Shown here: piece by piece, positions 1 to 64,000 of the stretch
Layout: every line of letters starts with the position of its first letter
Numbering within the stretch: position 1 is the first letter of the stretch
Assembly: GCF_032362555.1 (NCBI RefSeq)
Contig: NC_083514.1
Location: forward strand, 6,061,001-6,125,000
From: Amyelois transitella
Lineage: Eukaryota; Arthropoda; Insecta; Lepidoptera; Pyralidae
Reading direction: 5' to 3'
DNA: 64,000 nucleotides
Notes under the pieces: generated by a model
Database searches by the model: none
Told to the model about the DNA's origin: nothing
What the model saw: only the letters and a program-made list of their open reading frames with translations
Position numbers and translations under genes: made by a program

Positions 1-94
1 ATCATATCATTTCAATTTTTGACATACGTTTAGATCAAGTAATCTAACCCAAAGTAATTACGTTTCACGTCCGATTTTACATAAGAACACTTAC

Positions 95-3000
95 CATATG
101 AGTAGCATGTTGCTCGGCAATAACTAGCGCTCTCTCCTGCTGACCCTTCAACAGCCACATCCGAACGGCATCTTCTGGAGCCGAAGCTCTAAGAAAAGCC
201 ACTTCGGCTTCTTCTGGCTGTTCTTCTGCCAGCGCGGCCGCTTCGTGCCGCCATATCTCACGCTTGGTTATTCCGCCGCCAAGCTCACTTAGCTCCATCG
301 CTATGTCCCATCTAAAACAAGATGCCTTTATAGTTATCACATAATATGAGAACCTAAATCGACAATTATACCATTAGTTAAAAACCATTATTAAACTGTT
401 TCACGACCGTTTTCGTGTATCCTGTCAAGTCTCGCAAAATCATCTCATTAACAATGGTCGGGATCATTTTAATCGCCAGAGAAACTTCTTTTTAACAAAG
501 TAGTGTCTTTACGGCCGGCCAGGACTGATAAAGAAACTCAAAACAACCAATGTTTAATCCATAAAAATTTAAACGTTACCTCTGTGCCTGTAGCGCCCAC
601 CTCGCGCCCAAAGCGGCCAACCCGCGAGCGGCCAGCAAACGAGCCGCCGCCGAGCCTCCCAGAGAAGCGGCCCACTGCAGGGCTACCTGATACAACATTT
701 TATGCTGATTAATAGACAAATTACTCGAGATAGTTTCGATAAGCGTGATTGCATTATTAAGGAAAAAAGAAAAACAAACTATTTAAATAATACCAACTAT
801 GAAAGATTAGAAGCATTTTTTTCTGTATCGAGAGAAATGGTTCGGATTCGACCTCTACCCAAGGGAAGATCTTCCGCCAGGCTAAGTTATGCTTGAGGAA
901 CGCGGCTCCATAAGTTGATATGACGGTATTGTTGGCGTGTGACGTATGAGAAATACGACTTCCAGGAACGCATCGACACGTCTGCTACTATTTCATGGAC
1001 GCGCGTGCGTACCATATCAAATGATTTAAATCAATTACATTGAACCACCCAAGTGTTGAGTTTCTTAACAACCTCACGGCCTCTTACAACAATTGCCAGA
1101 AAACCTTCTAACAGCCAATCGTGTGTCTTAACAGGCAATGTAACCATAAATAACGAAGTGTTACCTGTTGCTGTACTGCGCTGGGCGCATGAGCTCGCGC
1201 TACTCTCTCCGCGCCCTCCCACTGTCCAGCTGATCGGTACATTTGGATGGCGCTCTTCCAGTCACCTGGCACAAGTTCAATAAGTCATGAAATATAAGAC
1301 TATGTTGGGATTGTCGGGATAAATGGTACTTATTATTATATTAATGGTAGGTATTATTAATATCTTATGTAGAAATCTTGACCTCGTTGGTTGTTGGTTT
1401 TTTAACTCGATTTTTTCCCTGTACATGTGATCGTGAATCAATCATTGCTTTCTACGAGTACTTCTTAAAGTACAAAATAGTTACTATAATGAAATCCTAA
1501 ATGATGATGTAAGGAAAACTTAAAATAATAAAACGGATGAAAAATAACGAAGGTGATATATTAATTAAAATAACTGGAATACAATATAACTTTATTTACC
1601 GGCTTGTATGTAATAGTTTTCAGCGGCACGTAAATCGCCCGAAGCATGAAGGGCCTGCGCGACGTGACGACGAGTAGCTTCCAGTAACGAGCTGCGATGA
1701 GCGGCCACCAGCCGAAGCATAGCTTCGTATTGTGCTGCTTCCTATAAAACAAATATAAAATGTATCAGATTAGATATAAGGAATGAAACAAGAATAATCT
1801 TCTTCTTTTCTCTTTCTTTGTTATATTACCTATATGAAGATGATATTTCAACTTTTTTTTTTACTTTTCGCTTTTACACAAACATACTAGATGCCAATCA
1901 ATTGGTTAAATTATGTTTTTTTTTATCTGATTTATCAGCAATCAATCATAATTGAAACAAAAAGTAAGTTCACAAATAAAACAAAAAAACTTTAAAAAAC
2001 ACAGAATCTTTGTATATCCATACAGACAGTGGGATACACTTAGGTGAACCCACGGCTATCACCATGCAAACTAGATAATGGTTGATTTCATGCTCTAAAA
2101 ATAAATACTCGACACAAAATGCAACAAATGCAACAAGAGACCAAGAAAGCCGTTAAAACATATTACCAATACTAACTTTATACATAGAAATCGCCTCATC
2201 AGGTTCCCCAAGGCCGATATAGATCTGTTCAGCCTTCCTGAACTGGCCGTCGCTTCGTAGTTGTTCCGCAAGTGGCAGATAGATGTCTCTAGTCTCCTGC
2301 TCGGTAAGAGCAGCGGCCGCCAATCGTAGCCCGTCAGCGGAGCGGCCGGCCTCGTTATATGCGCGCACGCAACGTTCCGCAAGCCCACATGAACTAAGAA
2401 CCTTTTCTGCAGTCTCCCATTCCTATAGATACGCACACATCTTATAGAATATCATAGAAGTAACCGTACTATAGATTTCTATATCCTGAATGATCTATCT
2501 TTATTCAGAAACTTGTATTTTTATTCAATTTTACTTTTATCATATGTTCAATTAAATATTTTAACGATAATTGTATCATATATACATTAATATTTAAATA
2601 CTTTGAGACAAACCATTATACATTAACTTACTTGTGTTGCAATGAAGTGATCTCCTAACTGTTCACATTGCTCTTTAATAGATTCTTTGTCTTCTATGAC
2701 CTGTAATGACCACAATACAATTTTATAACGTAATCAAGATTTCTGCAAGATGAAAATGATCCTAAAGAGGCTAATTCTGCATCTACGCGAAGGACAAAAT
2801 ACCTATACAGTCAATCAAACCCACCAATGCGGTGCCCGCATGCCGCGAACTCACTAGCCATGAGTCCCAGACGCCTTCCAGACAAGTCACTATGTATACA
2901 CTTGTAATACTCTATAAAACGTCCATGCCTGCACAATCTGCAGCGCCTTCTTGTAGTGATGCGCCTTGAGAGCCGCCGTGAGCGCCGCGCGCGTGTCGCC

Positions 3001-6000
3001 CGCCTCTATGAGGTGCGGCACCGCGGCGCCCGCCTGCCGCGCGCTCACCAGCCACGCGCCCCACGCGCCCTCCAGGCGGGTCACTTCGGATGGCCAGGCC
3101 TATCAACGTCATGATACTTTGTTATCGGCTTAAATAACTTGCAATTAAACAGCTTAGATGTATCTGGGCCAGGCGGAGGCGGCGTAGCCAGTTATTTGGT
3201 CTGGCTATACAGCCTCCGGCGAGTCCAGGCAGATTATGTTATGAAGGTATGTAGAGACACTCTTAGGATGTCGTCGAAATACAATACTTAAGCGATTCAA
3301 TATTCTTGAAACCGAGGAATTCAACTGCCGACCATACTACTACTACGACTACGAGAACAAACAGATTTATATAGTTGTCAACACGACTCACATTTTTCAG
3401 TTAGTAAAAAACTTAGGTACCTCTCTCGCCAATTGCACCGCTCGTGCAAAGTTATTTCCTTTCGCATAGTACTCTATAGCTGTGCGCGTATCTCCTCTTT
3501 TCTCCGATATCTCACCAGCCATTTCCCACCATTCCTCCTGCAATCATTGTTACATCTACATAATAAACATATACCTAATATTCAACCAGATCCTTAAAAG
3601 ATTTTTGTTAATCAAAACTTGATTTGGAAATAGTGTTATGAATTTTGTGTTTTGAGTGTTATGAAACAGATTTTGAAAAATAGACGGTAAAAGTAATTCA
3701 GAACTAGACAAATTAATTCGGTTCTATATATGTCACACCATCATCAAGTAGGATTGAAAACAATGGTCCGCGGTTTCTACCTCCATTACATACATTAAGT
3801 CATTAAATGACAGATAACAAAAGATTTCATTCAGCTCCCCCGCAGTTATAACCACAAATCGCCTAAGAATACTAGGGCCGCACCGGCTTCACCCGGCGAC
3901 CTTCGTATACAACCTGTATCAGCTGAGCATGAACAGCGTCCAGCAAGTCGTCCTCCCTGAGCAAGGCGGGCTGCTGCAGCAGCAGAGCGGCGGCCCGCCG
4001 TGCGCGGCCCCCCCGCAGCCACAGCCGCACGGCGCCCCGCACGTCGCCCCGCACGTCGCCCGAGGATGCTAGGGCCGCGCCGGCTTCACCCAAACGACCT
4101 TCGCAATAAATTGATCAATCACTAAAGATATAAAAAAAGTATTACCGAGTACTGACTGACAAACAACGTACATGAAATTATTGAGCGTAGGACTGAACAA
4201 TATAATTATGTCAAAACTTGCCCGGGTTTGAGAATTAAACATGATTTTCCATTTTCAATGACACAAAACAAGAAGAAAGTACCAACGTGAAAAAACCAAC
4301 GAACATTTATCGGAACCCAGTGTGCAACAGCTGGGTACATCTAGGAACACGCAGACGAAAGTGAGCCCATAAATAAGTCTGCAATATTTCCTGTATTGTT
4401 TTGGTTATCACACGAGTTCTTACAATAACTAAATCGTATACTACGTCGAGATGGTACAAAGAAATACTTATTTTTACAAAAATATCTAGTTACCAGTGGA
4501 AGTGAGGTAATCCATGTGTTGCTGCTTCAGACTAGCCACTGAGGGCCTGTCCACTCTCTCGGCGAGGGCGATGGCCTCCGCCCAGCGGTTGAACTGGCGA
4601 TACATTGCGATGGCCAGGTCCGGCCGAGACGCCCTCTTCACGTACCACTCTTCGGCCGAAGGCAGATCTCCGGAGAAAATTGATAGACGGGCGCGAACTA
4701 GCGGACTTTTTAGACCTAAAATGTATATCTCAAATAGTTTTGTGCCGAAAATACTTATTTGTTATTTAAAAATTTACTGAGCATTCTATAAAACCTTGTC
4801 TAATAATCGACCTTTAGAAAAATAATATCCTCATCATCATCATATTTCAATAGTTGAAAGCAATAGTAACTTTCGCTAGCGGCATTTTTCCCCTATATCC
4901 AATCATGATTTGACTAGTCAATCATACAAAATAGTCTTTGATTTAACAAAAAAATAGTACCTGCTACAACATCTCCGTGACCTTCATCGGTTGCTATTTC
5001 TACAGTCTTGTCGAGATAAAATGTTCTCGCTTCGTCCCCAACTTCTCTGTAGCATTTAGCGGCAAGCTGTATCCAATATTAAAGCGAATTAAAACTAAGC
5101 AGAACGTTGCGTAGGAGTTCTTTGAAAAAGCTACGACTGCCTATTACTCGTAGCGTCTCGTAGATCTACTACAATACTGAACTCAAAGCAATTTGAAACA
5201 CTCCAAATATTGTAAATGCAAAGTAAATCTACAACTAGAACTAGCTACCACTTTAACACGTGCAGTTGCATACATTTTTTATTGCATTATTATTTTCTAG
5301 CATAAAAAAAAACATTTATTTCGTGCAGGATTAGCGGTACAATAATGATGATAAATAAGCGGAGTTGTTTTCTTACGAATATCAGATTTTATTGGTCCAA
5401 TTTTTCATTGAATTATACATTGTCATGATCACTTATAACGAACATTTGAATAAACACGGAGCGTCCCATATAGTCATGCTATATGACAATTAGATGAGAA
5501 CATAGTGGTGTTATTATATTATGGAAAACAAAAGGATTGTAGTCCCTGCAATCGATTTTAATTTACAATCTAGTTACTTTGCTATTATCACAATACCTGT
5601 ATATCGTCGTTGGCGAGCGCTCTTTCGGCCAACTGCCTCCATAACGGTGCCACATCCGCATGTGAACCGACGCCATCAAGATATGTCGCGCAGCCAACTA
5701 AATCTCCACTACGAAGCGCATTGTCTACACAAAAAGCAAAAACATAGTAGTTAAAGATCCTAAATTTGGTTCTTCCAAATTACATATCGGGCTAATATTT
5801 TCATTTTAGCAGATACCTACTGCCACAGTTAAATATTGAGAGCGCACGTTAAGTCTTATTATTTCCTACCTCATCTCAAGTATTTATTGTTTATTAATCC
5901 TTTATCATACAAAATACAAGCTGTATGATAAAATTTAAAATTGATATAAAGCTTTATTTTAAAAGTCAACCATCAATCGAACACCACTTTCCGCGCGCTC

Positions 6001-9000
6001 AATTCCTGTGTCACTCCGCCGCTGCACTCCGCCATTTCTCGGTGTCTAACTCCCACACATTATGTATCAGTGAGAACAACAAATGCGGTATATACTGAAC
6101 GCCAGGCGATGCTCGTCGAGCGGCAGCTGCCCGCCGTCGAACACCACTCTCCGCGCGCTCACTTCCAGCGCCACTCCGCCGCTGAACTCCGCCATTTCTT
6201 GGTGTCTAACTCCCACACATTATGTATCAGTGAGAACAACAAATGCGGTATATACTGAACGCCAGGCGATGCTCGTCGAGCGGCAGCTGCCCGCCGTCGA
6301 ACACCACTCTCCGCGCGCTCACTTCCAGCGCCACTCCGCCGCTGAACTCCGCCATTTCTTGGTGTCTAACTCCCACACATTATGTATCAGTGAGAACAAC
6401 AAATGCGGTATATACTGAACGCCAGGCGATGCTCGTCGAGCGGCAGCTGCCCGCCGTCGAACACCACTCTCCGCGCGCTCACTTCCAGCGCCACTCCGCC
6501 GCTGAACTCCGCCATTTCTTGGTGTCTAACTCCCACACATTATGTATCAGTGAGAACAACAAATGCGGTATATACTGAACGCCAGGCGATGCTCGTCGAG
6601 CGGCAGCTGCCCGCCGTCGAACACCACTCTCCGCGCGCTCACTTCCAGCGCCACTCCGCCGCTGAACTCCGCCATTTCTTGGTGTCTAACTCCCACACAT
6701 TATGTATCAGTGAGAACAACAAATGCGGTATATACTGAACGCCAGGCGATGCTCGTCGAGCGGCAGCTGCCCGCCGTCGAACACCACTCTCCGCGCGCTC
6801 ACTTCCAGCGCCACTCCGCCGCTGCACTCCGCCATTTCAACGCTACCCGGCTCCCACGCACTGTACCTAAATATTATTATATTAATAACATAATGTTACA
6901 TGAAACGTAGCAGCGCAAAATCGGTAAAGGTATAATCAAAACTAATTTCATGTAGATAGAACACTCATAAAATATCTTAAAAATAAATAAACATCAAAAT
7001 AATAGTAGTGCTACGTTATAACGCAAACAATGTCGGTATATAAATGCCATTTACCATATGAGAAGATGAGTCGGTGTCTGTGCTACGACCGCATCACTAT
7101 TCTCAATCCATTGCACGAATCCCACTCCACTTGCAATTATTTCCTATAATGGACACATATATTTTGCTAAGTTGATAAATATCATATCTAATCGCTAATT
7201 CAAAAGTTAAAAGAACTTTCAAGCCAGTCTTAATAATAAAACTAGATACTTAATTAAGTCTGATATAGTTTTTAGGGTACATAGTTATATTTTAACTCAA
7301 AAGGTAGATCCTAGAATCATAGATCCTTACCTTATCACCGCTTTGCAGTTTCAAAAGAGCGAGTCTTCTCCTTGTGTCCCGCAGCAACAAAAGTTCACTG
7401 CTTTCGTTGAGCTCTAACCAGTCGATTCTCGCTTCATGCCACCACTGGCCCAGCTGGATGCCTATCATCACATTTCAGGTGAAATTAACTGTAGCCTTTC
7501 GCGTAAATATTCGCTTTTCGACACATTTTGTCATTGTTATTCGATAAAATCAGGATTAATCATATAGATATCTCTTAAACTAATATTTATAAATTGCCTT
7601 GTAATACTTTAAATATTTCGAATTTTTAGGATTTCTTTTCAATATCAATACGTATTGTTTCTTTACCAATTTCAAAAAAAAGTGATAATAAATTAAGAAT
7701 ATACCTAACTAGTGTTCAAGAAAGGAATTGACCGTGGCGTACCAATGCGCGGATATGGCAACGACTTACCAAGAGGGTAAAATATATTACGATCTTTTGA
7801 AAAGATGAAGATTAGAATATCCTTCTCGGTTCACCTACCTGTGACGAGATCGACAACAGCAACGGTCTGCCTGTCCAGCAGGTAGGCAAGATGCTTACGG
7901 TCGTTGCGGTCAATAGAAGACACGCCTTCGTTGATGCGCACGCTCAGCACGTGAGGATTTACACGCTCTGTGCGCACCTGGCGGTCAATCATACAATAAT
8001 GTAACAAAATAAAAAATAAATAAATTGGTTTTACTATTTGAATTCAGTTAAAATACGGTGCCACCGTATGGTTTCCGGCATTTTAGAATAGAGCCACGCC
8101 ATGTCATTTCCATGGCTGGCGTAAAGGGCGACTAAAGGATAGGCTTATAAACTTGAGATTCCTCTTGTAGGCGGTGTTACAGCAACATGTCCCTATTTGA
8201 ATCTCAATTCCAAATTTGAATATCAAAGCCAAACAGATGAACGTGGCCTTTCATTCTATACAAGGTTGTTGGCTCTGTGTACCCCGCAAGAGTACTACAT
8301 GTATGAATATATGTAAAATGCTAATTTTATTTCAATGGTAACATTAATTAACAGTTGCATAAATCGCCAGAATACGAAAATCTATATATGAGATAGCAGA
8401 AAGTTTGAATTTAAATAAAAGGTTTTTTATATTTGACCGTCCTGTAAACTCACCGTATGCAGAACCTTATCGAGCCCGTACTCAAGCACGCTGAGCTCCC
8501 CCGCGCGGTACAGCAAGCACGCTCCGCCCACCGCCGCGTACACGCGCTCCCCACCACCGGACCACGGAATCTACGTCATTACTTTGGTGACTAGGTATTA
8601 TTATACATAGAAAACCATCAAGAGAAAGAATGTCAGCACTGAAATAGATATAATCATAAAAAATACACATTGATGGGTTCATATGCACTTATATACAGGG
8701 TGACATTTAAAACAACTGCATCCTTTTAAACATAGACTATACCCATGCTTCTGAGCCGTTTGAGCCTATTTTTATTTAAATTAAACGTCATCATTTTCAC
8801 ATTTAAAAAACCTTCAAAAACTATGTCACACGCTTTATTAAAGACCAATACTACAAAAAGAAATTACAACTAAACATGTAAATAAATGTTTGAAAAATAA
8901 ATTATTTTTCTAATATCAAGATCAAGTAAAGTACAGAGTTGTCGAGATTCGTCGCGACGCGTCGCTTTTCTGCCGGCCGGGGTGATATGACGTATTTAGG

Positions 9001-12000
9001 ATCGTGGATTTTGATACTTTTAATTTTTTTGTACTTTCTGAAATATGAACCGATATTTTTCTTTTAACGTTTTTAAATATCCTTTTGATGAGTACACTTA
9101 ATAGCTGGAGAGCTAGTGAACCCTCCGAGTAACGGTGTTACTGTAAGGCTAGAAATTTGTAGAGTGATGATTCATAGCACACCAAGGCCAAAAATCATGA
9201 CCTGGCAGGCATCTGCCCTGCACGTCATCAACACTTTTATTTCTTAAAATGTAAAATACATAGGAAAAAAACTTCCTGCTGTAAGCTTCAAAATTTAATA
9301 GCATCTATTTTATTTATTGATAATTATAAAAAAAAATTGCCAGGCGATTAGAGTAAGCAAAAGTACCTGCCAGGTGCATCGAGAACTGCACAGTTTAGGA
9401 AGAAAAATAAACTATCTTCTGTAAAGTTGAAATTTAAGTATATGTTTTAGTATATCATTTAGAAGAAATGTGTACAATGACAGGCGGTTCTGAAGTTTTT
9501 TTTTTTCCTATGTATTTTACATTTTAAGAAATAAAAGTGTTGATGACGTGCAGGGCAGATGCCTGCCCGGTCATGATTTTTGGCCTTGGTGTGCTATGAA
9601 TCATCACTCTACAAATTTCTAGCCTTACAGGAACACCGTTACTCGGAGGGTTCACTAGCTCTTAGGCTATAACAGTTAAATTTATGCAGTTGAATTAAAA
9701 GTCACCCTGTATAGCTCGTACTCAACCACGCACTCCACGCCGTCAGACCACGCAATATATGTCATTACCTCGGTCACAATTGTAAAAAGACACCTATTTG
9801 AAGAATTAATGTTGGCACTAAGATATGACCAAAGGAGACGAAGCTATATGTAAAGTACACGTAGAGGAATTAGGAGTACCATGAAACTATTCCAGAAAAA
9901 ATCTCAACCACATCGTCGATCATAACCCTTATTCAATATGGGTTCGGCTTCCCTGGCGGCGGAGGACAGACGGGAGTCGATTCGTGTAAAAATAAAATTA
10001 ATCCAGTCTTGTTAATTAAGTACCGTGAATAAGGAAATAAATCATTCATTTAAAATTATGATCACAACGGCGTACTCCAGAGAGATGAGGACGCAGCCGG
10101 GTCTAACGCCATAAAAATCATGAAGACAAAAGGATTGTGATCATATTCTTAATTTTTTGAATAAGTATATTGCAGAATTTTTATACATATTTTTCAAAGC
10201 CTCATAACGATAACGTTTCCCGAGCAATACAAACCTCGCTTGTCAATCCACGCGCAATGTCACACAGTATCAACGTACTACTGGTCCGACAAACTGCATA
10301 CCAGTCGTTGCCTAAGAAAACACAATGTTAAATCAATGTGGGTACTCTGACATCGCACAATTATTATAGAATTAGCTACTCTCGCTAGCACTCGTTCAAG
10401 TAAGGATAAGTTAAGAAAATACTACGCTCGCTTTTTGTTACCTATAAATCGCACGTTGAATATATCGGGCGCCATCTTGGTGGTAACAGTTAAAGGCGGG
10501 GAGTCCCGTGCCAACCGCGACAGTACCAGTTGTTTGGGGCTCACGTGCTGAACTTCCACGGTGTCGCGCCATACCCACCTCCTACGATAAAAAGACGATA
10601 GAAAAAGTTTAATAGACTTAAAAGCATAGATGGATTACTCCATGTCTTTCCCATGAATGTCGTAAACGACTAAGGGATAGGCTTATAAACTTAGAATTCT
10701 TCTTTTAGACGATGGGCTAGCAATCTGTCACTATTTGAATCTCAATTCTATCATTAAGCCTAACAGCTGAATGTGGCCTGTCAGTGTTTCAAGACTACGG
10801 GTTCTGCCTACCCCGCTAGAGACATGATTATATGAATGAATGAATATAAGCATAGGTTCATCGAATACGTTCGGAATGCCGAGGATGACAATGACAGTAA
10901 TTTCCATCTACTCAGAATATTTTACATTGGTTGTATGGTATGCCTAACATCACAAAATTGCGGCAAATCTTTGCTAACGTGACACCTCTGTACGACACCC
11001 ATGGCTAGTTAGGTTCCCACTTCACTCCAATCAGGCTTCGAATTATATTAATGTAATAAGGAAAAGCCCTAAATATCCCTTCAAAAGCCTAAAACTGAAG
11101 ACGCTGCAAACCGAACAAAGTGAAAAAAGTGTGAAAGTAGACGACAGAATGAAACATAGTGGCGGAGGGTGCAACTTGATACACGTAAAAATGAGAGGGA
11201 AAGACAACAAAATGTGAATACAAATGTAAATGAAGTACAAACCTTAATACAGCTTCAAGTTGTATCACAGCTCCTGTCTGAGATGCGATCGCGAGTTTAG
11301 TGCCATCGCCGCTCCACGCGACCGCACGAGCCGCGTACAAGTTGGGAATTTGAACTAAAGATAACTCCACGCTTCCGGACTCCTTTAATTCTCCAACAAG
11401 ACATCCGTCGAAAACACCAAACGCTACTGTCTAGAAAATATTTACACTCAATAAGATAGTAAGTACCTATATGTATAATACTTAGATATTGCAATGCCGA
11501 ACAATAGATAAGCATGGGTACATATAATGTATCGTTTGCCTTTTATATAGCTTGCAGAATCATAACAATAGGAATATCGATACCACGGGATAGAACGGTA
11601 AAAAACTGCAGAATCTACTTGCGACTTCACTGTTAGCCTTTAGTGCCTGCGTAGTTTAAATACATCGCTTCCGTGCCCAAACTATACAACAGAGTTATTC
11701 TTCTTCCACTTAGTGTAAATCTTCGTTACATCCTTACCTGTCTGGAGGAGCCCGAGGAGCGCCTTTTGACTATCATTCCGGATTTGGCAAGTCAGATATT
11801 TACACGAAGCGACTCCCATTTCCGCAACCTATACAGGGAAACCAAACTCATGTTCGATCATGATTCTACAGTTTTCGCTCACCGTAAGCATATGAATTAG
11901 CAATAGCGACTACTAATTCTACTTATGATGTTCCCACCTGACCAGAAGGACTGGGCGCCGCAGCAATGAGATCGCGCCGGTCCTGAGGCAAGGGCGACTC

Positions 12001-15000
12001 CACGCTTCGAAGCAATGCTCCACGCTGGGCCTCGTACACTGACACCCGACCGTCGCAGGCGCCTACTATTAACTAAATTAACAATAAATTTATTAATAAC
12101 CTAGTCATCTAAGAATATAATACTTAAATATAGGGGGTTGTGGCAAAAGTGAATTCGAGATCCATGAGCGGAGTAGGTGCAGACGAACATTTGTATGTTT
12201 TACAGTAGTTTTTTTATTGCGTCGTGTTTTTGCGTATTTGGTACTTACGTTTCTAATTTTACTTAACTTCTTTTTAATTGTTATAAAGATTACCAATAAC
12301 ATAAGAAGAAATGCAACCGGGACACCGCCGATGAAAAATCTCGCTACCTTTACAATTTTATACTATTAAAGTACGTACGTAAGGAGGAAGTAGGATGAGC
12401 GCGGTGGGCGGCAAGGTGTACTTCAATAAAAGTCGTCCATTCAGATATAACGTGCCGTCGATGTGTCCCGACGCCAAGGTGCCTTCACTGCCCCGAGCCA
12501 AAGACACGCAGCAAGCGGCGGCTGTCCACAAACTGGTGCTTTTGTTACTCTTGCAATCCAAAGATCTTGTAAAGCGAAAATTTGTCCGTTAAGTCGCGAC
12601 TTGTTCATGAATTCCTGCGACTATCAAAAGAGGCAAAAAATACCCGAACCTAAAGACTGGGTAAATGGTAGTCGTAAAAATATATTTTTTTAAACACGTA
12701 ATCATTATACAATTTTTTTCACAGTTGCAAAAGGGAACCTCACCCTCCTTAACATAAAAAATGCAGCATAATGTAAGTTTTATTAGCATAAATAGTCGAT
12801 ATGTAAAAATTACAAATACATTATGAACAAAGGTTGAGATTGAGCATCTATGCTACTCGTACACATAAGTACATAGGTATATAAATATAATCACACGTCT
12901 TTTTCCCTTACGTGAAGTTTAGAGAGTCGGTGGTGGAATCGGTCGAATAAGGTGCCTGGATAAAACGCGGTTTCCCGTATAGGCACCGGTTCGAATCCCA
13001 CCACGGCTATGTGCCAATGACTATTTTCGAAGTCATGTGCAATAGTTTGGTGACTTACGGTGAGGGAACACAATCGTGAGGAAACCTGAACATTCAGGCA
13101 ACGGGATGTGGAACCATATAATCCAAAGATAAAGTTATTCCTCTGCAAATGTTACGGAGGCCAGACGGAAGTCGCTTCGTGTAAAAACCTAACTCACCAA
13201 ATCTAGGATCCATGGTCAAGAGCTTAGAGCCCGGGCTCCTCTCCAGAGTCGCTTACGGGGTTAACAGAGATAACAGTCTTGAAAGGACCAAAAGACACGG
13301 TCATCTTTATGGCTTAATGATGGAATTGGTTTCAGCACGTAAAAATCGAAATTGAAAAGTTGAGATAGTGTAAATTATGATAACGTGTCATAGTGTCATA
13401 CCTAATTTTTCCATCAGTAGTCCCAGTATAAAAGCCATTATCTCCAGGTAAAAGATGGGTTGGCGAGCCAGTCAATGGAAACTTGTTACAGATCACTTTT
13501 TTGCCGCTCCAGTCAGCTCCCACGCGGTACACGAACACCATGTTGTCACTTTGAGCTATGCCGAGTAATTCCGAGTTTTCACTGAAACAAATACCTGGAA
13601 TAACGAATAAATTATTATGCTTCTGGGTTTGGCACGGTTTCATACTCTGTAAACACTATCCAGAAGGGCTAAACAACGTAATTACAGAACTAAACTCCAT
13701 TATGGATCATGGCTAGGCATTCAAAAATTTTAAAAAAAATTGTTTTGAATTCGCAATAATATTTTAGTCATTAAAAACAGCCCATATCAAAAATCTTCCA
13801 ACATGTAAGATGTTATCCCTGGGAAATTGCGACTTCCAAAAATGTTGAGGCTTTGGTTGGAGGTTGTGTTTAGGATCCAATTCATAGAAATGTCCAATCG
13901 CTATTAACTATTATTTATGGCGTACCCCATTCAAAGTTTCCACATCCCAACTTATATTGTAAATGAGAAAGTAAGTTTTTTGTTTATACCTACCTCTTCA
14001 CAGTTAAACCACTGAACCGATCTCCATGAAGTTTTGCATATATTAAAGAGAATGGAGAAGGATGATGTGATTCTTTACAGACTACACTCGAGCCGCGGCT
14101 CCGCTCGAGTGAAAAGTAACATATCCTTCTCCAAAGCAAGATGTTAAACACTTGTGGAGTTCACATACAAGTACCACAGAGATTACTACGCGTCGCGACG
14201 CCGCGCTCTGTGCTGCGTGCCCCCCACCACCGCGCGAGTTACACTGTGACGCGTATTAGGTGTGAAATTAATTAATATTGTATAAAATCATTCTCATTAC
14301 ACATCTTTCTACTGGTATTTCATTTTGAGTAGTCCAAGCTCACAACAATTGGTGACCCCGATTCAAAAAAAAAAGAAAAATATTCAAGAAAATGGAAAGA
14401 AAGGAAGAATATACTGACGCGTCCGCCTCTCCGGAAGCAGTTGCAAGGGAAGTCTCCACCATTTCTCTTCAGTCAAGAATACCATCATTTTGGCGAGCAC
14501 AACCGAAACTGTGGTTTGCACAATTTGAGGCCGTGGTATCATCATACAAGACCAGTGAAGATCAGAAATATAATCTCGTTATCGCCGTATTAGAAAGAAC
14601 AGACATCGAGCAAGTGAGCGATATCATCTGCAATCCCCCATCTGCTGGAAAATATCAGGCTCTGAAGAAGAGATTGTTGTCGGTGTACGAGGAATCAGAG
14701 TCCAAACAATTTCAAAAGCTGTTAGGAGGATTAGAACTGGGAGAACAGAAGCCTTCACAACTTCTTCGTGTTATGCGAGATTTATCCGGAACAAAAGTCG
14801 CTGATGATGCCCTGAAAGTTCTGTGGATGGGACATTTACCGTCACAAGTACGAGCCGTGCTGTCTGTCAGCACAGAATCCTCGCTCGACACCATGGCCAC
14901 GATGGCAGACAAAATGATGGAGCACACAGAACAAACCGTAGCAGAAATTCGACAGGATGCAACCCCTGGAAGCAGCAGCGGAGCACAAAACAATTTGCAA

Positions 15001-18000
15001 TTTCAAGTATTAAGCAAACAAATAGAAAAGCTTACACTCGAGATTGCCGCTCTCAAGGAAGATCGATCCAGATTTCGTGGTCGTCAGCCCTTTAGAAACC
15101 CCCGTCGAAACAAATCGTCAACAAGATCGAAGTCGAGAAATGGAAGAAAACCAGGTGACCCAGAATGGGAGTGCTCCTACCACTATCGTTTCGGTGATAG
15201 GGCCAGAAAATGCCAGTCACCCTGCGCTCGACGACGGTCGGAAAACTAGAAGCAACATCGACGGTGGCGGGCGTTGGTGTTATTAAAGGGAGTAACCGCC
15301 TCTGCATCAGGGAGCTGAACACAAAGGAGCGTTTTCTCGTTGACACCGGCGCAGACATATCTGTATTAGCAGCAAGAAACAGAAAACAAACTCCGAGCAA
15401 CACCTACAAACTGTACGCAGCGAACAATACGCCGATACGAACCTACGGAGAGAAAACTATAGATCTCAACATAGGACTTCGTCGCACATACAGATGGACT
15501 TTCATCGTTGCCGACGTACAGACATCTATACTGGGGGCAGATTTTTTACGAAATCACAAGTTACTCGTCGATCTACATCAAAAGAAACTCATAGACAGCG
15601 TCACCGATTTGAAGATAGAAGTCATAGAAACAACAAGTGATCAGCCGTCAGTATACATCATAGACAAAAATCACATATATCAAGATATCTTAAAAAAATA
15701 TCCCGATGTACTACGCCCGATGTCATTGAGAGAACCAACAAAACATAGCGTTACACATCACATCGAAACCACCGGCCCCCCACTCTTCGCCCGGCCTCGA
15801 CCCCTACCACCCGACAAGTACAAAGCAGCCAAGATGGAGTTCGAGAAAATGATGGAGATGGGTATTTGCCAACCGTCCAAAAGTCCATGGGCAAGTCCAT
15901 TGCACGTCGTCACTAAGAAAAATGGCTCACTTCGTGTTTGTGGAGACTACAGAAGACTTAACGCCGTGACTGTACCCGACCGTTATCCCATACCAAGAAT
16001 TCAAGACTTCACATACAGATTGCACAATAAGAAAATATTTACGAAATTGGACTTGAAAATGGCATACTATTGGATCCCAATCAAAGATGAAGATAAAGCA
16101 AAGACAGCCATAATTACACCGTTTGGACTCTTCGAATTTAATTGCATGACGTTTGGTCTACGAAACTCAAGCCAAACATTCCAAAGATTCATGCACGAGG
16201 TACTGCGAGGCTTGGATGACATCGTATATTCATTCATCGACGATTTATTAATATTTTCAAATACTCCGGATGACCACAAAAAGCACATAGAACAAGTCCT
16301 GGAACGCCTAAGTAAATATGGAGTATCGTTAAATATCGAGAAATGTGAATTCGGAAGAAACAAAATTGAATTCCTCGGTTATCAAGTCTCAGTGGAGGGG
16401 ATAACACCGACCGATGAACGCACGCGCGCCATCTCTAACTATCCGAAGCCAAACACTGTGCAAGATCTCAGAAGATTTCTCGGCATGGTCAACTTCTATC
16501 GTGACTGCCTACCTCATCAAGCTGAACATCAATATGAACTGAACAAGTACTTGCATAACGCCAAGAAAAACGATAAGACGCCGATAATATGGACAATTGA
16601 AGCAGAAACAGCTTTCGATACATGCCGACAAAGCATTCTCGAAGCCACCACATTATCGCATCCAATGCCCGGTGCACCGTTATCATTGATGACCGACGCA
16701 TCTGACTGCAGTTTGGGCGCAGTGCTACAACAGAAAGAAAAAGATGCATGGAAACCACTCGCATTTTTCTCAAAGGCTATGAGCGAAACGCAACGGCGAT
16801 ACAGCGTGTACGATCGCGAATTACTAGCTATGTACACCGCTGTCAAACACCTACGTCGACTTATAGAGGGGAGTGAAATAACTATTTACACCGATCACAA
16901 GCCGCTAGTAAACGCCTTAACAAGACCGCCGAGCAGCAGTGACACACCGAGAAGAGAGAGACAACTCCATTATATTAGCCAGTTTTGTACAAAAATCAAA
17001 TTCATACATGGAGAGAGAAACCAAGCTGCAGATGCCATGTCACGTATAGAAGAAATAGAATTGCTCACATGGATAGATTACGAAAAATTATCACAAGAAC
17101 AGAGAAAAGATGTCACCCTGCAAGATTTGAGAAAACATCCAAAGTTAACCTTTGCCGACAAAATTTTTGCAGGCGTCACTCAACCTATCACATGCGAAAC
17201 ATCGACGGGAAAAAATCGACTTTATCTACCGAAAGCTTTTCGTTACGCTGCTTTCAAAGCGCAACACGAATTAAGCCATCCAGGAATACGCACATCGAGA
17301 AGAATAATGACTTCAAAATATTTTTGGCCGTCGATAAACAAGGACGTCGGAACATGGGCCAAATCCTGCATTGGGTGTCAGCGTGCGAAAATTCATAGAC
17401 ACGTAGTCAGTCCCTGGGGCGAGTTTTCACCGGCAAGAAGATTTGAACATATACATACAGACATCATTGGACCTCTGCCGATCTCGCAAGGTTACCGCTA
17501 TCTCGTGACGATAATCGATCGCAATACAAACTGGATGGAAGCTATACCGGTCAAAGAGATCACCGCCAATATTGTTGCTCAAGCTGTCTACGAAGGATGG
17601 ATATCGAGATTTGGATGTCCCATAAGAATCACCACGGACCAAGGCCGACAGTTCGAGTCATCTTTATTCAATGCACTAATGAAGAAATGTGGTATAAGGC
17701 GCATAAGAACTACAGCTTATCATCCTCAAGCTAATGGAAAAGTGGAAAGATTCCATCGCACATTGAAGGCGGCATTGATGGCCAGAGACGCAATTTCAAA
17801 GTGGAAAGAAGATTTACCCACAGTTTTGCTTGGCTTACGCACTGCACTTCGTGATGACAACACTAGTCCTGCACTGATGACTTATGGTTCTACGCTACGA
17901 GTCCCGTTCGATTTCTTTGTACCTACGAAGTCAAAGAATGAAGACGCCGAATTCATCCGTCAGTTTACAGAGACAATGTCAACATTCACACCTGTACAGA

Positions 18001-18951
18001 GAAAAATCGCATCGAGCAAGAATCTCTTTGTATATAAGGAATTGTCAAATTGCAGTCATGTATTCGTTCGCAATGACACCGTAAGAAGCCCGTTAACAGC
18101 GCCATATGACGGCCCATACAAAGTGATTGAGCGACACAGCAAACATTTTAAGATTGAATTGCCTCTACGAGCATCCAACATATCCATAGATCGACTCAAA
18201 CCGGCGCACATAATCAATCTAGACGACAACATAGCAGCGAACGCGCAACAGAGCCATCCCCACTCTTCGGAACCCGCACCCGCGGCAAACACAGGTCCGC
18301 GCGCGCCGTCGGTTCACACACCGAGTGCGCCAAAACCACGCATTGTCATGAACAAGCCAAGAACACAGGAGACATTAACTAATTCGAAGACATCAAGATA
18401 TGGAAGAAAAATCAAACCTAGTGTACGCTTCGCTTGAAGGGGGATAATGTGGAGTTCACATACAAGTACCACAGAGATTACTACGCGTCGCGACGCCGCG
18501 CTCTGTGCTGCGTGCCCCCCACCACCGCGCGAGTTACACTGTGACGCGTATTAGGTGTGAAATTAATTAATATTGTATAAAATCATTCTCATTACACATC
18601 TTTCTACTGGTATTTCATTTTGAGTAGTCCAAGCTCACAACACACTAATTGTAATACCAGACATACTTGTTATTATATAAGATTTTTTTCCAGCGGCTGT
18701 ATCGGCTGGTTTAGTGCTGAATTTGTCACGACGAACTCCATCTCGATCATACAACATCACTACTCGTTCGCAAGTTGCGACTGCAAGTTTCACATTGTTC
18801 GGAGACCAGCTAATATCAGCTACCGGACTTTCACAACCCTGTAAATTAATTTATATAAATAATCGATATTTTCAGGTCAAAATCGACATCCACACATTAC
18901 AATGCTACTTTCCTGGGCTTCTATAAACGTTTTAGAATATTTCAACCTCAT
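95..18951 (-). CDS. IFT172: IFT172, intraflagellar transport protein 172 (3' end beyond the window)
   Basis: Subunit of the IFT-B complex that carries cargo along ciliary axonemes. Twenty-five exons join in phase into 1187 codons that align end to end with vertebrate IFT172: N-terminal WD40 blades (for example KKVICNKF in exon 3) followed by TPR-like repeats. The last quarter or so lies beyond base 1. Exons 5' to 3': 18901-18951 (ATG), 18667-18838, 13402-13594, 12379-12565, 11938-12072, 11243-11430, 10442-10581, 10235-10311, 8454-8570, 7839-7977, 7331-7461, 7055-7143, 6736-6866, 5597-5724, 4961-5066, 4494-4715, 3914-4098, 3421-3537, 2929-3099, 2632-2700, 2177-2422, 1600-1741, 1165-1265, 580-686, 95-311. 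All junctions are GT-AG except the exon 19 donor, which appears to be GC. Intron 2 (18666 down to 13595) holds a whole LTR retrotransposon. Insects use IFT mainly in ciliated sensory neurons. Family assignment is near certain; single splice sites may be off by a few bases. Confidence 0.95.
2822..2895 (-). pseudogene. Decayed partial copy of IFT172 exon 19
   Basis: This intronic stretch resembles the 5' half of exon 19 at about 2998-3085. They share, in order, the blocks around GCCCGC.TGCCGCG, CTCACTAGCCA/CTCACCAGCCA and GACAAGTCACT/GGCGGGTCACTT, with scattered substitutions. It lies about 35 nt downstream of the exon in gene direction and has no usable acceptor or donor of its own. Read as a fossil local duplication. 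Confidence 0.7.
3836..3908 (-). pseudogene. Decayed partial copy of IFT172 exon 17
   Basis: The intron immediately after exon 17 opens with a second copy of the start of that same exon. The minus-strand blocks CGAAGGTCG, GGGTGAAGCCGG and CGGCCCTAG recur a few bases past the donor at 3913, with drift and a large internal gap. Reading through the donor hits a stop after about a dozen codons. This is a local duplicate, not an extra exon. Confidence 0.75.
5974..6838 (-). repeat. 160-bp tandem array built from IFT172 exon 13
   Basis: Four complete units, identical as far as I can read, repeat with a period of exactly 160 bp downstream of the genuine exon 13 (6736-6866). A fifth, truncated and diverged copy lies at about 5974-6037. 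Each unit holds the last 102 nt of exon 13 with its GTATAT donor (exon-like blocks 6576-6677, 6416-6517, 6256-6357, 6096-6197) plus 58 nt of intron. The 58-nt spacer ends in CCAAG. If that is used as an acceptor, every block is a phase 1 to phase 1 cassette of 34 codons that would splice in frame. The spacer has a weak pyrimidine tract, so use of the blocks is unproven. Confidence 0.93.
8696..9709. mobile_element. Non-autonomous DNA transposon with CAGGGTGAC terminal inverted repeats
   Basis: The left end reads TACAGGGTGACATTTAAAAC and the right end is its near-perfect inverse, extending to an ACAACTGCAT/CAACTGCAT match, so the TIRs are about 27 bp. Both ends are bounded by TA, as in Tc1/mariner-like elements. 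No transposase frame is visible. A second inverted-repeat element is nested inside at 9109-9662. Confidence 0.75.
9109..9662. mobile_element. Nested foldback/MITE element with arms of about 165 bp
   Basis: Left arm about 9109-9275 and right arm about 9492-9662 are inverted copies with only a few mismatches. Both start GAGCTAGTGAACCCTCC and carry GGCAGGCATCTGCCCTGCAC. The central 216 bases are AT-rich and non-coding. Any transcript of this intron could fold into a long near-perfect hairpin. Family not identified. Confidence 0.8.
9712..9830 (-). pseudogene. Decayed partial copy of IFT172 exon 9 and its upstream intron
   Basis: Bases from about 9714 repeat exon 9 (8466-8570) with the middle deleted: CTCGTACTCAA.CACG, then CC.GACCACG.AAT, then the flanking ATGTCATTAC with GGTCAC. 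Further upstream intron similarity (AATGTTGGCACT against AATGTCAGCACT) continues to about 9830. The copy begins exactly at the edge of a TIR transposon (8696-9709), which therefore sits between exon 9 and its duplicate. Confidence 0.72.
10640..10835 (+). repeat. Dispersed short repeat, family A (about 190 bp)
   Basis: Hallmarks are GACTAAGGGATAGGCTTATA, TTCTTTTAGACGATGGGCTA, a TGAATGTGGCC block and GGGTTCTGCCTACCCCGC. Related copies on the plus strand: 8095-8310, 29880-29985, 40005-40085, 59435-59640. On the minus strand: 13205-13325, 25840-25975, 37270-37385, 43750-43865, 53895-53995, 56395-56525. At least 11 copies of different ages mark it as a common interspersed repeat of this genome. 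No coding content. Confidence 0.8.
12905..13190 (+). repeat. tRNA-derived SINE
   Basis: A Pol III B box (GGTTCGAATCC) at about 12988 is preceded by a diverged A-box region and followed by a non-tRNA body (AGTCATGTGC, GGTGAGGGAACA, GGAAACCTGAACATTC). It does not fold into a full cloverleaf, so it is a SINE head, not a tRNA gene. It lies in IFT172 intron 3. Confidence 0.7.
14153..14347 (+). repeat. 5' LTR
   Basis: 195 bp, TGTGG...AACA, preceded by target-site copy CACT. Base-for-base the same as the 3' LTR by eye. It contains a GC-rich first half and a TATTGTATAAAATC stretch that could act as core promoter. Confidence 0.95.
14349..14366 (+). other. Primer binding site, tRNA-Trp type
   Basis: TGGTGACCCCGA starts two or three bases after the 5' LTR. 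It is complementary to CCA plus the last nine bases of insect tRNA-Trp (TCGGGGTCA-CCA). This primer choice is typical of the CsRn1/Kabuki clade. Confidence 0.8.
14392..15249 (+). CDS. gag: Retrotransposon Gag
   Basis: 285-residue structural protein of the LTR element. The N-terminal two thirds look like a retrotransposon capsid domain (conserved WF and QF positions near the start, then an alpha-helical region). The C-terminal part is basic, rich in Arg and Ser, and ends in a CHCC zinc-binding motif, CSYHYRFGDRARKC followed by a further Cys, the variant known from CsRn1/Kabuki elements in place of the usual CCHC knuckle. The frame is open without defects. Its last 40 bases overlap pol, which lies in the -1 frame. 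Annotated as a transposon protein, not a host gene. Confidence 0.93.
   Translation: MERKEEYTDASASPEAVAREVSTISLQSRIPSFWRAQPKLWFAQFEAVVSSYKTSEDQKYNLVIAVLERTDIEQVSDIICNPPSAGKYQALKKRLLSVYEESESKQFQKLLGGLELGEQKPSQLLRVMRDLSGTKVADDALKVLWMGHLPSQVRAVLSVSTESSLDTMATMADKMMEHTEQTVAEIRQDATPGSSSGAQNNLQFQVLSKQIEKLTLEIAALKEDRSRFRGRQPFRNPRRNKSSTRSKSRNGRKPGDPEWECSYHYRFGDRARKCQSPCARRRSEN
15210..18437 (+). CDS. pol: Retrotransposon Pol polyprotein (protease, RT, RNase H, integrase)
   Basis: 1075-residue polyprotein, open throughout. Domains in order: aspartic protease with DTGAD at about residue 45; reverse transcriptase with the FIDDLL active-site variant at about 340; RNase H with TDASDCSLGAVL at about 490; integrase with an HHCC zinc finger (QHELSH ... 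CIGC), then catalytic D, D and E in HTDIIGPLP, TDQGRQFES and ANGKVERFHR. Pol is in the -1 frame relative to gag. An in-frame stop at 15198-15200 means a frameshift must occur within 15201-15249, or translation restarts at the ATG at 15210. No envelope frame follows. All catalytic residues I can check are present, so the element could still be mobile. Confidence 0.94.
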   Translation: MPVTLRSTTVGKLEATSTVAGVGVIKGSNRLCIRELNTKERFLVDTGADISVLAARNRKQTPSNTYKLYAANNTPIRTYGEKTIDLNIGLRRTYRWTFIVADVQTSILGADFLRNHKLLVDLHQKKLIDSVTDLKIEVIETTSDQPSVYIIDKNHIYQDILKKYPDVLRPMSLREPTKHSVTHHIETTGPPLFARPRPLPPDKYKAAKMEFEKMMEMGICQPSKSPWASPLHVVTKKNGSLRVCGDYRRLNAVTVPDRYPIPRIQDFTYRLHNKKIFTKLDLKMAYYWIPIKDEDKAKTAIITPFGLFEFNCMTFGLRNSSQTFQRFMHEVLRGLDDIVYSFIDDLLIFSNTPDDHKKHIEQVLERLSKYGVSLNIEKCEFGRNKIEFLGYQVSVEGITPTDERTRAISNYPKPNTVQDLRRFLGMVNFYRDCLPHQAEHQYELNKYLHNAKKNDKTPIIWTIEAETAFDTCRQSILEATTLSHPMPGAPLSLMTDASDCSLGAVLQQKEKDAWKPLAFFSKAMSETQRRYSVYDRELLAMYTAVKHLRRLIEGSEITIYTDHKPLVNALTRPPSSSDTPRRERQLHYISQFCTKIKFIHGERNQAADAMSRIEEIELLTWIDYEKLSQEQRKDVTLQDLRKHPKLTFADKIFAGVTQPITCETSTGKNRLYLPKAFRYAAFKAQHELSHPGIRTSRRIMTSKYFWPSINKDVGTWAKSCIGCQRAKIHRHVVSPWGEFSPARRFEHIHTDIIGPLPISQGYRYLVTIIDRNTNWMEAIPVKEITANIVAQAVYEGWISRFGCPIRITTDQGRQFESSLFNALMKKCGIRRIRTTAYHPQANGKVERFHRTLKAALMARDAISKWKEDLPTVLLGLRTALRDDNTSPALMTYGSTLRVPFDFFVPTKSKNEDAEFIRQFTETMSTFTPVQRKIASSKNLFVYKELSNCSHVFVRNDTVRSPLTAPYDGPYKVIERHSKHFKIELPLRASNISIDRLKPAHIINLDDNIAANAQQSHPHSSEPAPAANTGPRAPSVHTPSAPKPRIVMNKPRTQETLTNSKTSRYGRKIKPSVRFA
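18436..18447 (+). other. Polypurine tract
   Basis: GAAGGGGGATAA abuts the 3' LTR and overlaps the pol stop codon. It is the expected plus-strand priming site. Confidence 0.8.
18448..18642 (+). repeat. 3' LTR
   Basis: 195 bp, follows the polypurine tract directly and is followed by target-site copy CACT. No difference from the 5' LTR seen. Confidence 0.95.
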
Positions 18952-19626
18952 CTTCAACTTTTACTTTTATAGTATCTTTTGAGATTAAACAACGGATCAA
19001 AAGTTTCCTACATCTTGTACAGGAGCTTGTACAAACAGATTGGCATCTCCGTTTTTTTTACCCTATTTATTTGGTTGTTGGTTGCTAAGTAACACACATG
19101 ACAAACAAAATCCTTTTTAAAACTGCCGCCGCTTTTGCAAACGAGAGCCTATTGACCAAAAAGCTCGGATCGCCAAAGGAGCTTTTTTCAGTAACTATAT
19201 ACATAAACATAAAATCACGCCTCTTTCCCGGAGGGGTAGGCAGAGACTATATCTTTCCACTTGCCACGATCTCTGCATACTTTCTTCCCTAACTAAAAAT
19301 AACTATATCTTTTACAGCTCAAAATACAGCCAAGCAGGTGACAGACACGCGGTTATAATTCGTTCTGCAGTCGGTCACACACGAGGAGTTCGCGCGCACG
19401 TTGAGAAGGCTTATGACCTATCATTATTTTCATTATATTATTTCGAATAACCGACAAACTTAAAAATAAAACTTGAAGGAATAACCAAAAAGAAAAAACA
19501 AAAGAAAAGTCTTAGCTTCGTGAATAGATCTCTTGATCCAAAGACAATAATATATATATTTTTTTTTATGGTCGTGTTGGCGACACTCACTTTATGTCAA
19601 AAACTGACATCGATGCATTTAAAGTT
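18952..19626. promoter_or_regulatory. Shared upstream region of IFT172 (minus) and RpL14 (plus)
   Basis: About 675 bases between the IFT172 start codon and the probable RpL14 cap site. It contains a fragment of repeat family B (about 19205-19290, ATCACGCCTCTTTCCCGGAG). No TATA box is recognised with confidence. The arrangement suggests a bidirectional promoter region, possibly with IFT172 5' UTR exons inside. Confidence 0.4.
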
Positions 19627-19673
19627 CTTTCATTCTTTTCGTGTTTAATTTTTATGTGTCAGGACGTTAAGAG
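19627..19673 (+). other. Probable RpL14 5' UTR exon with TOP motif
   Basis: CTTTCATTCTTTTCG is a pyrimidine-rich cap-site sequence (terminal oligopyrimidine) typical of ribosomal protein genes. A donor (GAG|GTTAGC) ends the exon at 19673 and joins an acceptor at 19925. The exact donor is uncertain because this version leaves an ATG in the leader. Confidence 0.5.
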
Positions 19674-19931
19674 GTTAGCATTTGAAAAATCTATTTGAAT
19701 CCTTGCAAAAGACGTGTATTTTAAATTTTTATATCATGCGTTGTTTCTTCCTGTTATAGTTCGATTATTTCCATACATTATTTTTATATATTTTCAAATT
19801 ACAGTGTCGGTTCGCGTGACAAATTTAACCCCTATGTTTTTTGTACATTGGATTGTTTACACTAGTAAAACATATACAGAATTACACGTAACAGGTAATT
19901 ATTTTTTAAATATATTTTATTACAGAACGTC

Positions 19932-20432
19932 ATGCCTTTCGCGCGATTCGTAGAACCAGGGCGGGTCGCCCTGGTAGCCGATGGTCCTTTGAAGGGAAAA
20001 TTGGTCAGCGTGGTCGACGTCATTGATCAGACCCGAGCTCTTGTGGATGGACCCGGTAGCGGTGTGTCCAGACAACAAATCCGCCTAAACCAGCTTCACC
20101 TCACAAAGTTCCGCCTCAAGTTCCCCTTCACAGCTCCGACACGGATCGTCAGGAAAGCGTGGACAGAGGCCAAACTGAATGAGAAATGGACAGAAAGCCA
20201 ATGGTCACAGAAACTGGCTAACAAAGAAAAACGGGCACAGATGACAGATTATGACAGGTTCAAACTAACATCAGCGCGTGTAAAGAGGAACCGTGCTAGG
20301 ACTGCGGTATTCAAGAGTCTGAAGGTGAAAGCGGCGCGTGCTGGCACTTTTGGCAAGAAGAAAATCCCCAAAACTCCAGCAAAGAAGCCACGTACTAAGA
20401 AACCTGCGGCAAAGAAACCAGCAAAGAAGTAA
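19932..20432 (+). CDS. RpL14: Ribosomal protein L14 (eL14)
   Basis: 166-residue large-subunit ribosomal protein. The N-terminal half is the KOW/SH3-like domain (FVEPGRVALVADGPLKGKL). The middle is the eL14 domain ending in TDYDRFKL and a basic RVKRNRAR helix. The tail is a Lys/Pro/Ala-rich extension (repeats of KKPAKK type), as in other insect L14 proteins. The whole coding sequence is in one exon. The acceptor at 19925 sits six bases before the ATG, so the leader is spliced. An AATAAA lies at 20476. A strong splice donor follows only about 70 bases later and belongs to the snoRNA host transcript, so the two units are almost contiguous. Confidence 0.97.
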   Translation: MPFARFVEPGRVALVADGPLKGKLVSVVDVIDQTRALVDGPGSGVSRQQIRLNQLHLTKFRLKFPFTAPTRIVRKAWTEAKLNEKWTESQWSQKLANKEKRAQMTDYDRFKLTSARVKRNRARTAVFKSLKVKAARAGTFGKKKIPKTPAKKPRTKKPAAKKPAKK

Positions 20433-20475
20433 TTCTTTTATCTGAAAGTTAAAAAAGTGACAAAAAACTATGCTA

Positions 20476-20481
20476 AATAAA
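20476..20481 (+). terminator. RpL14 polyadenylation signal
   Basis: AATAAA 44 bases after the stop codon. The next donor-like sequence, AACAAG|GTGAGT, is at 20552/20553. Confidence 0.75.
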
Positions 20482-20741
20482 GAATTACTTTAAGCCATGT
20501 TCTGTGTTATTGGTATTCCTAAAATACTGTCAAATATGATTAATGAAACAAGGTGAGTTTATTAAGTTTTATAGAACACATCACATTTGTTTTTTTACTC
20601 AATTTATTTTCTTTTTCAGTGTGCAGACCAAATGATCATCTTGCAACCTGTAGAAGGCGAGTATTTTGTTAAAATAAATGACATATAATTTACTATCTCC
20701 ATATTCACATAATAATCTATATAACGATTGCAAAATATTAT

Positions 20742-20815
20742 ATTGCATGATGAATTAATATATAGTCTCGTTCGTATGATCTAATGATTTAAAGATTACC
20801 GCTTTACTGATAAAC
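20742..20815 (+). ncRNA. SNORD30: Box C/D snoRNA, U30-like copy 1
   Basis: C box ATGATGA at 20747, D box CTGA at 20807, 72 nt before the 3' splice site. Guide AGTCTCGTTCGT at 20764-20775 is a 12-nt complement of the conserved 18S stretch ACGAACGAGACT. Human U30 carries the same CTCGTTCG element for 18S A1383. The D' box is degenerate (ATGA), but its spacing keeps the same target A. Confidence 0.85.
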
Positions 20816-21028
20816 TTAAATAATTTAACTTCAATCAATTGTTTCATTATATTATTATTTATGATTCTTTTACTCTTTGCAGATAACATACATAACTTTC
20901 CACATTACAATTCTCCAGGTGAGCAAAATTATTTTAATAAGTCTTATATTTTGAATTATCAATAATTTTTAAACAAAAATTGTTAAATTTATCTATGGGC
21001 ACTTGGGCACCTATCCAATTAACATTAT

Positions 21029-21359
21029 GGTTTCGGCTCCACTGAGGCGGAGAGGAGCAGACCTGTTTCAAGAGATACGTGACTCCACTGAGGCGGAGCT
21101 GAGCTGAGCCCTTGATTGTTGATTTCTACCATGTCACTTCACCAGTCGTCTCCGCTTGACTGTTTCCATTGAAGCAAAGCCGAGACGAGATGTGGATTTC
21201 ATGTAATATGATTGGTAGTTCCTCACAAGTCTCTGCTCCGCTCGTCTCCGTTTGACTGTTTCCATTGAAGCGGTGCGGAGACAAGATGTGGATTTCACGT
21301 AATATGATTGGTCAATCCCCACACGTCTGCTCTCCCTCCGCCTCAGTGCAGCCGCACCC
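21029..21359. mobile_element. MITE with TIRs of about 34 bp
   Basis: The ends GGTTTCGGCTCCACTGAGGC and, inverted, GGGTGCGGCTGCACTGAGGC match over about 34 bases. The interior contains a duplicated motif (TGACTGTTTCCATTGAAGC at about 21163 and 21255). No coding frame. It lies in the intron that carries the first H/ACA RNA. Confidence 0.7.
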
Positions 21360-21361
21360 TA

Positions 21362-21570
21362 TTAATATGCATATGAAAATGAAAAATATTTTATTTGGAA
21401 ACAAAAACAAGTACAATTTAAGTAACATAGGATAACGATGACATCTGCAGAAGTTATGAACTGTGTGTGAAAACTTGTTTGTATTGGTGTAGGTATAGAG
21501 AGGAAGTATGTAAGGCTGTATTGCGATTTGAAACGTCTACGAGGATATTTAATCATGGGAATATTTAACG
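21362..21570 (+). repeat. Dispersed repeat, copy 1 of 2
   Basis: AAATATTTTATTTGGAAACA, then GTACAATTTAAGTAACATAG and TTTAATCATGGGAAT, recur in the same order at about 45165-45475. Non-coding, family unknown. Confidence 0.75.
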
Positions 21571-21611
21571 TAATATGGGTTTACACATGGGAATTACTAT
21601 TCACTAGATTC

Positions 21612-21741
21612 TATACCCTACCAAAGCCGATGTGTGAACAGCTTTATCTGTCATATGTGACTCTGGTTAGGAACATCATCACACTCTGTGTAAGAGAAGT
21701 GTTTACTATAGCTATTTCTCTAAGGGTTGAGTGCGACAAAC
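21612..21741 (+). ncRNA. Box H/ACA snoRNA copy 1
   Basis: Two hairpins with a hinge and an ACA tail. Hairpin 1 is closed by CCTACCA with TGGTTAGG. The H box is ACATCA at about 21673. Hairpin 2 is closed by CACTC/GAGTG and inner AGAGAA/TTCTCT, leaving an internal loop TGTGTA opposite AAGGGTT that fits a pseudouridylation pocket. ACA at 21736-21738, three bases from the predicted end. Target not identified. Confidence 0.72.
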
Positions 21742-22032
21742 ATCTATAGTTTTTTTTAATTTCACATATATAGTAAACTGTTACAATAGGTACTTATAAG
21801 AATAATAAGAAACTTACAAGAAAGAAAGGGAATTAGAGATTTTGTTATATAGGTATTCAACACCAGTTGCAAATATATTTTTTTTTTTTCAGAAACTTAT
21901 ATTGACGTGATGGGAGGTGAAATTGCAAGACCCTCTTGTTTATGGACAATAAAAGACCAACACTCCACTTCCACTTTTTATGAGAAGTAAGTTTCAAGCA
22001 ATTAAGTATTTTTAAGGCATGTAATTTTTTAT

Positions 22033-22113
22033 TTATTATGATGAATGATGAATATTAAATAGTCTCGTTCGGATGATCTCTTTGATTTCAACATTACCGC
22101 TTTACTGATAATT
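22033..22113 (+). ncRNA. SNORD30: Box C/D snoRNA, U30-like copy 2
   Basis: C box ATGATGA at 22038, guide AGTCTCGTTCGG at 22061-22072, D box CTGA at 22105, 73 nt before the 3' splice site. It shares the guide and the downstream ATTACCGCTTTACTGATAA with copy 1, so the two arose by duplication. Confidence 0.85.
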
Positions 22114-22264
22114 TCAAAACATATATGTGTAATATTTTATATTTAATTGGTTTATTAATTTTATGTTTTTCTAATCCTTAGGGGTCCCACAAATTGCAGC
22201 TTAAAATATATGCCTAGGATTTCAGAAAATGGTATGTCATAAAGGATTTTTACTAATTATCCAT

Positions 22265-24900
22265 ACATATAATAAAACTGTAACTCAACTTTGTCTGTAC
22301 ATTGAAGATATTTAAGAAAAAATATTATAAGGGGTCTTTTTAGGGTCAATAGAAGCCAAAACAATTTTTTTTAGAATTTTTGTCTGTCTGTCTGTCCGTC
22401 TGTCTGTCTGTATGTTTGTACGCGCATCACGCAAAATCTACCGAACGGATCTGAACGAAATTCGGCACAGATATAGTTAGTAACCTGGATTAGAATATAG
22501 GCTACTTTTTATCCTGAAATTCTATCCCAAGGGGATGAAATAGGGGGTGCAAGTTTGTATGGGACTTCGTCATTTTTGAATCGATATAAAAAGCTATAAA
22601 TAATTAATTATCATATTTATTATGATTAAAAAAATAGCATTTTATTGATTAAATTCATTATGCTTTGTTTATTTATTTAGTTCCCGTGGTTTAGATATTT
22701 ATTTTTTGCCCACCCGATACGAGATGGCGCCTCATGAGAATTTAAGAAATAACACAATTGTAGCCGCTGGCAAAATTTTTTATTAATTATATAATTAAAA
22801 CTTCTTTTATTCATTGATTTAGTTTCGTTTTCCAGCACTTACCGTTTCACCACATCTTTGAGAAGAATTTTTTTTTATGTAGGTAGTTTGACGCGCCCCG
22901 CATCGGCGACGGTTGCCATGCTCCTCAAGATTAGCAGAAATAACACACATGTAGTAACGCCAGTACTTACCATTTCACCATTGATTTAGTTCCCGTGGTT
23001 TAGATATTTATTTTTTGACCATCCGATACGAGATGGCGCCACGAGAATTTAAGAAATAACGCGATTGTAGCCGCTGGCAAAATTAGATAGTACCGATGCT
23101 TGCAGCATCGGTACTTATTCGGTAGAGTTTCTTAATTCACTGTCGGCATCTGGACTGCCCGCGCATACAATTGCACTAAAAGTAGACATTCCATTTTGTA
23201 AGGAGACTGCCTTAAAGTTGAGATTGAGAGAAGAGAGAAATTGTTTTTATACCGCGCATTCCCCTCATTCCCAACAACTTTCCATTTCAATTTAAGCGTG
23301 TACAGTTTCCAATGGCTATATGTTTCGCGATGACAATTAACAAATCACAAGGTCAAACACTTGGGGCAGCCGGAGTCGACCTCAGGACGATTTTGCTTCT
23401 CACACGGACAGCTCTACGTCGCTTGCTCGCGGGTCACCAGCTGTGACAGTTAATTTGTGATGTCTCCAATGGGCAAGATAGCAAATGTTGTAAACAAAGA
23501 GATAGGTACTTTAACTTTCCATTATTATAATTTCCTTTTTTTTGTCTTTAGAATTTATTCGTTTTTTAACAGCTGCGCTTCCGAGCTTTGCTTTTGTAAG
23601 AAAAATAAACTAAGTTCTATTCCAGGCATTATTCTTCCCGTGTACGTAAGTTTCATCAAAATCCATCCAATAGAATTTGCGTGATTAAATAGCATCCTCA
23701 AACAAGCACTCACGTAGGTACATCAATTTTTTTGCATAATCTATACTAATATTATAAAGATGAAGAGTTTGTTTGTTTGAACGCGCTAATCTTAGGAACT
23801 ACTGATACGAAAAGAAAAATTATTTTTGCGTTGAATAGACCATTTATTGAGGAAGGCTTTAGGCTACATTAGCTGTGCCCGCGACTTCGTCCGCGTGGAA
23901 TAGTTATTTTGGGCATCATATTTAGTTTTGCAAACATCCTCCTCGGCTTTATCAATTATAGCTGCTAATTATTATGCGACTTGGCGACGACTTGGCCCAC
24001 ATCATTACCCGCGACCAAACGGAGACCGTATATATGCGTTTAGGGTGAGAGGTTGTGCGTTTGTTTGTGCAAACCAATGTTAGCATATATCTCCAAAACT
24101 ACTGGTCCGATTTTAATAAATAAAAGGTCAGGCGGTCACGCGTATTAGAAAGAACGCTGGTTCGCCGTATTAAATGTTTCGCTGCAAATTGCTTATAACG
24201 ACTATATCTCAAAACCTATTCGTCTGATTTATATACTGTAAATGGCAATTTTAGTCTACATGAAAAGCCGAAAGTAATAAACATATTTATTTGGATAAGG
24301 ATTAATACTGAATTAAAGAAAATTGGTTTCAAAATAACTCATGTTTATAATGAAAAAATAATCTTAAAAAATGAACATAAAAGTGGTTATTGTAAGTAAA
24401 CCTTAAGAGATAGATATATGCTCTCGCGGACTTTTTTGTGGCAAAAAATGAGTACTTCACATCTTTAGTACATTGTTTTACTATATGTTTGTTGGTTTGC
24501 GCAGCGTTCGCGTGGAAAGCTCGCAGATGGCCGACTCATTCAACTTTCACCTGCATTGTTGACGTTTCCCGTAGGAAATCCGGGATTAAATGTAGCCTAT
24601 AGCCTTCCTCGATAAATAGACTATCTAACAGTGAAAGAATTATTCAAATCGGTTCAGTAGTTTCTGAGATTAGCGCGTTTAAACAAACAAACAAACAAAC
24701 AAATAAACAAACAAAACAAACTCTTCAGCTTTATAATATAAGTATAGATAACATCACGCTGCAACTTTAACGGGAAATGAAAAATGGACTATGTGCAAAA
24801 AAAACGGGGAAAATTATTCATCCTTGAGGGCTTCAATGATGCTCAAAATAACAATTCCACGCGGACGAAGTCGCGGGCACAGCTAGTTGATAAATGAAAT
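22265..24900. repeat. Transposon-rich stretch within a snoRNA host intron
   Basis: A cluster of old interspersed repeats. It holds a (GTCT)n microsatellite at about 22381-22413 and two diverged copies of a block with GATACGAGATGGCGCC at about 22660-22790 and 22985-23090. Two oppositely oriented copies of the repeat ending CGCGACTTCGTCCGCGTGG lie at about 23745-23915 and 24510-24890. A Helitron helicase fragment is annotated separately. Nothing else is recognised. Confidence 0.7.
23240..23456 (+). pseudogene. Helitron RepHel fragment (Pif1-type helicase C-terminus)
   Basis: Translation shows the helicase end typical of Helitrons: PFQFKRVQFPMAICFAMTIN, then KSQGQTL, and after a one-base frameshift CFSHGQLYVACSRV. 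Only about 70 codons survive, with no start, no Rep domain and a broken frame, so it is a dead fragment of a rolling-circle transposon. Confidence 0.85.
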
Positions 24901-25034
24901 AAAAAATCATCATTGGGAATGCTAATAATAGTTTAACACATGATTATGATTTTTTAATTTGTGCAGAGCTACCAAAATATTACAGTGAATATTGGTTTTT
25001 GTGAAATCTTTCAATCATAATTTCTTTATATTTG

Positions 25035-25163
25035 CACACCCTACCAAAGCCGATGTGTGCACATCCCCAAATGGCATGCGTGACTCTGGTTAGGAACATA
25101 AACACAATCTGTGTAGGAGGTATTGTTTTATAGCTATACCACCAAGGGATGATTGTGACAAAT
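25035..25163 (+). ncRNA. Box H/ACA snoRNA copy 2
   Basis: Paralogue of the RNA at 21612: same CCCTACCAAAGCCGATGTGTG start (first 20 bases agree), same GTGACTCTGGTTAGGAACAT. H box ACATAA. The second stem is closed by CACAATC/GATTGTG with compensatory changes relative to copy 1, and GGTAT/ATACC inside. The pocket strands TGTGTA and AAGG are kept. ACA at 25158-25160. Confidence 0.72.
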
Positions 25164-25576
25164 ATTGTTATTCATTAACAAGCTGAAAAAGCTGTGTTAA
25201 TTCAAAGAAAATAATATTGTGTTTAATTACAGATTTACTGCCAGAAAAGTGGACCCCCATCTGAAGATAAACTGCTAGGAAACATAAGGTATGTAATTTT
25301 CTTTTAATTAACAACAATGTGGTGTTGTTAATTTAAGGTTTTTTATGTATTTTAAAAAAAATTTAATCAAATAAAACATATTTTTTTAACTAAATCTAAT
25401 AAAGATGAATGTCTGGTTCAGACCATGCTTCATAGCCCTGATGTACCTTTTTTATTAACTATAATCTGTACTTATTATTTTGTAATAATAATAAATAAAA
25501 ATAATATCTTTCTAATAAACTTAGCTAGCATCAATTGCTATTGTGTTATGCCTTTGAGAATAGTTTAATAAGAATA

Positions 25577-25640
25577 ATAACATGATGACTATTTGTATCG
25601 CCCCTATCTGATGTCTGATGATTGATCGTCACTGAATTTA
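25577..25640 (+). ncRNA. SNORD31: Box C/D snoRNA, U31-like copy 1
   Basis: C box ATGATGA at 25582, guide TATCGCCCCTAT at 25596-25607 directly before D' CTGA, C' TGATGAT, D box CTGA at 25632, 69 nt before the 3' splice site. The D'+5 position is the C that faces the LSU G methylated through human U31 (28S G4166), but bases +2 and +3 differ from the U31 guide CCGCCCCAGT. Confidence 0.8.
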
Positions 25641-25989
25641 GTAACAGAATAACTTATTGTATGTATTAAATTAATTAGAAATTAATTATAGAATTATTTT
25701 TCAGAAATTTATGAAAATGGATCACTGTAGTAAATATCTACTCATGTAGTTGGAGCTTACAATATCAGCCTTAAAAATAAGTTCCTGTAAGTTCAATTTT
25801 GTATTACTATGATACTATACTATACATATAATCATGTCTGTATCCTTATGGAGTAACAGAGCCAACAGTTTGGAAAAGACTGAAATTTCATGTTCAGCTG
25901 TATGGTGTAATAATGGAACAAGATTTCAAATAGTGAAAGGTTTCTACCCATCGCCTAAAAGAAGAATCCCACTTAGGTACTTAAATCAT

Positions 25990-26053
25990 TTTTAATGATG
26001 ACGTTTTGTATCGCCCCTATCTGAAATACTGATGATTGATCTTACTGAAATTT
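25990..26053 (+). ncRNA. SNORD31: Box C/D snoRNA, U31-like copy 2
   Basis: C box at 25995, guide TATCGCCCCTAT at 26009-26020, D' CTGA, C' TGATGAT, D box CTGA at 26045, 75 nt before the 3' splice site. Guide identical to copy 1. Confidence 0.8.
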
Positions 26054-26355
26054 TACCATGTTTAGGTAATTCGTTTTTGTTTTTCTGTCGAAATTTGTAT
26101 AGCATTTGTTTCTTTATTTTTAGGTGTTGTGAAGAATAAGAAAACAAGATTATTATACAACTTAAAGTTTTGGACATAACCTATCAAATACTGAATGTGT
26201 AACATAAAAAAAAAAACTGGTTCAATATGCCTCACAACTGGGTGAGTTATATATCCTTACGAAACGAAAGTCATGATCTGGGGACTTTCCGCAGAAGAAT
26301 CAGTGTTGGCCCATGATCCTGAAGAAATTAATATTTAATTGCCATAAACTATATG

Positions 26356-26418
26356 CTTCAATGATGATTCTATATCGCCCCAGTCTGAAATCTAATGTTG
26401 ATTGATCTTCTGATTATT
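26356..26418 (+). ncRNA. SNORD31: Box C/D snoRNA, U31-like copy 3 with the canonical guide
   Basis: C box ATGATGA at 26361, guide TATCGCCCCAGT at 26373-26384 before D' CTGA, D box CTGA at 26410, 78 nt before the 3' splice site. Unlike copies 1 and 2 it keeps the CGCCCCAGTCTGA core of vertebrate U31, which pairs with the ACTGGGGCGG motif of 28S rRNA. Confidence 0.87.
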
Positions 26419-26574
26419 GAATAACATCTTTTTTACATACATACATATTTAAGATAAAATTTATTTCATCGATTTATTTTTTACTTTTCAGAATCATTGA
26501 ATCGACTGTATAGCTGACATTCTTAAACAGGTATTCTTGCAGTTTTTGAGAATTCATAATGTAGCTTATATTTA

Positions 26575-26640
26575 TACAAATGATGTTTTTACAAGCATAT
26601 ATCATAATTTACTTTGATGTAAAATCTTAACTGATATTAT
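26575..26640 (+). ncRNA. SNORD27: Box C/D snoRNA, U27-like copy 1 (weaker)
   Basis: C box variant ATGATGT at 26580, guide TACAAGCATAT at 26590-26600, D box CTGA at 26631, 70 nt before the 3' splice site. The guide complements the 18S 5' motif ATATGCTTGT. The D' box is degenerate, so this copy may be decaying. Confidence 0.68.
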
Positions 26641-26837
26641 ACTATATTACTGTTTTATAAAATTACAAATTTTCATCAATAAAACTATATTATTTTCTCA
26701 ACAGGCATGACGAGAGACAAACAAGAATATATAAAACGAAAGAAAGACGTATGAAATTAACATCATGATAAGAAAAGTGTAAGTTACTAATTGTTTCATT
26801 CAAAGATTGACATATTTTGTTGGTGTTACACATATTT

Positions 26838-26917
26838 TAATAATGATGATAAAGATTAGTTATCCCTGTCTCACAAAACCATGGGGAAAAATATGGTATG
26901 GTAACAACTGAGTAAAA
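26838..26917 (+). ncRNA. Box C/D snoRNA facing the LSU peptidyl-transferase loop, copy 1
   Basis: C box ATGATGA at 26843, D box CTGA at 26908, 75 nt before the 3' splice site. AGTTATCCCTGT at 26858-26869 is a 12-nt complement of the universally conserved LSU sequence ACAGGGATAACT. If CTCA just after it serves as D', the +5 rule selects the second G of GGG, the position of yeast Gm2815, guided by snR38. The target is inference. Confidence 0.75.
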
Positions 26918-27185
26918 ACAACAAAAAAAACAAACAAAGAAAATTATGTAATCAAATTTAAATTAATGACATACTATTTGTTTCAGAAGAGGAAGAAATG
27001 TTTGTACTGTTGTGAGCTTATGACAACATCAAGGTATGTTAAAGTTGTAATTGTAATTTGCATTCTTCATTCTGGTAAAGGCTCACCATAGCAGAGAAGC
27101 TGGAGTTCTTTTATTTTTAGAGAGTTAGAGATGTTTAGATAGAGTTTAAATAAATATAATTTTATAAAATGAGAATTCTCAAGAA

Positions 27186-27262
27186 AAATTATGATGAATT
27201 ACTAAGTTATCCCTGTCTCACAAAATCGTGGGGAAACTATGGTATGGTAACAACTGATGACA
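27186..27262 (+). ncRNA. Box C/D snoRNA facing the LSU peptidyl-transferase loop, copy 2
   Basis: C box ATGATGA at 27191, same 12-nt guide AGTTATCCCTGT at 27205-27216, D box CTGA at 27254, 76 nt before the 3' splice site. The 3' part GGTATGGTAACAACTGA is shared with copy 1. Confidence 0.75.
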
Positions 27263-27439
27263 TAAGAAGCATTTAATTGTTTTTTTATATACCTAAACAA
27301 TTTGTAATAAATAAATACTTTTTTTTTTCACAGTTAAGCAAGTATCTTTGATGTTTGGTCTACCTAGTTTGAAAAGCACAGAAAATATACCTCGACACAC
27401 CCAACATTTTGGCCAATTGTAAGTATGCATACTTTTAAA

Positions 27440-27680
27440 TTATTTGTTGTTCATTGCTGTCTCCAGCAACTACGACTGAAACACGAACATCAAACATTGG
27501 CTATGACACTTCTACATCGAATCTTCATGACTGAGGGTCGTGACCGCCTTAATCTTCTCATGAAGGCAACTCGGTCTTGCACCTACTCCATAGCTTTCTG
27601 GAGGTTAGTGTGCGTGACCAACCTCCAGAATGTTTGGCTGTTAGAAAACAAAAAAGCAGTGTTGTAGGAGGGTCTCCTAC
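27440..27680 (+). repeat. Uncharacterised repeat-like stretch upstream of U27-like copy 2
   Basis: Contains an open frame of 80 codons that I do not believe is a gene. Motifs such as ATGACTGAGGGTCGTGACC and CGGTCTTGCACCTACTCCAT resemble a dispersed insect repeat. Identity uncertain. Confidence 0.35.
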
Positions 27681-27757
27681 TAGCTTTAGTGAAATTACAT
27701 ATATGTACATAAAAACTAAAATAATAATAGAGAAATAAAATTACCAATAGCAATGTT

Positions 27758-27831
27758 TACTAATGATGATCATATTTAAGACAAGCATATATCTGAATCA
27801 TTTTTGAAAGATGCACATTTATCTGATTTCT
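27758..27831 (+). ncRNA. SNORD27: Box C/D snoRNA, U27-like copy 2
   Basis: C box ATGATGA at 27763, guide AGACAAGCATAT ending at 27790, D' CTGA at 27793, D box CTGA at 27823, 72 nt before the 3' splice site. It matches the GACAAGCATAT element of vertebrate U27, which methylates 18S A27, with the same +5 target. Confidence 0.87.
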
Positions 27832-28065
27832 TTGTTTTTAATGTGTTGATAAAGATGGTTTATAAAGAACGAAACTAATAAAAACATTTAATTTTCAGGT
27901 ACAGGTGGCGCCAGAACATTAACCTGGAATCTACCACTTAAATTATACAAAACAAACTCATTCATATAAATATTTATCAACAGAAATAAAGTAAAAAATT
28001 TAATTTACACATTGTTTATCATTTCTAACCACTTCCCTTTTAGATAGTGACGGCATATAAAATGC

Positions 28066-29281
28066 ATGTATCGCATAATGTATTCGCTTCCATTCATTAG
28101 GTCAATACGATGCGTTACATTTTGGTCACTCAGTTGGAAACCACTGGAGCCACATCATGCAAGCTTCAGGTGTGTGCTTACTTATAGTCTATTCTTAGGT
28201 AATAAATCTTGCATAGGTCCTACTACCTACGTCTTTTTGTTGAAAAAACAAAATAAAGTACCTATTAGTACAGTAACTCATTATTTAATCTGTAACCTAC
28301 TTCCAGTTTTGTTATAAATTAATTTATGAATGTATTTCTCAATAAAAAGCGGTATCAATATTTTTTACTTTAGTTCAGTACCTACACAAGGAAATAGACA
28401 CCTGTTAATTGCTTGCGGCATGTTTTTCAGACACTGGCCTGTTCTCAAGTTTCTCAATTTAACCGTCATCGGTTCTTGTATTAGAGTTCTAGCTGAACTA
28501 AATTTTTCATAACTACTTGTTTGCGCGATTTTTAAAAAATGCCTCTGTATTGATATTTCAATTTATCATAAATAGTACATCTCATCTCTCCTTTCTAGGG
28601 TATTACAGAGACTGATCAAAATAATTTGGAACAACGTCTTACCAACAGCGAGATTGTATTTATCAAACAACCAAATTTTATTGAAATAGACTGTCAAGGG
28701 GTGAAAGTGTTAAATATTTTAGCAGGAACGCAGTTTAAGTAAGTACCCATTATAGTACCTATAAAGAATCACTCACTGTACATCCTTTTAAGGATGATCC
28801 GTACCAAAAAGGTAAAAACGGGACCCTATTACAAGTTTAATCATTTCATCTTAACCACCACCAGATTAAATGCTCACTACGAAAATCTGACGAATAAAAC
28901 TCCATATTACGGCACCGATTTTAACACTTGTCCCAACATGGCACATCTCAATGGGACTGGGATAAACCGAATTTTACTCAGACAGAGAATTTTTACAGAC
29001 CATTTTTTGCCCTTGTTACTACCAATCCTACCATACATAGCAGTAGAAATACATACCTTTTATCACCCTTCATCGTTCAGCTAAGGTGCACGTGATGTTT
29101 TTTTTTAATTCACACGTGAGGGAATCCCGGCTTTATTGACCTTTACAATGACAAGCTTTCTTATTTAGTCTGTCTCAGTTACAGAGTTATTGGACAATCT
29201 ATGATTGTGGAATCATCAAAAATAGGTGGAAGAACCGTACAAGTACAGCACACCACATGGACTCTTATGAAAGAAAATTAG
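28066..29281 (+). CDS. Small unrecognised protein, possibly mitochondrial (about 132 residues)
   Basis: Predicted exons 28066-28169, 28431-28485, 28599-28738 and 29179-29281 join in phase and end in TAG, with AATAAA at 29291. The last two exons are the best supported: clean GT-AG sites and a beta-strand-like C-terminus (VIGQSMIVESSKIGGRTVQV then HTTWTLMKEN). The first exon encodes a basic, hydroxyl- and aromatic-rich start (MYRIMYSLPFIRSIR) that could be a mitochondrial targeting peptide. The second exon is short and less certain. I do not recognise the family. It lies 50-100 bases after the snoRNA host gene on the same strand and ends near the 3' end of SPAG6. Confidence 0.5.
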
Positions 29282-29345
29282 TGTAAATTCAATAAATGTT
29301 TATTTTATAAATTAAGTATAGATTTCATTTCGTCCGAAAGTTAGT

Positions 29346-32300
29346 TTATTTTCCATTTTCTATAGTTAACTCGCTTTGACAATCACTGGGCACCCTGTCT
29401 GTAAATAACTCCGGTATCTGAAATTAATAATAATACTTAATCAATCCTTAATTAGAAAAATGCAAGTTTTTAAGGATTCGTGTCTTAATAACTCTTTCAC
29501 GCGATTTTTATGAAACTTTACAGTAATATTATACTACAGCTTAAACATTTGAATAACATACTAAGTTAAAATTTACTTATAGATCCTACTACTATTATAA
29601 AGGCGAAAGTTTGTATGGATGTTTGTTACTCTTTCACGCAAAAACTACTGAACCGATTACCATGAAATTTGGTATGTAGGTAGCTGAAAACCCAGAATAA
29701 CACATAGGCTACTTTTTATCCCAGAGTTCCCGCGGGATTGATAGGGTTTCCATGCGGACGAAGTCGCGGGCGGCCTCTAGTTTTTTATAATTTTCTACAA
29801 CTAGTCATATAAAAGGGTTATGTTACTGTCTGACAGACAACATATGTACGTATACCTAGAAGAAATTATTGCAGCATATTAATTTGAATCTCAATTCCAT
29901 CATCATTAAGCTGCACGTGGCCATTTACTCTTTTCAAGACTGATGGCTCTGTCTACCCCGCAAGGGGTATGGACTATGACTATAAAATAGTAAGTACACA
30001 CAGCTCAGGATATACCTGGGCCACCTCCCATACACCAATCAAAGCGAGGTGGCACATCTATCTCTTGAGCCCCCCCTACTTTTGCAAGAATTTGATTATT
30101 ATAGTAAGTATAGGACTTACTTGCGGGGTATAAGCCTCTACTCTATCCAGCAGCGAATCCGAGTACCCAGGGGTGTAATACCTTAAGTAAAATTTACAAT
30201 CCATTATTAAGTTACAGTTCACTTTGCGATAGACTATCGCATGCATGTTACTCTTTCAAGACCAAACAGCTGCACCGATTTTAATAAAATTTGGTATGCA
30301 CATCGACTCAATAACAGGGGCTACTTTTTCAAAAATCAGCCTCAATGACCTTAAATGGGGGTTAATCAGAAACAACAAGGAAATCAAGGTCAAGCCGCTG
30401 GACCAATTTTGATGAAATGACCAAACTATTTTACTTTTTGGATACCTTCGCTATCGCTGTTTCACTTTTTATTATGATGTGAATCGGAACAACGGTAATA
30501 TTACACGCGATAAAAACTGCGTCTAAGCCAAGATCAAAAAATCTGGTACCTAATTTATAAACGTACCGAACGATTTCTTCCGGAAAACAGCTGTTTATAA
30601 TATTTATGTATTCTTTTAACGACGTCCCTGGAACCGCATCTATTTCTTGCACTCTCTTCAAAGCACCCGTTGTAACGAATAACCTTCTGGCTCTAGCATC
30701 ATTAGGCAATATCTGCGAATAACGGAAGTATAATTATGTACTGCTTGACATTGAACGGAGGAGAGCAGCGACTCTGCTGCAGCTAGCGTCAAAGAGATAT
30801 ATAAAAGAATACCAGGGAGGCCGTATGCATGTGTGTAACTTAAAGTCAATTGTTTTTACACTTTAGCCTGTTGCCTGTGCATTGATTTATGTCATAATCA
30901 AATCAAATGTAATGTCATTGTCAGAAAGCACACAAATGACAGTTGGCATTGGCATGCCATGCATGTTGTTCGTTTGTTTTGTCTACAAGTTCGCCGCTCA
31001 GGATTATTGTTTTAAATGCAGTAAATTTGGGTAACTACTTTTTTTGTAATCTTATATATAATATTTATAATAATTCAATATGGCTGGACGTGGTCGAGGA
31101 AGAGGCGCGGGCTTATCATTCACACAAGAACAGCTGCAGGCGTTAGGAATTGGTCGAGGCGATAACCCTTCACCTATTTTAGCGCCTCCACCCTTATTTC
31201 CAAAACTTGAAGCTAAACCTCTGCCTCTATCATACGACGCAGCAACAGACTACATGTTGATTGTTAAGGACCAGTTCATTGAGTACTTGCATGAGTCGCC
31301 GGCTTACGTGAAGCCAAAGGCGGAAACAGACGGTGTTGAACGTTATTCAGATAAGTATAAACTTTTAGCTTTAAATGCTAAGCAGGGGAAAGTATTAGAT
31401 TGTGTGTGGAGTCATTTACCGGCAGAGCTAAGGCCGCAAACTGGTCGTGTCCGGGTGACGCGCAAACGAAAGTTAGATGATACAAAAGATATTGCCAAAA
31501 GGTTACAAACACTTGAAAGTAAAGAATTAATGGAAGAATCCAGTGAAGTTAATAAAAGAGCTGGAAATGAAGATGAAATAAAGAAAGAAAATGAGGATGA
31601 AAATGAAGAAATAGAAGATGAGGAAGAACAAGAATTTGAGTTAGATGATGGCACAGACTATGCAAATAACTACTTTGACAATGGAGAGGATTATGATGAA
31701 GAGGATGATAATTTAGATGATGGCCCTGTATATTAAAACTTTGCTGTCTATTATATAATATAGGATGTTATTAAGTTTATTGTTCCTGTTTTTGTTAATA
31801 AAATATATTGAGCAAGTTATTTGTTACTTTAAAAACAATCATACCTTAGCATACTGAGCTAGCACATATTTGAGAATGCAAGCAGGTGCAGCATGCAACA
31901 AAGGCTCCAGTGCTGGCCGGTGCAAGCAACACTGTAGAGATTGCTTCAATGCACAGGATGTTCGGGCACGCACCTCTCCCGAAGATTTTGGATTTGTATA
32001 CAACTGAATGTAAAAAAAATTTGTCACTTGTTGCAATCGCTAATGAAATTAAATTATTATTGCATTAACTTTTGTACATGAAAAGTCTTTTCTAATTTCC
32101 ATATGAATCTTTCAAGCTTTTGACTGTGGCACGGCTGTGGATTTTACATTTTCAGTCAGTCAGTGAGTATCATGTAGTCCAAACTACAAATCAACTTTTT
32201 TTGTATATTTGTAATCAATAACTTTCAAACTATTGTTCCGATTTTGATGAAATTTAAAAGGTAAGAGTTATAGTAGGTAGGTCGTTATATAGGTAGTTAA

Positions 32301-35300
32301 ATAGGTAGGTAGTTAAATGCAGGAACATAGGCTACTTCTGGTAATTACCGCAACGCAAAAGCTATAATTATGATATGAACTTGATAGCACCTGCAGTAAT
32401 CTAGGCAAGGCGTTAGCCACCGCGATGGCGAGGCTGTGCTGCGGCGAGTGCTTCGCGATGTGGCCGATGGTCCACGCGGCGGCGCACAGCTCCGCGTCCT
32501 CCGCCTCCGGGTTCTGCAGGATCTCCACCAAACCTGGTATTGCCTGAAAACGTAAAACTGACAATGAAAGTCGATTATGAGAATAGCTTAGGTAAGCCAT
32601 TTCACTTAGTAGGAACAAAAGCCACAATTCAAGTAGTTTTTTCCTGATAATAAGGCCACGAAAATCAGACAGAACAGAAGTCGCCAAAAAAATGATTGTA
32701 AATTTTCAATTTGTGGATTGACAACTTCAGTTGCAAACTTTACGCAACATACAAAAACGTTTATGGAATATAAACGTTCTTGTATGTTGGGCAAAGTGAT
32801 AGGTATGTACTATGTACAAAAACCACGTAACACCACCAACCTTAGATTCAATAACAGCCATGGCAAGCTGGTCGGACTGCCCGGCGATGAACCCGAGCGC
32901 CATGCACGCGGGCACGCGCGCGCCTCCCGCCGGCTCGTTCAGCAGCTCCACCAGCGGCCCGCAGCCGCCAGTGTTCACTACTAATTGCGCTAACTGGTTT
33001 AAAATAATTAAATATTATGTGGCGGGCCATTATTAAATTCATAGGATGTTAGTATTAACTTATATGTTAGTTTTAAGAAAAGCGTGTTTTTAGTAGATTT
33101 TGTGAAGCTAAAATAAATCTGCATTTCCTAGTGTTGGACTATACATCTTGGCACGTGAACAAGATGTTGCTGCTTCTACTCCACGTGCATCAAAAAGCAA
33201 TGCGTTTGCACAGGCAGGATGACATTGAAGTTGTTGATTTGGTATAAACATTTACAACTCTCTAAGTATACCATCGAATACTTAATTAATTAATATAGAC
33301 AGCTCCAAACTTGCTCCGTTCACTGCTTTTAACACTCATAAAGCGTGGTTTGCATATCTTACATCAATAGAATGTTTCACGATGTCCCTCAGCAAGCAGG
33401 CGGCGGCTCGTCTTACGGGCGCAGAGTCGTGTCCTGCGTGTAGAAGCGCCGGGGGCAGCGCGCCGCCCGCCACCACCGCCTCCGCCAGCTCCGAGCGGGC
33501 GCCGGCCACAGCGCCCAGCGCACATAGCGTGCTTCGCTACGAAACAGAATTTTGTTTGATTATAAATACTTTACATCATAAAGACTTAAACATACTTAGG
33601 TACTATTAACGTAGATATAGGTAGGTTAATAGTACCTAAGTATGTTTCAGTTATTCAAATAAATATTTTATGTGAAAAGATGTCTGTATTTCTTAAAGCT
33701 TTGGTTACTACCTTTCATCTAATAGAAGGATACCTAGGTTGAATTTTTAAGGCTCCTCTATTAAACTTGCCTACAGACTTCGTCTATCGACTTGCTTAAA
33801 CAAAACTCTCGCAGTGTTAAGACGATAAGAAGAGGAGAAGAAGATGAAAATTTAGCTAATTACAATTATGCTATCGCAACTTTTTGCTTCAATACAAAGT
33901 AGGTACACTTACTGCGGCGGCGTAGCATATCTTAATCTATATATATAAAACTCTTCCGTTACTGAGTGACTGACTGACAGACAACGCACAGTCGAAACTA
34001 CTGGTCGTAGACAGCTGAAATTTGGAATGTAGGTTCCTTGGGATATGTAGGGGAGCACTAAGAAAGGATTTTTGGAAATTCAACCCCCAAGGGGGGGAAA
34101 AGGGGTAAAAACGTTTCTATGAAAAATCTTATTCCTTGGTTTTATAAACTTTAAACTTGGCATGAACACGTACATAGGCAAGTAAATATGTTTGATATTA
34201 TAAGTTTTTTCAAACTACCCTCCAATCGTGATTTAGGGGGTGCGATTGGGTGACTGATTTATTAACGCACAGCCGAAACCGCTCGGTATAGGAGTCTGAG
34301 ATTTTGAACAGAGGTTCCTTTAGTAACATAAGTGAGCACTAAGAAGGGATTTTTGAAATGTCAACCCCCAAGGGGGGGAAACGGGATAAACTGAGCCGGG
34401 GCTGCGGGAAAGTTCTAACGAGATACCGTGGCCCCGGAACGCAAAGGGCAACTGAAGGAACGAGGTGGGTTTTAGTCAGTAAAAGTCTGACACTCCCTTC
34501 CGTTCCACCCAGAGCGGGAGAGGTCATTTGATGATTTCCCATCCTTAAAAAAAAGACTTTGTATGACAACTTTCAGTCGTCTCTTCAACATACATAATTA
34601 TGTACATACATGCATAACATTAATAACATCACGCCTTTAAATCCCTATTTTGTGTTAACACTACCCATACAAACAGCTAAAAGGAAACAAGTGAAGAGAC
34701 GAAATTTGTCCGCATCCATTTTCACCTAAATTCTTAACGTTAATGAGATTTACTTTTTATTATCAGGTCAACCTAATAGCCTCACATGTACGTATAACTT
34801 CGTAAGAATTTTCTTTCAACTCCTAACCGTTGAGGAGTTGTACCTTCCATCATCAGCTCATTCACATGGGATGATGACTATCAGACGCAAATACTTAAAC
34901 AGAAGGAAACCTGTAAGGCCTCTTCGTCCTATAAATCCTGTTTTTTTTTTCTTTTGAGACGATGATTTTGTCTCGCTTTACTTTTTCTATACCTATAGAT
35001 TTGTATGTATACTAATATTATAAAGAGGAACAATGTATTTTTTTATATGTTTGTTGGTTTACACATGTAATCGATAAACTCCGAAACTACTGAATCGATT
35101 TCAAACATTCACCATTAGAAAGTTACATCATCCCTGAGTAACACAGGCTATATTTAATTCCAGTTGTAACAAGATTTCAGCCTGTGGAAGAAAAAGCCCT
35201 GTCGAGATCATTAAAAAACGCTATATACCTATAACCGAATTACACGTGGGCGAAGCCGCGGGCGGAAAGCTAGTTTATCATATAAAACAATCTAGAGGAC

Positions 35301-38233
35301 AGACATTTTTGCATAAGTATTAGTTTAGTTTTTGTTGAATGTTGCGCACCTTCAACTTGGGATCTTGGTTTTCCAGTCCTCGCACCAAATGGCAAATCGC
35401 ACCGGCGTCCACCACCGCCTCAGGCTTGTGCTGGGCCAGATCTACCAGGGCACCAGCAGATATCTGCAATTTACGCTTATGATTATAGCGGAATCTATGA
35501 AATAATACGCTATTAAGAAGACTTTAGTATTTAAAAAGAAATCTACTTAGTTATGTATGTTGAAATAAGTATCTAGCATTCACAAACTTGGACTTGAAAA
35601 AAATGGACAATGAATATCAAGTACTTATCTACTTGTAATACAATAACCTAATAAGTATTATCCTTCTTACATACATCGTGAAGTAGAAAAATAATAAATA
35701 GAAGCGATGGCAGGCGGACGGCAAACTGTAAAAGTTGCATTGTAGAAGCCACTATAGAAACCGCAAGGTGTACAGTAGGTCTATAGTATTAGCAAATAAG
35801 ATAAATCAACATTGTTGTAATTTTTATACCTGTTTCAAGCTGATCTCTGGCTCCTGGAAGGCCAGCACCAATAGCGGCAGGGTACCGGCGTCCACCACCA
35901 GACCGGCTAATTGTTCATTGTGTTTCCCAATGTAGCCTAAAGCCCAGGCTGCATTTTCTTTCACCTTTAAATGTGAAGCTACAAAGTTTACTTTGCCGAA
36001 GTAGGTACTAAGAAAAAATACTACAAGATACAAATGATCCTCTGTCTCCCTATTCATAATTCCCTATATTATACAAAAAGTCTCTGCGTAATCAAATTGC
36101 TGCCCTATTCTCACTCTATGTTCCTTTTGTTAACATATTATTTATTTTACTTACTTGTGTATCAAAATCTTCTAGACAAGAAACAATGTGTTCTAATGCG
36201 CCCAGACGGACTATGGCACCAGCCAGTTCTTCGTTGTGCCTAAAATATCAAACTACTAAATATTTTACCATTTTATATACCTACCTAAATTATCAATCAA
36301 AAGATAAAAACAATACGCACTTTGCTACCGCTCTTAGGAGGTACAGCGCAGATCTTTTATAATAAACCTGTAAGCAAAGAATAATTATGACCTAAATTAC
36401 AAGAATAAATAAACAGAATGAATCTATCATTAGGTAAGTATACTCGTACGTAAACAACACGAACGTAGTAAGTATAGATACCTTGTAATACCTAGTTGAC
36501 CACATGCTTCAAAGAATTTTGATGTGTCTTGGCTTAAGTGAGAACGTAACTAGGATAGGACCAATATTTTTTATTTACTACCAATATTTACCATGCCTTC
36601 CCAGCAAGGTGTTCCAGTTACTGAATACGTAGGTACCTAGTATGTGGGCATTATTATATTGTAAATGTACAGGCATCATGCAATGCAACTGTGCGATACT
36701 GTACTTACTAAATAGCTATAATTTCTTATACTGATACAACTTGCCCGAGGTTGTTTTCGGTCAGCAGCTTCGATCAACTATAAAAATATTTTCAAAACCA
36801 CAATAAACTAATAAAAAACTTTCATACTTGATCGAAGTTCAGCGGTCGAGACCGAGAGATTGGAGAATCAAATTCTAAAGATAATATTTTTTAAGGCAGA
36901 ATCGCTTGATGTTTAGGAAAGTTATTTTAAAAATAATTCTCACGTTATACTTGTTGAGGTTCTCGAGCGTGATGGTGAGCATGCCGCCATTGAGCATCTG
37001 CCTGGCGATGTCCTCGTCGTGCTCGCAAAGGCGCGCGGCCGCCACCACCGCGCACTGCCGCACTGTGCTACACGCGTCTGACAGCAACGGTCTGAGGAGT
37101 TCTGACGGAATAGTCTTAATTAGCTATCTCCTGCCTCCTCCCTCTTATCACCTAAAATTAGCTAGGTAGAAGTCATGTATCCTGTGATTAAGTGTATCTC
37201 AAGGTCTGGCTAACCCTTAGCTTTTAGCTTTCTCCCAAAATCCATCCAACGTAACGTAAATTCTCAGATTTATAGACAACTTTCCCCAATTACGTCTATA
37301 TCCCTTGCGAGGTAGACAAAGCCAACAGTCTTGAAAAGACTGATAGGCCACGTTTAGCTGTTTGACTTAATGAGAGAATGGTGTGGTCCTATTTTTTACT
37401 ACGCTTTTCTTATTAGTGCCACACACCACACGGCACAAAATTAAATCTACTTATACATTTTTCCTGTTACGCCCTATAGTAATTTTCCAGGGCAAGCTGA
37501 ATACCTACCTATTGATTAAAACAAACGTAGAATTTACCTCTAAAACCCCAACCTTCAATTAACTTGTTTATGAGGAGATATCCTTAGAAAAGTTTATTAA
37601 AAGTCTGGTTGGCTTATTTTCTTACTAACCCAAGACACCAGCACTTTCCAGACATTTCACGTTAGTAGCTCTCGTAGCCAACTCTGCCATGGTTTGGACA
37701 AAAACCAATCTAGCTTTCTGGTAGGTTTCAAATACTAAAACAAATTTGATATTAATTGTTTTGAGCTGTAAGATTACGCACTCCTACACCTCTACAAACC
37801 GTTTAAACAAATAGGGGAGTGCGGGCGAGTAGCTATAATCTGGTAATTGAGAGACGTAGTTCCTACTAAATGAAAGACCTATGATGAAAATGGTGTGAAT
37901 TAACTACAGCTAGATTTTTATAAACAAAGTGGTTTACTCGTTCATCAGACGTAGTGATATCATATGCAGTACAATCTTCAAACAGTAAACGGGCGACCTT
38001 TACCTACTGCCTCGTTACTCTGTGCCTTGGCATCTCCCTAGAATCTAGATCTTGGAAGTAATGAACATGACCTAAAACATATTATGTAGGTATCTATGTT
38101 AAGGAAGACGAGTAGGTTCAGATTCGGAAGGCCGAGAGTAGACTTAACTAGCCTTTATGTGTGAAACTGTAGTTTCTAGAGAAATATAATTACCTAGTTG
38201 GATGTTTCTGGGACTACTCATGGAATGACTCAT
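29346..38233 (-). CDS. SPAG6: SPAG6, sperm-associated antigen 6 / axonemal armadillo protein (PF16)
   Basis: Central-apparatus protein of motile axonemes (Chlamydomonas PF16). Fourteen exons join in phase to about 533 residues; human SPAG6 has 509. Exons 5' to 3': 38194-38233 (ATG; a second in-frame ATG at 38221), 37630-37734, 36944-37101, 36321-36367, 36155-36239, 35830-35964, 35350-35463, 33363-33536, 32841-32993, 32391-32543, 31845-32003, 30567-30712, 30121-30181, 29346-29417 (TAA). Motifs match along the family: FETYQKAR, LLRPLLSDA, CLEDFD, VVDAGTLPLLVL, GYIGKHN, ALEPLLHAAP, ARRLFVTTGALKRVQEI, EEIVRYYTPGYSD. Nearly every residue is in armadillo repeats. The gene is probably expressed in testis, as sperm tails are the main motile axonemes in moths. 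RPC7 is nested in the intron between exons 11 and 12. Confidence 0.95.
29585..29785 (+). repeat. Dispersed repeat, family C
   Basis: Starts at CTACTACTATTATAAAGGCG and ends GCGGACGAAGTCGCGGGCGG. The AACTACTGAACCGATT core and the ...GTCGCGGGC end recur at about 23745-23915, 24510-24890 (inverted), 34990-35280 and, diverged, 44985-45160. Non-coding. Confidence 0.75.
31080..31736 (+). CDS. Polr3gl: RNA polymerase III subunit RPC7-like (POLR3G/POLR3GL), nested in SPAG6
   Basis: 218-residue intronless gene. It opens MAGRGRGRGAGLSFTQEQLQ, the conserved start of RPC7 (yeast Rpc31), continues with a PPPLFP.LE..PLPL motif and a segment linking to the polymerase core, and ends in a long Asp/Glu tail as in all RPC7 proteins. 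RPC7 forms the RPC3-RPC6-RPC7 subcomplex that helps Pol III open promoters of tRNA and 5S genes. The gene lies in a 1.1-kb SPAG6 intron in opposite orientation. It has its own upstream region (about 30900-31079) and a 3' AATAAA at about 31797, 43 bases before the next SPAG6 exon (31845). Confidence 0.93.
   Translation: MAGRGRGRGAGLSFTQEQLQALGIGRGDNPSPILAPPPLFPKLEAKPLPLSYDAATDYMLIVKDQFIEYLHESPAYVKPKAETDGVERYSDKYKLLALNAKQGKVLDCVWSHLPAELRPQTGRVRVTRKRKLDDTKDIAKRLQTLESKELMEESSEVNKRAGNEDEIKKENEDENEEIEDEEEQEFELDDGTDYANNYFDNGEDYDEEDDNLDDGPVY
33925..34570. repeat. Two diverged copies of a dispersed repeat plus a third repeat fragment
   Basis: Blocks at about 33960-34110 and 34245-34385 share GTGACTG, AACGCACAG, GAGCACTAAGAA, GGATTTTTG and CAACCCCCAAGGGGGGG. 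A different fragment with GATACCGTGGCCCCGGAACG occupies 34395-34540. All lie inside a SPAG6 intron. No coding content. Confidence 0.65.
34990..35280 (+). repeat. Dispersed repeat, family C
   Basis: Starts ATACTAATATTATAAAGAGG and ends GGCGAAGCCGCGGGCGG; same family as 29585-29785. In a SPAG6 intron. Confidence 0.7.
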
Positions 38234-38920
38234 GTTTATAGAATTTGAATAAAACCGTAAAAGCTACAAATTATTACAAACGTGTTGAAAAACTAAGTTA
38301 TTGTTTAAAGTAGGTAGGCAGCCTTCAAAGTCATTGTCATTAATTTGTGAATATAAAATATAGAATTTTAGGCCAGTTACAATCATTTTAAAATAAAATT
38401 AATTTGTCTTCATGCATAAAATAATCCTACGTGTTTAACAATTTTACGGAATAAAAAATGGTAAACATTAATTTATAGTTCTATAAGTTTTACTCATAAT
38501 TGTGATTCAAGGGTTCTAAAATAACAATGTTTTGAAAAAAATCATCACCCTCAAACTCGTACTTGACCGTTTTCTCTTATCACAGCAATTATCTCATTGC
38601 AAATTACTAGACGAGACACGATGACCATCGAGCGGCGCGGGCGCTGTGCAGGCACCCGTGAAGGCCATGTGCCGACCGACGTCATGCGACCACATTCAAA
38701 AGCAAACACACACATACGCTACACCGTCAACCACGTAAGCAGGTTCTTTATACCTTGGAGTTCAATCACATTGTCTCTCACTCTGCAGTAGTGTAGTGCC
38801 TACCCGGCGTGTGGCGACAATAAACGCGCTCGCTTTTATCGCCGTGTCAAATAGCCTATTGTTAAAATGAAGTCGGTAATTTGTCGGTGATTATTCCGCG
38901 AACACGATAAACCACGCAAT
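38234..38920. promoter_or_regulatory. Intergenic region between SPAG6 (minus) and the His-rich gene (plus)
   Basis: 687 bases separating two divergent start codons. It must hold both leaders and promoters. A GC-rich patch at about 38620-38700 and CCCGGCGTGTGGCGACAATAA at about 38800 (first 20 bases read) precede the plus-strand gene. No TATA box is identified with confidence. Confidence 0.4.
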
Positions 38921-40461
38921 ATGCCTTATATCATGGTGATGGGCAGTCTGAGCGCTCCACATTTATCAAAGGATGAAGGCGCGACTGTTTACGGGCTCAA
39001 GAGCGAGGAACGTGCCACTTTAGTGCGGGTAATTTTTTTTGTTATAATCATAATTAAAAAAACAACAATGACGCGTGCATTCTATGCAGGTTAAAATTTT
39101 CCGTATTTGATCTTTGTTAGGTGCATCTAAAATCGAAACAATTAAACGTTGCCTTTTAAGTTATCAAACCTATGTCGGCATTATATGGGTAAAAGGCGTA
39201 TAACATTGGTAAAAAAAGTAGTTTCAACTATGGAAAGTCACGGCCCGTTGCTTAACATCCGTAAGGGTTGTGAACACGCTTCAAAAGGCCAGTTGTATAA
39301 CTCTTTGTAGAGAAGCGAGAGCCAATACTCCACTGAGGGACTAGACAAGAGGGTTCTAATGGAACGAGTACCAGAGTTAGACTAAAAAAACCAGGTGGCT
39401 TTTAAAAGGCCAGTCATACATACATACATACATAAAATCACGCCTCTTTCCCGGAGGGGTAGGCAGGGACTACCTCTTTCCACTTGCCACGATCGCTGCA
39501 TACTTCCTTTGCTTCATCCACATTCATAGCTCTCTTCATGCAAGCTCGGCGGTTTCGGGTACTTTTGACCTGAACCTTTACCAGTCATATTTTCTGATAA
39601 GTTTACCTATTTCATAAATCTTATTATCTTTCCAAAACTCTATAGCAATAAATGCAAAGAATGTTACCATCCCCTCAGCTGATGGCACTTCGTAGTGAAT
39701 ATCAGAATTTTAATTCATTATATACTTATTGAAAGTTTCTTATTCACTGTTATAGTACAGTATTCACAAAATTAGGCAGGTGTTTATCGTCGCTGTATAT
39801 ACTTAAGCGTAAAAGACCATGAATAAAAGGCGCCATACTCTTAATAAGAACAATTATTTGTCTCCACATTTTTATCTTTAAGTTTTGTAAACTTTGGTGT
39901 TTCTATAAAAGTCCCCTCTGTAAAAGTCGCAAAGAGTCTTAAATGTATAACACAGCCTAAAAAATCTTGAATAAAAGGCGCCATTAAGTAATCATTTTTT
40001 CTTCGGCCTATCAGTATTGAACCAAGACTGTTGGCTCTTTCTACCCCGTAAGGGATATATGTTCCTACTAGGATAGACGTGATTATATGTGTGCAGATAT
40101 TTTTCTTAGTTTTGTAATCTCTTATAATCAATCTCATCTCATTTTCCAGGAGCTAAACTCATCATTCGGGATGACAATCGCAGTCTCCAACGACCAAGAA
40201 CGCACCGTGCGGGTCACGCAAAAGGGCCTGACACTTGTCGTCGTCAACAGACTCCATGGCTTACTCGGCTACGACGTTGTTTCCCATTCTATGGCAATGA
40301 CGAACGCCAATAGAGAGCTGGTATCCTTCTCCATGTACAAGAAGTCGAGCCCGAGTAGTCACGGCCATGGCTCCAGTCATAGTCACAGTCACACGCATGG
40401 ACATAGTCACACGTCGCATAGCAAAGTGCATACGCACGGCGATGTGCTCACTACGCTTTAA
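38921..40461 (+). CDS. Orphan protein with His/Ser-rich C-terminal tail
   Basis: Two exons, 38921-39028 and 40150-40461, joined in phase 0 to 139 residues; AATAAA at about 40668. The first 105 residues form a compact, mostly beta-predicted region (SFGMTIAVSNDQERTVRVTQ, then KGLTLVVVNRLHGLLGYDVV) with no signal peptide or membrane segment. The last 35 residues are a low-complexity run of Ser, His, Gly and Thr with about a dozen histidines, spaced like a metal-binding HSH/HGH tail. I do not recognise the family and claim no function. Metal binding is only a suggestion from composition. Confidence 0.75.
39405..39560 (+). repeat. Dispersed repeat, family B
   Basis: A CATA microsatellite leads into AAATCACGCCTCTTTCCCGG, a block ending ACTTGCCACGATC and one ending CAAGCTCGGCGG. 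Further copies at 60665-60815 and, partial, at 19205-19290 and about 51205. In the intron of the His-rich gene; the rest of that intron is plain AT-rich sequence plus a family A copy. Confidence 0.8.
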
Positions 40462-40673
40462 GTGCTGAAGCCTTGTGGCAACATCTGAATTTCATCGTGT
40501 AAATATTCGTCATTATGTACTTAACCATCGAGAATATTATAATCATATATTTCCTGATACTAGAGCACACGATTGTAGATCGCAATCTATAGGAATCTCT
40601 CTGACTTTGGTAAAATGTAATTAATTCACTATTTAGTAAATGTTAAGGAGTATTGTTTATATTTCTCAATAAA

Positions 40674-41681
40674 ATTACACAAACAAGGTTGTTTCATTTT
40701 AAATTAACTGTATTAAGTAATACTCTTATGTATTAGTACATATCGGAAACTAAATAAAAAAGCTTTTATCAGTCTTAGCAATAAAATATTACATAACAAT
40801 TGTTTGATAACAATATTTGCCCTTGGAATGGATATAAAAGTATAAAATCGTAATTTCTTAGACTAGAGTATATATTACTATAAAATTCACATAAATAGGA
40901 ATTCCATTATCTAATACATCAACATAAGTATCTAGCTGTCATTTCTAGCGTGAACGGAGTTAATATAAGAAGCAAAAAGTAGGTGGTTTGTTTCATATAA
41001 TCAATTTTTTTACTAAATATTTTGACATGTTCATGACGAGCACGTTAAAAAAGATTGCATTTTTGACTACATGTTGTGTATACCCTATGTAAATTGTTAA
41101 TACAATAATAGCTAATTTTCCCATTCAACAGTTTCCGTAAAATGGATAAGGAAACCATCCATCCATCCATTTGTTATAATTTTATTACATGTTTAGATTA
41201 GCAACATTTCTTTTACGCGTAAATAGAACTTATATTTTGCGGTATTTTAAATTTTTATCGGCAATTGTTAATATCATTGGATTCTTCAGAAAACAGAAAT
41301 ATTATATTAGATGTTACAAAATGCGAGTTATATTTTTTCACAGTAAATATTTATTACCACATGAATAGCTACTTCAAACCAGTGGTTACATTTAAATGAT
41401 TGATCGCATGTTGATTCGTCTTCGATTCGAAATCAATGGATTTGCATAAAATTTCTACGAAAATTCTTTGTAGTACACTGGTATAATAATATACAATAAT
41501 TTTGCAGTCAGCAACATAAAATTAGCATGTAATGTTTCTCGCCACTTAAGATTCAATCTAAGCACAGAACATAACAGATAGACACAGCATTTAGTCATAC
41601 AACTTTCATTGCCCATTCACGTACAAAGCCTAGCGAAATAATAAATTGCACACTACCCTCTCAATCTTCTAAACTGTTTGG
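40674..41681. other. AT-rich convergent intergenic region
   Basis: Lies between the 3' ends of the His-rich gene and CCDC93. I see only AT-rich sequence with candidate minus-strand polyadenylation signals (AATAAA read on the minus strand near 41347 and 41181). No gene, RNA or clear repeat. Confidence 0.5.
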
Positions 41682-44600
41682 TCAACTTTGGCGGCCAAAC
41701 TTCTGCCTTTCCTCTGCCAACTTCTTCAACGCGGCCGCATACTGCCTCTGCACTTCCAGCAAGCGGGAATACTCCGCGTGCAATGCGTTTTTAGTCTCCC
41801 TCTCTTGTTTGTACTTGTCTTCCACCTTCCGAACGGTCTGGTTCACCCAATCCACTATAGATTCAAATTGTGACATGAACTCTTCACGTTTCCTAGCTGA
41901 AGACATCGCTCTGTAAGTAAACATTTTTTAAGATTAAATTTATTGAATAAAAGGAAAACTATCAATTTTGTTTTTGCGAGAAAAAGATATACATGATGTC
42001 ATTATTAATTTATTTTCGGACATATAGGTATATTGCTGTTCAAAATAAAAAAAAGGAAATTGTTGAAGTCTGGGATTCTCGTGTGGTTTTATTTTAATAC
42101 TTACTCTTCATAATTATCCAAGATTGAATTAAGTAAACTAAGTTCTTTGGAGGTATAAAGTTTGACTTCGTAAAGGGTATTGTAAAATATGTAATACTGC
42201 TTGGTCTCCCTGTGTTTTGAGGCAACTGAAACAAAACAATGGTGTTTTTAACAAACTACTTCAATTTAAAGAAAACTTGATCGCAAATAATTTAAACAGG
42301 CGTTAAAAATTATTTAGCTCATTTTTATGATCAGCTAACTGCTCGCCACTTTCTCGTTTAATTCTCTTGAACAATATCCAAAAAAGAGATAACCTAGTCT
42401 AATTCAAATCTGTCGGAAGAAATTCAACTCATTCTTGGCCTTCATTTACATCTGTATTTTTTTATTAAGTTTAACGTAGAATGGTCCTTTACTCCAATAT
42501 TAGCTCCAAAAAAAAATAATTACGAATATTGTTTTGATTTTAATGATGAACATACACTAAAATTTATTTAAAGAATATAATATTATCTAACACATTTTTG
42601 TAGTTAAATCAGCGTAATTAGGTATTCCATTATTCCATTATATATAATAAAACTACGAATAAGGAGCAAAGTTACCCATGGTCATGCATAACTTTGCTCC
42701 TGGTATATTTCATGACCAATCTTCATTGTAGAAGCTTTTGGAGCAAAGTTATGCCTTGCTTTTTAAATTGCTCCAGTAATGTTATGGTTTACCTTTTTTA
42801 AGTAACAAGTGTAGAAAAATTTGTAAAAATCAAAATTAACCAATTTTTAAGTGAAGTAATGTTATATTCTTTCGCAATGTCGCACCGTTTTGGACATATC
42901 AAGCGACAAAACATATCAGAAAATTGGAGCATAATTAACCTTAAAGGAGCAAAGTAGGAACATTTTACCGTTAAAAAAAATCTCGTTGACAAAGACACAC
43001 CTTGGTTGTACAACTCCATGAATCTCTTCTCGTACTGCAGCAGTTCAGCGGTGCCAGGCACCTCGTCAATAGCCACCGAGTACCTCAGCACCTCCCGGTT
43101 AAGCCTCGCGAGTTCCCGCCTCATGCTGCTTATAAACTCCTTCAATTTCGACTCCCGGTCGAGGAACTCCTTCATCTCTTCCGGTGTGAGCGGAACCTCC
43201 TCTTGTTTAGCTGTTGGATCTTGCGCAGACCTAGGTTAAGAAGATAAGACTATTTTTAAATAAAATGGATAATAAATTATATCAAATGGACGGACCGCGC
43301 GGAGTCTTGTGTACTTTGTCATTTTATTGGCTTGTGTTATATGTAAAGTGGGTGACACACCAATTTTATACTAACAGGTATTATACCTGAGTATTCACTT
43401 AAAGAGATAAATTATACCATACTTTGTTAGAGGGACAATTAGGAATTAAAAATATGTCCTTCCTTTTTTGGTGTGTTTAGTTACAACATTTCTACATAGG
43501 TACCAAAGCCATTCAGCAAGTTATAAAGGGTGGAACAAAGAAGTGGTGAGCTACAGGAAAAAAGTATTATATAGTAGTACCTTAGTTCCTCTTCTAATCT
43601 TTTATGCTCTTTATCTCTGTGCTGTAGGATTTGAAGCAACTCATTCCTCTCTTGTGCTAATTCCTTGAGGGATTTAAAGAACTTCTTTACGTCTTTTTCA
43701 CTGGAATAAATAAAATAAATCATAAAAAGTATATTTTATGTATGTACTACATATGTATATCACGTCATTATCCCTAATAGGGCAGACACAACCAAAAGTC
43801 TCGGAAAGACTAAATGGCCATGTTCAACTGAATGGAATTGAGATTAAAATCATCACAGGTTGCTATCGTATGTATGTATTATTATGCCAGTAGAGTGCCA
43901 GGACAATACAATCAATAGCAAAAATTTGAGAAATCGTAAAATTACCTGTTATCGTCAGAGTTCATGAGCTTCTTCGTGACCTTTTGCAACTTGGCTACCA
44001 TGCTTGTATAATTCATTGTTGCCTTTTCCATTCTCTCCTCATGCTGTTTCTTAAAGTCTTGCACATCTGCTTCCATTGTTTCAATAGCTTTAGTCAGTCT
44101 TTCTACGTCTTCTGAGTATTTTAGTTTTTCACTCATCTCCAGCTCTTTGGGAAGTTCTCCTGTTAGCTCTGATTGTAAGACAGCATAATGTATTTTAGTC
44201 TCAGCAGAGTCCACATTAGTACCTTGATCTTTGATCCTATCTGCCTGTGGGACAAAAAGTGTAATTAACTAATTGAACCTTAAACTATCATTTATATTTA
44301 TTTATTTTATGTTTTCTAGAACAGCAACTCATAAATTAAATAAATCATAACCCAAGTCAGGAGGCAATATAGAATATGTAATCTCACCTCTGTAGTTATT
44401 TGTGATGGATCAGCTAAAGTCTTTTCATAGTCGTACTGAAAATAAATTTAACAATGTAATACATTAAAATAATTCAGAATATTTTCTTATCACAGATAGC
44501 TTTATTAACACGGATGAATCCCACATATACATTTTGCATTTCATTTATGAATTAAACTTTTTTTAAATTATTCCAAGGAATTTGCTTTTTACACTTTGCT

Positions 44601-46962
44601 CTTCATTGATTGGGCAGATTAAAAAAAAATATTTTACATCAGAAGAAGCTGTTTTTTATCTGTAACAGGGCAACACTTGTACAAATTATACTTACTAAGA
44701 AATCAAGTCCATCATCCTTATTAGCATCATCTTTATTGACCGAGACATGCATCAGCATCCTCTGATCATACTCAGACAGTGTTGCATTCACTTGTTCTAA
44801 CTCATTGCCAGTTAAAGCTCCTTTCCGTTTCCGGACCCTGCATGGTTTGTACAAATTCTGAAAGATAAAGTGCTATCAGCAACATTTGTAGTTGTCAGGT
44901 AAAACTTTATAAAGGACTTCATGAGATAGTGATTATTAACATTGAGAATATTTATTAACAAAAATAAACTACCAAACAATTAATCATACTTATATTATAA
45001 ATGCCAAAGTTGGTAATGATTTGTGTTTTTTACCCCACATGAAACCTACTTGACAGATTTTGATGAAATTTTGTATATGGGTAGAATACAACCTGGAATA
45101 ACACAGAGAACTTTTTATCCCGAAATTCCCACAAGAACGAAGCCCCAGGTTGCAGCTATGAAATGAAAAATATTTTATTTGGAAACAAGAACAAGTACAA
45201 TTTAAGTAACATAGGATAACAATGACATCTGCAGAAGTTATGAAACTGTGTTGCAGATGTCAATGCCCACCTCCAGAAAACATTTATAATGTGTTTCCTT
45301 AATCTTAGCACCTAATCAATTTATAACAATATAAAAAGAAAGAAAAAGATTTGATGTTTAGTATATTGTGTGGAAGTGTGTTTTGTTAGTGTGTTGTGTA
45401 AGGGTAAGGGTATATTTGCGATTTGAAACATCTTAAGGATATTTAATCATGGGAATACTTAACGTAAAGTAAATTTTTGTTATTCGCCAACTTTTATAAC
45501 ACTTTCCATCATCGTATGATAGTTGCATGAGCCATTCAATGCATGTAACTCTACATTCGTAAGATGTAAGCAAAAATATATTAAGTTGTTTATTTATTCT
45601 ATGACACAAAGTGGAGCTAATGTAGTAACAAAAATGTTGAGCAGCTAAGGTAGTGTATCATATTTCGATTTGGCAGACTTTGTCTGATCTATGCTAATTT
45701 AACAGATTGTGGGGTCATAGATATAGGCTATAACTATAGAGATGGTAAAAGTAACTTCAAGTTTAAATTTACTGGTTATATTTTAGATGAATGACATAAA
45801 ATAAACATACTTGAATATTTGCCAAGTTCCTTAACAACTTTTCTTTTTGACTAAACATTCCTCTGTCAGACTCAAATATATGACTTTTTTCATATTGGAT
45901 CACAGCAAATTGTCGTAGCTCATCTTCTTTTGCTTCTCGAAACTCACTTGAATATTTTATAAGCCAATGTATTAGAGGATATATATTGATGAAGTCCAAA
46001 CCTTGTATTTGGTGAGGCTCTATTATAAATGGACACTTCATACTTGGCAACACTTTGACTATTTTCTCTGTTAATGCTCTGAAAAATTGGATATTTCAAG
46101 ATTTAATTTAGTAACTATCACATCCAATCTGTTCACCAAATTCAATAACAGCTTACATTTTTTTCCCAATAGTGAGATTTTCTTCAAATAGTAGACTTAT
46201 ATCAACATCAATATCGCACAGCTCTATGCACCAAGTTAAACCTCCGACAATCTTGTCAAAAGGTGTTAAACCTTGAAGCTGTGCACGATAGTAACCTGCA
46301 GCCACCAAAGCATCAGAAATCTCGTGCCACTTCACTAACTGTTCAGCATCTTCTCTTACTTCAACCTAAAAGTTTAAAAAAGCAATAAATAGATAAAATG
46401 TTTATTTGACAGTGCTACAAACACAAAACAAATTTAACAATAACAAATCCTTAAAACTAACAAAGGTGAGCTGAAACAATAGTCATAACTCAGTGATCTT
46501 TTTGCACTGAAATAGTAAAAAAAAACGCTGATTTTCAGTTATCAACACTTGACTAAGATGCGGGTACTAAAAAACCAAAAAGTATAATATAAAACTAAAT
46601 ATATGGGTATCGTCATGACGTGTAGCCACAGAACCATTGTGTCTAGATAAAAAATTAAGTGATTACTTAGTATATAATGCAATCCGCAGTGATGTAGGAT
46701 CACACCGAAGAACACGACAAATACGCTTAGGAAAAGAAGCCCCGCTGCAACCATTTCGGAATGTCGATATTCTGCTTTTCAAGTAGCAAGATTTTAATGT
46801 GCTTTTTGAAAGTGTGGCGAAAATTAAATAGATATGTTAGTGTTGTTTAGTAAAAAAAAACAACTCCCACACATTTACCTCTTTTCCTTCAGGATCAATT
46901 GAACTATAGATGTTCAAAAGCGGTTTGCTTCGGGTAAATATATTTTTTTGTTTTGCTGCCAT
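41682..46962 (-). CDS. CCDC93: CCDC93, Commander/CCC complex subunit
   Basis: CCDC93 with CCDC22 and COMMD proteins forms the CCC part of Commander, which with retriever and WASH recycles membrane cargo from endosomes. Ten exons join in phase to 589 residues (human 631): 46879-46962 (ATG), 46157-46365, 45811-46078, 44696-44857, 44388-44435, 43946-44244, 43581-43700, 43001-43230, 42105-42225, 41682-41910 (TGA). The N-terminus is the calponin-homology-like domain with the family hallmarks [15 protein letters not shown] and [20 protein letters not shown], then [18 protein letters not shown]. The rest is coiled coil (about residues 230-580) with [20 protein letters not shown] and [14 protein letters not shown] matching human. 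The start region faces COQ9/GLMN about 500 bp away. Confidence 0.96.
45161..45475 (+). repeat. Dispersed repeat, copy 2 of 2
   Basis: Same repeat as at 21362: AAATATTTTATTTGGAAACA, GTACAATTTAAGTAACATAG, GCAGAAGTTATGAA and TTTAATCATGGGAAT in the same order, with an extra internal segment. Lies in CCDC93 intron 3, next to a diverged family C copy at 44985-45160. Confidence 0.75.
46542..46754 (-). CDS. Possible micro-gene: 70-residue membrane protein in CCDC93 intron 1
   Basis: An ATG with favourable context (GAAATGG) opens a frame of 70 codons with two strongly hydrophobic stretches ([19 protein letters not shown] and [20 protein letters not shown]), same strand as CCDC93. AT-rich intron sequence can produce hydrophobic frames by chance, and the frame also runs through an acceptor-like TTTTTTAG. 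A real small membrane protein is possible but unproven. Confidence 0.25.
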   Translation of the reverse strand: MVAAGLLFLSVFVVFFGVILHHCGLHYILSNHLIFYLDTMVLWLHVMTIPIYLVLYYTFWFFSTRILVKC

Positions 46963-47462
46963 AATACTACAACTAAAACAATGTTATTTTGGTACCTATT
47001 CAGCTTATTTAATTTTAACAAAAAAGGTCTTATTGGAATCCCTTGCTGTGTGGAATCCAACTCGGAGATTTCGGAGAATAAGTAAATAATGAATGTAGTA
47101 TGTGTGACAATGACATATCAGCAATTCTTTGATGACAGTGACACAAACACCTTAGCTCACCTCGCTTCGAAATTTATTCCCGATTGGACCTACTTTTAAT
47201 TAACTCCAGCCTATGCCTTTACTATCGCAAAATGTAAAAAACGTATCTAAGTAGGTAATCAGCGATCAAAGTCATCTTTTATGTTCTTACACTTCATGAC
47301 AGTTGACGGAACCGACAGAAAAATTCTTCTTCCTTTCAGTCTTTAATCAAACCAACCTCCAAAGGATTTAGAAAATAATTGTGAAAAGTCCCAAGATAAA
47401 GATACCTTACTTATAGTACGCAAAAGTTACCAAAATACGAAATAAAACTAGGAATATTAATA
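46963..47462. promoter_or_regulatory. Divergent upstream region, CCDC93 (minus) and COQ9/GLMN (plus)
   Basis: 500 bases between two start codons on opposite strands. It must contain both transcription starts. No classical TATA box is evident, as expected for housekeeping genes. Confidence 0.45.
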
Positions 47463-50400
47463 ATGAGTAGCTTGCAAAGAATTATACGTTGTAAGTAACA
47501 ATTTTCCCTATCGGTTGGCTTATTTATGTTTTGAACCTTCTGATCATTTTATTTTCTTATGCGCATTCATTTTGAATGTTTCTAATTCTGTAGATTTTTT
47601 GGTAATACAAAATAGGTACTTAATTTCAGAGTTCTGTGGATTACGAACTCTTTAAAATTATCTTCAACTTATCACACAAAATGGAAAAGAGTGTAGATAT
47701 TGTGGACTTTGTTTCAACGCTGCTAGATTCTGGAAAATATAAAGAAGCACTGAGTGTACCCAATGATCCCAAGTTTCAAGAATCCTTCAAAGACAATTGC
47801 TGGGACTTGATATCAGTGATTATAAGAAAAATAGAAGATGAAACCATTATAATAAAACCCTCTTTACATGGTGCTTGTGAAGAATTACTCAATGTTATTA
47901 TAGACAAAGCAGTTCCCGAAGAAGCTCTTTTAGAATTCATAGAACAAATAGAATTGGCCAAAAATGAGGCCCAGTTTGGTATTATTTTGAATCCCCTACA
48001 ACAATTACTACAAAAGTTAACAGCAAAAAGAGGGAGATCTTTAGAATGGTGTTTGAACTCTATAACAACATACATTGAAGGTATTCCAGTTCCAGAGCAT
48101 GGATTAGAAGGCAAAGAGCAATTGTTAATGGATAGTGATCCTAATGTTAGAAGAATAAGTAAAGTGTACACTATGTTACCTCCATTCTATAGGCCTTTTG
48201 TCAAAGAATTGGATGGTACTGACTCAAACATTTATACAAAACAAATAATAACTGCATTTTTGATAAGTCTACTTGGGAAACCATTGATATACATAGATAT
48301 GGACCCAGAAACTAGTGCTAAGAGTGAAATTAGGCTTTGCTGTCACACAGTTGTTCAAGATATATGCCTTTTGGAGAAGAATATTTTCAAATTTCTGACA
48401 TACTTGGAAATATGTTACAAAGAAAATAAAAAATCTAAATCCAAAAAGGAATTTGAAAATGAAGAACTGCCACCTTATGAGCATAGGGAAAAGATTAACC
48501 TAACAACACTCTCCTCTTTCTACTATGCAGTTTACTCTGGTCATTTCCAGCTATCACATCATTCTACACCATCTGTTTATAATATTGACTATATTGTGAA
48601 CAATTTATTCCTTGCTGTGATTCATCTGTTGAGTTTCAGTGAGCATGGCCCGCTTGCAAAAGGTACAGCCCTTTGTAGGGCACTGCTAGACTGCTACCCG
48701 TGCAATGTATCTCACAATTTGTTATCCTCTGCCCACTTTGATTTGAGCAAATGTTTATCTACTGTCGCCATATATTCCACATATGAATGTATTCGTAAGA
48801 AATCAGTCACCTTGATCAGTAATCATGTCAATAAATTTGAATATAAAGGCAGGTGCATGTTGATCAAGCATTTGTTGGGTGTTACTAATCATTCTGGAAT
48901 GATTGGTTACACAATATCACTTTACAAAAACTCAATAGATGAAGCTTTTAAGGAAACAGCCTTGCCAGATTGCTTCAAAGGTCCACACCTTATGAATATG
49001 ATACAGAAAATATGCTACCTTCCCCATGGAGCTGAGTCCGATTTGGTTGAATTGGCTGATCAAATTATAACTGCTCTTAATTTCTTGCGTTACCTGGCTC
49101 TGAAAGACACTGAAAATGTTACTGGCATAAGGGATTTCTTTTCAATGATCGAGGTTGACTATTTGGATAAACTTAGAACTGGATTAAATATGTCAAAAGC
49201 TCATTATGAAGTAAAACTTAAAGATATAGAAGAAGGAAAAGATTGCACTGGAGAAACAATGAAGGTGTCAATCAATCTTGGTGGCAACATGCTGGATCAG
49301 ATCCCTACACAGAACAAGAAAGAGATCATTTATTCTGCACTAAATGCTTTCCATTTGATTGAAGGTCTTGTGGCACGTTTGTCTGAGTGTATCAACATTA
49401 ATAAAATGTCTGGTCTTTCAATGGAATCTGAATAATGTTTTTAAATAAATCATTTTACTATTCATCTTTTTTTTATTTAAAACAAAGTTTTCATGACACT
49501 TTCACATTGTAAACTAGTTGTTCCTTCTGTACTAACAACAAAAATAGAAACAATTGTCATAACTTTTGAATTGAGGCTGTACATATTTCCCAAATTAATT
49601 TAACTTCCTTAAAATTAAAAATTTAACTTTGATCTTGTTGACAGCACTGAGGAGTGGACACAGATATGTTTTGCCAATTGCCACTGTACCTATCAATAAC
49701 ACCCAAAGAATAATTAGGAATTATTGCCAAAGCAATACAAAAGATGACACCAACATTGTAGCTACAATACCAATTGAAAGAGAAGAGGAACAATATGAAG
49801 AAAATGTGAAGCATAGTATACTGGAAAGAGCATTAGAATATGTGCCCAAAAGTGGGTGGTCGGTGGAGTCGATCAGCGCCGGCGCGGAAGCTACAGGGTA
49901 CCCAGGCGTAGCACACGGGCTGTTCCCAAACGGAGGCGGAGACTTAGTTCACTATTTTAATGTGAAATGTAATGAACAGCTGGTAGTACAGATGAAGAGT
50001 GTAAGTATCAATGGCTTCCCACACGGAGAAGTGCAGACATACCACATCTGCAGCTCGCACTTGAAATTATCATTATTTAAAGCAATATCAGCCTAAAATA
50101 TTATGAATAACATACATTGTTATTTAATATATTCCCAACTTTATTAAAATACCTACTTATAATATTTTCTTAAATACAGTGGCCAAAAGAAGACCTAAAG
50201 GAAAAAAAAGTACCTGCACAATTTATTGAGAATGCTATTATGACGAGGCTTTTAATGATAGAACCATATAAGTGAGTAATGTTGTTTCCTGCCATTATTT
50301 TTTGCTAATAAAAACAACAGTATAAGAAACTTAAGAATCTTAGATCAAGACCAGCATGAATTTTGCTTGGTGTTTATTCACTAAAAGTTAATTATGGAAA

Positions 50401-51452
50401 ACACAACTTTTAACTAATTCTATATAAGTATATATATATACTTAGTTAAAAACTTGTTGTATGTGCACCTGACGACACATTAATATGTTATTAAGTTTTA
50501 TTATAAATCTCATTTCAGGAGCACATGGCCCAAAGCGATGGCAATACAAGCGCTACCAAATAATGTATCAAATTGCCTCGCCACATTACTTTCTCTCGTT
50601 GACGATATTTGCTATCATTCTGGAGACCGAAGTGTAGATGTAAGTAATATAACGAAGGAAAGCAAATGAAATTATTTTCATTACTTCTTAAAAACTGTTT
50701 TACTATTACTTTTGAAAAATGTGAATTTTGTATTTCAATGAGGTTGCCTTGATGACCTTGAAGTAAGTGATTGAATAGACCTATAATCAGTGCCTATAAT
50801 AATGCACACTATTATATTTCCAGTTCAATTGGTACATCCGGCGAGTGGGATTGGCGGGTATTTACAAGTCGGCCGAATTATTCTATCTGACCGACAAAAG
50901 CCAGGACAGCGCTGCAACCAGAAACTTCATCAGCTCTCGTATCAGAGATGCGCAGTTGATTCAGAATGCAATTAACTTAAATCCCGTATCGGCGGCGCCA
51001 CAGACCTTGTCCGCGGCTTTCGTTACGGTAAGATTGGCTTGATATACTATATATATATTGTTAGTGTTCAATCACAGGCTCTGGAATTTATTGCCAGTAT
51101 CAAGGTAGTTTGCTGTCCATAATTATTTGAAAGCAAATAATTCCGTATAAGTAATATTTTAGCGACGTACGGTGCAACTGGACACAAACACAAAGATACA
51201 TGCATACATAAATCACGCCTCTTACCAAACACAAAGATGGGAGAAAATATTTCCGATTTAGTCTCGTAAAATTTTTATGATAGACAATATAAAAGTATTG
51301 GAACTTTAAGATCCAATAAATTGTTAACAACAATATGCAAGAAAACAAAGATATGAAAATAATTAAATACCTAGGTAGGTTAAAATGAATAATATATCAT
51401 TATACTTTTTTTTCAGGCTAAAAATATTTTAGGAATAAATACACTGAAGTAG
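47463..51452 (+). CDS. COQ9: COQ9, ubiquinone biosynthesis protein, mitochondrial
   Basis: Lipid-binding partner of COQ7 in coenzyme Q synthesis on the mitochondrial inner membrane. Exons 47463-47490, 49645-50000, 50180-50271, 50519-50639, 50824-51027 and 51417-51452 join in phase to 278 residues, a normal length. The first exon codes only nine residues and one base (MSSLQRIIR), the start of a basic targeting peptide continued by exon 2. Family signatures: ILERALEYVPKSGWS, VESISAGAEATGYPG, WPKAMAIQALP, DFNWYIRRVGLAGIYKSAEL. Intron 1 is 2.15 kb and contains the whole glomulin coding sequence on the same strand. Poly(A) signals AATAAA lie at about 51575. The assignment of exon 1 rests on phase and on its making a sensible targeting peptide. 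Confidence 0.9.
47681..49435 (+). CDS. GLMN: Glomulin (FAP68/FAP48 homologue), within COQ9 intron 1
   Basis: 584-residue single-exon coding region. Glomulin folds as HEAT-like repeats and binds the RBX1 RING domain, blocking E2 recruitment to cullin-RING ubiquitin ligases. The C-terminal third is clearly conserved: LLGVTNHSGMIGYTI, LPHGAESDLVELADQIITAL, NFLRYLALKDTENVTGIRDF, LRTGLNMSKAHYE. I use the ATG at 47681; the frame stays open upstream to 47624 but has no ATG there. A good acceptor (TTAATTTCAG) ends at 47629, so the leader is probably spliced, perhaps to the COQ9 first exon. In that case the COQ9 start codon would become a nine-codon upstream frame that stops at the junction. AATAAA follows at about 49444. 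Confidence 0.92.
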   Translation: MEKSVDIVDFVSTLLDSGKYKEALSVPNDPKFQESFKDNCWDLISVIIRKIEDETIIIKPSLHGACEELLNVIIDKAVPEEALLEFIEQIELAKNEAQFGIILNPLQQLLQKLTAKRGRSLEWCLNSITTYIEGIPVPEHGLEGKEQLLMDSDPNVRRISKVYTMLPPFYRPFVKELDGTDSNIYTKQIITAFLISLLGKPLIYIDMDPETSAKSEIRLCCHTVVQDICLLEKNIFKFLTYLEICYKENKKSKSKKEFENEELPPYEHREKINLTTLSSFYYAVYSGHFQLSHHSTPSVYNIDYIVNNLFLAVIHLLSFSEHGPLAKGTALCRALLDCYPCNVSHNLLSSAHFDLSKCLSTVAIYSTYECIRKKSVTLISNHVNKFEYKGRCMLIKHLLGVTNHSGMIGYTISLYKNSIDEAFKETALPDCFKGPHLMNMIQKICYLPHGAESDLVELADQIITALNFLRYLALKDTENVTGIRDFFSMIEVDYLDKLRTGLNMSKAHYEVKLKDIEEGKDCTGETMKVSINLGGNMLDQIPTQNKKEIIYSALNAFHLIEGLVARLSECININKMSGLSMESE

Positions 51453-51832
51453 TTTGAAGAATATAATAATTATATGAGTATCATAGATTCTTGGATATAA
51501 AATGATAAAAAAAAACTTAAATACAAGATGAATTGACAAAATGTAACATTATGTGTTGTGTTGTTGTTTAATTTAATAAATAAAATATAATTATAAATAT
51601 TGTTATTATTTATGTTACTACATGAAACACTTGTTACAGGACATCAAAACATGCATCACAGTATAAATAATTCTTTTATTATTAAAATATTTGTTTCTGT
51701 ATAAAATTTATAAACACTTTCTACATATCTAGTCATATAAGATGACACAGTCCATTATAATATGTATGTAAATAGGTTTACAATATGCGGAGCATTTGCA
51801 TTGTGAAGGCACAGTGTTACATCTGGCACTAG
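51453..51832. other. Convergent 3' regions of COQ9 and the SOCS gene
   Basis: AT-rich, with AATAAA for COQ9 near 51575 and, on the minus strand, likely polyadenylation signals for the SOCS gene. No further feature seen. Confidence 0.5.
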
Positions 51833-54769
51833 CTATGAGGGTACTATGTAATCACTGCCCTGAGATACATAAGCTATTAAATTTGGGGGCAGTGGCAATT
51901 CTTCCCAAACTTTTGCTGCAACCGTTTGTCTAATGACAAATCTGCAGATCATCTGCAAAGAATCTAGTCTTGCAAATCTGTAATGAAATAAGAATAGGAA
52001 ATAAATTATAAATTATTACTTAAATTACCACATCCATTTCATTATATTATTAAAGGATTACATTATTTCACAAACTTTTTTAGTGTAGCACTTTATATGA
52101 CATATACATACTTAATTTGCTATAGTATTATATAAATAAATAAATATCTGCACTGAAATCTGAAACACAGTGTGTACCTAGCTCAAACAGTTGCAAATTA
52201 TTGTACTTTCATATTAAGTATTTACTGCTTTTCTGGTTGGTCAATAAAGAAATATTATTATATATTTGTTTATTTAAATTTCAATTTAATTATATTATAT
52301 TAATATATAAACAAATAGAAACATTATAAAAACAATAATTTTGATATCTACCACATTTTTTTTTTCACTTACTATACTCAGGCATGGACATCAGTTGCTT
52401 GTGTTTTCGAAATCAATACCAGATTGTGAAAGCACAGGTTGATCACCAAGTGCCAATGCCTGACTCTTAACTTTATTATTATACATGATGCCTATAAAGT
52501 TATTGCTAGATTTTAGTAGTATGGGTTCATCTGATACCCATTTGAGAATATTGGTATGAAAGATCTCAGATTGTAAATCTTGAGTTTGAGACTGGTGGCC
52601 ATTCTCGAGAAAAATTAACAAAAAATGAGGCAATTAAAAAACTTACCTGTTTAAAGGTCTTGCTAATTTAACTGTCACCTCCATCTCAAATAGGTTCGAT
52701 TTAACATCAACAGCTGCACAATGTTCTGATATTCTATTTGCTGGTACAAATGTTTCATTATTGAGAGAAAACAAGCCATTTGCATGCCTGAGACGGGCAT
52801 GTAATGTTCTTCCCACACAACGAAATGAAACACACAGTATGTGCCTTGAATCAAATGAGTCTCTTACAAGAAACACATTATCATGTTGCCCTGCTAGCAA
52901 CTCTTCGGCCTCACTGGATGTAATGCCTCCCCAGTACCAGCCATGTCTGAAAGATGTGTCATATTTCATCAGAAATGTGTAATGAAAATAAGGACTGCCT
53001 GCCCAAAAAGGATTGTTCCAAATGTATATGCAAGCATGCAAACATGGCTGAGGTATCAAATTAACTTGAAAATCATTTCTGACTTGTGATGAGTACCATT
53101 TACAGAAAAGAGATGCATAGGAAGTTTCCAGGAAATATTTCCAGTTTTCAAAGAACAGACCCTGTTTAAATAATCTGCTGTAATGGGAATGGCACATCAC
53201 TATTTCTGATTTTACTAAGCTAATACAGTAGGGCCTCGGTAGTCCGGACTTTCGCTAATTCGGTGATCGCTGTAATCCGGCGGATTCGCGGGAGGTGGGC
53301 CGGGTAGGTGCGGGCTTCCATGAACATTTGTCGTTAGTCTTTTGTTTATCGCCTATCGTGTAGAACGTACAGTGTAAATTTAAATATGTGAGGAAGACGA
53401 GCAAGATGAGGACAATAGCATTAAAGTTCCCGCCTCCAAAAAAGTGGGTAATTCAGAGGTAGTAGTCAGAATATAACGAATTGGATACCCACGAAGTTAT
53501 GTTTCCCCTGAGACGAGCTTTTGAAATGAAGTACAATTATAAACAGAAGAGTATTACAGACTTTTTCAAGAAAAATGAATGATAATGTGATATTTGAATT
53601 GTTTTTCTTAAATGGATGTATGTGCATAATTTTGATCATGTACATTTTCGTCTTTATGCTTTAATGATTAAAGAAACTAAGGTTAAAGATGTTTTTATTA
53701 CTTTTAATTATGGCATACTATAATCCGGATGCCTCGATAATTCGGCAAGGGTCTTTGCCTCTCCGGATTACCGAGGCCCTACTGTATTTTTTTTCTGTAT
53801 GGTCAACTGGAAGACTAGTACAGAATGCCATATGGCATTTCATCCATCTTTTGTAATTTTTTTGTGCAATAAACTTATTAAACATTATGCGACATCTTAA
53901 TCTCTTTTGGGATCAACAATCTCAAGAAGACTGAAGGCCCATGTTCAGTTAGTTGACAGCTTGCTTATGGAATTGAGTTCAGATACAGGTTGCTAGCCTA
54001 CTTATGATAATTACTAATTTTTCTGGGAGAGGCTTGAAAATTAAGTTTGTTAATATGTATTTGTTTGTAGGTTCCATTTAGTTGAACATTTAAATTACAG
54101 AAAATGATAGAATGCTAGCTCATTGCTTATCAGGTAAAACTGCCAAGTTTGAAGCCATTCCTTTGATTGTATTTCCCAATCTGCTTGTAAAGAGCAGCAA
54201 CTAGCAATATCTTTTTTTCTCGACTACCAGACCAGCCTGAAATATAATATATTAAAAAATAAAACATATATTTACTTTGACAATTGACAGTAAATAGCAC
54301 AAGTTTCGAGTGAGGCATGTTGATGATGTCCACGAAGAACTGAATGACCATCCGAGTGCTGACACATTATTGTCTGTTTGTTAGACTCTACATTTTTCTT
54401 CATTTCACGGGACATGTGGGAAGCAACACACTTATCAGTAGACGTCGAGGGATATGTATTTATGTTTAAATTGCATATATGATCACCTGCACCACTTTTA
54501 GAACCAAAATATCGTTGTAGAGACCTAACACTACCACTTATAAATAACTTATTCTTCCAAAATTTAACAAACTTATTAGTGTTTACTGCAGGCTTTCGTT
54601 CTGGTAGAAACACACAATTCACTATATCTGAGTCGTTAAAATCTCGCTTGTTATCAATGGTTCTTTGCAAATGTTTACATTCCATTGGTTTCAACCATTT
54701 TCGCAGACACCCTGTTGTAAGCCATTTACGTCGGTTGCAGTGAGTACATCTTTCATAATTTTTATTCAT
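51833..54769 (-). CDS. SOCS6/7-like protein (SH2 plus SOCS box)
   Basis: Substrate adaptor for Elongin B/C-Cullin 5 ubiquitin ligases. Exons 54276-54769 (ATG), 54141-54218, 52647-52946 and 51833-51977 (TAG) join in phase to 338 residues. The N-terminal 165 residues are unrecognised but begin with a CXXC pair (CTHCNRRKW). The SH2 domain starts HGWYWGGITSSEAEELL with phosphotyrosine-binding Arg in NVFLVRDSFDSRH and RTLHARLRHANGLFSL. The C-terminus is a SOCS box: BC box SLQMICRFVIRQ and Cul5 box LPLPPNLIAYV. SH2-SOCS spacing and motifs fit SOCS6/SOCS7 (fly Socs16D/Socs44A group). The exon 2 acceptor (GTCGAG|A) lacks a pyrimidine tract and was chosen because it alone keeps frame and yields WLQTWQ-HGWYWG; the N-terminal half is therefore less secure. 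Confidence 0.88.
53226..53784. mobile_element. pogo/Tigger-like DNA transposon remnant
   Basis: Flanked by TA and ending in inverted CAGTAGGGCCTCGGTAGTCC and its near-perfect match TCCGGATTACCGAGGCCCTACTG, the classic pogo/Tigger terminus. Near 53525-53580 a plus-strand frame still reads KQKSITDFFKKN then stop, the usual C-terminal tail of these DDE transposases. The rest of the transposase is gone. In the SOCS intron before the SH2 exon. Confidence 0.88.
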
Positions 54770-55384
54770 TTCTTGTATTCATCAAATAAAATGATTCGTT
54801 ATAACTAGAATACACTTTAGTTACAAAAATAGAACAATTACAGCTGAAATTTTTATTAACGTATCGCTACTATTATATACATACTTTTTGTTTGCTTGTC
54901 CGTATCTCTTGTTTTTCTATGTCAGTGTCAAAGAGTCACCGGATGTGTCAAAGTCATAGGCTTTTTTTTTATTACAAAGGATAATTTGTTTTCCTTTGCA
55001 TTTTGCAGCATGTCCCGATTAACCCTGAACAATCAGTGGTTGTGACAAAATACTCCTGCCTCTTGATTGGTTAAATATTATAAGTCATGCAAATCATTGG
55101 CCTCTCAAAATGTAGCTCATCCTCATTTGCGAGCTTATTTGTTTCCTTGACACGCCTCTTCTGTTACTACGTGTTTTTTTAATCTGTATTGGTAATTTAT
55201 CTATTGAGGTGTGTGTTGTGGTAATTGAAGGCGATTTTAGGTCAATAATTTTGAGTAAAATAATTAGAATGGCTTTAGTATTTTATTGCTACCGTGTTCT
55301 AAGTTGTCTTCGCTTTCAATAATGCATAACAAAACATGAAGTAAGCGTTATATTTATTTTAAATAAAAATATTTCGTCGGAGTA
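54770..55384. promoter_or_regulatory. Divergent upstream region, SOCS gene (minus) and CARMIL (plus)
   Basis: 615 bases between two start codons. On the plus side a minimal upstream frame ATGAAGTAA lies at about 55336, just before the CARMIL start. No TATA box seen. Confidence 0.4.
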
Positions 55385-58300
55385 ATGACACTAAAGAAAA
55401 TTGCGAAAATGTCAATGAAATCGCAAATATCTACCGAATTGAGTGGTATGTTTTATTTACATTTATTTTTATAATGAAACATAGAATTGAAGCAATATGT
55501 ACTAAGTATTTATTTATCAGTAATTATCAACAAAAGCGTTAATGTACAATTTAACTTACCGATGTACTTTTTTATTTACAGATAGTATAAGCAATGTTTT
55601 GGGTAAAAATGTTAAAATACTTTACAAATCTCTTATACGAATGGAATCTAGGGGTGATAAAGTGGACAACAAAGTATTGGTAAGTAAAATTGGATTAAAA
55701 AAATGCAGTTGAAATATTTTTGCATGTCACACAATATTTTTTTGGATTTTCCTATAAAAGTACTATTTTGATACTAGTATTTGTGGTAAGGAGTCAAGTA
55801 CCTTGTTTGTATGATTTGATTTCAGTTATAAAATCGTCATACTCTTTTCTTGTTAAGTTGTGTAACATTGTAACTTCAAACATTATATCATACAGTTGCT
55901 ACTAGTTTAACTGATTTAATTTCTAAGTTAGCATGGTATTTGTAACAAAACAACAATTGCTCACAATGAGAAACATATTTTTATCTGTGTTGATAATTTA
56001 AACTCATAACACCAATAGTATACATATATGTACAATGGTGTGAGTCATTTAGGTGTGTCTGCTTTGTGAATGCTATTACAGGAATAGTATGGGATGCATT
56101 ACCTTGTGAGATAATGCAAGTTATTTTCAGTTGCTTTATAGTTATTAACATGTATTTTTATTTTTAGATTTAAATAATAATGTTTTCCTCTGCAATGTCT
56201 CAAAGTGATCCCATTTGGGTTGCTATTACCTTATTGTTAAAGTATTAATATTATAGATTGAAACTCTAGGCCCATATCATCATTATGATCTATAATCATC
56301 ATTACCATATAAATACCTACCAAATTTTTGCAAAATCAGTTAATCTGTGTATTGTCAGCCGCCTTTGCTTTTTTATTACATAGGTACATACTTTTAATCA
56401 GGATTTTATCCCTATGAGACATATGAGGTAGACAGAGGAAATGGACTTGAATAAACTGTAAGGCTATATTCAGCTGTATGACTTGATGATGAGGTTGAGA
56501 TTAAAATAGTAACAGATTGTTAGCTTATTGCCTATAAGAATCCCAATATTATTAGCCGTTCCCTTTTTAGGGGTCCATACCTAAAAAGTAAAAACAGAAC
56601 CCTATTACTAACACAGCCTCCACTGTTTGTCTGTCTGTCACCAGGCTGTATTTCATAAACCATAATAGCTAGAAAGCTGAAATTTTCAAAAATTATGTAT
56701 TTCTATTGCTGCTATAGCAACAAATACAATAATGAAAAAAAATATATATTTACATTTTTGTCTTTTTTGCCAAATCCATTTACAGCCTGCAGCCTACTCT
56801 TCATTACAGAACATGTAACATAACAACAAAATTTATTTTGTACATTAACTGGCTAGCCTTAGTGCCTCTGATAACTTAACTCTGAAATATCATGCAATGG
56901 TCAGTCCTAAAAAGTATATAGCACACAGTAATATATACCAGTTTTCATCAAAATCTCCAGTGATAAGGAGGCCTGTGGTGCTTATACACTTAGTATGCAT
57001 GCACAAAAGTTTTAACATGAAATTGTGTTTTCACATAACAAGCTGCTATGCCCATAATGGAATAAAAGAGAAGGATAATTTTTTTTTATTAACACATAAC
57101 AGAAAACAACTTCGTAGCAAAAACAGTTCTGGATTGTATCCCACAGAATGTGTTTGCGCAAAAAACAAACAGGGAAAAAGTTACATGCATTTAATACATT
57201 ACATTTTCGGTGATTAAGATTTTATTTTAATGTTATTAATAAATTATTTTCAGGTTGTGACTGCCTATAGAATTTTTATCACCACCACAAAAGTTCCTAC
57301 AAGGGTAATATTTCTATACATTATTAGATTTTTTATTTATTGTACTTCAAATTCTCTATTTTAAACCAGTTTTTCCATTGCCAAAACCTTGAAAATTGTA
57401 TAAAAATTTTTTTTTTGTAAGTACTACTCACTCACCAAGTGCTACAAAACAGGATGATTGAATGGAGTAACAATAATAATGATTTTATCAGTCTTTGTGA
57501 CAAGTCGAAGTCACACAGATCGAGCTAGCCCTAAAGTTCTAGCCTTGTGTTATGGGAATTGAACGATATTAAACATTATAATAAATATACTAGAGATAAA
57601 ATTTAAAACTCGGTCCAACCAGAAAAAGTTTGATATTCCATCATGACCTGACTGGGGATCAAACCTGGGAGATATGGTTCTTGCAAGCACTATTCATATA
57701 TAATGTAAACACTAAGCACATAACAGTATGTCAAGTTAGTTTTATCACTTGGCTGGTTTCGTGATATAAGATTTGAGACAGCATCGGTTTAATGACCTGC
57801 TAAAAGCAAATGAATTTTCTTTTGTGTTTGTACATACATATATTTCTTTTCATTACCAATAAGCCTACAATTTCGCAAGGTACACAATTCGAAAGTTTGA
57901 TTTGTGTCCGCGAATGCCCCTAATTTACTGTGGCATCGGAACGTGAACGAATGGTTTTAGCAATCAATTGGAAAGTCTGACGACACAAATAAAGTGCTCC
58001 AAAAGCGTAAACCGAAGTGACATTTTGAATTACCATTAAATGGTATTGGATTGCATTTTTCGAAACAGGAAGCCACAGTGGAATTCTCTTTAATTTAATA
58101 TAGTAACGCTACCTTTAAGTATTAGCCATAACGGTTCTAGGCAGAGTATAGAATAGAACCATCGCATATCCACATGGATGTCGTAGATTTGTGTGGTTTG
58201 TCCTCTTTATAGAATCTGATTTGAAATTAGAAAGAGGCGTGACTTTATGTATAAATCCTTATTTTCAGATCGACAATGGATTTCACCTGATGGAAATAGA

Positions 58301-61300
58301 GGCACTGGAAAGCAAAAAGCCCAATCACTTATCAATAACGCTTGTCCACGAACATAAGCCGGTGTCCATTCTAATAGGTATGTACAATTAAATGCAGCCA
58401 TTGTTTCCTCTACGTTGACACCATTGACACAGAAACATTGATACCTATAAATTTTATATTCGTTCGCGAAAATAATTGACGATTTTAATGGTTTTTACTA
58501 TTGTATTTAAAATTAGTTACGATTCGAGTACTTATTGTTTTTTGAGTAACTATACTTACGTGTATTATAACTATTTGCCGCAATGGTCCAGTGATAAGTC
58601 CTGTCCATTGGTAGGTCTTAATTTCAAATTTCAGAGATGACAATATTTCGGTGATCCTCGGTTATTCTTAACCGTGATATGTCAAACAGTCACCTGCTAA
58701 AATGTTATACATATTTTTTCATAGCAAATGTTCTCTCCTAGAGTTGTGTAGAGTTTTGCAGGTATATATCTACTGTACCAATACAATGACAGATGTTTAA
58801 TTCCACTAGATAATAGGTACATTAGGTCCATCAAGATTAAAGTCACTTTGATTTCTTCCTATTGCCCGTAAATTAATTGAGCGACAAACCAGTTATTTCT
58901 GCTCTACTTTCGTAGTAGATTGTTTTATATGAATTAGATTACAATGAACAGTATCTCTCTACTTACAATCATTCAGTCATTTATTGTAATTTGTAGGCGA
59001 GGAAGGCTCATCCGAAGGCGTTATTAATGCAATGCACGCCATGATGGCGGCTTTTGACGATTTATTTCCCAATGTGGCCATGGAGGATATCATCTGCAAG
59101 GTCTGTATACCAATATGTACTATTTTATTTTACCCTTTTTAACCGCCTTTAAAAATGGTGGTTCACGGTTTGACCTGTATGTTTGCCCGCGATTATCTCG
59201 CGTTTCGCTGAACCGATTTTGATGCGAATTTCAGGAAAGTGTTTGTTAACGAAAGATATTTACAAAAAAGCGGTGTGTCACCGCACTGGACAAGTTATCC
59301 TCGTAAAATATTATTTTGAAAAACAGTTGATACCATAAGAACACATTTAACTTGGTTTTGTCCGCGACTTCGTACTTGTGGAATGCTGAAGTAATTTGAG
59401 CTGTCTCGCGTAGCCAATAATTAAAAGGATAAGACCACTCCATCTCTTTCCCATGGATGTCGCAAAAGGTGACTAAGGGATAGAGGCTTATACCTAAACT
59501 TGGGATTCTTCTTTTAGGCGATGGGCTACCAACCTATTACTAGTAGCTGCGAAACAGCTGAGCCCCTATCAGTCTTTCAAGACTGTTGGCTCTGTCTACC
59601 CTGCGATACTCGATATCCCGAGTGTATAGTGCCTTTATATATGTAAACCCCCTAATCTTTTTTTTTACGCCGGATGGCTGTTTGCTCATAGCAATAAAAG
59701 TAAAACTTTAATTGCAATTTACAACACTCACTTCGCACATTTCCCTTAATTCTCGGAACGAGGATAATAGACCGTAATATATTTAATTGACTGACGACTC
59801 AACTGCTTGTTTCAATTTGTTCAGGGAGACATCTGTTTATAAATCGTTATCACTAATCCAAATATCGCGACAATTATTTTGCCGGTTTCATATAATGGTT
59901 TTAAATATAAATTTAATTTTTCGTTGTGTTTACAAGTCAGCTGTAGGTACTGAAAACTCACAGCGAAAGAGAATATTCTTAAATATTTATCTATGATATA
60001 GTTTAAATAAACACTGTCTTAGGTATAAATAAAAATTTCATGAATTTTGAATGTTTGAGATAGTAGCCAGATATGTTTGAAGAAATTTCGTCTTGGGATA
60101 AATAAATTATGTCATCACTAATTTTTGTTTCCATACTCAAGTAGGTAGAGCCGAAAGTTAATCATTCTTGTAACCCGAGTTGTTGCGAGACTTCAGACTT
60201 AAGCAGAATTTGTAGTTTTTAAAATGTGTTAATATATTTTCAGGTGAATTTGCCTTTTCAACTGCAGCCTGTAAGCGGCACGAGGAAACATTCAACTTGT
60301 GGTGATTTTTCCAATCAATATGCAGCTATGTGTGATCTCTGCCAAACACCATTTAGGTATTTTTTTATATAAAAATTGCCTTATATCAACTATGTTTTAT
60401 TTTTTGAAATGGAATACTGTATGTCAATGTCTTTTCTATTTTCAGGGCTGAAGTAGCCTGGGATATAGATACAATATATTTGGCCCATGATATCCGAATG
60501 TTACATCTAAAAGATTTTGATCATTTGGAACAGAGGTAAGAAGTCTTTTTCTCAAATTGTAAAGGTATCATCGAAAAAGGGATCATTTTTTTCTTATTCA
60601 GAAAAAAAATTGTACAGTTTGACAAATTGAAGCCTGTTAGATAATTTCTTTTTACCTTATATCTGAGTATTGTACATACATACATACATAAAATCACGCC
60701 TCTTTCCCGGAGGGGTAGGCAGAGACTACCTCTTTCCACTTGCCACGATCTCTGCATACTTCTTTCGCTTCGTCCACATTCATAACTCTCTTCATACAAG
60801 CTCGGCGGTGAGTATTGTAATATATTGTATATTGTACTATGAAGTATAAATAAATTAATATGGGTCTGGTTCCCCTACAAGGTTGCAGAGGTCATATAGG
60901 GCGTTAGTACCTTTGCATCAAAACATGGTAACATAGGGGGCAGGTGGCCTGGACTCCGCTCTAGAAAACTAAGGTTACAACTAACATTGTGAAGATGAAG
61001 ACAGTTTCTCTTATGCTAAGGCATTGGTTTAGGAGAACGTTAACACACTTTTATATAATAGAATAAATTTATTTCCTCCACCAGAGACCTGATCCCGTTG
61101 ATAATAGCGCTTCAGCACAACACGTGGTTCAAGGGCGTTTGCGGGGACGGGGTGCGGGCGGGGGGCGAGGCGTGGGAAAGCGTGTGTCGCCTTCTGCGAT
61201 GTGCCTCACCCGCCCCGCAGAAACTAAGTTGGAGAGCTGCGGCACTTAGGCATGATCACGCTGCGAGACTGGGGCACGCGCTAGTGAGAGCCAGGCATCC

Positions 61301-64000
61301 GCCAGCTATGCACACTATTGATCTGTCGCAGAACCATATCGAGGATAAAGGTGAGTGTGCATCATGGTCATTTATGACCCAAGACGTGAAAATAGGTCAT
61401 GAAAGAAACAAGAAGAAGGGCTCTGTCGGCTTTCTTCAAGACCGCACCGTTTCCGAGAGCACGATATTATACTCGTAGCTGGTTCAGATTTGGCTTTTAT
61501 ACCCCTTGTTCGCTTTGACGACTTTCGTAAAAAACAATATAATATTTTTTTTGGAAGTATAAAATACAAGTAGGTAATGCAATGTTTTTAGCATACTAGA
61601 TAAAAATGCAGTGATATGTTTACAACCGACAAATTTGAAACCATAACAAACAATTACATCAGGATGAAATGCACACGTAATATTATGTATTTACAAACAT
61701 TCGTATGTTTATTTCAGGTGCTATTAGTGTTTTAACTGGTCTGGCGAACAATACGGACGGTTTGCAGTACATCGCGCTCTCTCAGTGCGGCGTCACCGGC
61801 AAGACTGTGACGCACCTGGCTTCTATGCTGAACGACAACATGAACCATCTACAAACTTTGTCGCATTTGGATCTGTCCCATAATAATTTGAAGGATGATG
61901 TGCATGTGAGTATTATTGTTTGATTTTCTCTTTTTCTAAGTTTAGGGAGATTACGCCTTATTTTGCCCTATTGACTTTGCAAGTAGCAGAAATACTGAGC
62001 TTTGTTTTCAAACAAACTTGAGGAATCTAGCTAGAATTATGTTGTTTTAATATTAATAAATAAATAAATATAAATAAATATATACGGGACAAATTACACT
62101 GATTGAGTTAGCCTCGAAGTAAGTTCGAAACTTGTGTTACGAGATACTAACTCAACGATACTATATTTTATAATAAATACTTATATAGATAAACATCCAA
62201 GACCCAGGACAATCAGAAAAAGTTCTTTTCTCATCATGCCCTGACCGGGATTCGAACCCGGGACCTCCGGTGTCACAGACAAGCGTACTACCGCTGAGCC
62301 ACAGAGGCCGCCAATAATCGATTAATAATCTAACAAGTGTATTCATTTTCACAATAAGATCTTTTTATAATAATCTTTCATTGTTACAGAACCTGTACAA
62401 TTTTCTCGCTCAACCCAACGTTTTAACGCATTTAAATTTGACTAACACTGAAACTACGTTAGAAAATGTGAGTATTGATTTAAATTAACATATTTTCGTG
62501 TTCTTTGTGTAAATAAATTGTGTAAAGTGTGTAGTATGTAGTTCTCTCTTTCAGCTATTTTCGAAAGTAAATGTATTGTATTAAATTTTTAACGCGTTGG
62601 CAACGGTATCCCTCTTTTTCGCATAATATTTTTATCCTAATTTAATTTAGCATAACTAGTTATATTATATATAGGCAATATTTTTTTGGTATGGTATTTA
62701 ATAATGGTGTTCTGTCATAATTTTTAATAAGCTTTAAGATAGGCTTTTCAATAAGCATAATTATAATTGTACAAAACCAAAAAAAGGGTCACATGCCCTT
62801 ACCCTTTATTCTGGATCTGTACATCAAAAACATTAATAATAATTTCTGAAATCGCCATAATTACTAAACTAAATGGGATAAAATGAAAAAAAAATCTGAA
62901 GAAGGAAAAACCAAATTGTAACAGTAGCTTTGTTAGATTACTTTTGACCACCGCAAAGCGGAGCGAAGGAAGCGAGCGGAATTTACAATGTAGGTTAGAG
63001 GTTATAAATACAGGGTTTTATGACTGCAGCCAATAAAAAAAATAAAGGTTTAACAATTCTAATTAGGTTAGTTTTATCTACGAGTAAATCTTGTGAGCAC
63101 ATAACATGGAGCGAACTGATCTTAAAACTGTACAAAAAATACTAGGATAGGTTTGATATTGATATGTTTAAATATATTTATGCTTTATATATAATTTTAT
63201 GCCGAAATAATTTTGCTTGGATACATAATGCTTCAAATAGTTATGCGTAAAACGTTATGCAATTTTATATTGTGCGTAACTATTATTATGATATACCTAT
63301 AAAAGTATGCCATGTTAAATTTTGACATAAAAGTGTATGCATAAAAATCGGGAACCGTTGGCAACACTGCCGTGTAGCCCTGATTCCCTTTCTTCTGCAA
63401 CGAGACCGGTTTCACGTCATTACGCTGAGAATTGTGAAGGAACTGGTCACCTCGTTTGATCGCGTTATCGCATTCTCTTGCATCGTTAAAGGTTTTTCTG
63501 TCCACCAAACGTCACTATGCGGTTTTCAGATGTGGGGAGCACTTCTCCGCGGGTGTGCGGCGCGTCTTTCGGTACTACGCGCTGGTCGCAACCCGTGGTC
63601 GGTGTCGCGGCGAGCCAAGGACCCGCCGCCCTCCTTCCGGCAGTTCTTCACCGCGTGCCTCGCGCTCACCGACCTCGACTTCTCCTACTGCAAGATGCCG
63701 CCCGACGCTCTCAAGTGAGTCTCAGAATCGGAACAATGTTTTCATGTTCGTGGTCGTGGTCGGTGTCGCGGCGAGCCAATGACATAAAGTTTGTAATAAG
63801 TAAAAGTTGATAAATTTGAATGAACTTTGTTAGATGATGTAAAACAATGATTTCGATAGGTATTTGTGGAAGAAGAATGGGAAGCCTTTGCCCAGCACAG
63901 GGACACAATAATCGGCTTAATATGTCTACCATTTATATTATACATGTCATATTTTTATTACATTTTAGGAGCTTACTCCTCGGGCTGGCGTGCAACGAAA
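55385..64000 (+). CDS. CARMIL: CARMIL (capping protein regulator and myosin 1 linker), 5' part
   Basis: CARMILs (LRRC16 in vertebrates) bind actin capping protein and membranes and control actin assembly at the leading edge. Exons 55385-55445 (ATG), 55582-55679, 57254-57304, 58269-58377, 58997-59100, 60244-60356, 60446-60535, 61085-61350, 61718-61905, 62390-62467, 63530-63714 and 63969 to beyond 64000, all in phase, about 458 codons so far. The N-terminal PH-like domain has GDKVDNKVLVVTAYRIFIT and IDNGFHLMEIEALE. Then comes AEVAWDIDTIYLAHDIRMLH with LKDFDHLEQRDLIPLIIALQ, then leucine-rich repeats (HTIDLSQNHIEDKG, LSHLDLSHNNLKDD, LTHLNLTNTETTLEN, ALTDLDFSYCKMP). The capping-protein-binding region and tail lie beyond the window. 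Large introns 2, 3 and 5 hold repeats and nothing else recognised. Confidence 0.95.
56555..56690 (+). repeat. Short dispersed repeat
   Basis: TACCTAAAAAGTAAAAACAG then AACCCTATTACTAA and TGTCTGTCTGTCACCAGGC. The start matches the stretch at about 28795-28830 (AAAAAGGTAAAAACGGGACC). In CARMIL intron 2. Confidence 0.6.
57480..57720 (-). repeat. Old copy of a tRNA-derived SINE
   Basis: Diverged relative of the element at 62040-62315: AAGTTCTAGCCTTGTGTTATG, CAGAAAAAGTTTGAT, TCATGACCTGACTGGGGATC and CAAACCTGGGA in the same order. In CARMIL intron 3. Confidence 0.6.
59435..59640 (+). repeat. Dispersed repeat, family A
   Basis: Good copy with GACTAAGGGATAGAGGCTTA, TTCTTCTTTTAGGCGATGGG and AAGACTGTTGGCTCTGTCTA. 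In CARMIL intron 5. Confidence 0.75.
60665..60815 (+). repeat. Dispersed repeat, family B
   Basis: CATA microsatellite followed by AAATCACGCCTCTTTCCCGG, GGTAGGCAGAGACTACC and CAAGCTCGGCGG. Nearly identical to 39405-39560 over most of its length. In CARMIL intron 7. Confidence 0.82.
62040..62315 (-). repeat. tRNA-derived SINE
   Basis: Read on the minus strand, 62312-62240 looks like a tRNA: A box TGGCTCAGCGGTAG, B box GGTTCGAATCCCG. The acceptor stem does not pair, and a non-tRNA body of about 190 bp with a (TAAA)n-like tail follows, so this is a SINE. In CARMIL intron 9. Confidence 0.85.

Follow-up and report, generated by a model that had tools for sequence, protein, structure and literature searches.

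What kind of gene are the short exons downstream of RpL14 in this moth, where does their transcript begin, and how did their guides come together? From its sequence, the locus is very probably one of the UHG/SNHG-type hosts of small nucleolar RNAs (snoRNAs), and its spliced RNA would yield eleven snoRNPs. Host genes of this kind are already known in flies and vertebrates, and the moth locus adds a lepidopteran member, whose guides can be named although they escape the Rfam cut-offs. In the open-licence literature that we searched, we found no account of a lepidopteran snoRNA host gene. The predicted features within the window, the whole 64-kb stretch of DNA analysed, are the following (SS, splice site).

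19932..20432, + strand: coding sequence of RpL14 (eL14), which may form the upstream part of one transcription unit with the exons below; Pfam Ribosomal_L14e, E 9.9e-28
20553..20619, + strand: intron 1, without a snoRNA; splice-site scores 12.2 and 12.9
20740..20817, + strand: U30a, C/D, in intron 20657-20882; C and D boxes, 72 nt to 3'SS
21615..21743, + strand: H1a, H/ACA, in intron 20919-21892; snoR639/H1 28.3 bits (gathering 42)
22038..22115, + strand: U30b, C/D, in intron 21987-22181; 73 nt to 3'SS
25038..25165, + strand: H1b, H/ACA, in intron 22232-25232; snoR639/H1 34.5 bits (gathering 42)
25575..25642, + strand: SnR60a, C/D, in intron 25289-25704; 69 nt to 3'SS; SNORD31 28.3 bits
25988..26055, + strand: SnR60b, C/D, in intron 25977-26123; 75 nt to 3'SS; RF00528 25.5 bits, SNORD31 27.2 bits
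26354..26420, + strand: U31, C/D, in intron 26242-26491; 78 nt to 3'SS; SNORD31 37.2 bits (gathering 40)
26573..26641, + strand: U27a, C/D, in intron 26531-26704; 70 nt to 3'SS
26836..26918, + strand: R38a, C/D, in intron 26779-26986; 75 nt to 3'SS; snoR38 34.3 bits (gathering 45)
27184..27264, + strand: R38b, C/D, in intron 27034-27333; 76 nt to 3'SS; snoR38 23.8 bits
27756..27833, + strand: U27b, C/D, in intron 27419-27898; 72 nt to 3'SS; SNORD27 26.4 bits (gathering 52)
27899..28005, + strand: last exon; acceptor hand-paired at 27898, exonic AATAAA at 27985

Splice sites, boxes, spacing, guide complementarity and copy similarity ending at the snoRNA ends are read directly from the sequence. 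Splice-site scoring and hand pairing of donors and acceptors predict 12 introns, spanning 20553-27898, and 13 exons. This backs the sequence-only reading of the locus, which had described thirteen short exons alternating with introns that hold nine box C/D and two H/ACA snoRNAs. Its one snoRNA per intron holds for 11 of the 12 introns but not for intron 1, which is empty. The intron of U30a would be GC-AG, and that of H1b is 3 kb long and repeat-rich. The model can do without one more candidate intron (25787-25859), which carries no snoRNA and whose weak acceptor scores under the threshold. A third structured RNA is possible at 27440-27700 (fold z -1.03 and -1.79), a region in which Rfam at E<=10 gave no match. 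The transcript presumably ends near 28005. The longest ORF in the spliced exons is 78 aa, and the three longest exon ORFs had no Pfam match. As had been claimed, the exons probably code for no protein.

The most regular feature of the C/D RNAs is their spacing. With hand-paired acceptors, the distance from D-box end to 3' splice site is 69-78 nt in every one of the nine (72, 73, 69, 75, 78, 70, 75, 76 and 72 nt in 5' to 3' order), in agreement with the range given earlier. DmSnR60 genes also keep about 70 nt, which is the optimum in vertebrates as well (PMC1821038). We scanned the window for a C box, a CTGA and an acceptor 60-85 nt downstream, a rule drawn up with the candidates already known. 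On the + strand this returned 10 C boxes, all inside the locus and corresponding to the 9 distinct RNAs; U30b, whose C box is doubled, is counted twice, and U27b appears with acceptor 27904, giving 78 nt instead of the 72 nt to the hand-paired 27898. The - strand returned 0, and outside the locus the scan gave nothing further on either strand of the window. In 200 first-order Markov sequences of the locus, the mean was 0.015 and the maximum 1. At gathering scores, Rfam lists a tRNA alone in the whole window; the Rfam check suggested by the sequence-only reading does bring up snoRNA families, every match being below its gathering score. Pattern scans for homologues in prokaryotic and viral collections returned three bacterial contigs in one scan, taken as chance, and otherwise nothing.

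RpL14, whose protein is 99% identical to a Plodia (moth) protein cluster, has its poly(A) signal AATAAA at 20476. The first donor (20553) lies ~75 nt beyond it, so the locus may not be a separate gene. We scanned 19400-20600 for TCT-like initiators. The only perfect site is at 19635, upstream of RpL14, while one-mismatch sites occur at 20435 (just past the RpL14 stop codon), 19627 and 19747. We give about an even chance to the arrangement first assumed, in which a non-coding host gene stands apart from RpL14 and is driven by a promoter of its own, placed after the RpL14 stop codon and before 20553. The one-mismatch site at 20435 would suit it, as would the precedent of the Uhg genes in Drosophila and the SNHG genes in vertebrates, which are described as separate units (PMC4430873, PMC7277114). 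However, the first exon of such a gene would include the RpL14 poly(A) signal, and the ~120 nt of available space contain no perfect TCT-like site in a promoter scan that covered TCT-like sites alone.

A little short of even, we judge, is the chance that the exons are instead an alternative 3' extension of RpL14, with one TOP promoter at ~19635 driving both. Cleavage after 20476 would then give the RpL14 mRNA, and use of the donor at 20553 an extended RNA that releases the snoRNAs. This is favoured by the short distance from poly(A) signal to donor and by the position of the sole perfect TCT-like site, although the site at 20435 counts against it. It is also consistent with a report that known non-coding hosts are 5'TOP (PMC7277114) and with one that lists RpL14 among the snoRNA hosts of Drosophila S2 cells (PMC13228274). 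Likewise, the Drosophila mfl introns that hold its SnR60 copies are described as lying downstream of alternative poly(A) sites, and they were at first regarded as a separate gene, dUhg6 (PMC1821038). Whether RpL14 and the eleven rRNA guides are served by a single promoter can be tested directly.

The identity of the guides was assessed by their targets, which were scored on the moth's own 18S and, for 28S, on a comparison sequence other than the moth's own. The D' guide of U30a forms 12 of 12 Watson-Crick pairs with moth 18S A1395, the human 1383 site (0/200 shuffles as good), and U30b forms 11 pairs with it (2/200). The D' box of U30a is ATGA, not CTGA. 28S A3804 as the main target of the U30 pair was rejected, since 18S scores 21.0 and 19.5 versus 18.0 and 16.5 for the comparison 28S. 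U27b forms 13 pairs with moth 18S A26, which is human A27, and U27a 11 pairs with the same site (0/200 shuffles as good in each case). No clear D' box is seen in U27a, where an assumed TCAT shifts position 5 by one nucleotide. R38a and R38b form 14 and 12 pairs with the comparison 28S (0/100 shuffles as good for each); the D' box of R38a is CTCA. The R38 D guides are the only D guides that beat shuffles (5-6 of 100 as good), those of U30, U31, U27 and SnR60 pairing no better than shuffles.

The two H/ACA RNAs resemble snoH1 (snoR639), having two hairpins and an ACA near the 3' end; the snoH1 pocket is for fly 18S U1820, a site presumed to match human U1692. In both, the pseudouridylation pocket fits moth 18S U1729, the equivalent of human U1692, and 5/300 shuffled pockets were as good as that of H1b. 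Their folds have z-scores of -2.52 (0/200 shuffles as stable) and -1.94 (6/200). Between the copies, 29 of the 37 consensus pairs are the same, 3 differ on one side and 5 on both, and 0 are broken.

U30, U27, R38, SnR60 and H1 each occur as a and b copies, in keeping with the proposal that most guides were duplicated in place. The best local matches between copies stop at the snoRNA ends, while the flanks alone score 17-27, where 30 pairs of unrelated introns have a median of 22. The mutual score of U27a and U27b (28) is within the range of those unrelated pairs (maximum 40), and their D' registers differ.

Like vertebrate UHG/SNHG1, the moth locus has one snoRNA per intron, non-coding exons and U27, U30 and U31 guides (PMC6466398, PMC7277114). 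The three are reported together in SNHG1 (PMC6466398), and the UHG residents are given as U22 and U25-U31 (PMC7277114). The vertebrate UHG is C/D only, whereas the moth locus adds SnR60, R38, H1, the doubling of most guides and a possible RpL14 link. The clustering likened to UHG is present for U30, U31 and U27 but does not extend to SnR60, R38 and H1, which are not UHG residents. The shared residents, with a rough P of 0.0017-0.004, or 0.036 without U31, suggest that an ancestral UHG may survive here. Against such survival, intronic snoRNA addresses are reported to be unstable (PMC3511168), and the moth U31 looks like an SnR60 copy with a different guide.

The Drosophila Uhg genes, Uhg1 among them, are likewise described as lacking a recognisable ORF and as having up to 16 introns, almost every one of which holds a single snoRNA; the guides of Uhg1 are also duplicated, because its 16 snoRNAs have five exclusive target sites (PMC4430873). 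Drosophila mfl/Nop60B, similarly, is reported to carry snoH1 and tandem DmSnR60 copies, one in each intron, at ~70 nt from the acceptor (PMC1821038). Since this gene already mixes the classes, the H/ACA members are not the lineage novelty they had been taken for. The Drosophila host of snoH1 and SnR60 is dyskerin, whereas the moth copies follow RpL14, alongside U27, U30, U31 and R38. In the moth, dyskerin is matched by a single 506-aa frame, and 9.9 kb around it showed no snoRNAs. Considering that these hosts differ between fly and moth, host turnover should be datable across insects.

Three RNAs had been read as U31. All match SNORD31 in Rfam, and that at 26354-26420, the only SNORD31 match in a genome search at E<=0.001, is U31. 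Its D' guide forms 11 Watson-Crick pairs and 1 G-U pair with the complement of the Rfam guide (28S G4166 site), and 1/100 shuffles was as good on the comparison 28S. The copies at 25575 and 25988 instead carry CGCCCCTAT adjoining the D' box, the guide of Drosophila Gm1083 (RF00528, DmSnR60). We rejected them as plain U31: they have TAT instead of AGT beside the D' box and 2 mismatches to the U31 site, at positions 2-3 from the box. For SnR60a, Rfam prefers SNORD31 and does not list Gm1083. The D' guides of both copies form 10 contiguous pairs from the D' box with the 28S G1083 site, Drosophila's perfect match being longer; with a 3-nt gap to the box allowed, the U31 site scores 19 versus 18 for G1083 (3-9 of 100 shuffles as good). 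The D guide of SnR60b has 14/15 of the RF00528 D-guide consensus and pairs imperfectly with the A1092 site of the comparison 28S, while that of SnR60a is worse, with 3 mismatches. Equating Drosophila G1083 with human G1509 was dropped, as they are different nucleotides when counted on the comparison sequence.

Because U31 resembles the adjacent SnR60b outside the guide, a guide switch between SnR60 and U31 is suggested. The G1083 and G4166 rRNA sites both contain GGGGCG in the same register, and the SnR60 guides still form an 11-nt pairing with the U31 site, three nucleotides off the box; an intermediate fitting both sites is therefore plausible. Tentatively, and with rather less than even confidence, we propose that the moth line joined fly-dyskerin guides (snoH1, SnR60) and vertebrate-UHG guides (U27, U30, U31) in one RpL14-driven unit and retargeted a duplicated SnR60, which replaced the old U31. 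Two altered bases beside the D' box would have moved the guide from the G1083 site of 28S (fly numbering) to the G4166 site (human numbering). Two substitutions after tandem duplication are thus a candidate route by which a C/D guide changes target. The switch may also have run in the opposite direction, or gene conversion may have occurred. The mix of guides at the locus hints that guides changed both host gene and target during insect evolution.

From these features we infer transcription, splicing, trimming and modification. An RNA polymerase II transcript would be spliced, and its introns debranched and trimmed into eleven snoRNPs. The nine C/D RNAs would direct 2'-O-methylation at the human 1383 and 27 sites of 18S and at Drosophila G1083, human G4166 and human G4362 of 28S, and the two H/ACA RNAs pseudouridylation of 18S at the human U1692 site. 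It is unlikely that U27a, with its unclear D' box and shifted register, and SnR60a, with its mismatched D guide, are decaying pseudo-snoRNAs rather than working guides, as both retain a C box and a D box, the latter 69-78 nt from the acceptor, and SnR60a and SnR60b are identical at 51/59 positions though their flanks score as unrelated.

The predicted snoRNA host comprises 12 introns running from 20553 to 27898, as judged from donor and acceptor scores and hand pairing. The sequence-only reading had placed 11 snoRNAs there, one per intron, and the predicted splice sites do assign one to each of 11 of the 12 introns, in the order U30a, H1a, U30b, H1b, SnR60a, SnR60b, U31, U27a, R38a, R38b and U27b (a and b are duplicated copies; H1a and H1b are H/ACA, the others box C/D). 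Its D-box spacing of 69-78 nt upstream of the 3' splice site holds in all nine C/D RNAs, with distances from the D-box end of 72, 73, 69, 75, 78, 70, 75, 76 and 72 nt. The H1b intron is 3 kb long and repeat-bearing, with inverted pairs of 104, 50 and 36 nt among its repeats. Spliced exons contained no ORF longer than 78 aa, and the three longest had no Pfam match. When both strands of the 64 kb were scanned for a C box and a D box followed by an acceptor, just the nine C/D RNAs were returned. Against this, 200 Markov sequences modelled on the locus gave a mean of 0.015 matches, but since the scan rules were drawn up once the candidates were known, the contrast between the locus and the rest of the window outweighs this figure. 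Overall, the locus represents a genuine gene of a familiar type, now examined in a moth, and two of its evolutionary features merit attention.

An Rfam search, proposed earlier as a check, agreed in part: snoRNA families were matched at the locus, but every one scored under its cut-off. The 26 matches over 20400-28100 (E up to 10) included SNORD31 at three places, snoR639/H1 at two, snoR38 at two, SNORD27 and snoMe28S-Gm1083, the family of the Drosophila 28S G1083 guide SnR60; the remaining low-scoring matches are probably chance. Inside the U27b intron, 27440-27700 is GC-richer and rich in hairpins; its folds are unexceptional (z -1.03 and -1.79) and no Rfam family matched it (E up to 10).

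U31 and SnR60 appear to be kin. The pattern TGATGA-N(4-18)-CGCCCCNNTCTGA, which misses copies whose boxes differ, had three exact matches in the 327-Mb genome (33 contigs), all at the locus; the reversed pattern had none. Upstream of the D box, SnR60b reads GATTGATCTTACTGA, agreeing at 14 of 15 positions with the Rfam Drosophila SnR60 consensus, and U31 reads GATTGATCTTCTGA. Between the D' and D boxes, the U31 match to SnR60b beat 1000 of 1000 shuffles, while that to SnR60a was equalled by 14 of 1000. Among 36 pairs compared, the unrelated U30a/SnR60a, SnR60b/U27a and U31/U27a reached 7-18 per 1000, hence only SnR60b/U31 stands well clear. On their sequences, we read U31 and SnR60b as putative copies from one ancestor with differing guides. 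Excerpts of published work describe in-place snoRNA duplication in chicken, occasionally with new guiding function (PMC2653536), and recombining guide elements in fungi (PMC2780460). SNORD31 outscored Gm1083 for both SnR60b (27.2 versus 25.5 bits) and U31 (37.2 versus 19.3), and Gm1083 was absent from the SnR60a matches (E up to 10); the direction of guide change is not decided by these scores.

Candidate targets in 28S were sought with Rfam consensus guides and a human 28S sequence. On this sequence, R38a formed 14 pairs and R38b 12 (0/100 shuffles equal), and snR38 is assigned to human Gm4362 in the relevant part of PMC3511168. The U31 guide formed 12 pairs (1/100 equal). At the Drosophila G1083 site, SnR60a and SnR60b formed 10 pairs counted from the D' box (score 18.0; 4/100 and 9/100 equal); at the U31 site they formed 11 once a 3-nt gap was permitted (score 19.0; 3/100 and 5/100 equal). 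Their guides thus fit both sites, and G1083 is preferred solely for where the guide lies with respect to the box.

Pairing with 18S was scored on the moth's own sequence, with 200 shuffles per guide. At A1395 (the human 1383 site), U30a formed 12 of 12 pairs (0/200 equal) and U30b 11 (2/200); the U30 D' box reads ATGA. At A26 (human A27), U27b formed 13 pairs and U27a 11 (0/200 each), although in U27a the presumed D' box (TCAT) shifts the fifth position off target by one nucleotide. In both H1 copies the second hairpin selects U1729 (human U1692); the H1b pocket score was reached by 5 of 300 shuffled versions. Position 1383 of human 18S is taken to be A. A table in the portion of PMC6466398 consulted lists 28S-A3804 and 18S-'C1383' for U30, 28S-G4166 for U31 and 18S-A27 for U27, and Drosophila snoH1 is described as a guide for 18S U1820 (PMC1821038, in part).

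Alignments between copies within introns span the snoRNA and then end. Identical columns numbered 67/79 (U30 pair), 103/130 (H1), 64/75 (R38), 51/59 (SnR60a/b) and 48/60 (SnR60b/U31). With snoRNA bodies masked, the seven compared intron pairs scored 17-27; the 30 unrelated pairs serving as control, H1 introns excluded, had a median score of 22 and reached at most 40. Whole-intron scores stayed within that maximum in two of the seven (SnR60a/U31, 39; U27a/U27b, 28). Although 27 of 130 columns are not shared by H1a and H1b, all 37 consensus pairs remain intact, with three changed on one side and five on both.

Drosophila hosts related to UHG, the vertebrate SNHG1 gene, were reportedly described by Tycowski and Steitz in 2001. 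The grouping of U30, U31 and U27 guides as in SNHG1 was recovered, each being matched by pairing at the locus; all three reside in SNHG1 (PMC6466398, excerpt). The moth locus and UHG have three of six families in common, with P of 0.0017 (pool 155) or 0.0040 (five of 93 C/D families), and 0.036 minus U31, under a crude random-draw model on chicken counts. In excerpts of PMC7277114, UHG residents (U22 and U25-U31) are C/D without exception and UHG-type hosts are 5'TOP. Drosophila Uhg genes, as excerpted from PMC4430873, contain as many as 16 introns, almost every one with a single snoRNA, and lack a recognisable ORF; Uhg1 carries 16 snoRNAs with five exclusive sites.

In Drosophila, introns of the dyskerin gene mfl/Nop60B hold snoH1 and four SnR60 copies (PMC1821038, excerpt). 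The only dyskerin-domain match in the moth genome, on contig C30, encodes:

Reverse complement 1821-3338 of the dyskerin locus: moth dyskerin coding sequence, uninterrupted 506-aa frame

This single frame contrasts with the intron-rich Drosophila gene of the same excerpt. Neither the C/D scan nor Rfam (E<=0.1) gave a match in the surrounding 9.9 kb (1.8 kb before, 6.5 kb after). Because those Rfam models score the copies at the snoRNA locus weakly, the C/D scan and genome-wide pattern weigh more here.

In the window (C10:6061001-6125000), the locus lies among these genes:

19932-20432: RpL14, Pfam L14e
31080-31736: RNA polymerase III Rpc31 family gene
47636-49435: YAP/Alf4/glomulin family gene
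49629-50096: COQ9 N-terminal domain gene
62237-62308, minus strand: tRNA, Rfam gathering score

The host may be its own gene or an RpL14 extension. Its donor at 20553 follows the RpL14 AATAAA (20476) by about 75 nt; within 19400-20600, the only perfect TCT-like initiator (19635) is upstream of RpL14, and sites with one mismatch lie at 19627, 19747 and 20435. Among the best 120 of 130 matches, RpL14 was 99% identical to a Plodia interpunctella-named protein cluster, followed by named clusters of other moths and butterflies at 81-91%, then beetles. We read the genome as that of a lepidopteran, probably a near relative of Plodia. The tRNA is the sole gathering-level Rfam match in the whole window. 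A Ty3-type retrotransposon with two adjoining ORFs lies 5' of RpL14 (14392-18437), with gag-like, protease, reverse transcriptase, RNase H and integrase domains. An 84-nt repeat (98% identity) occurs at 21377-21460, within the H1a intron, and at 45161-45244, and a 90-nt repeat (90%) at 19197-19286 and 39420-39509.
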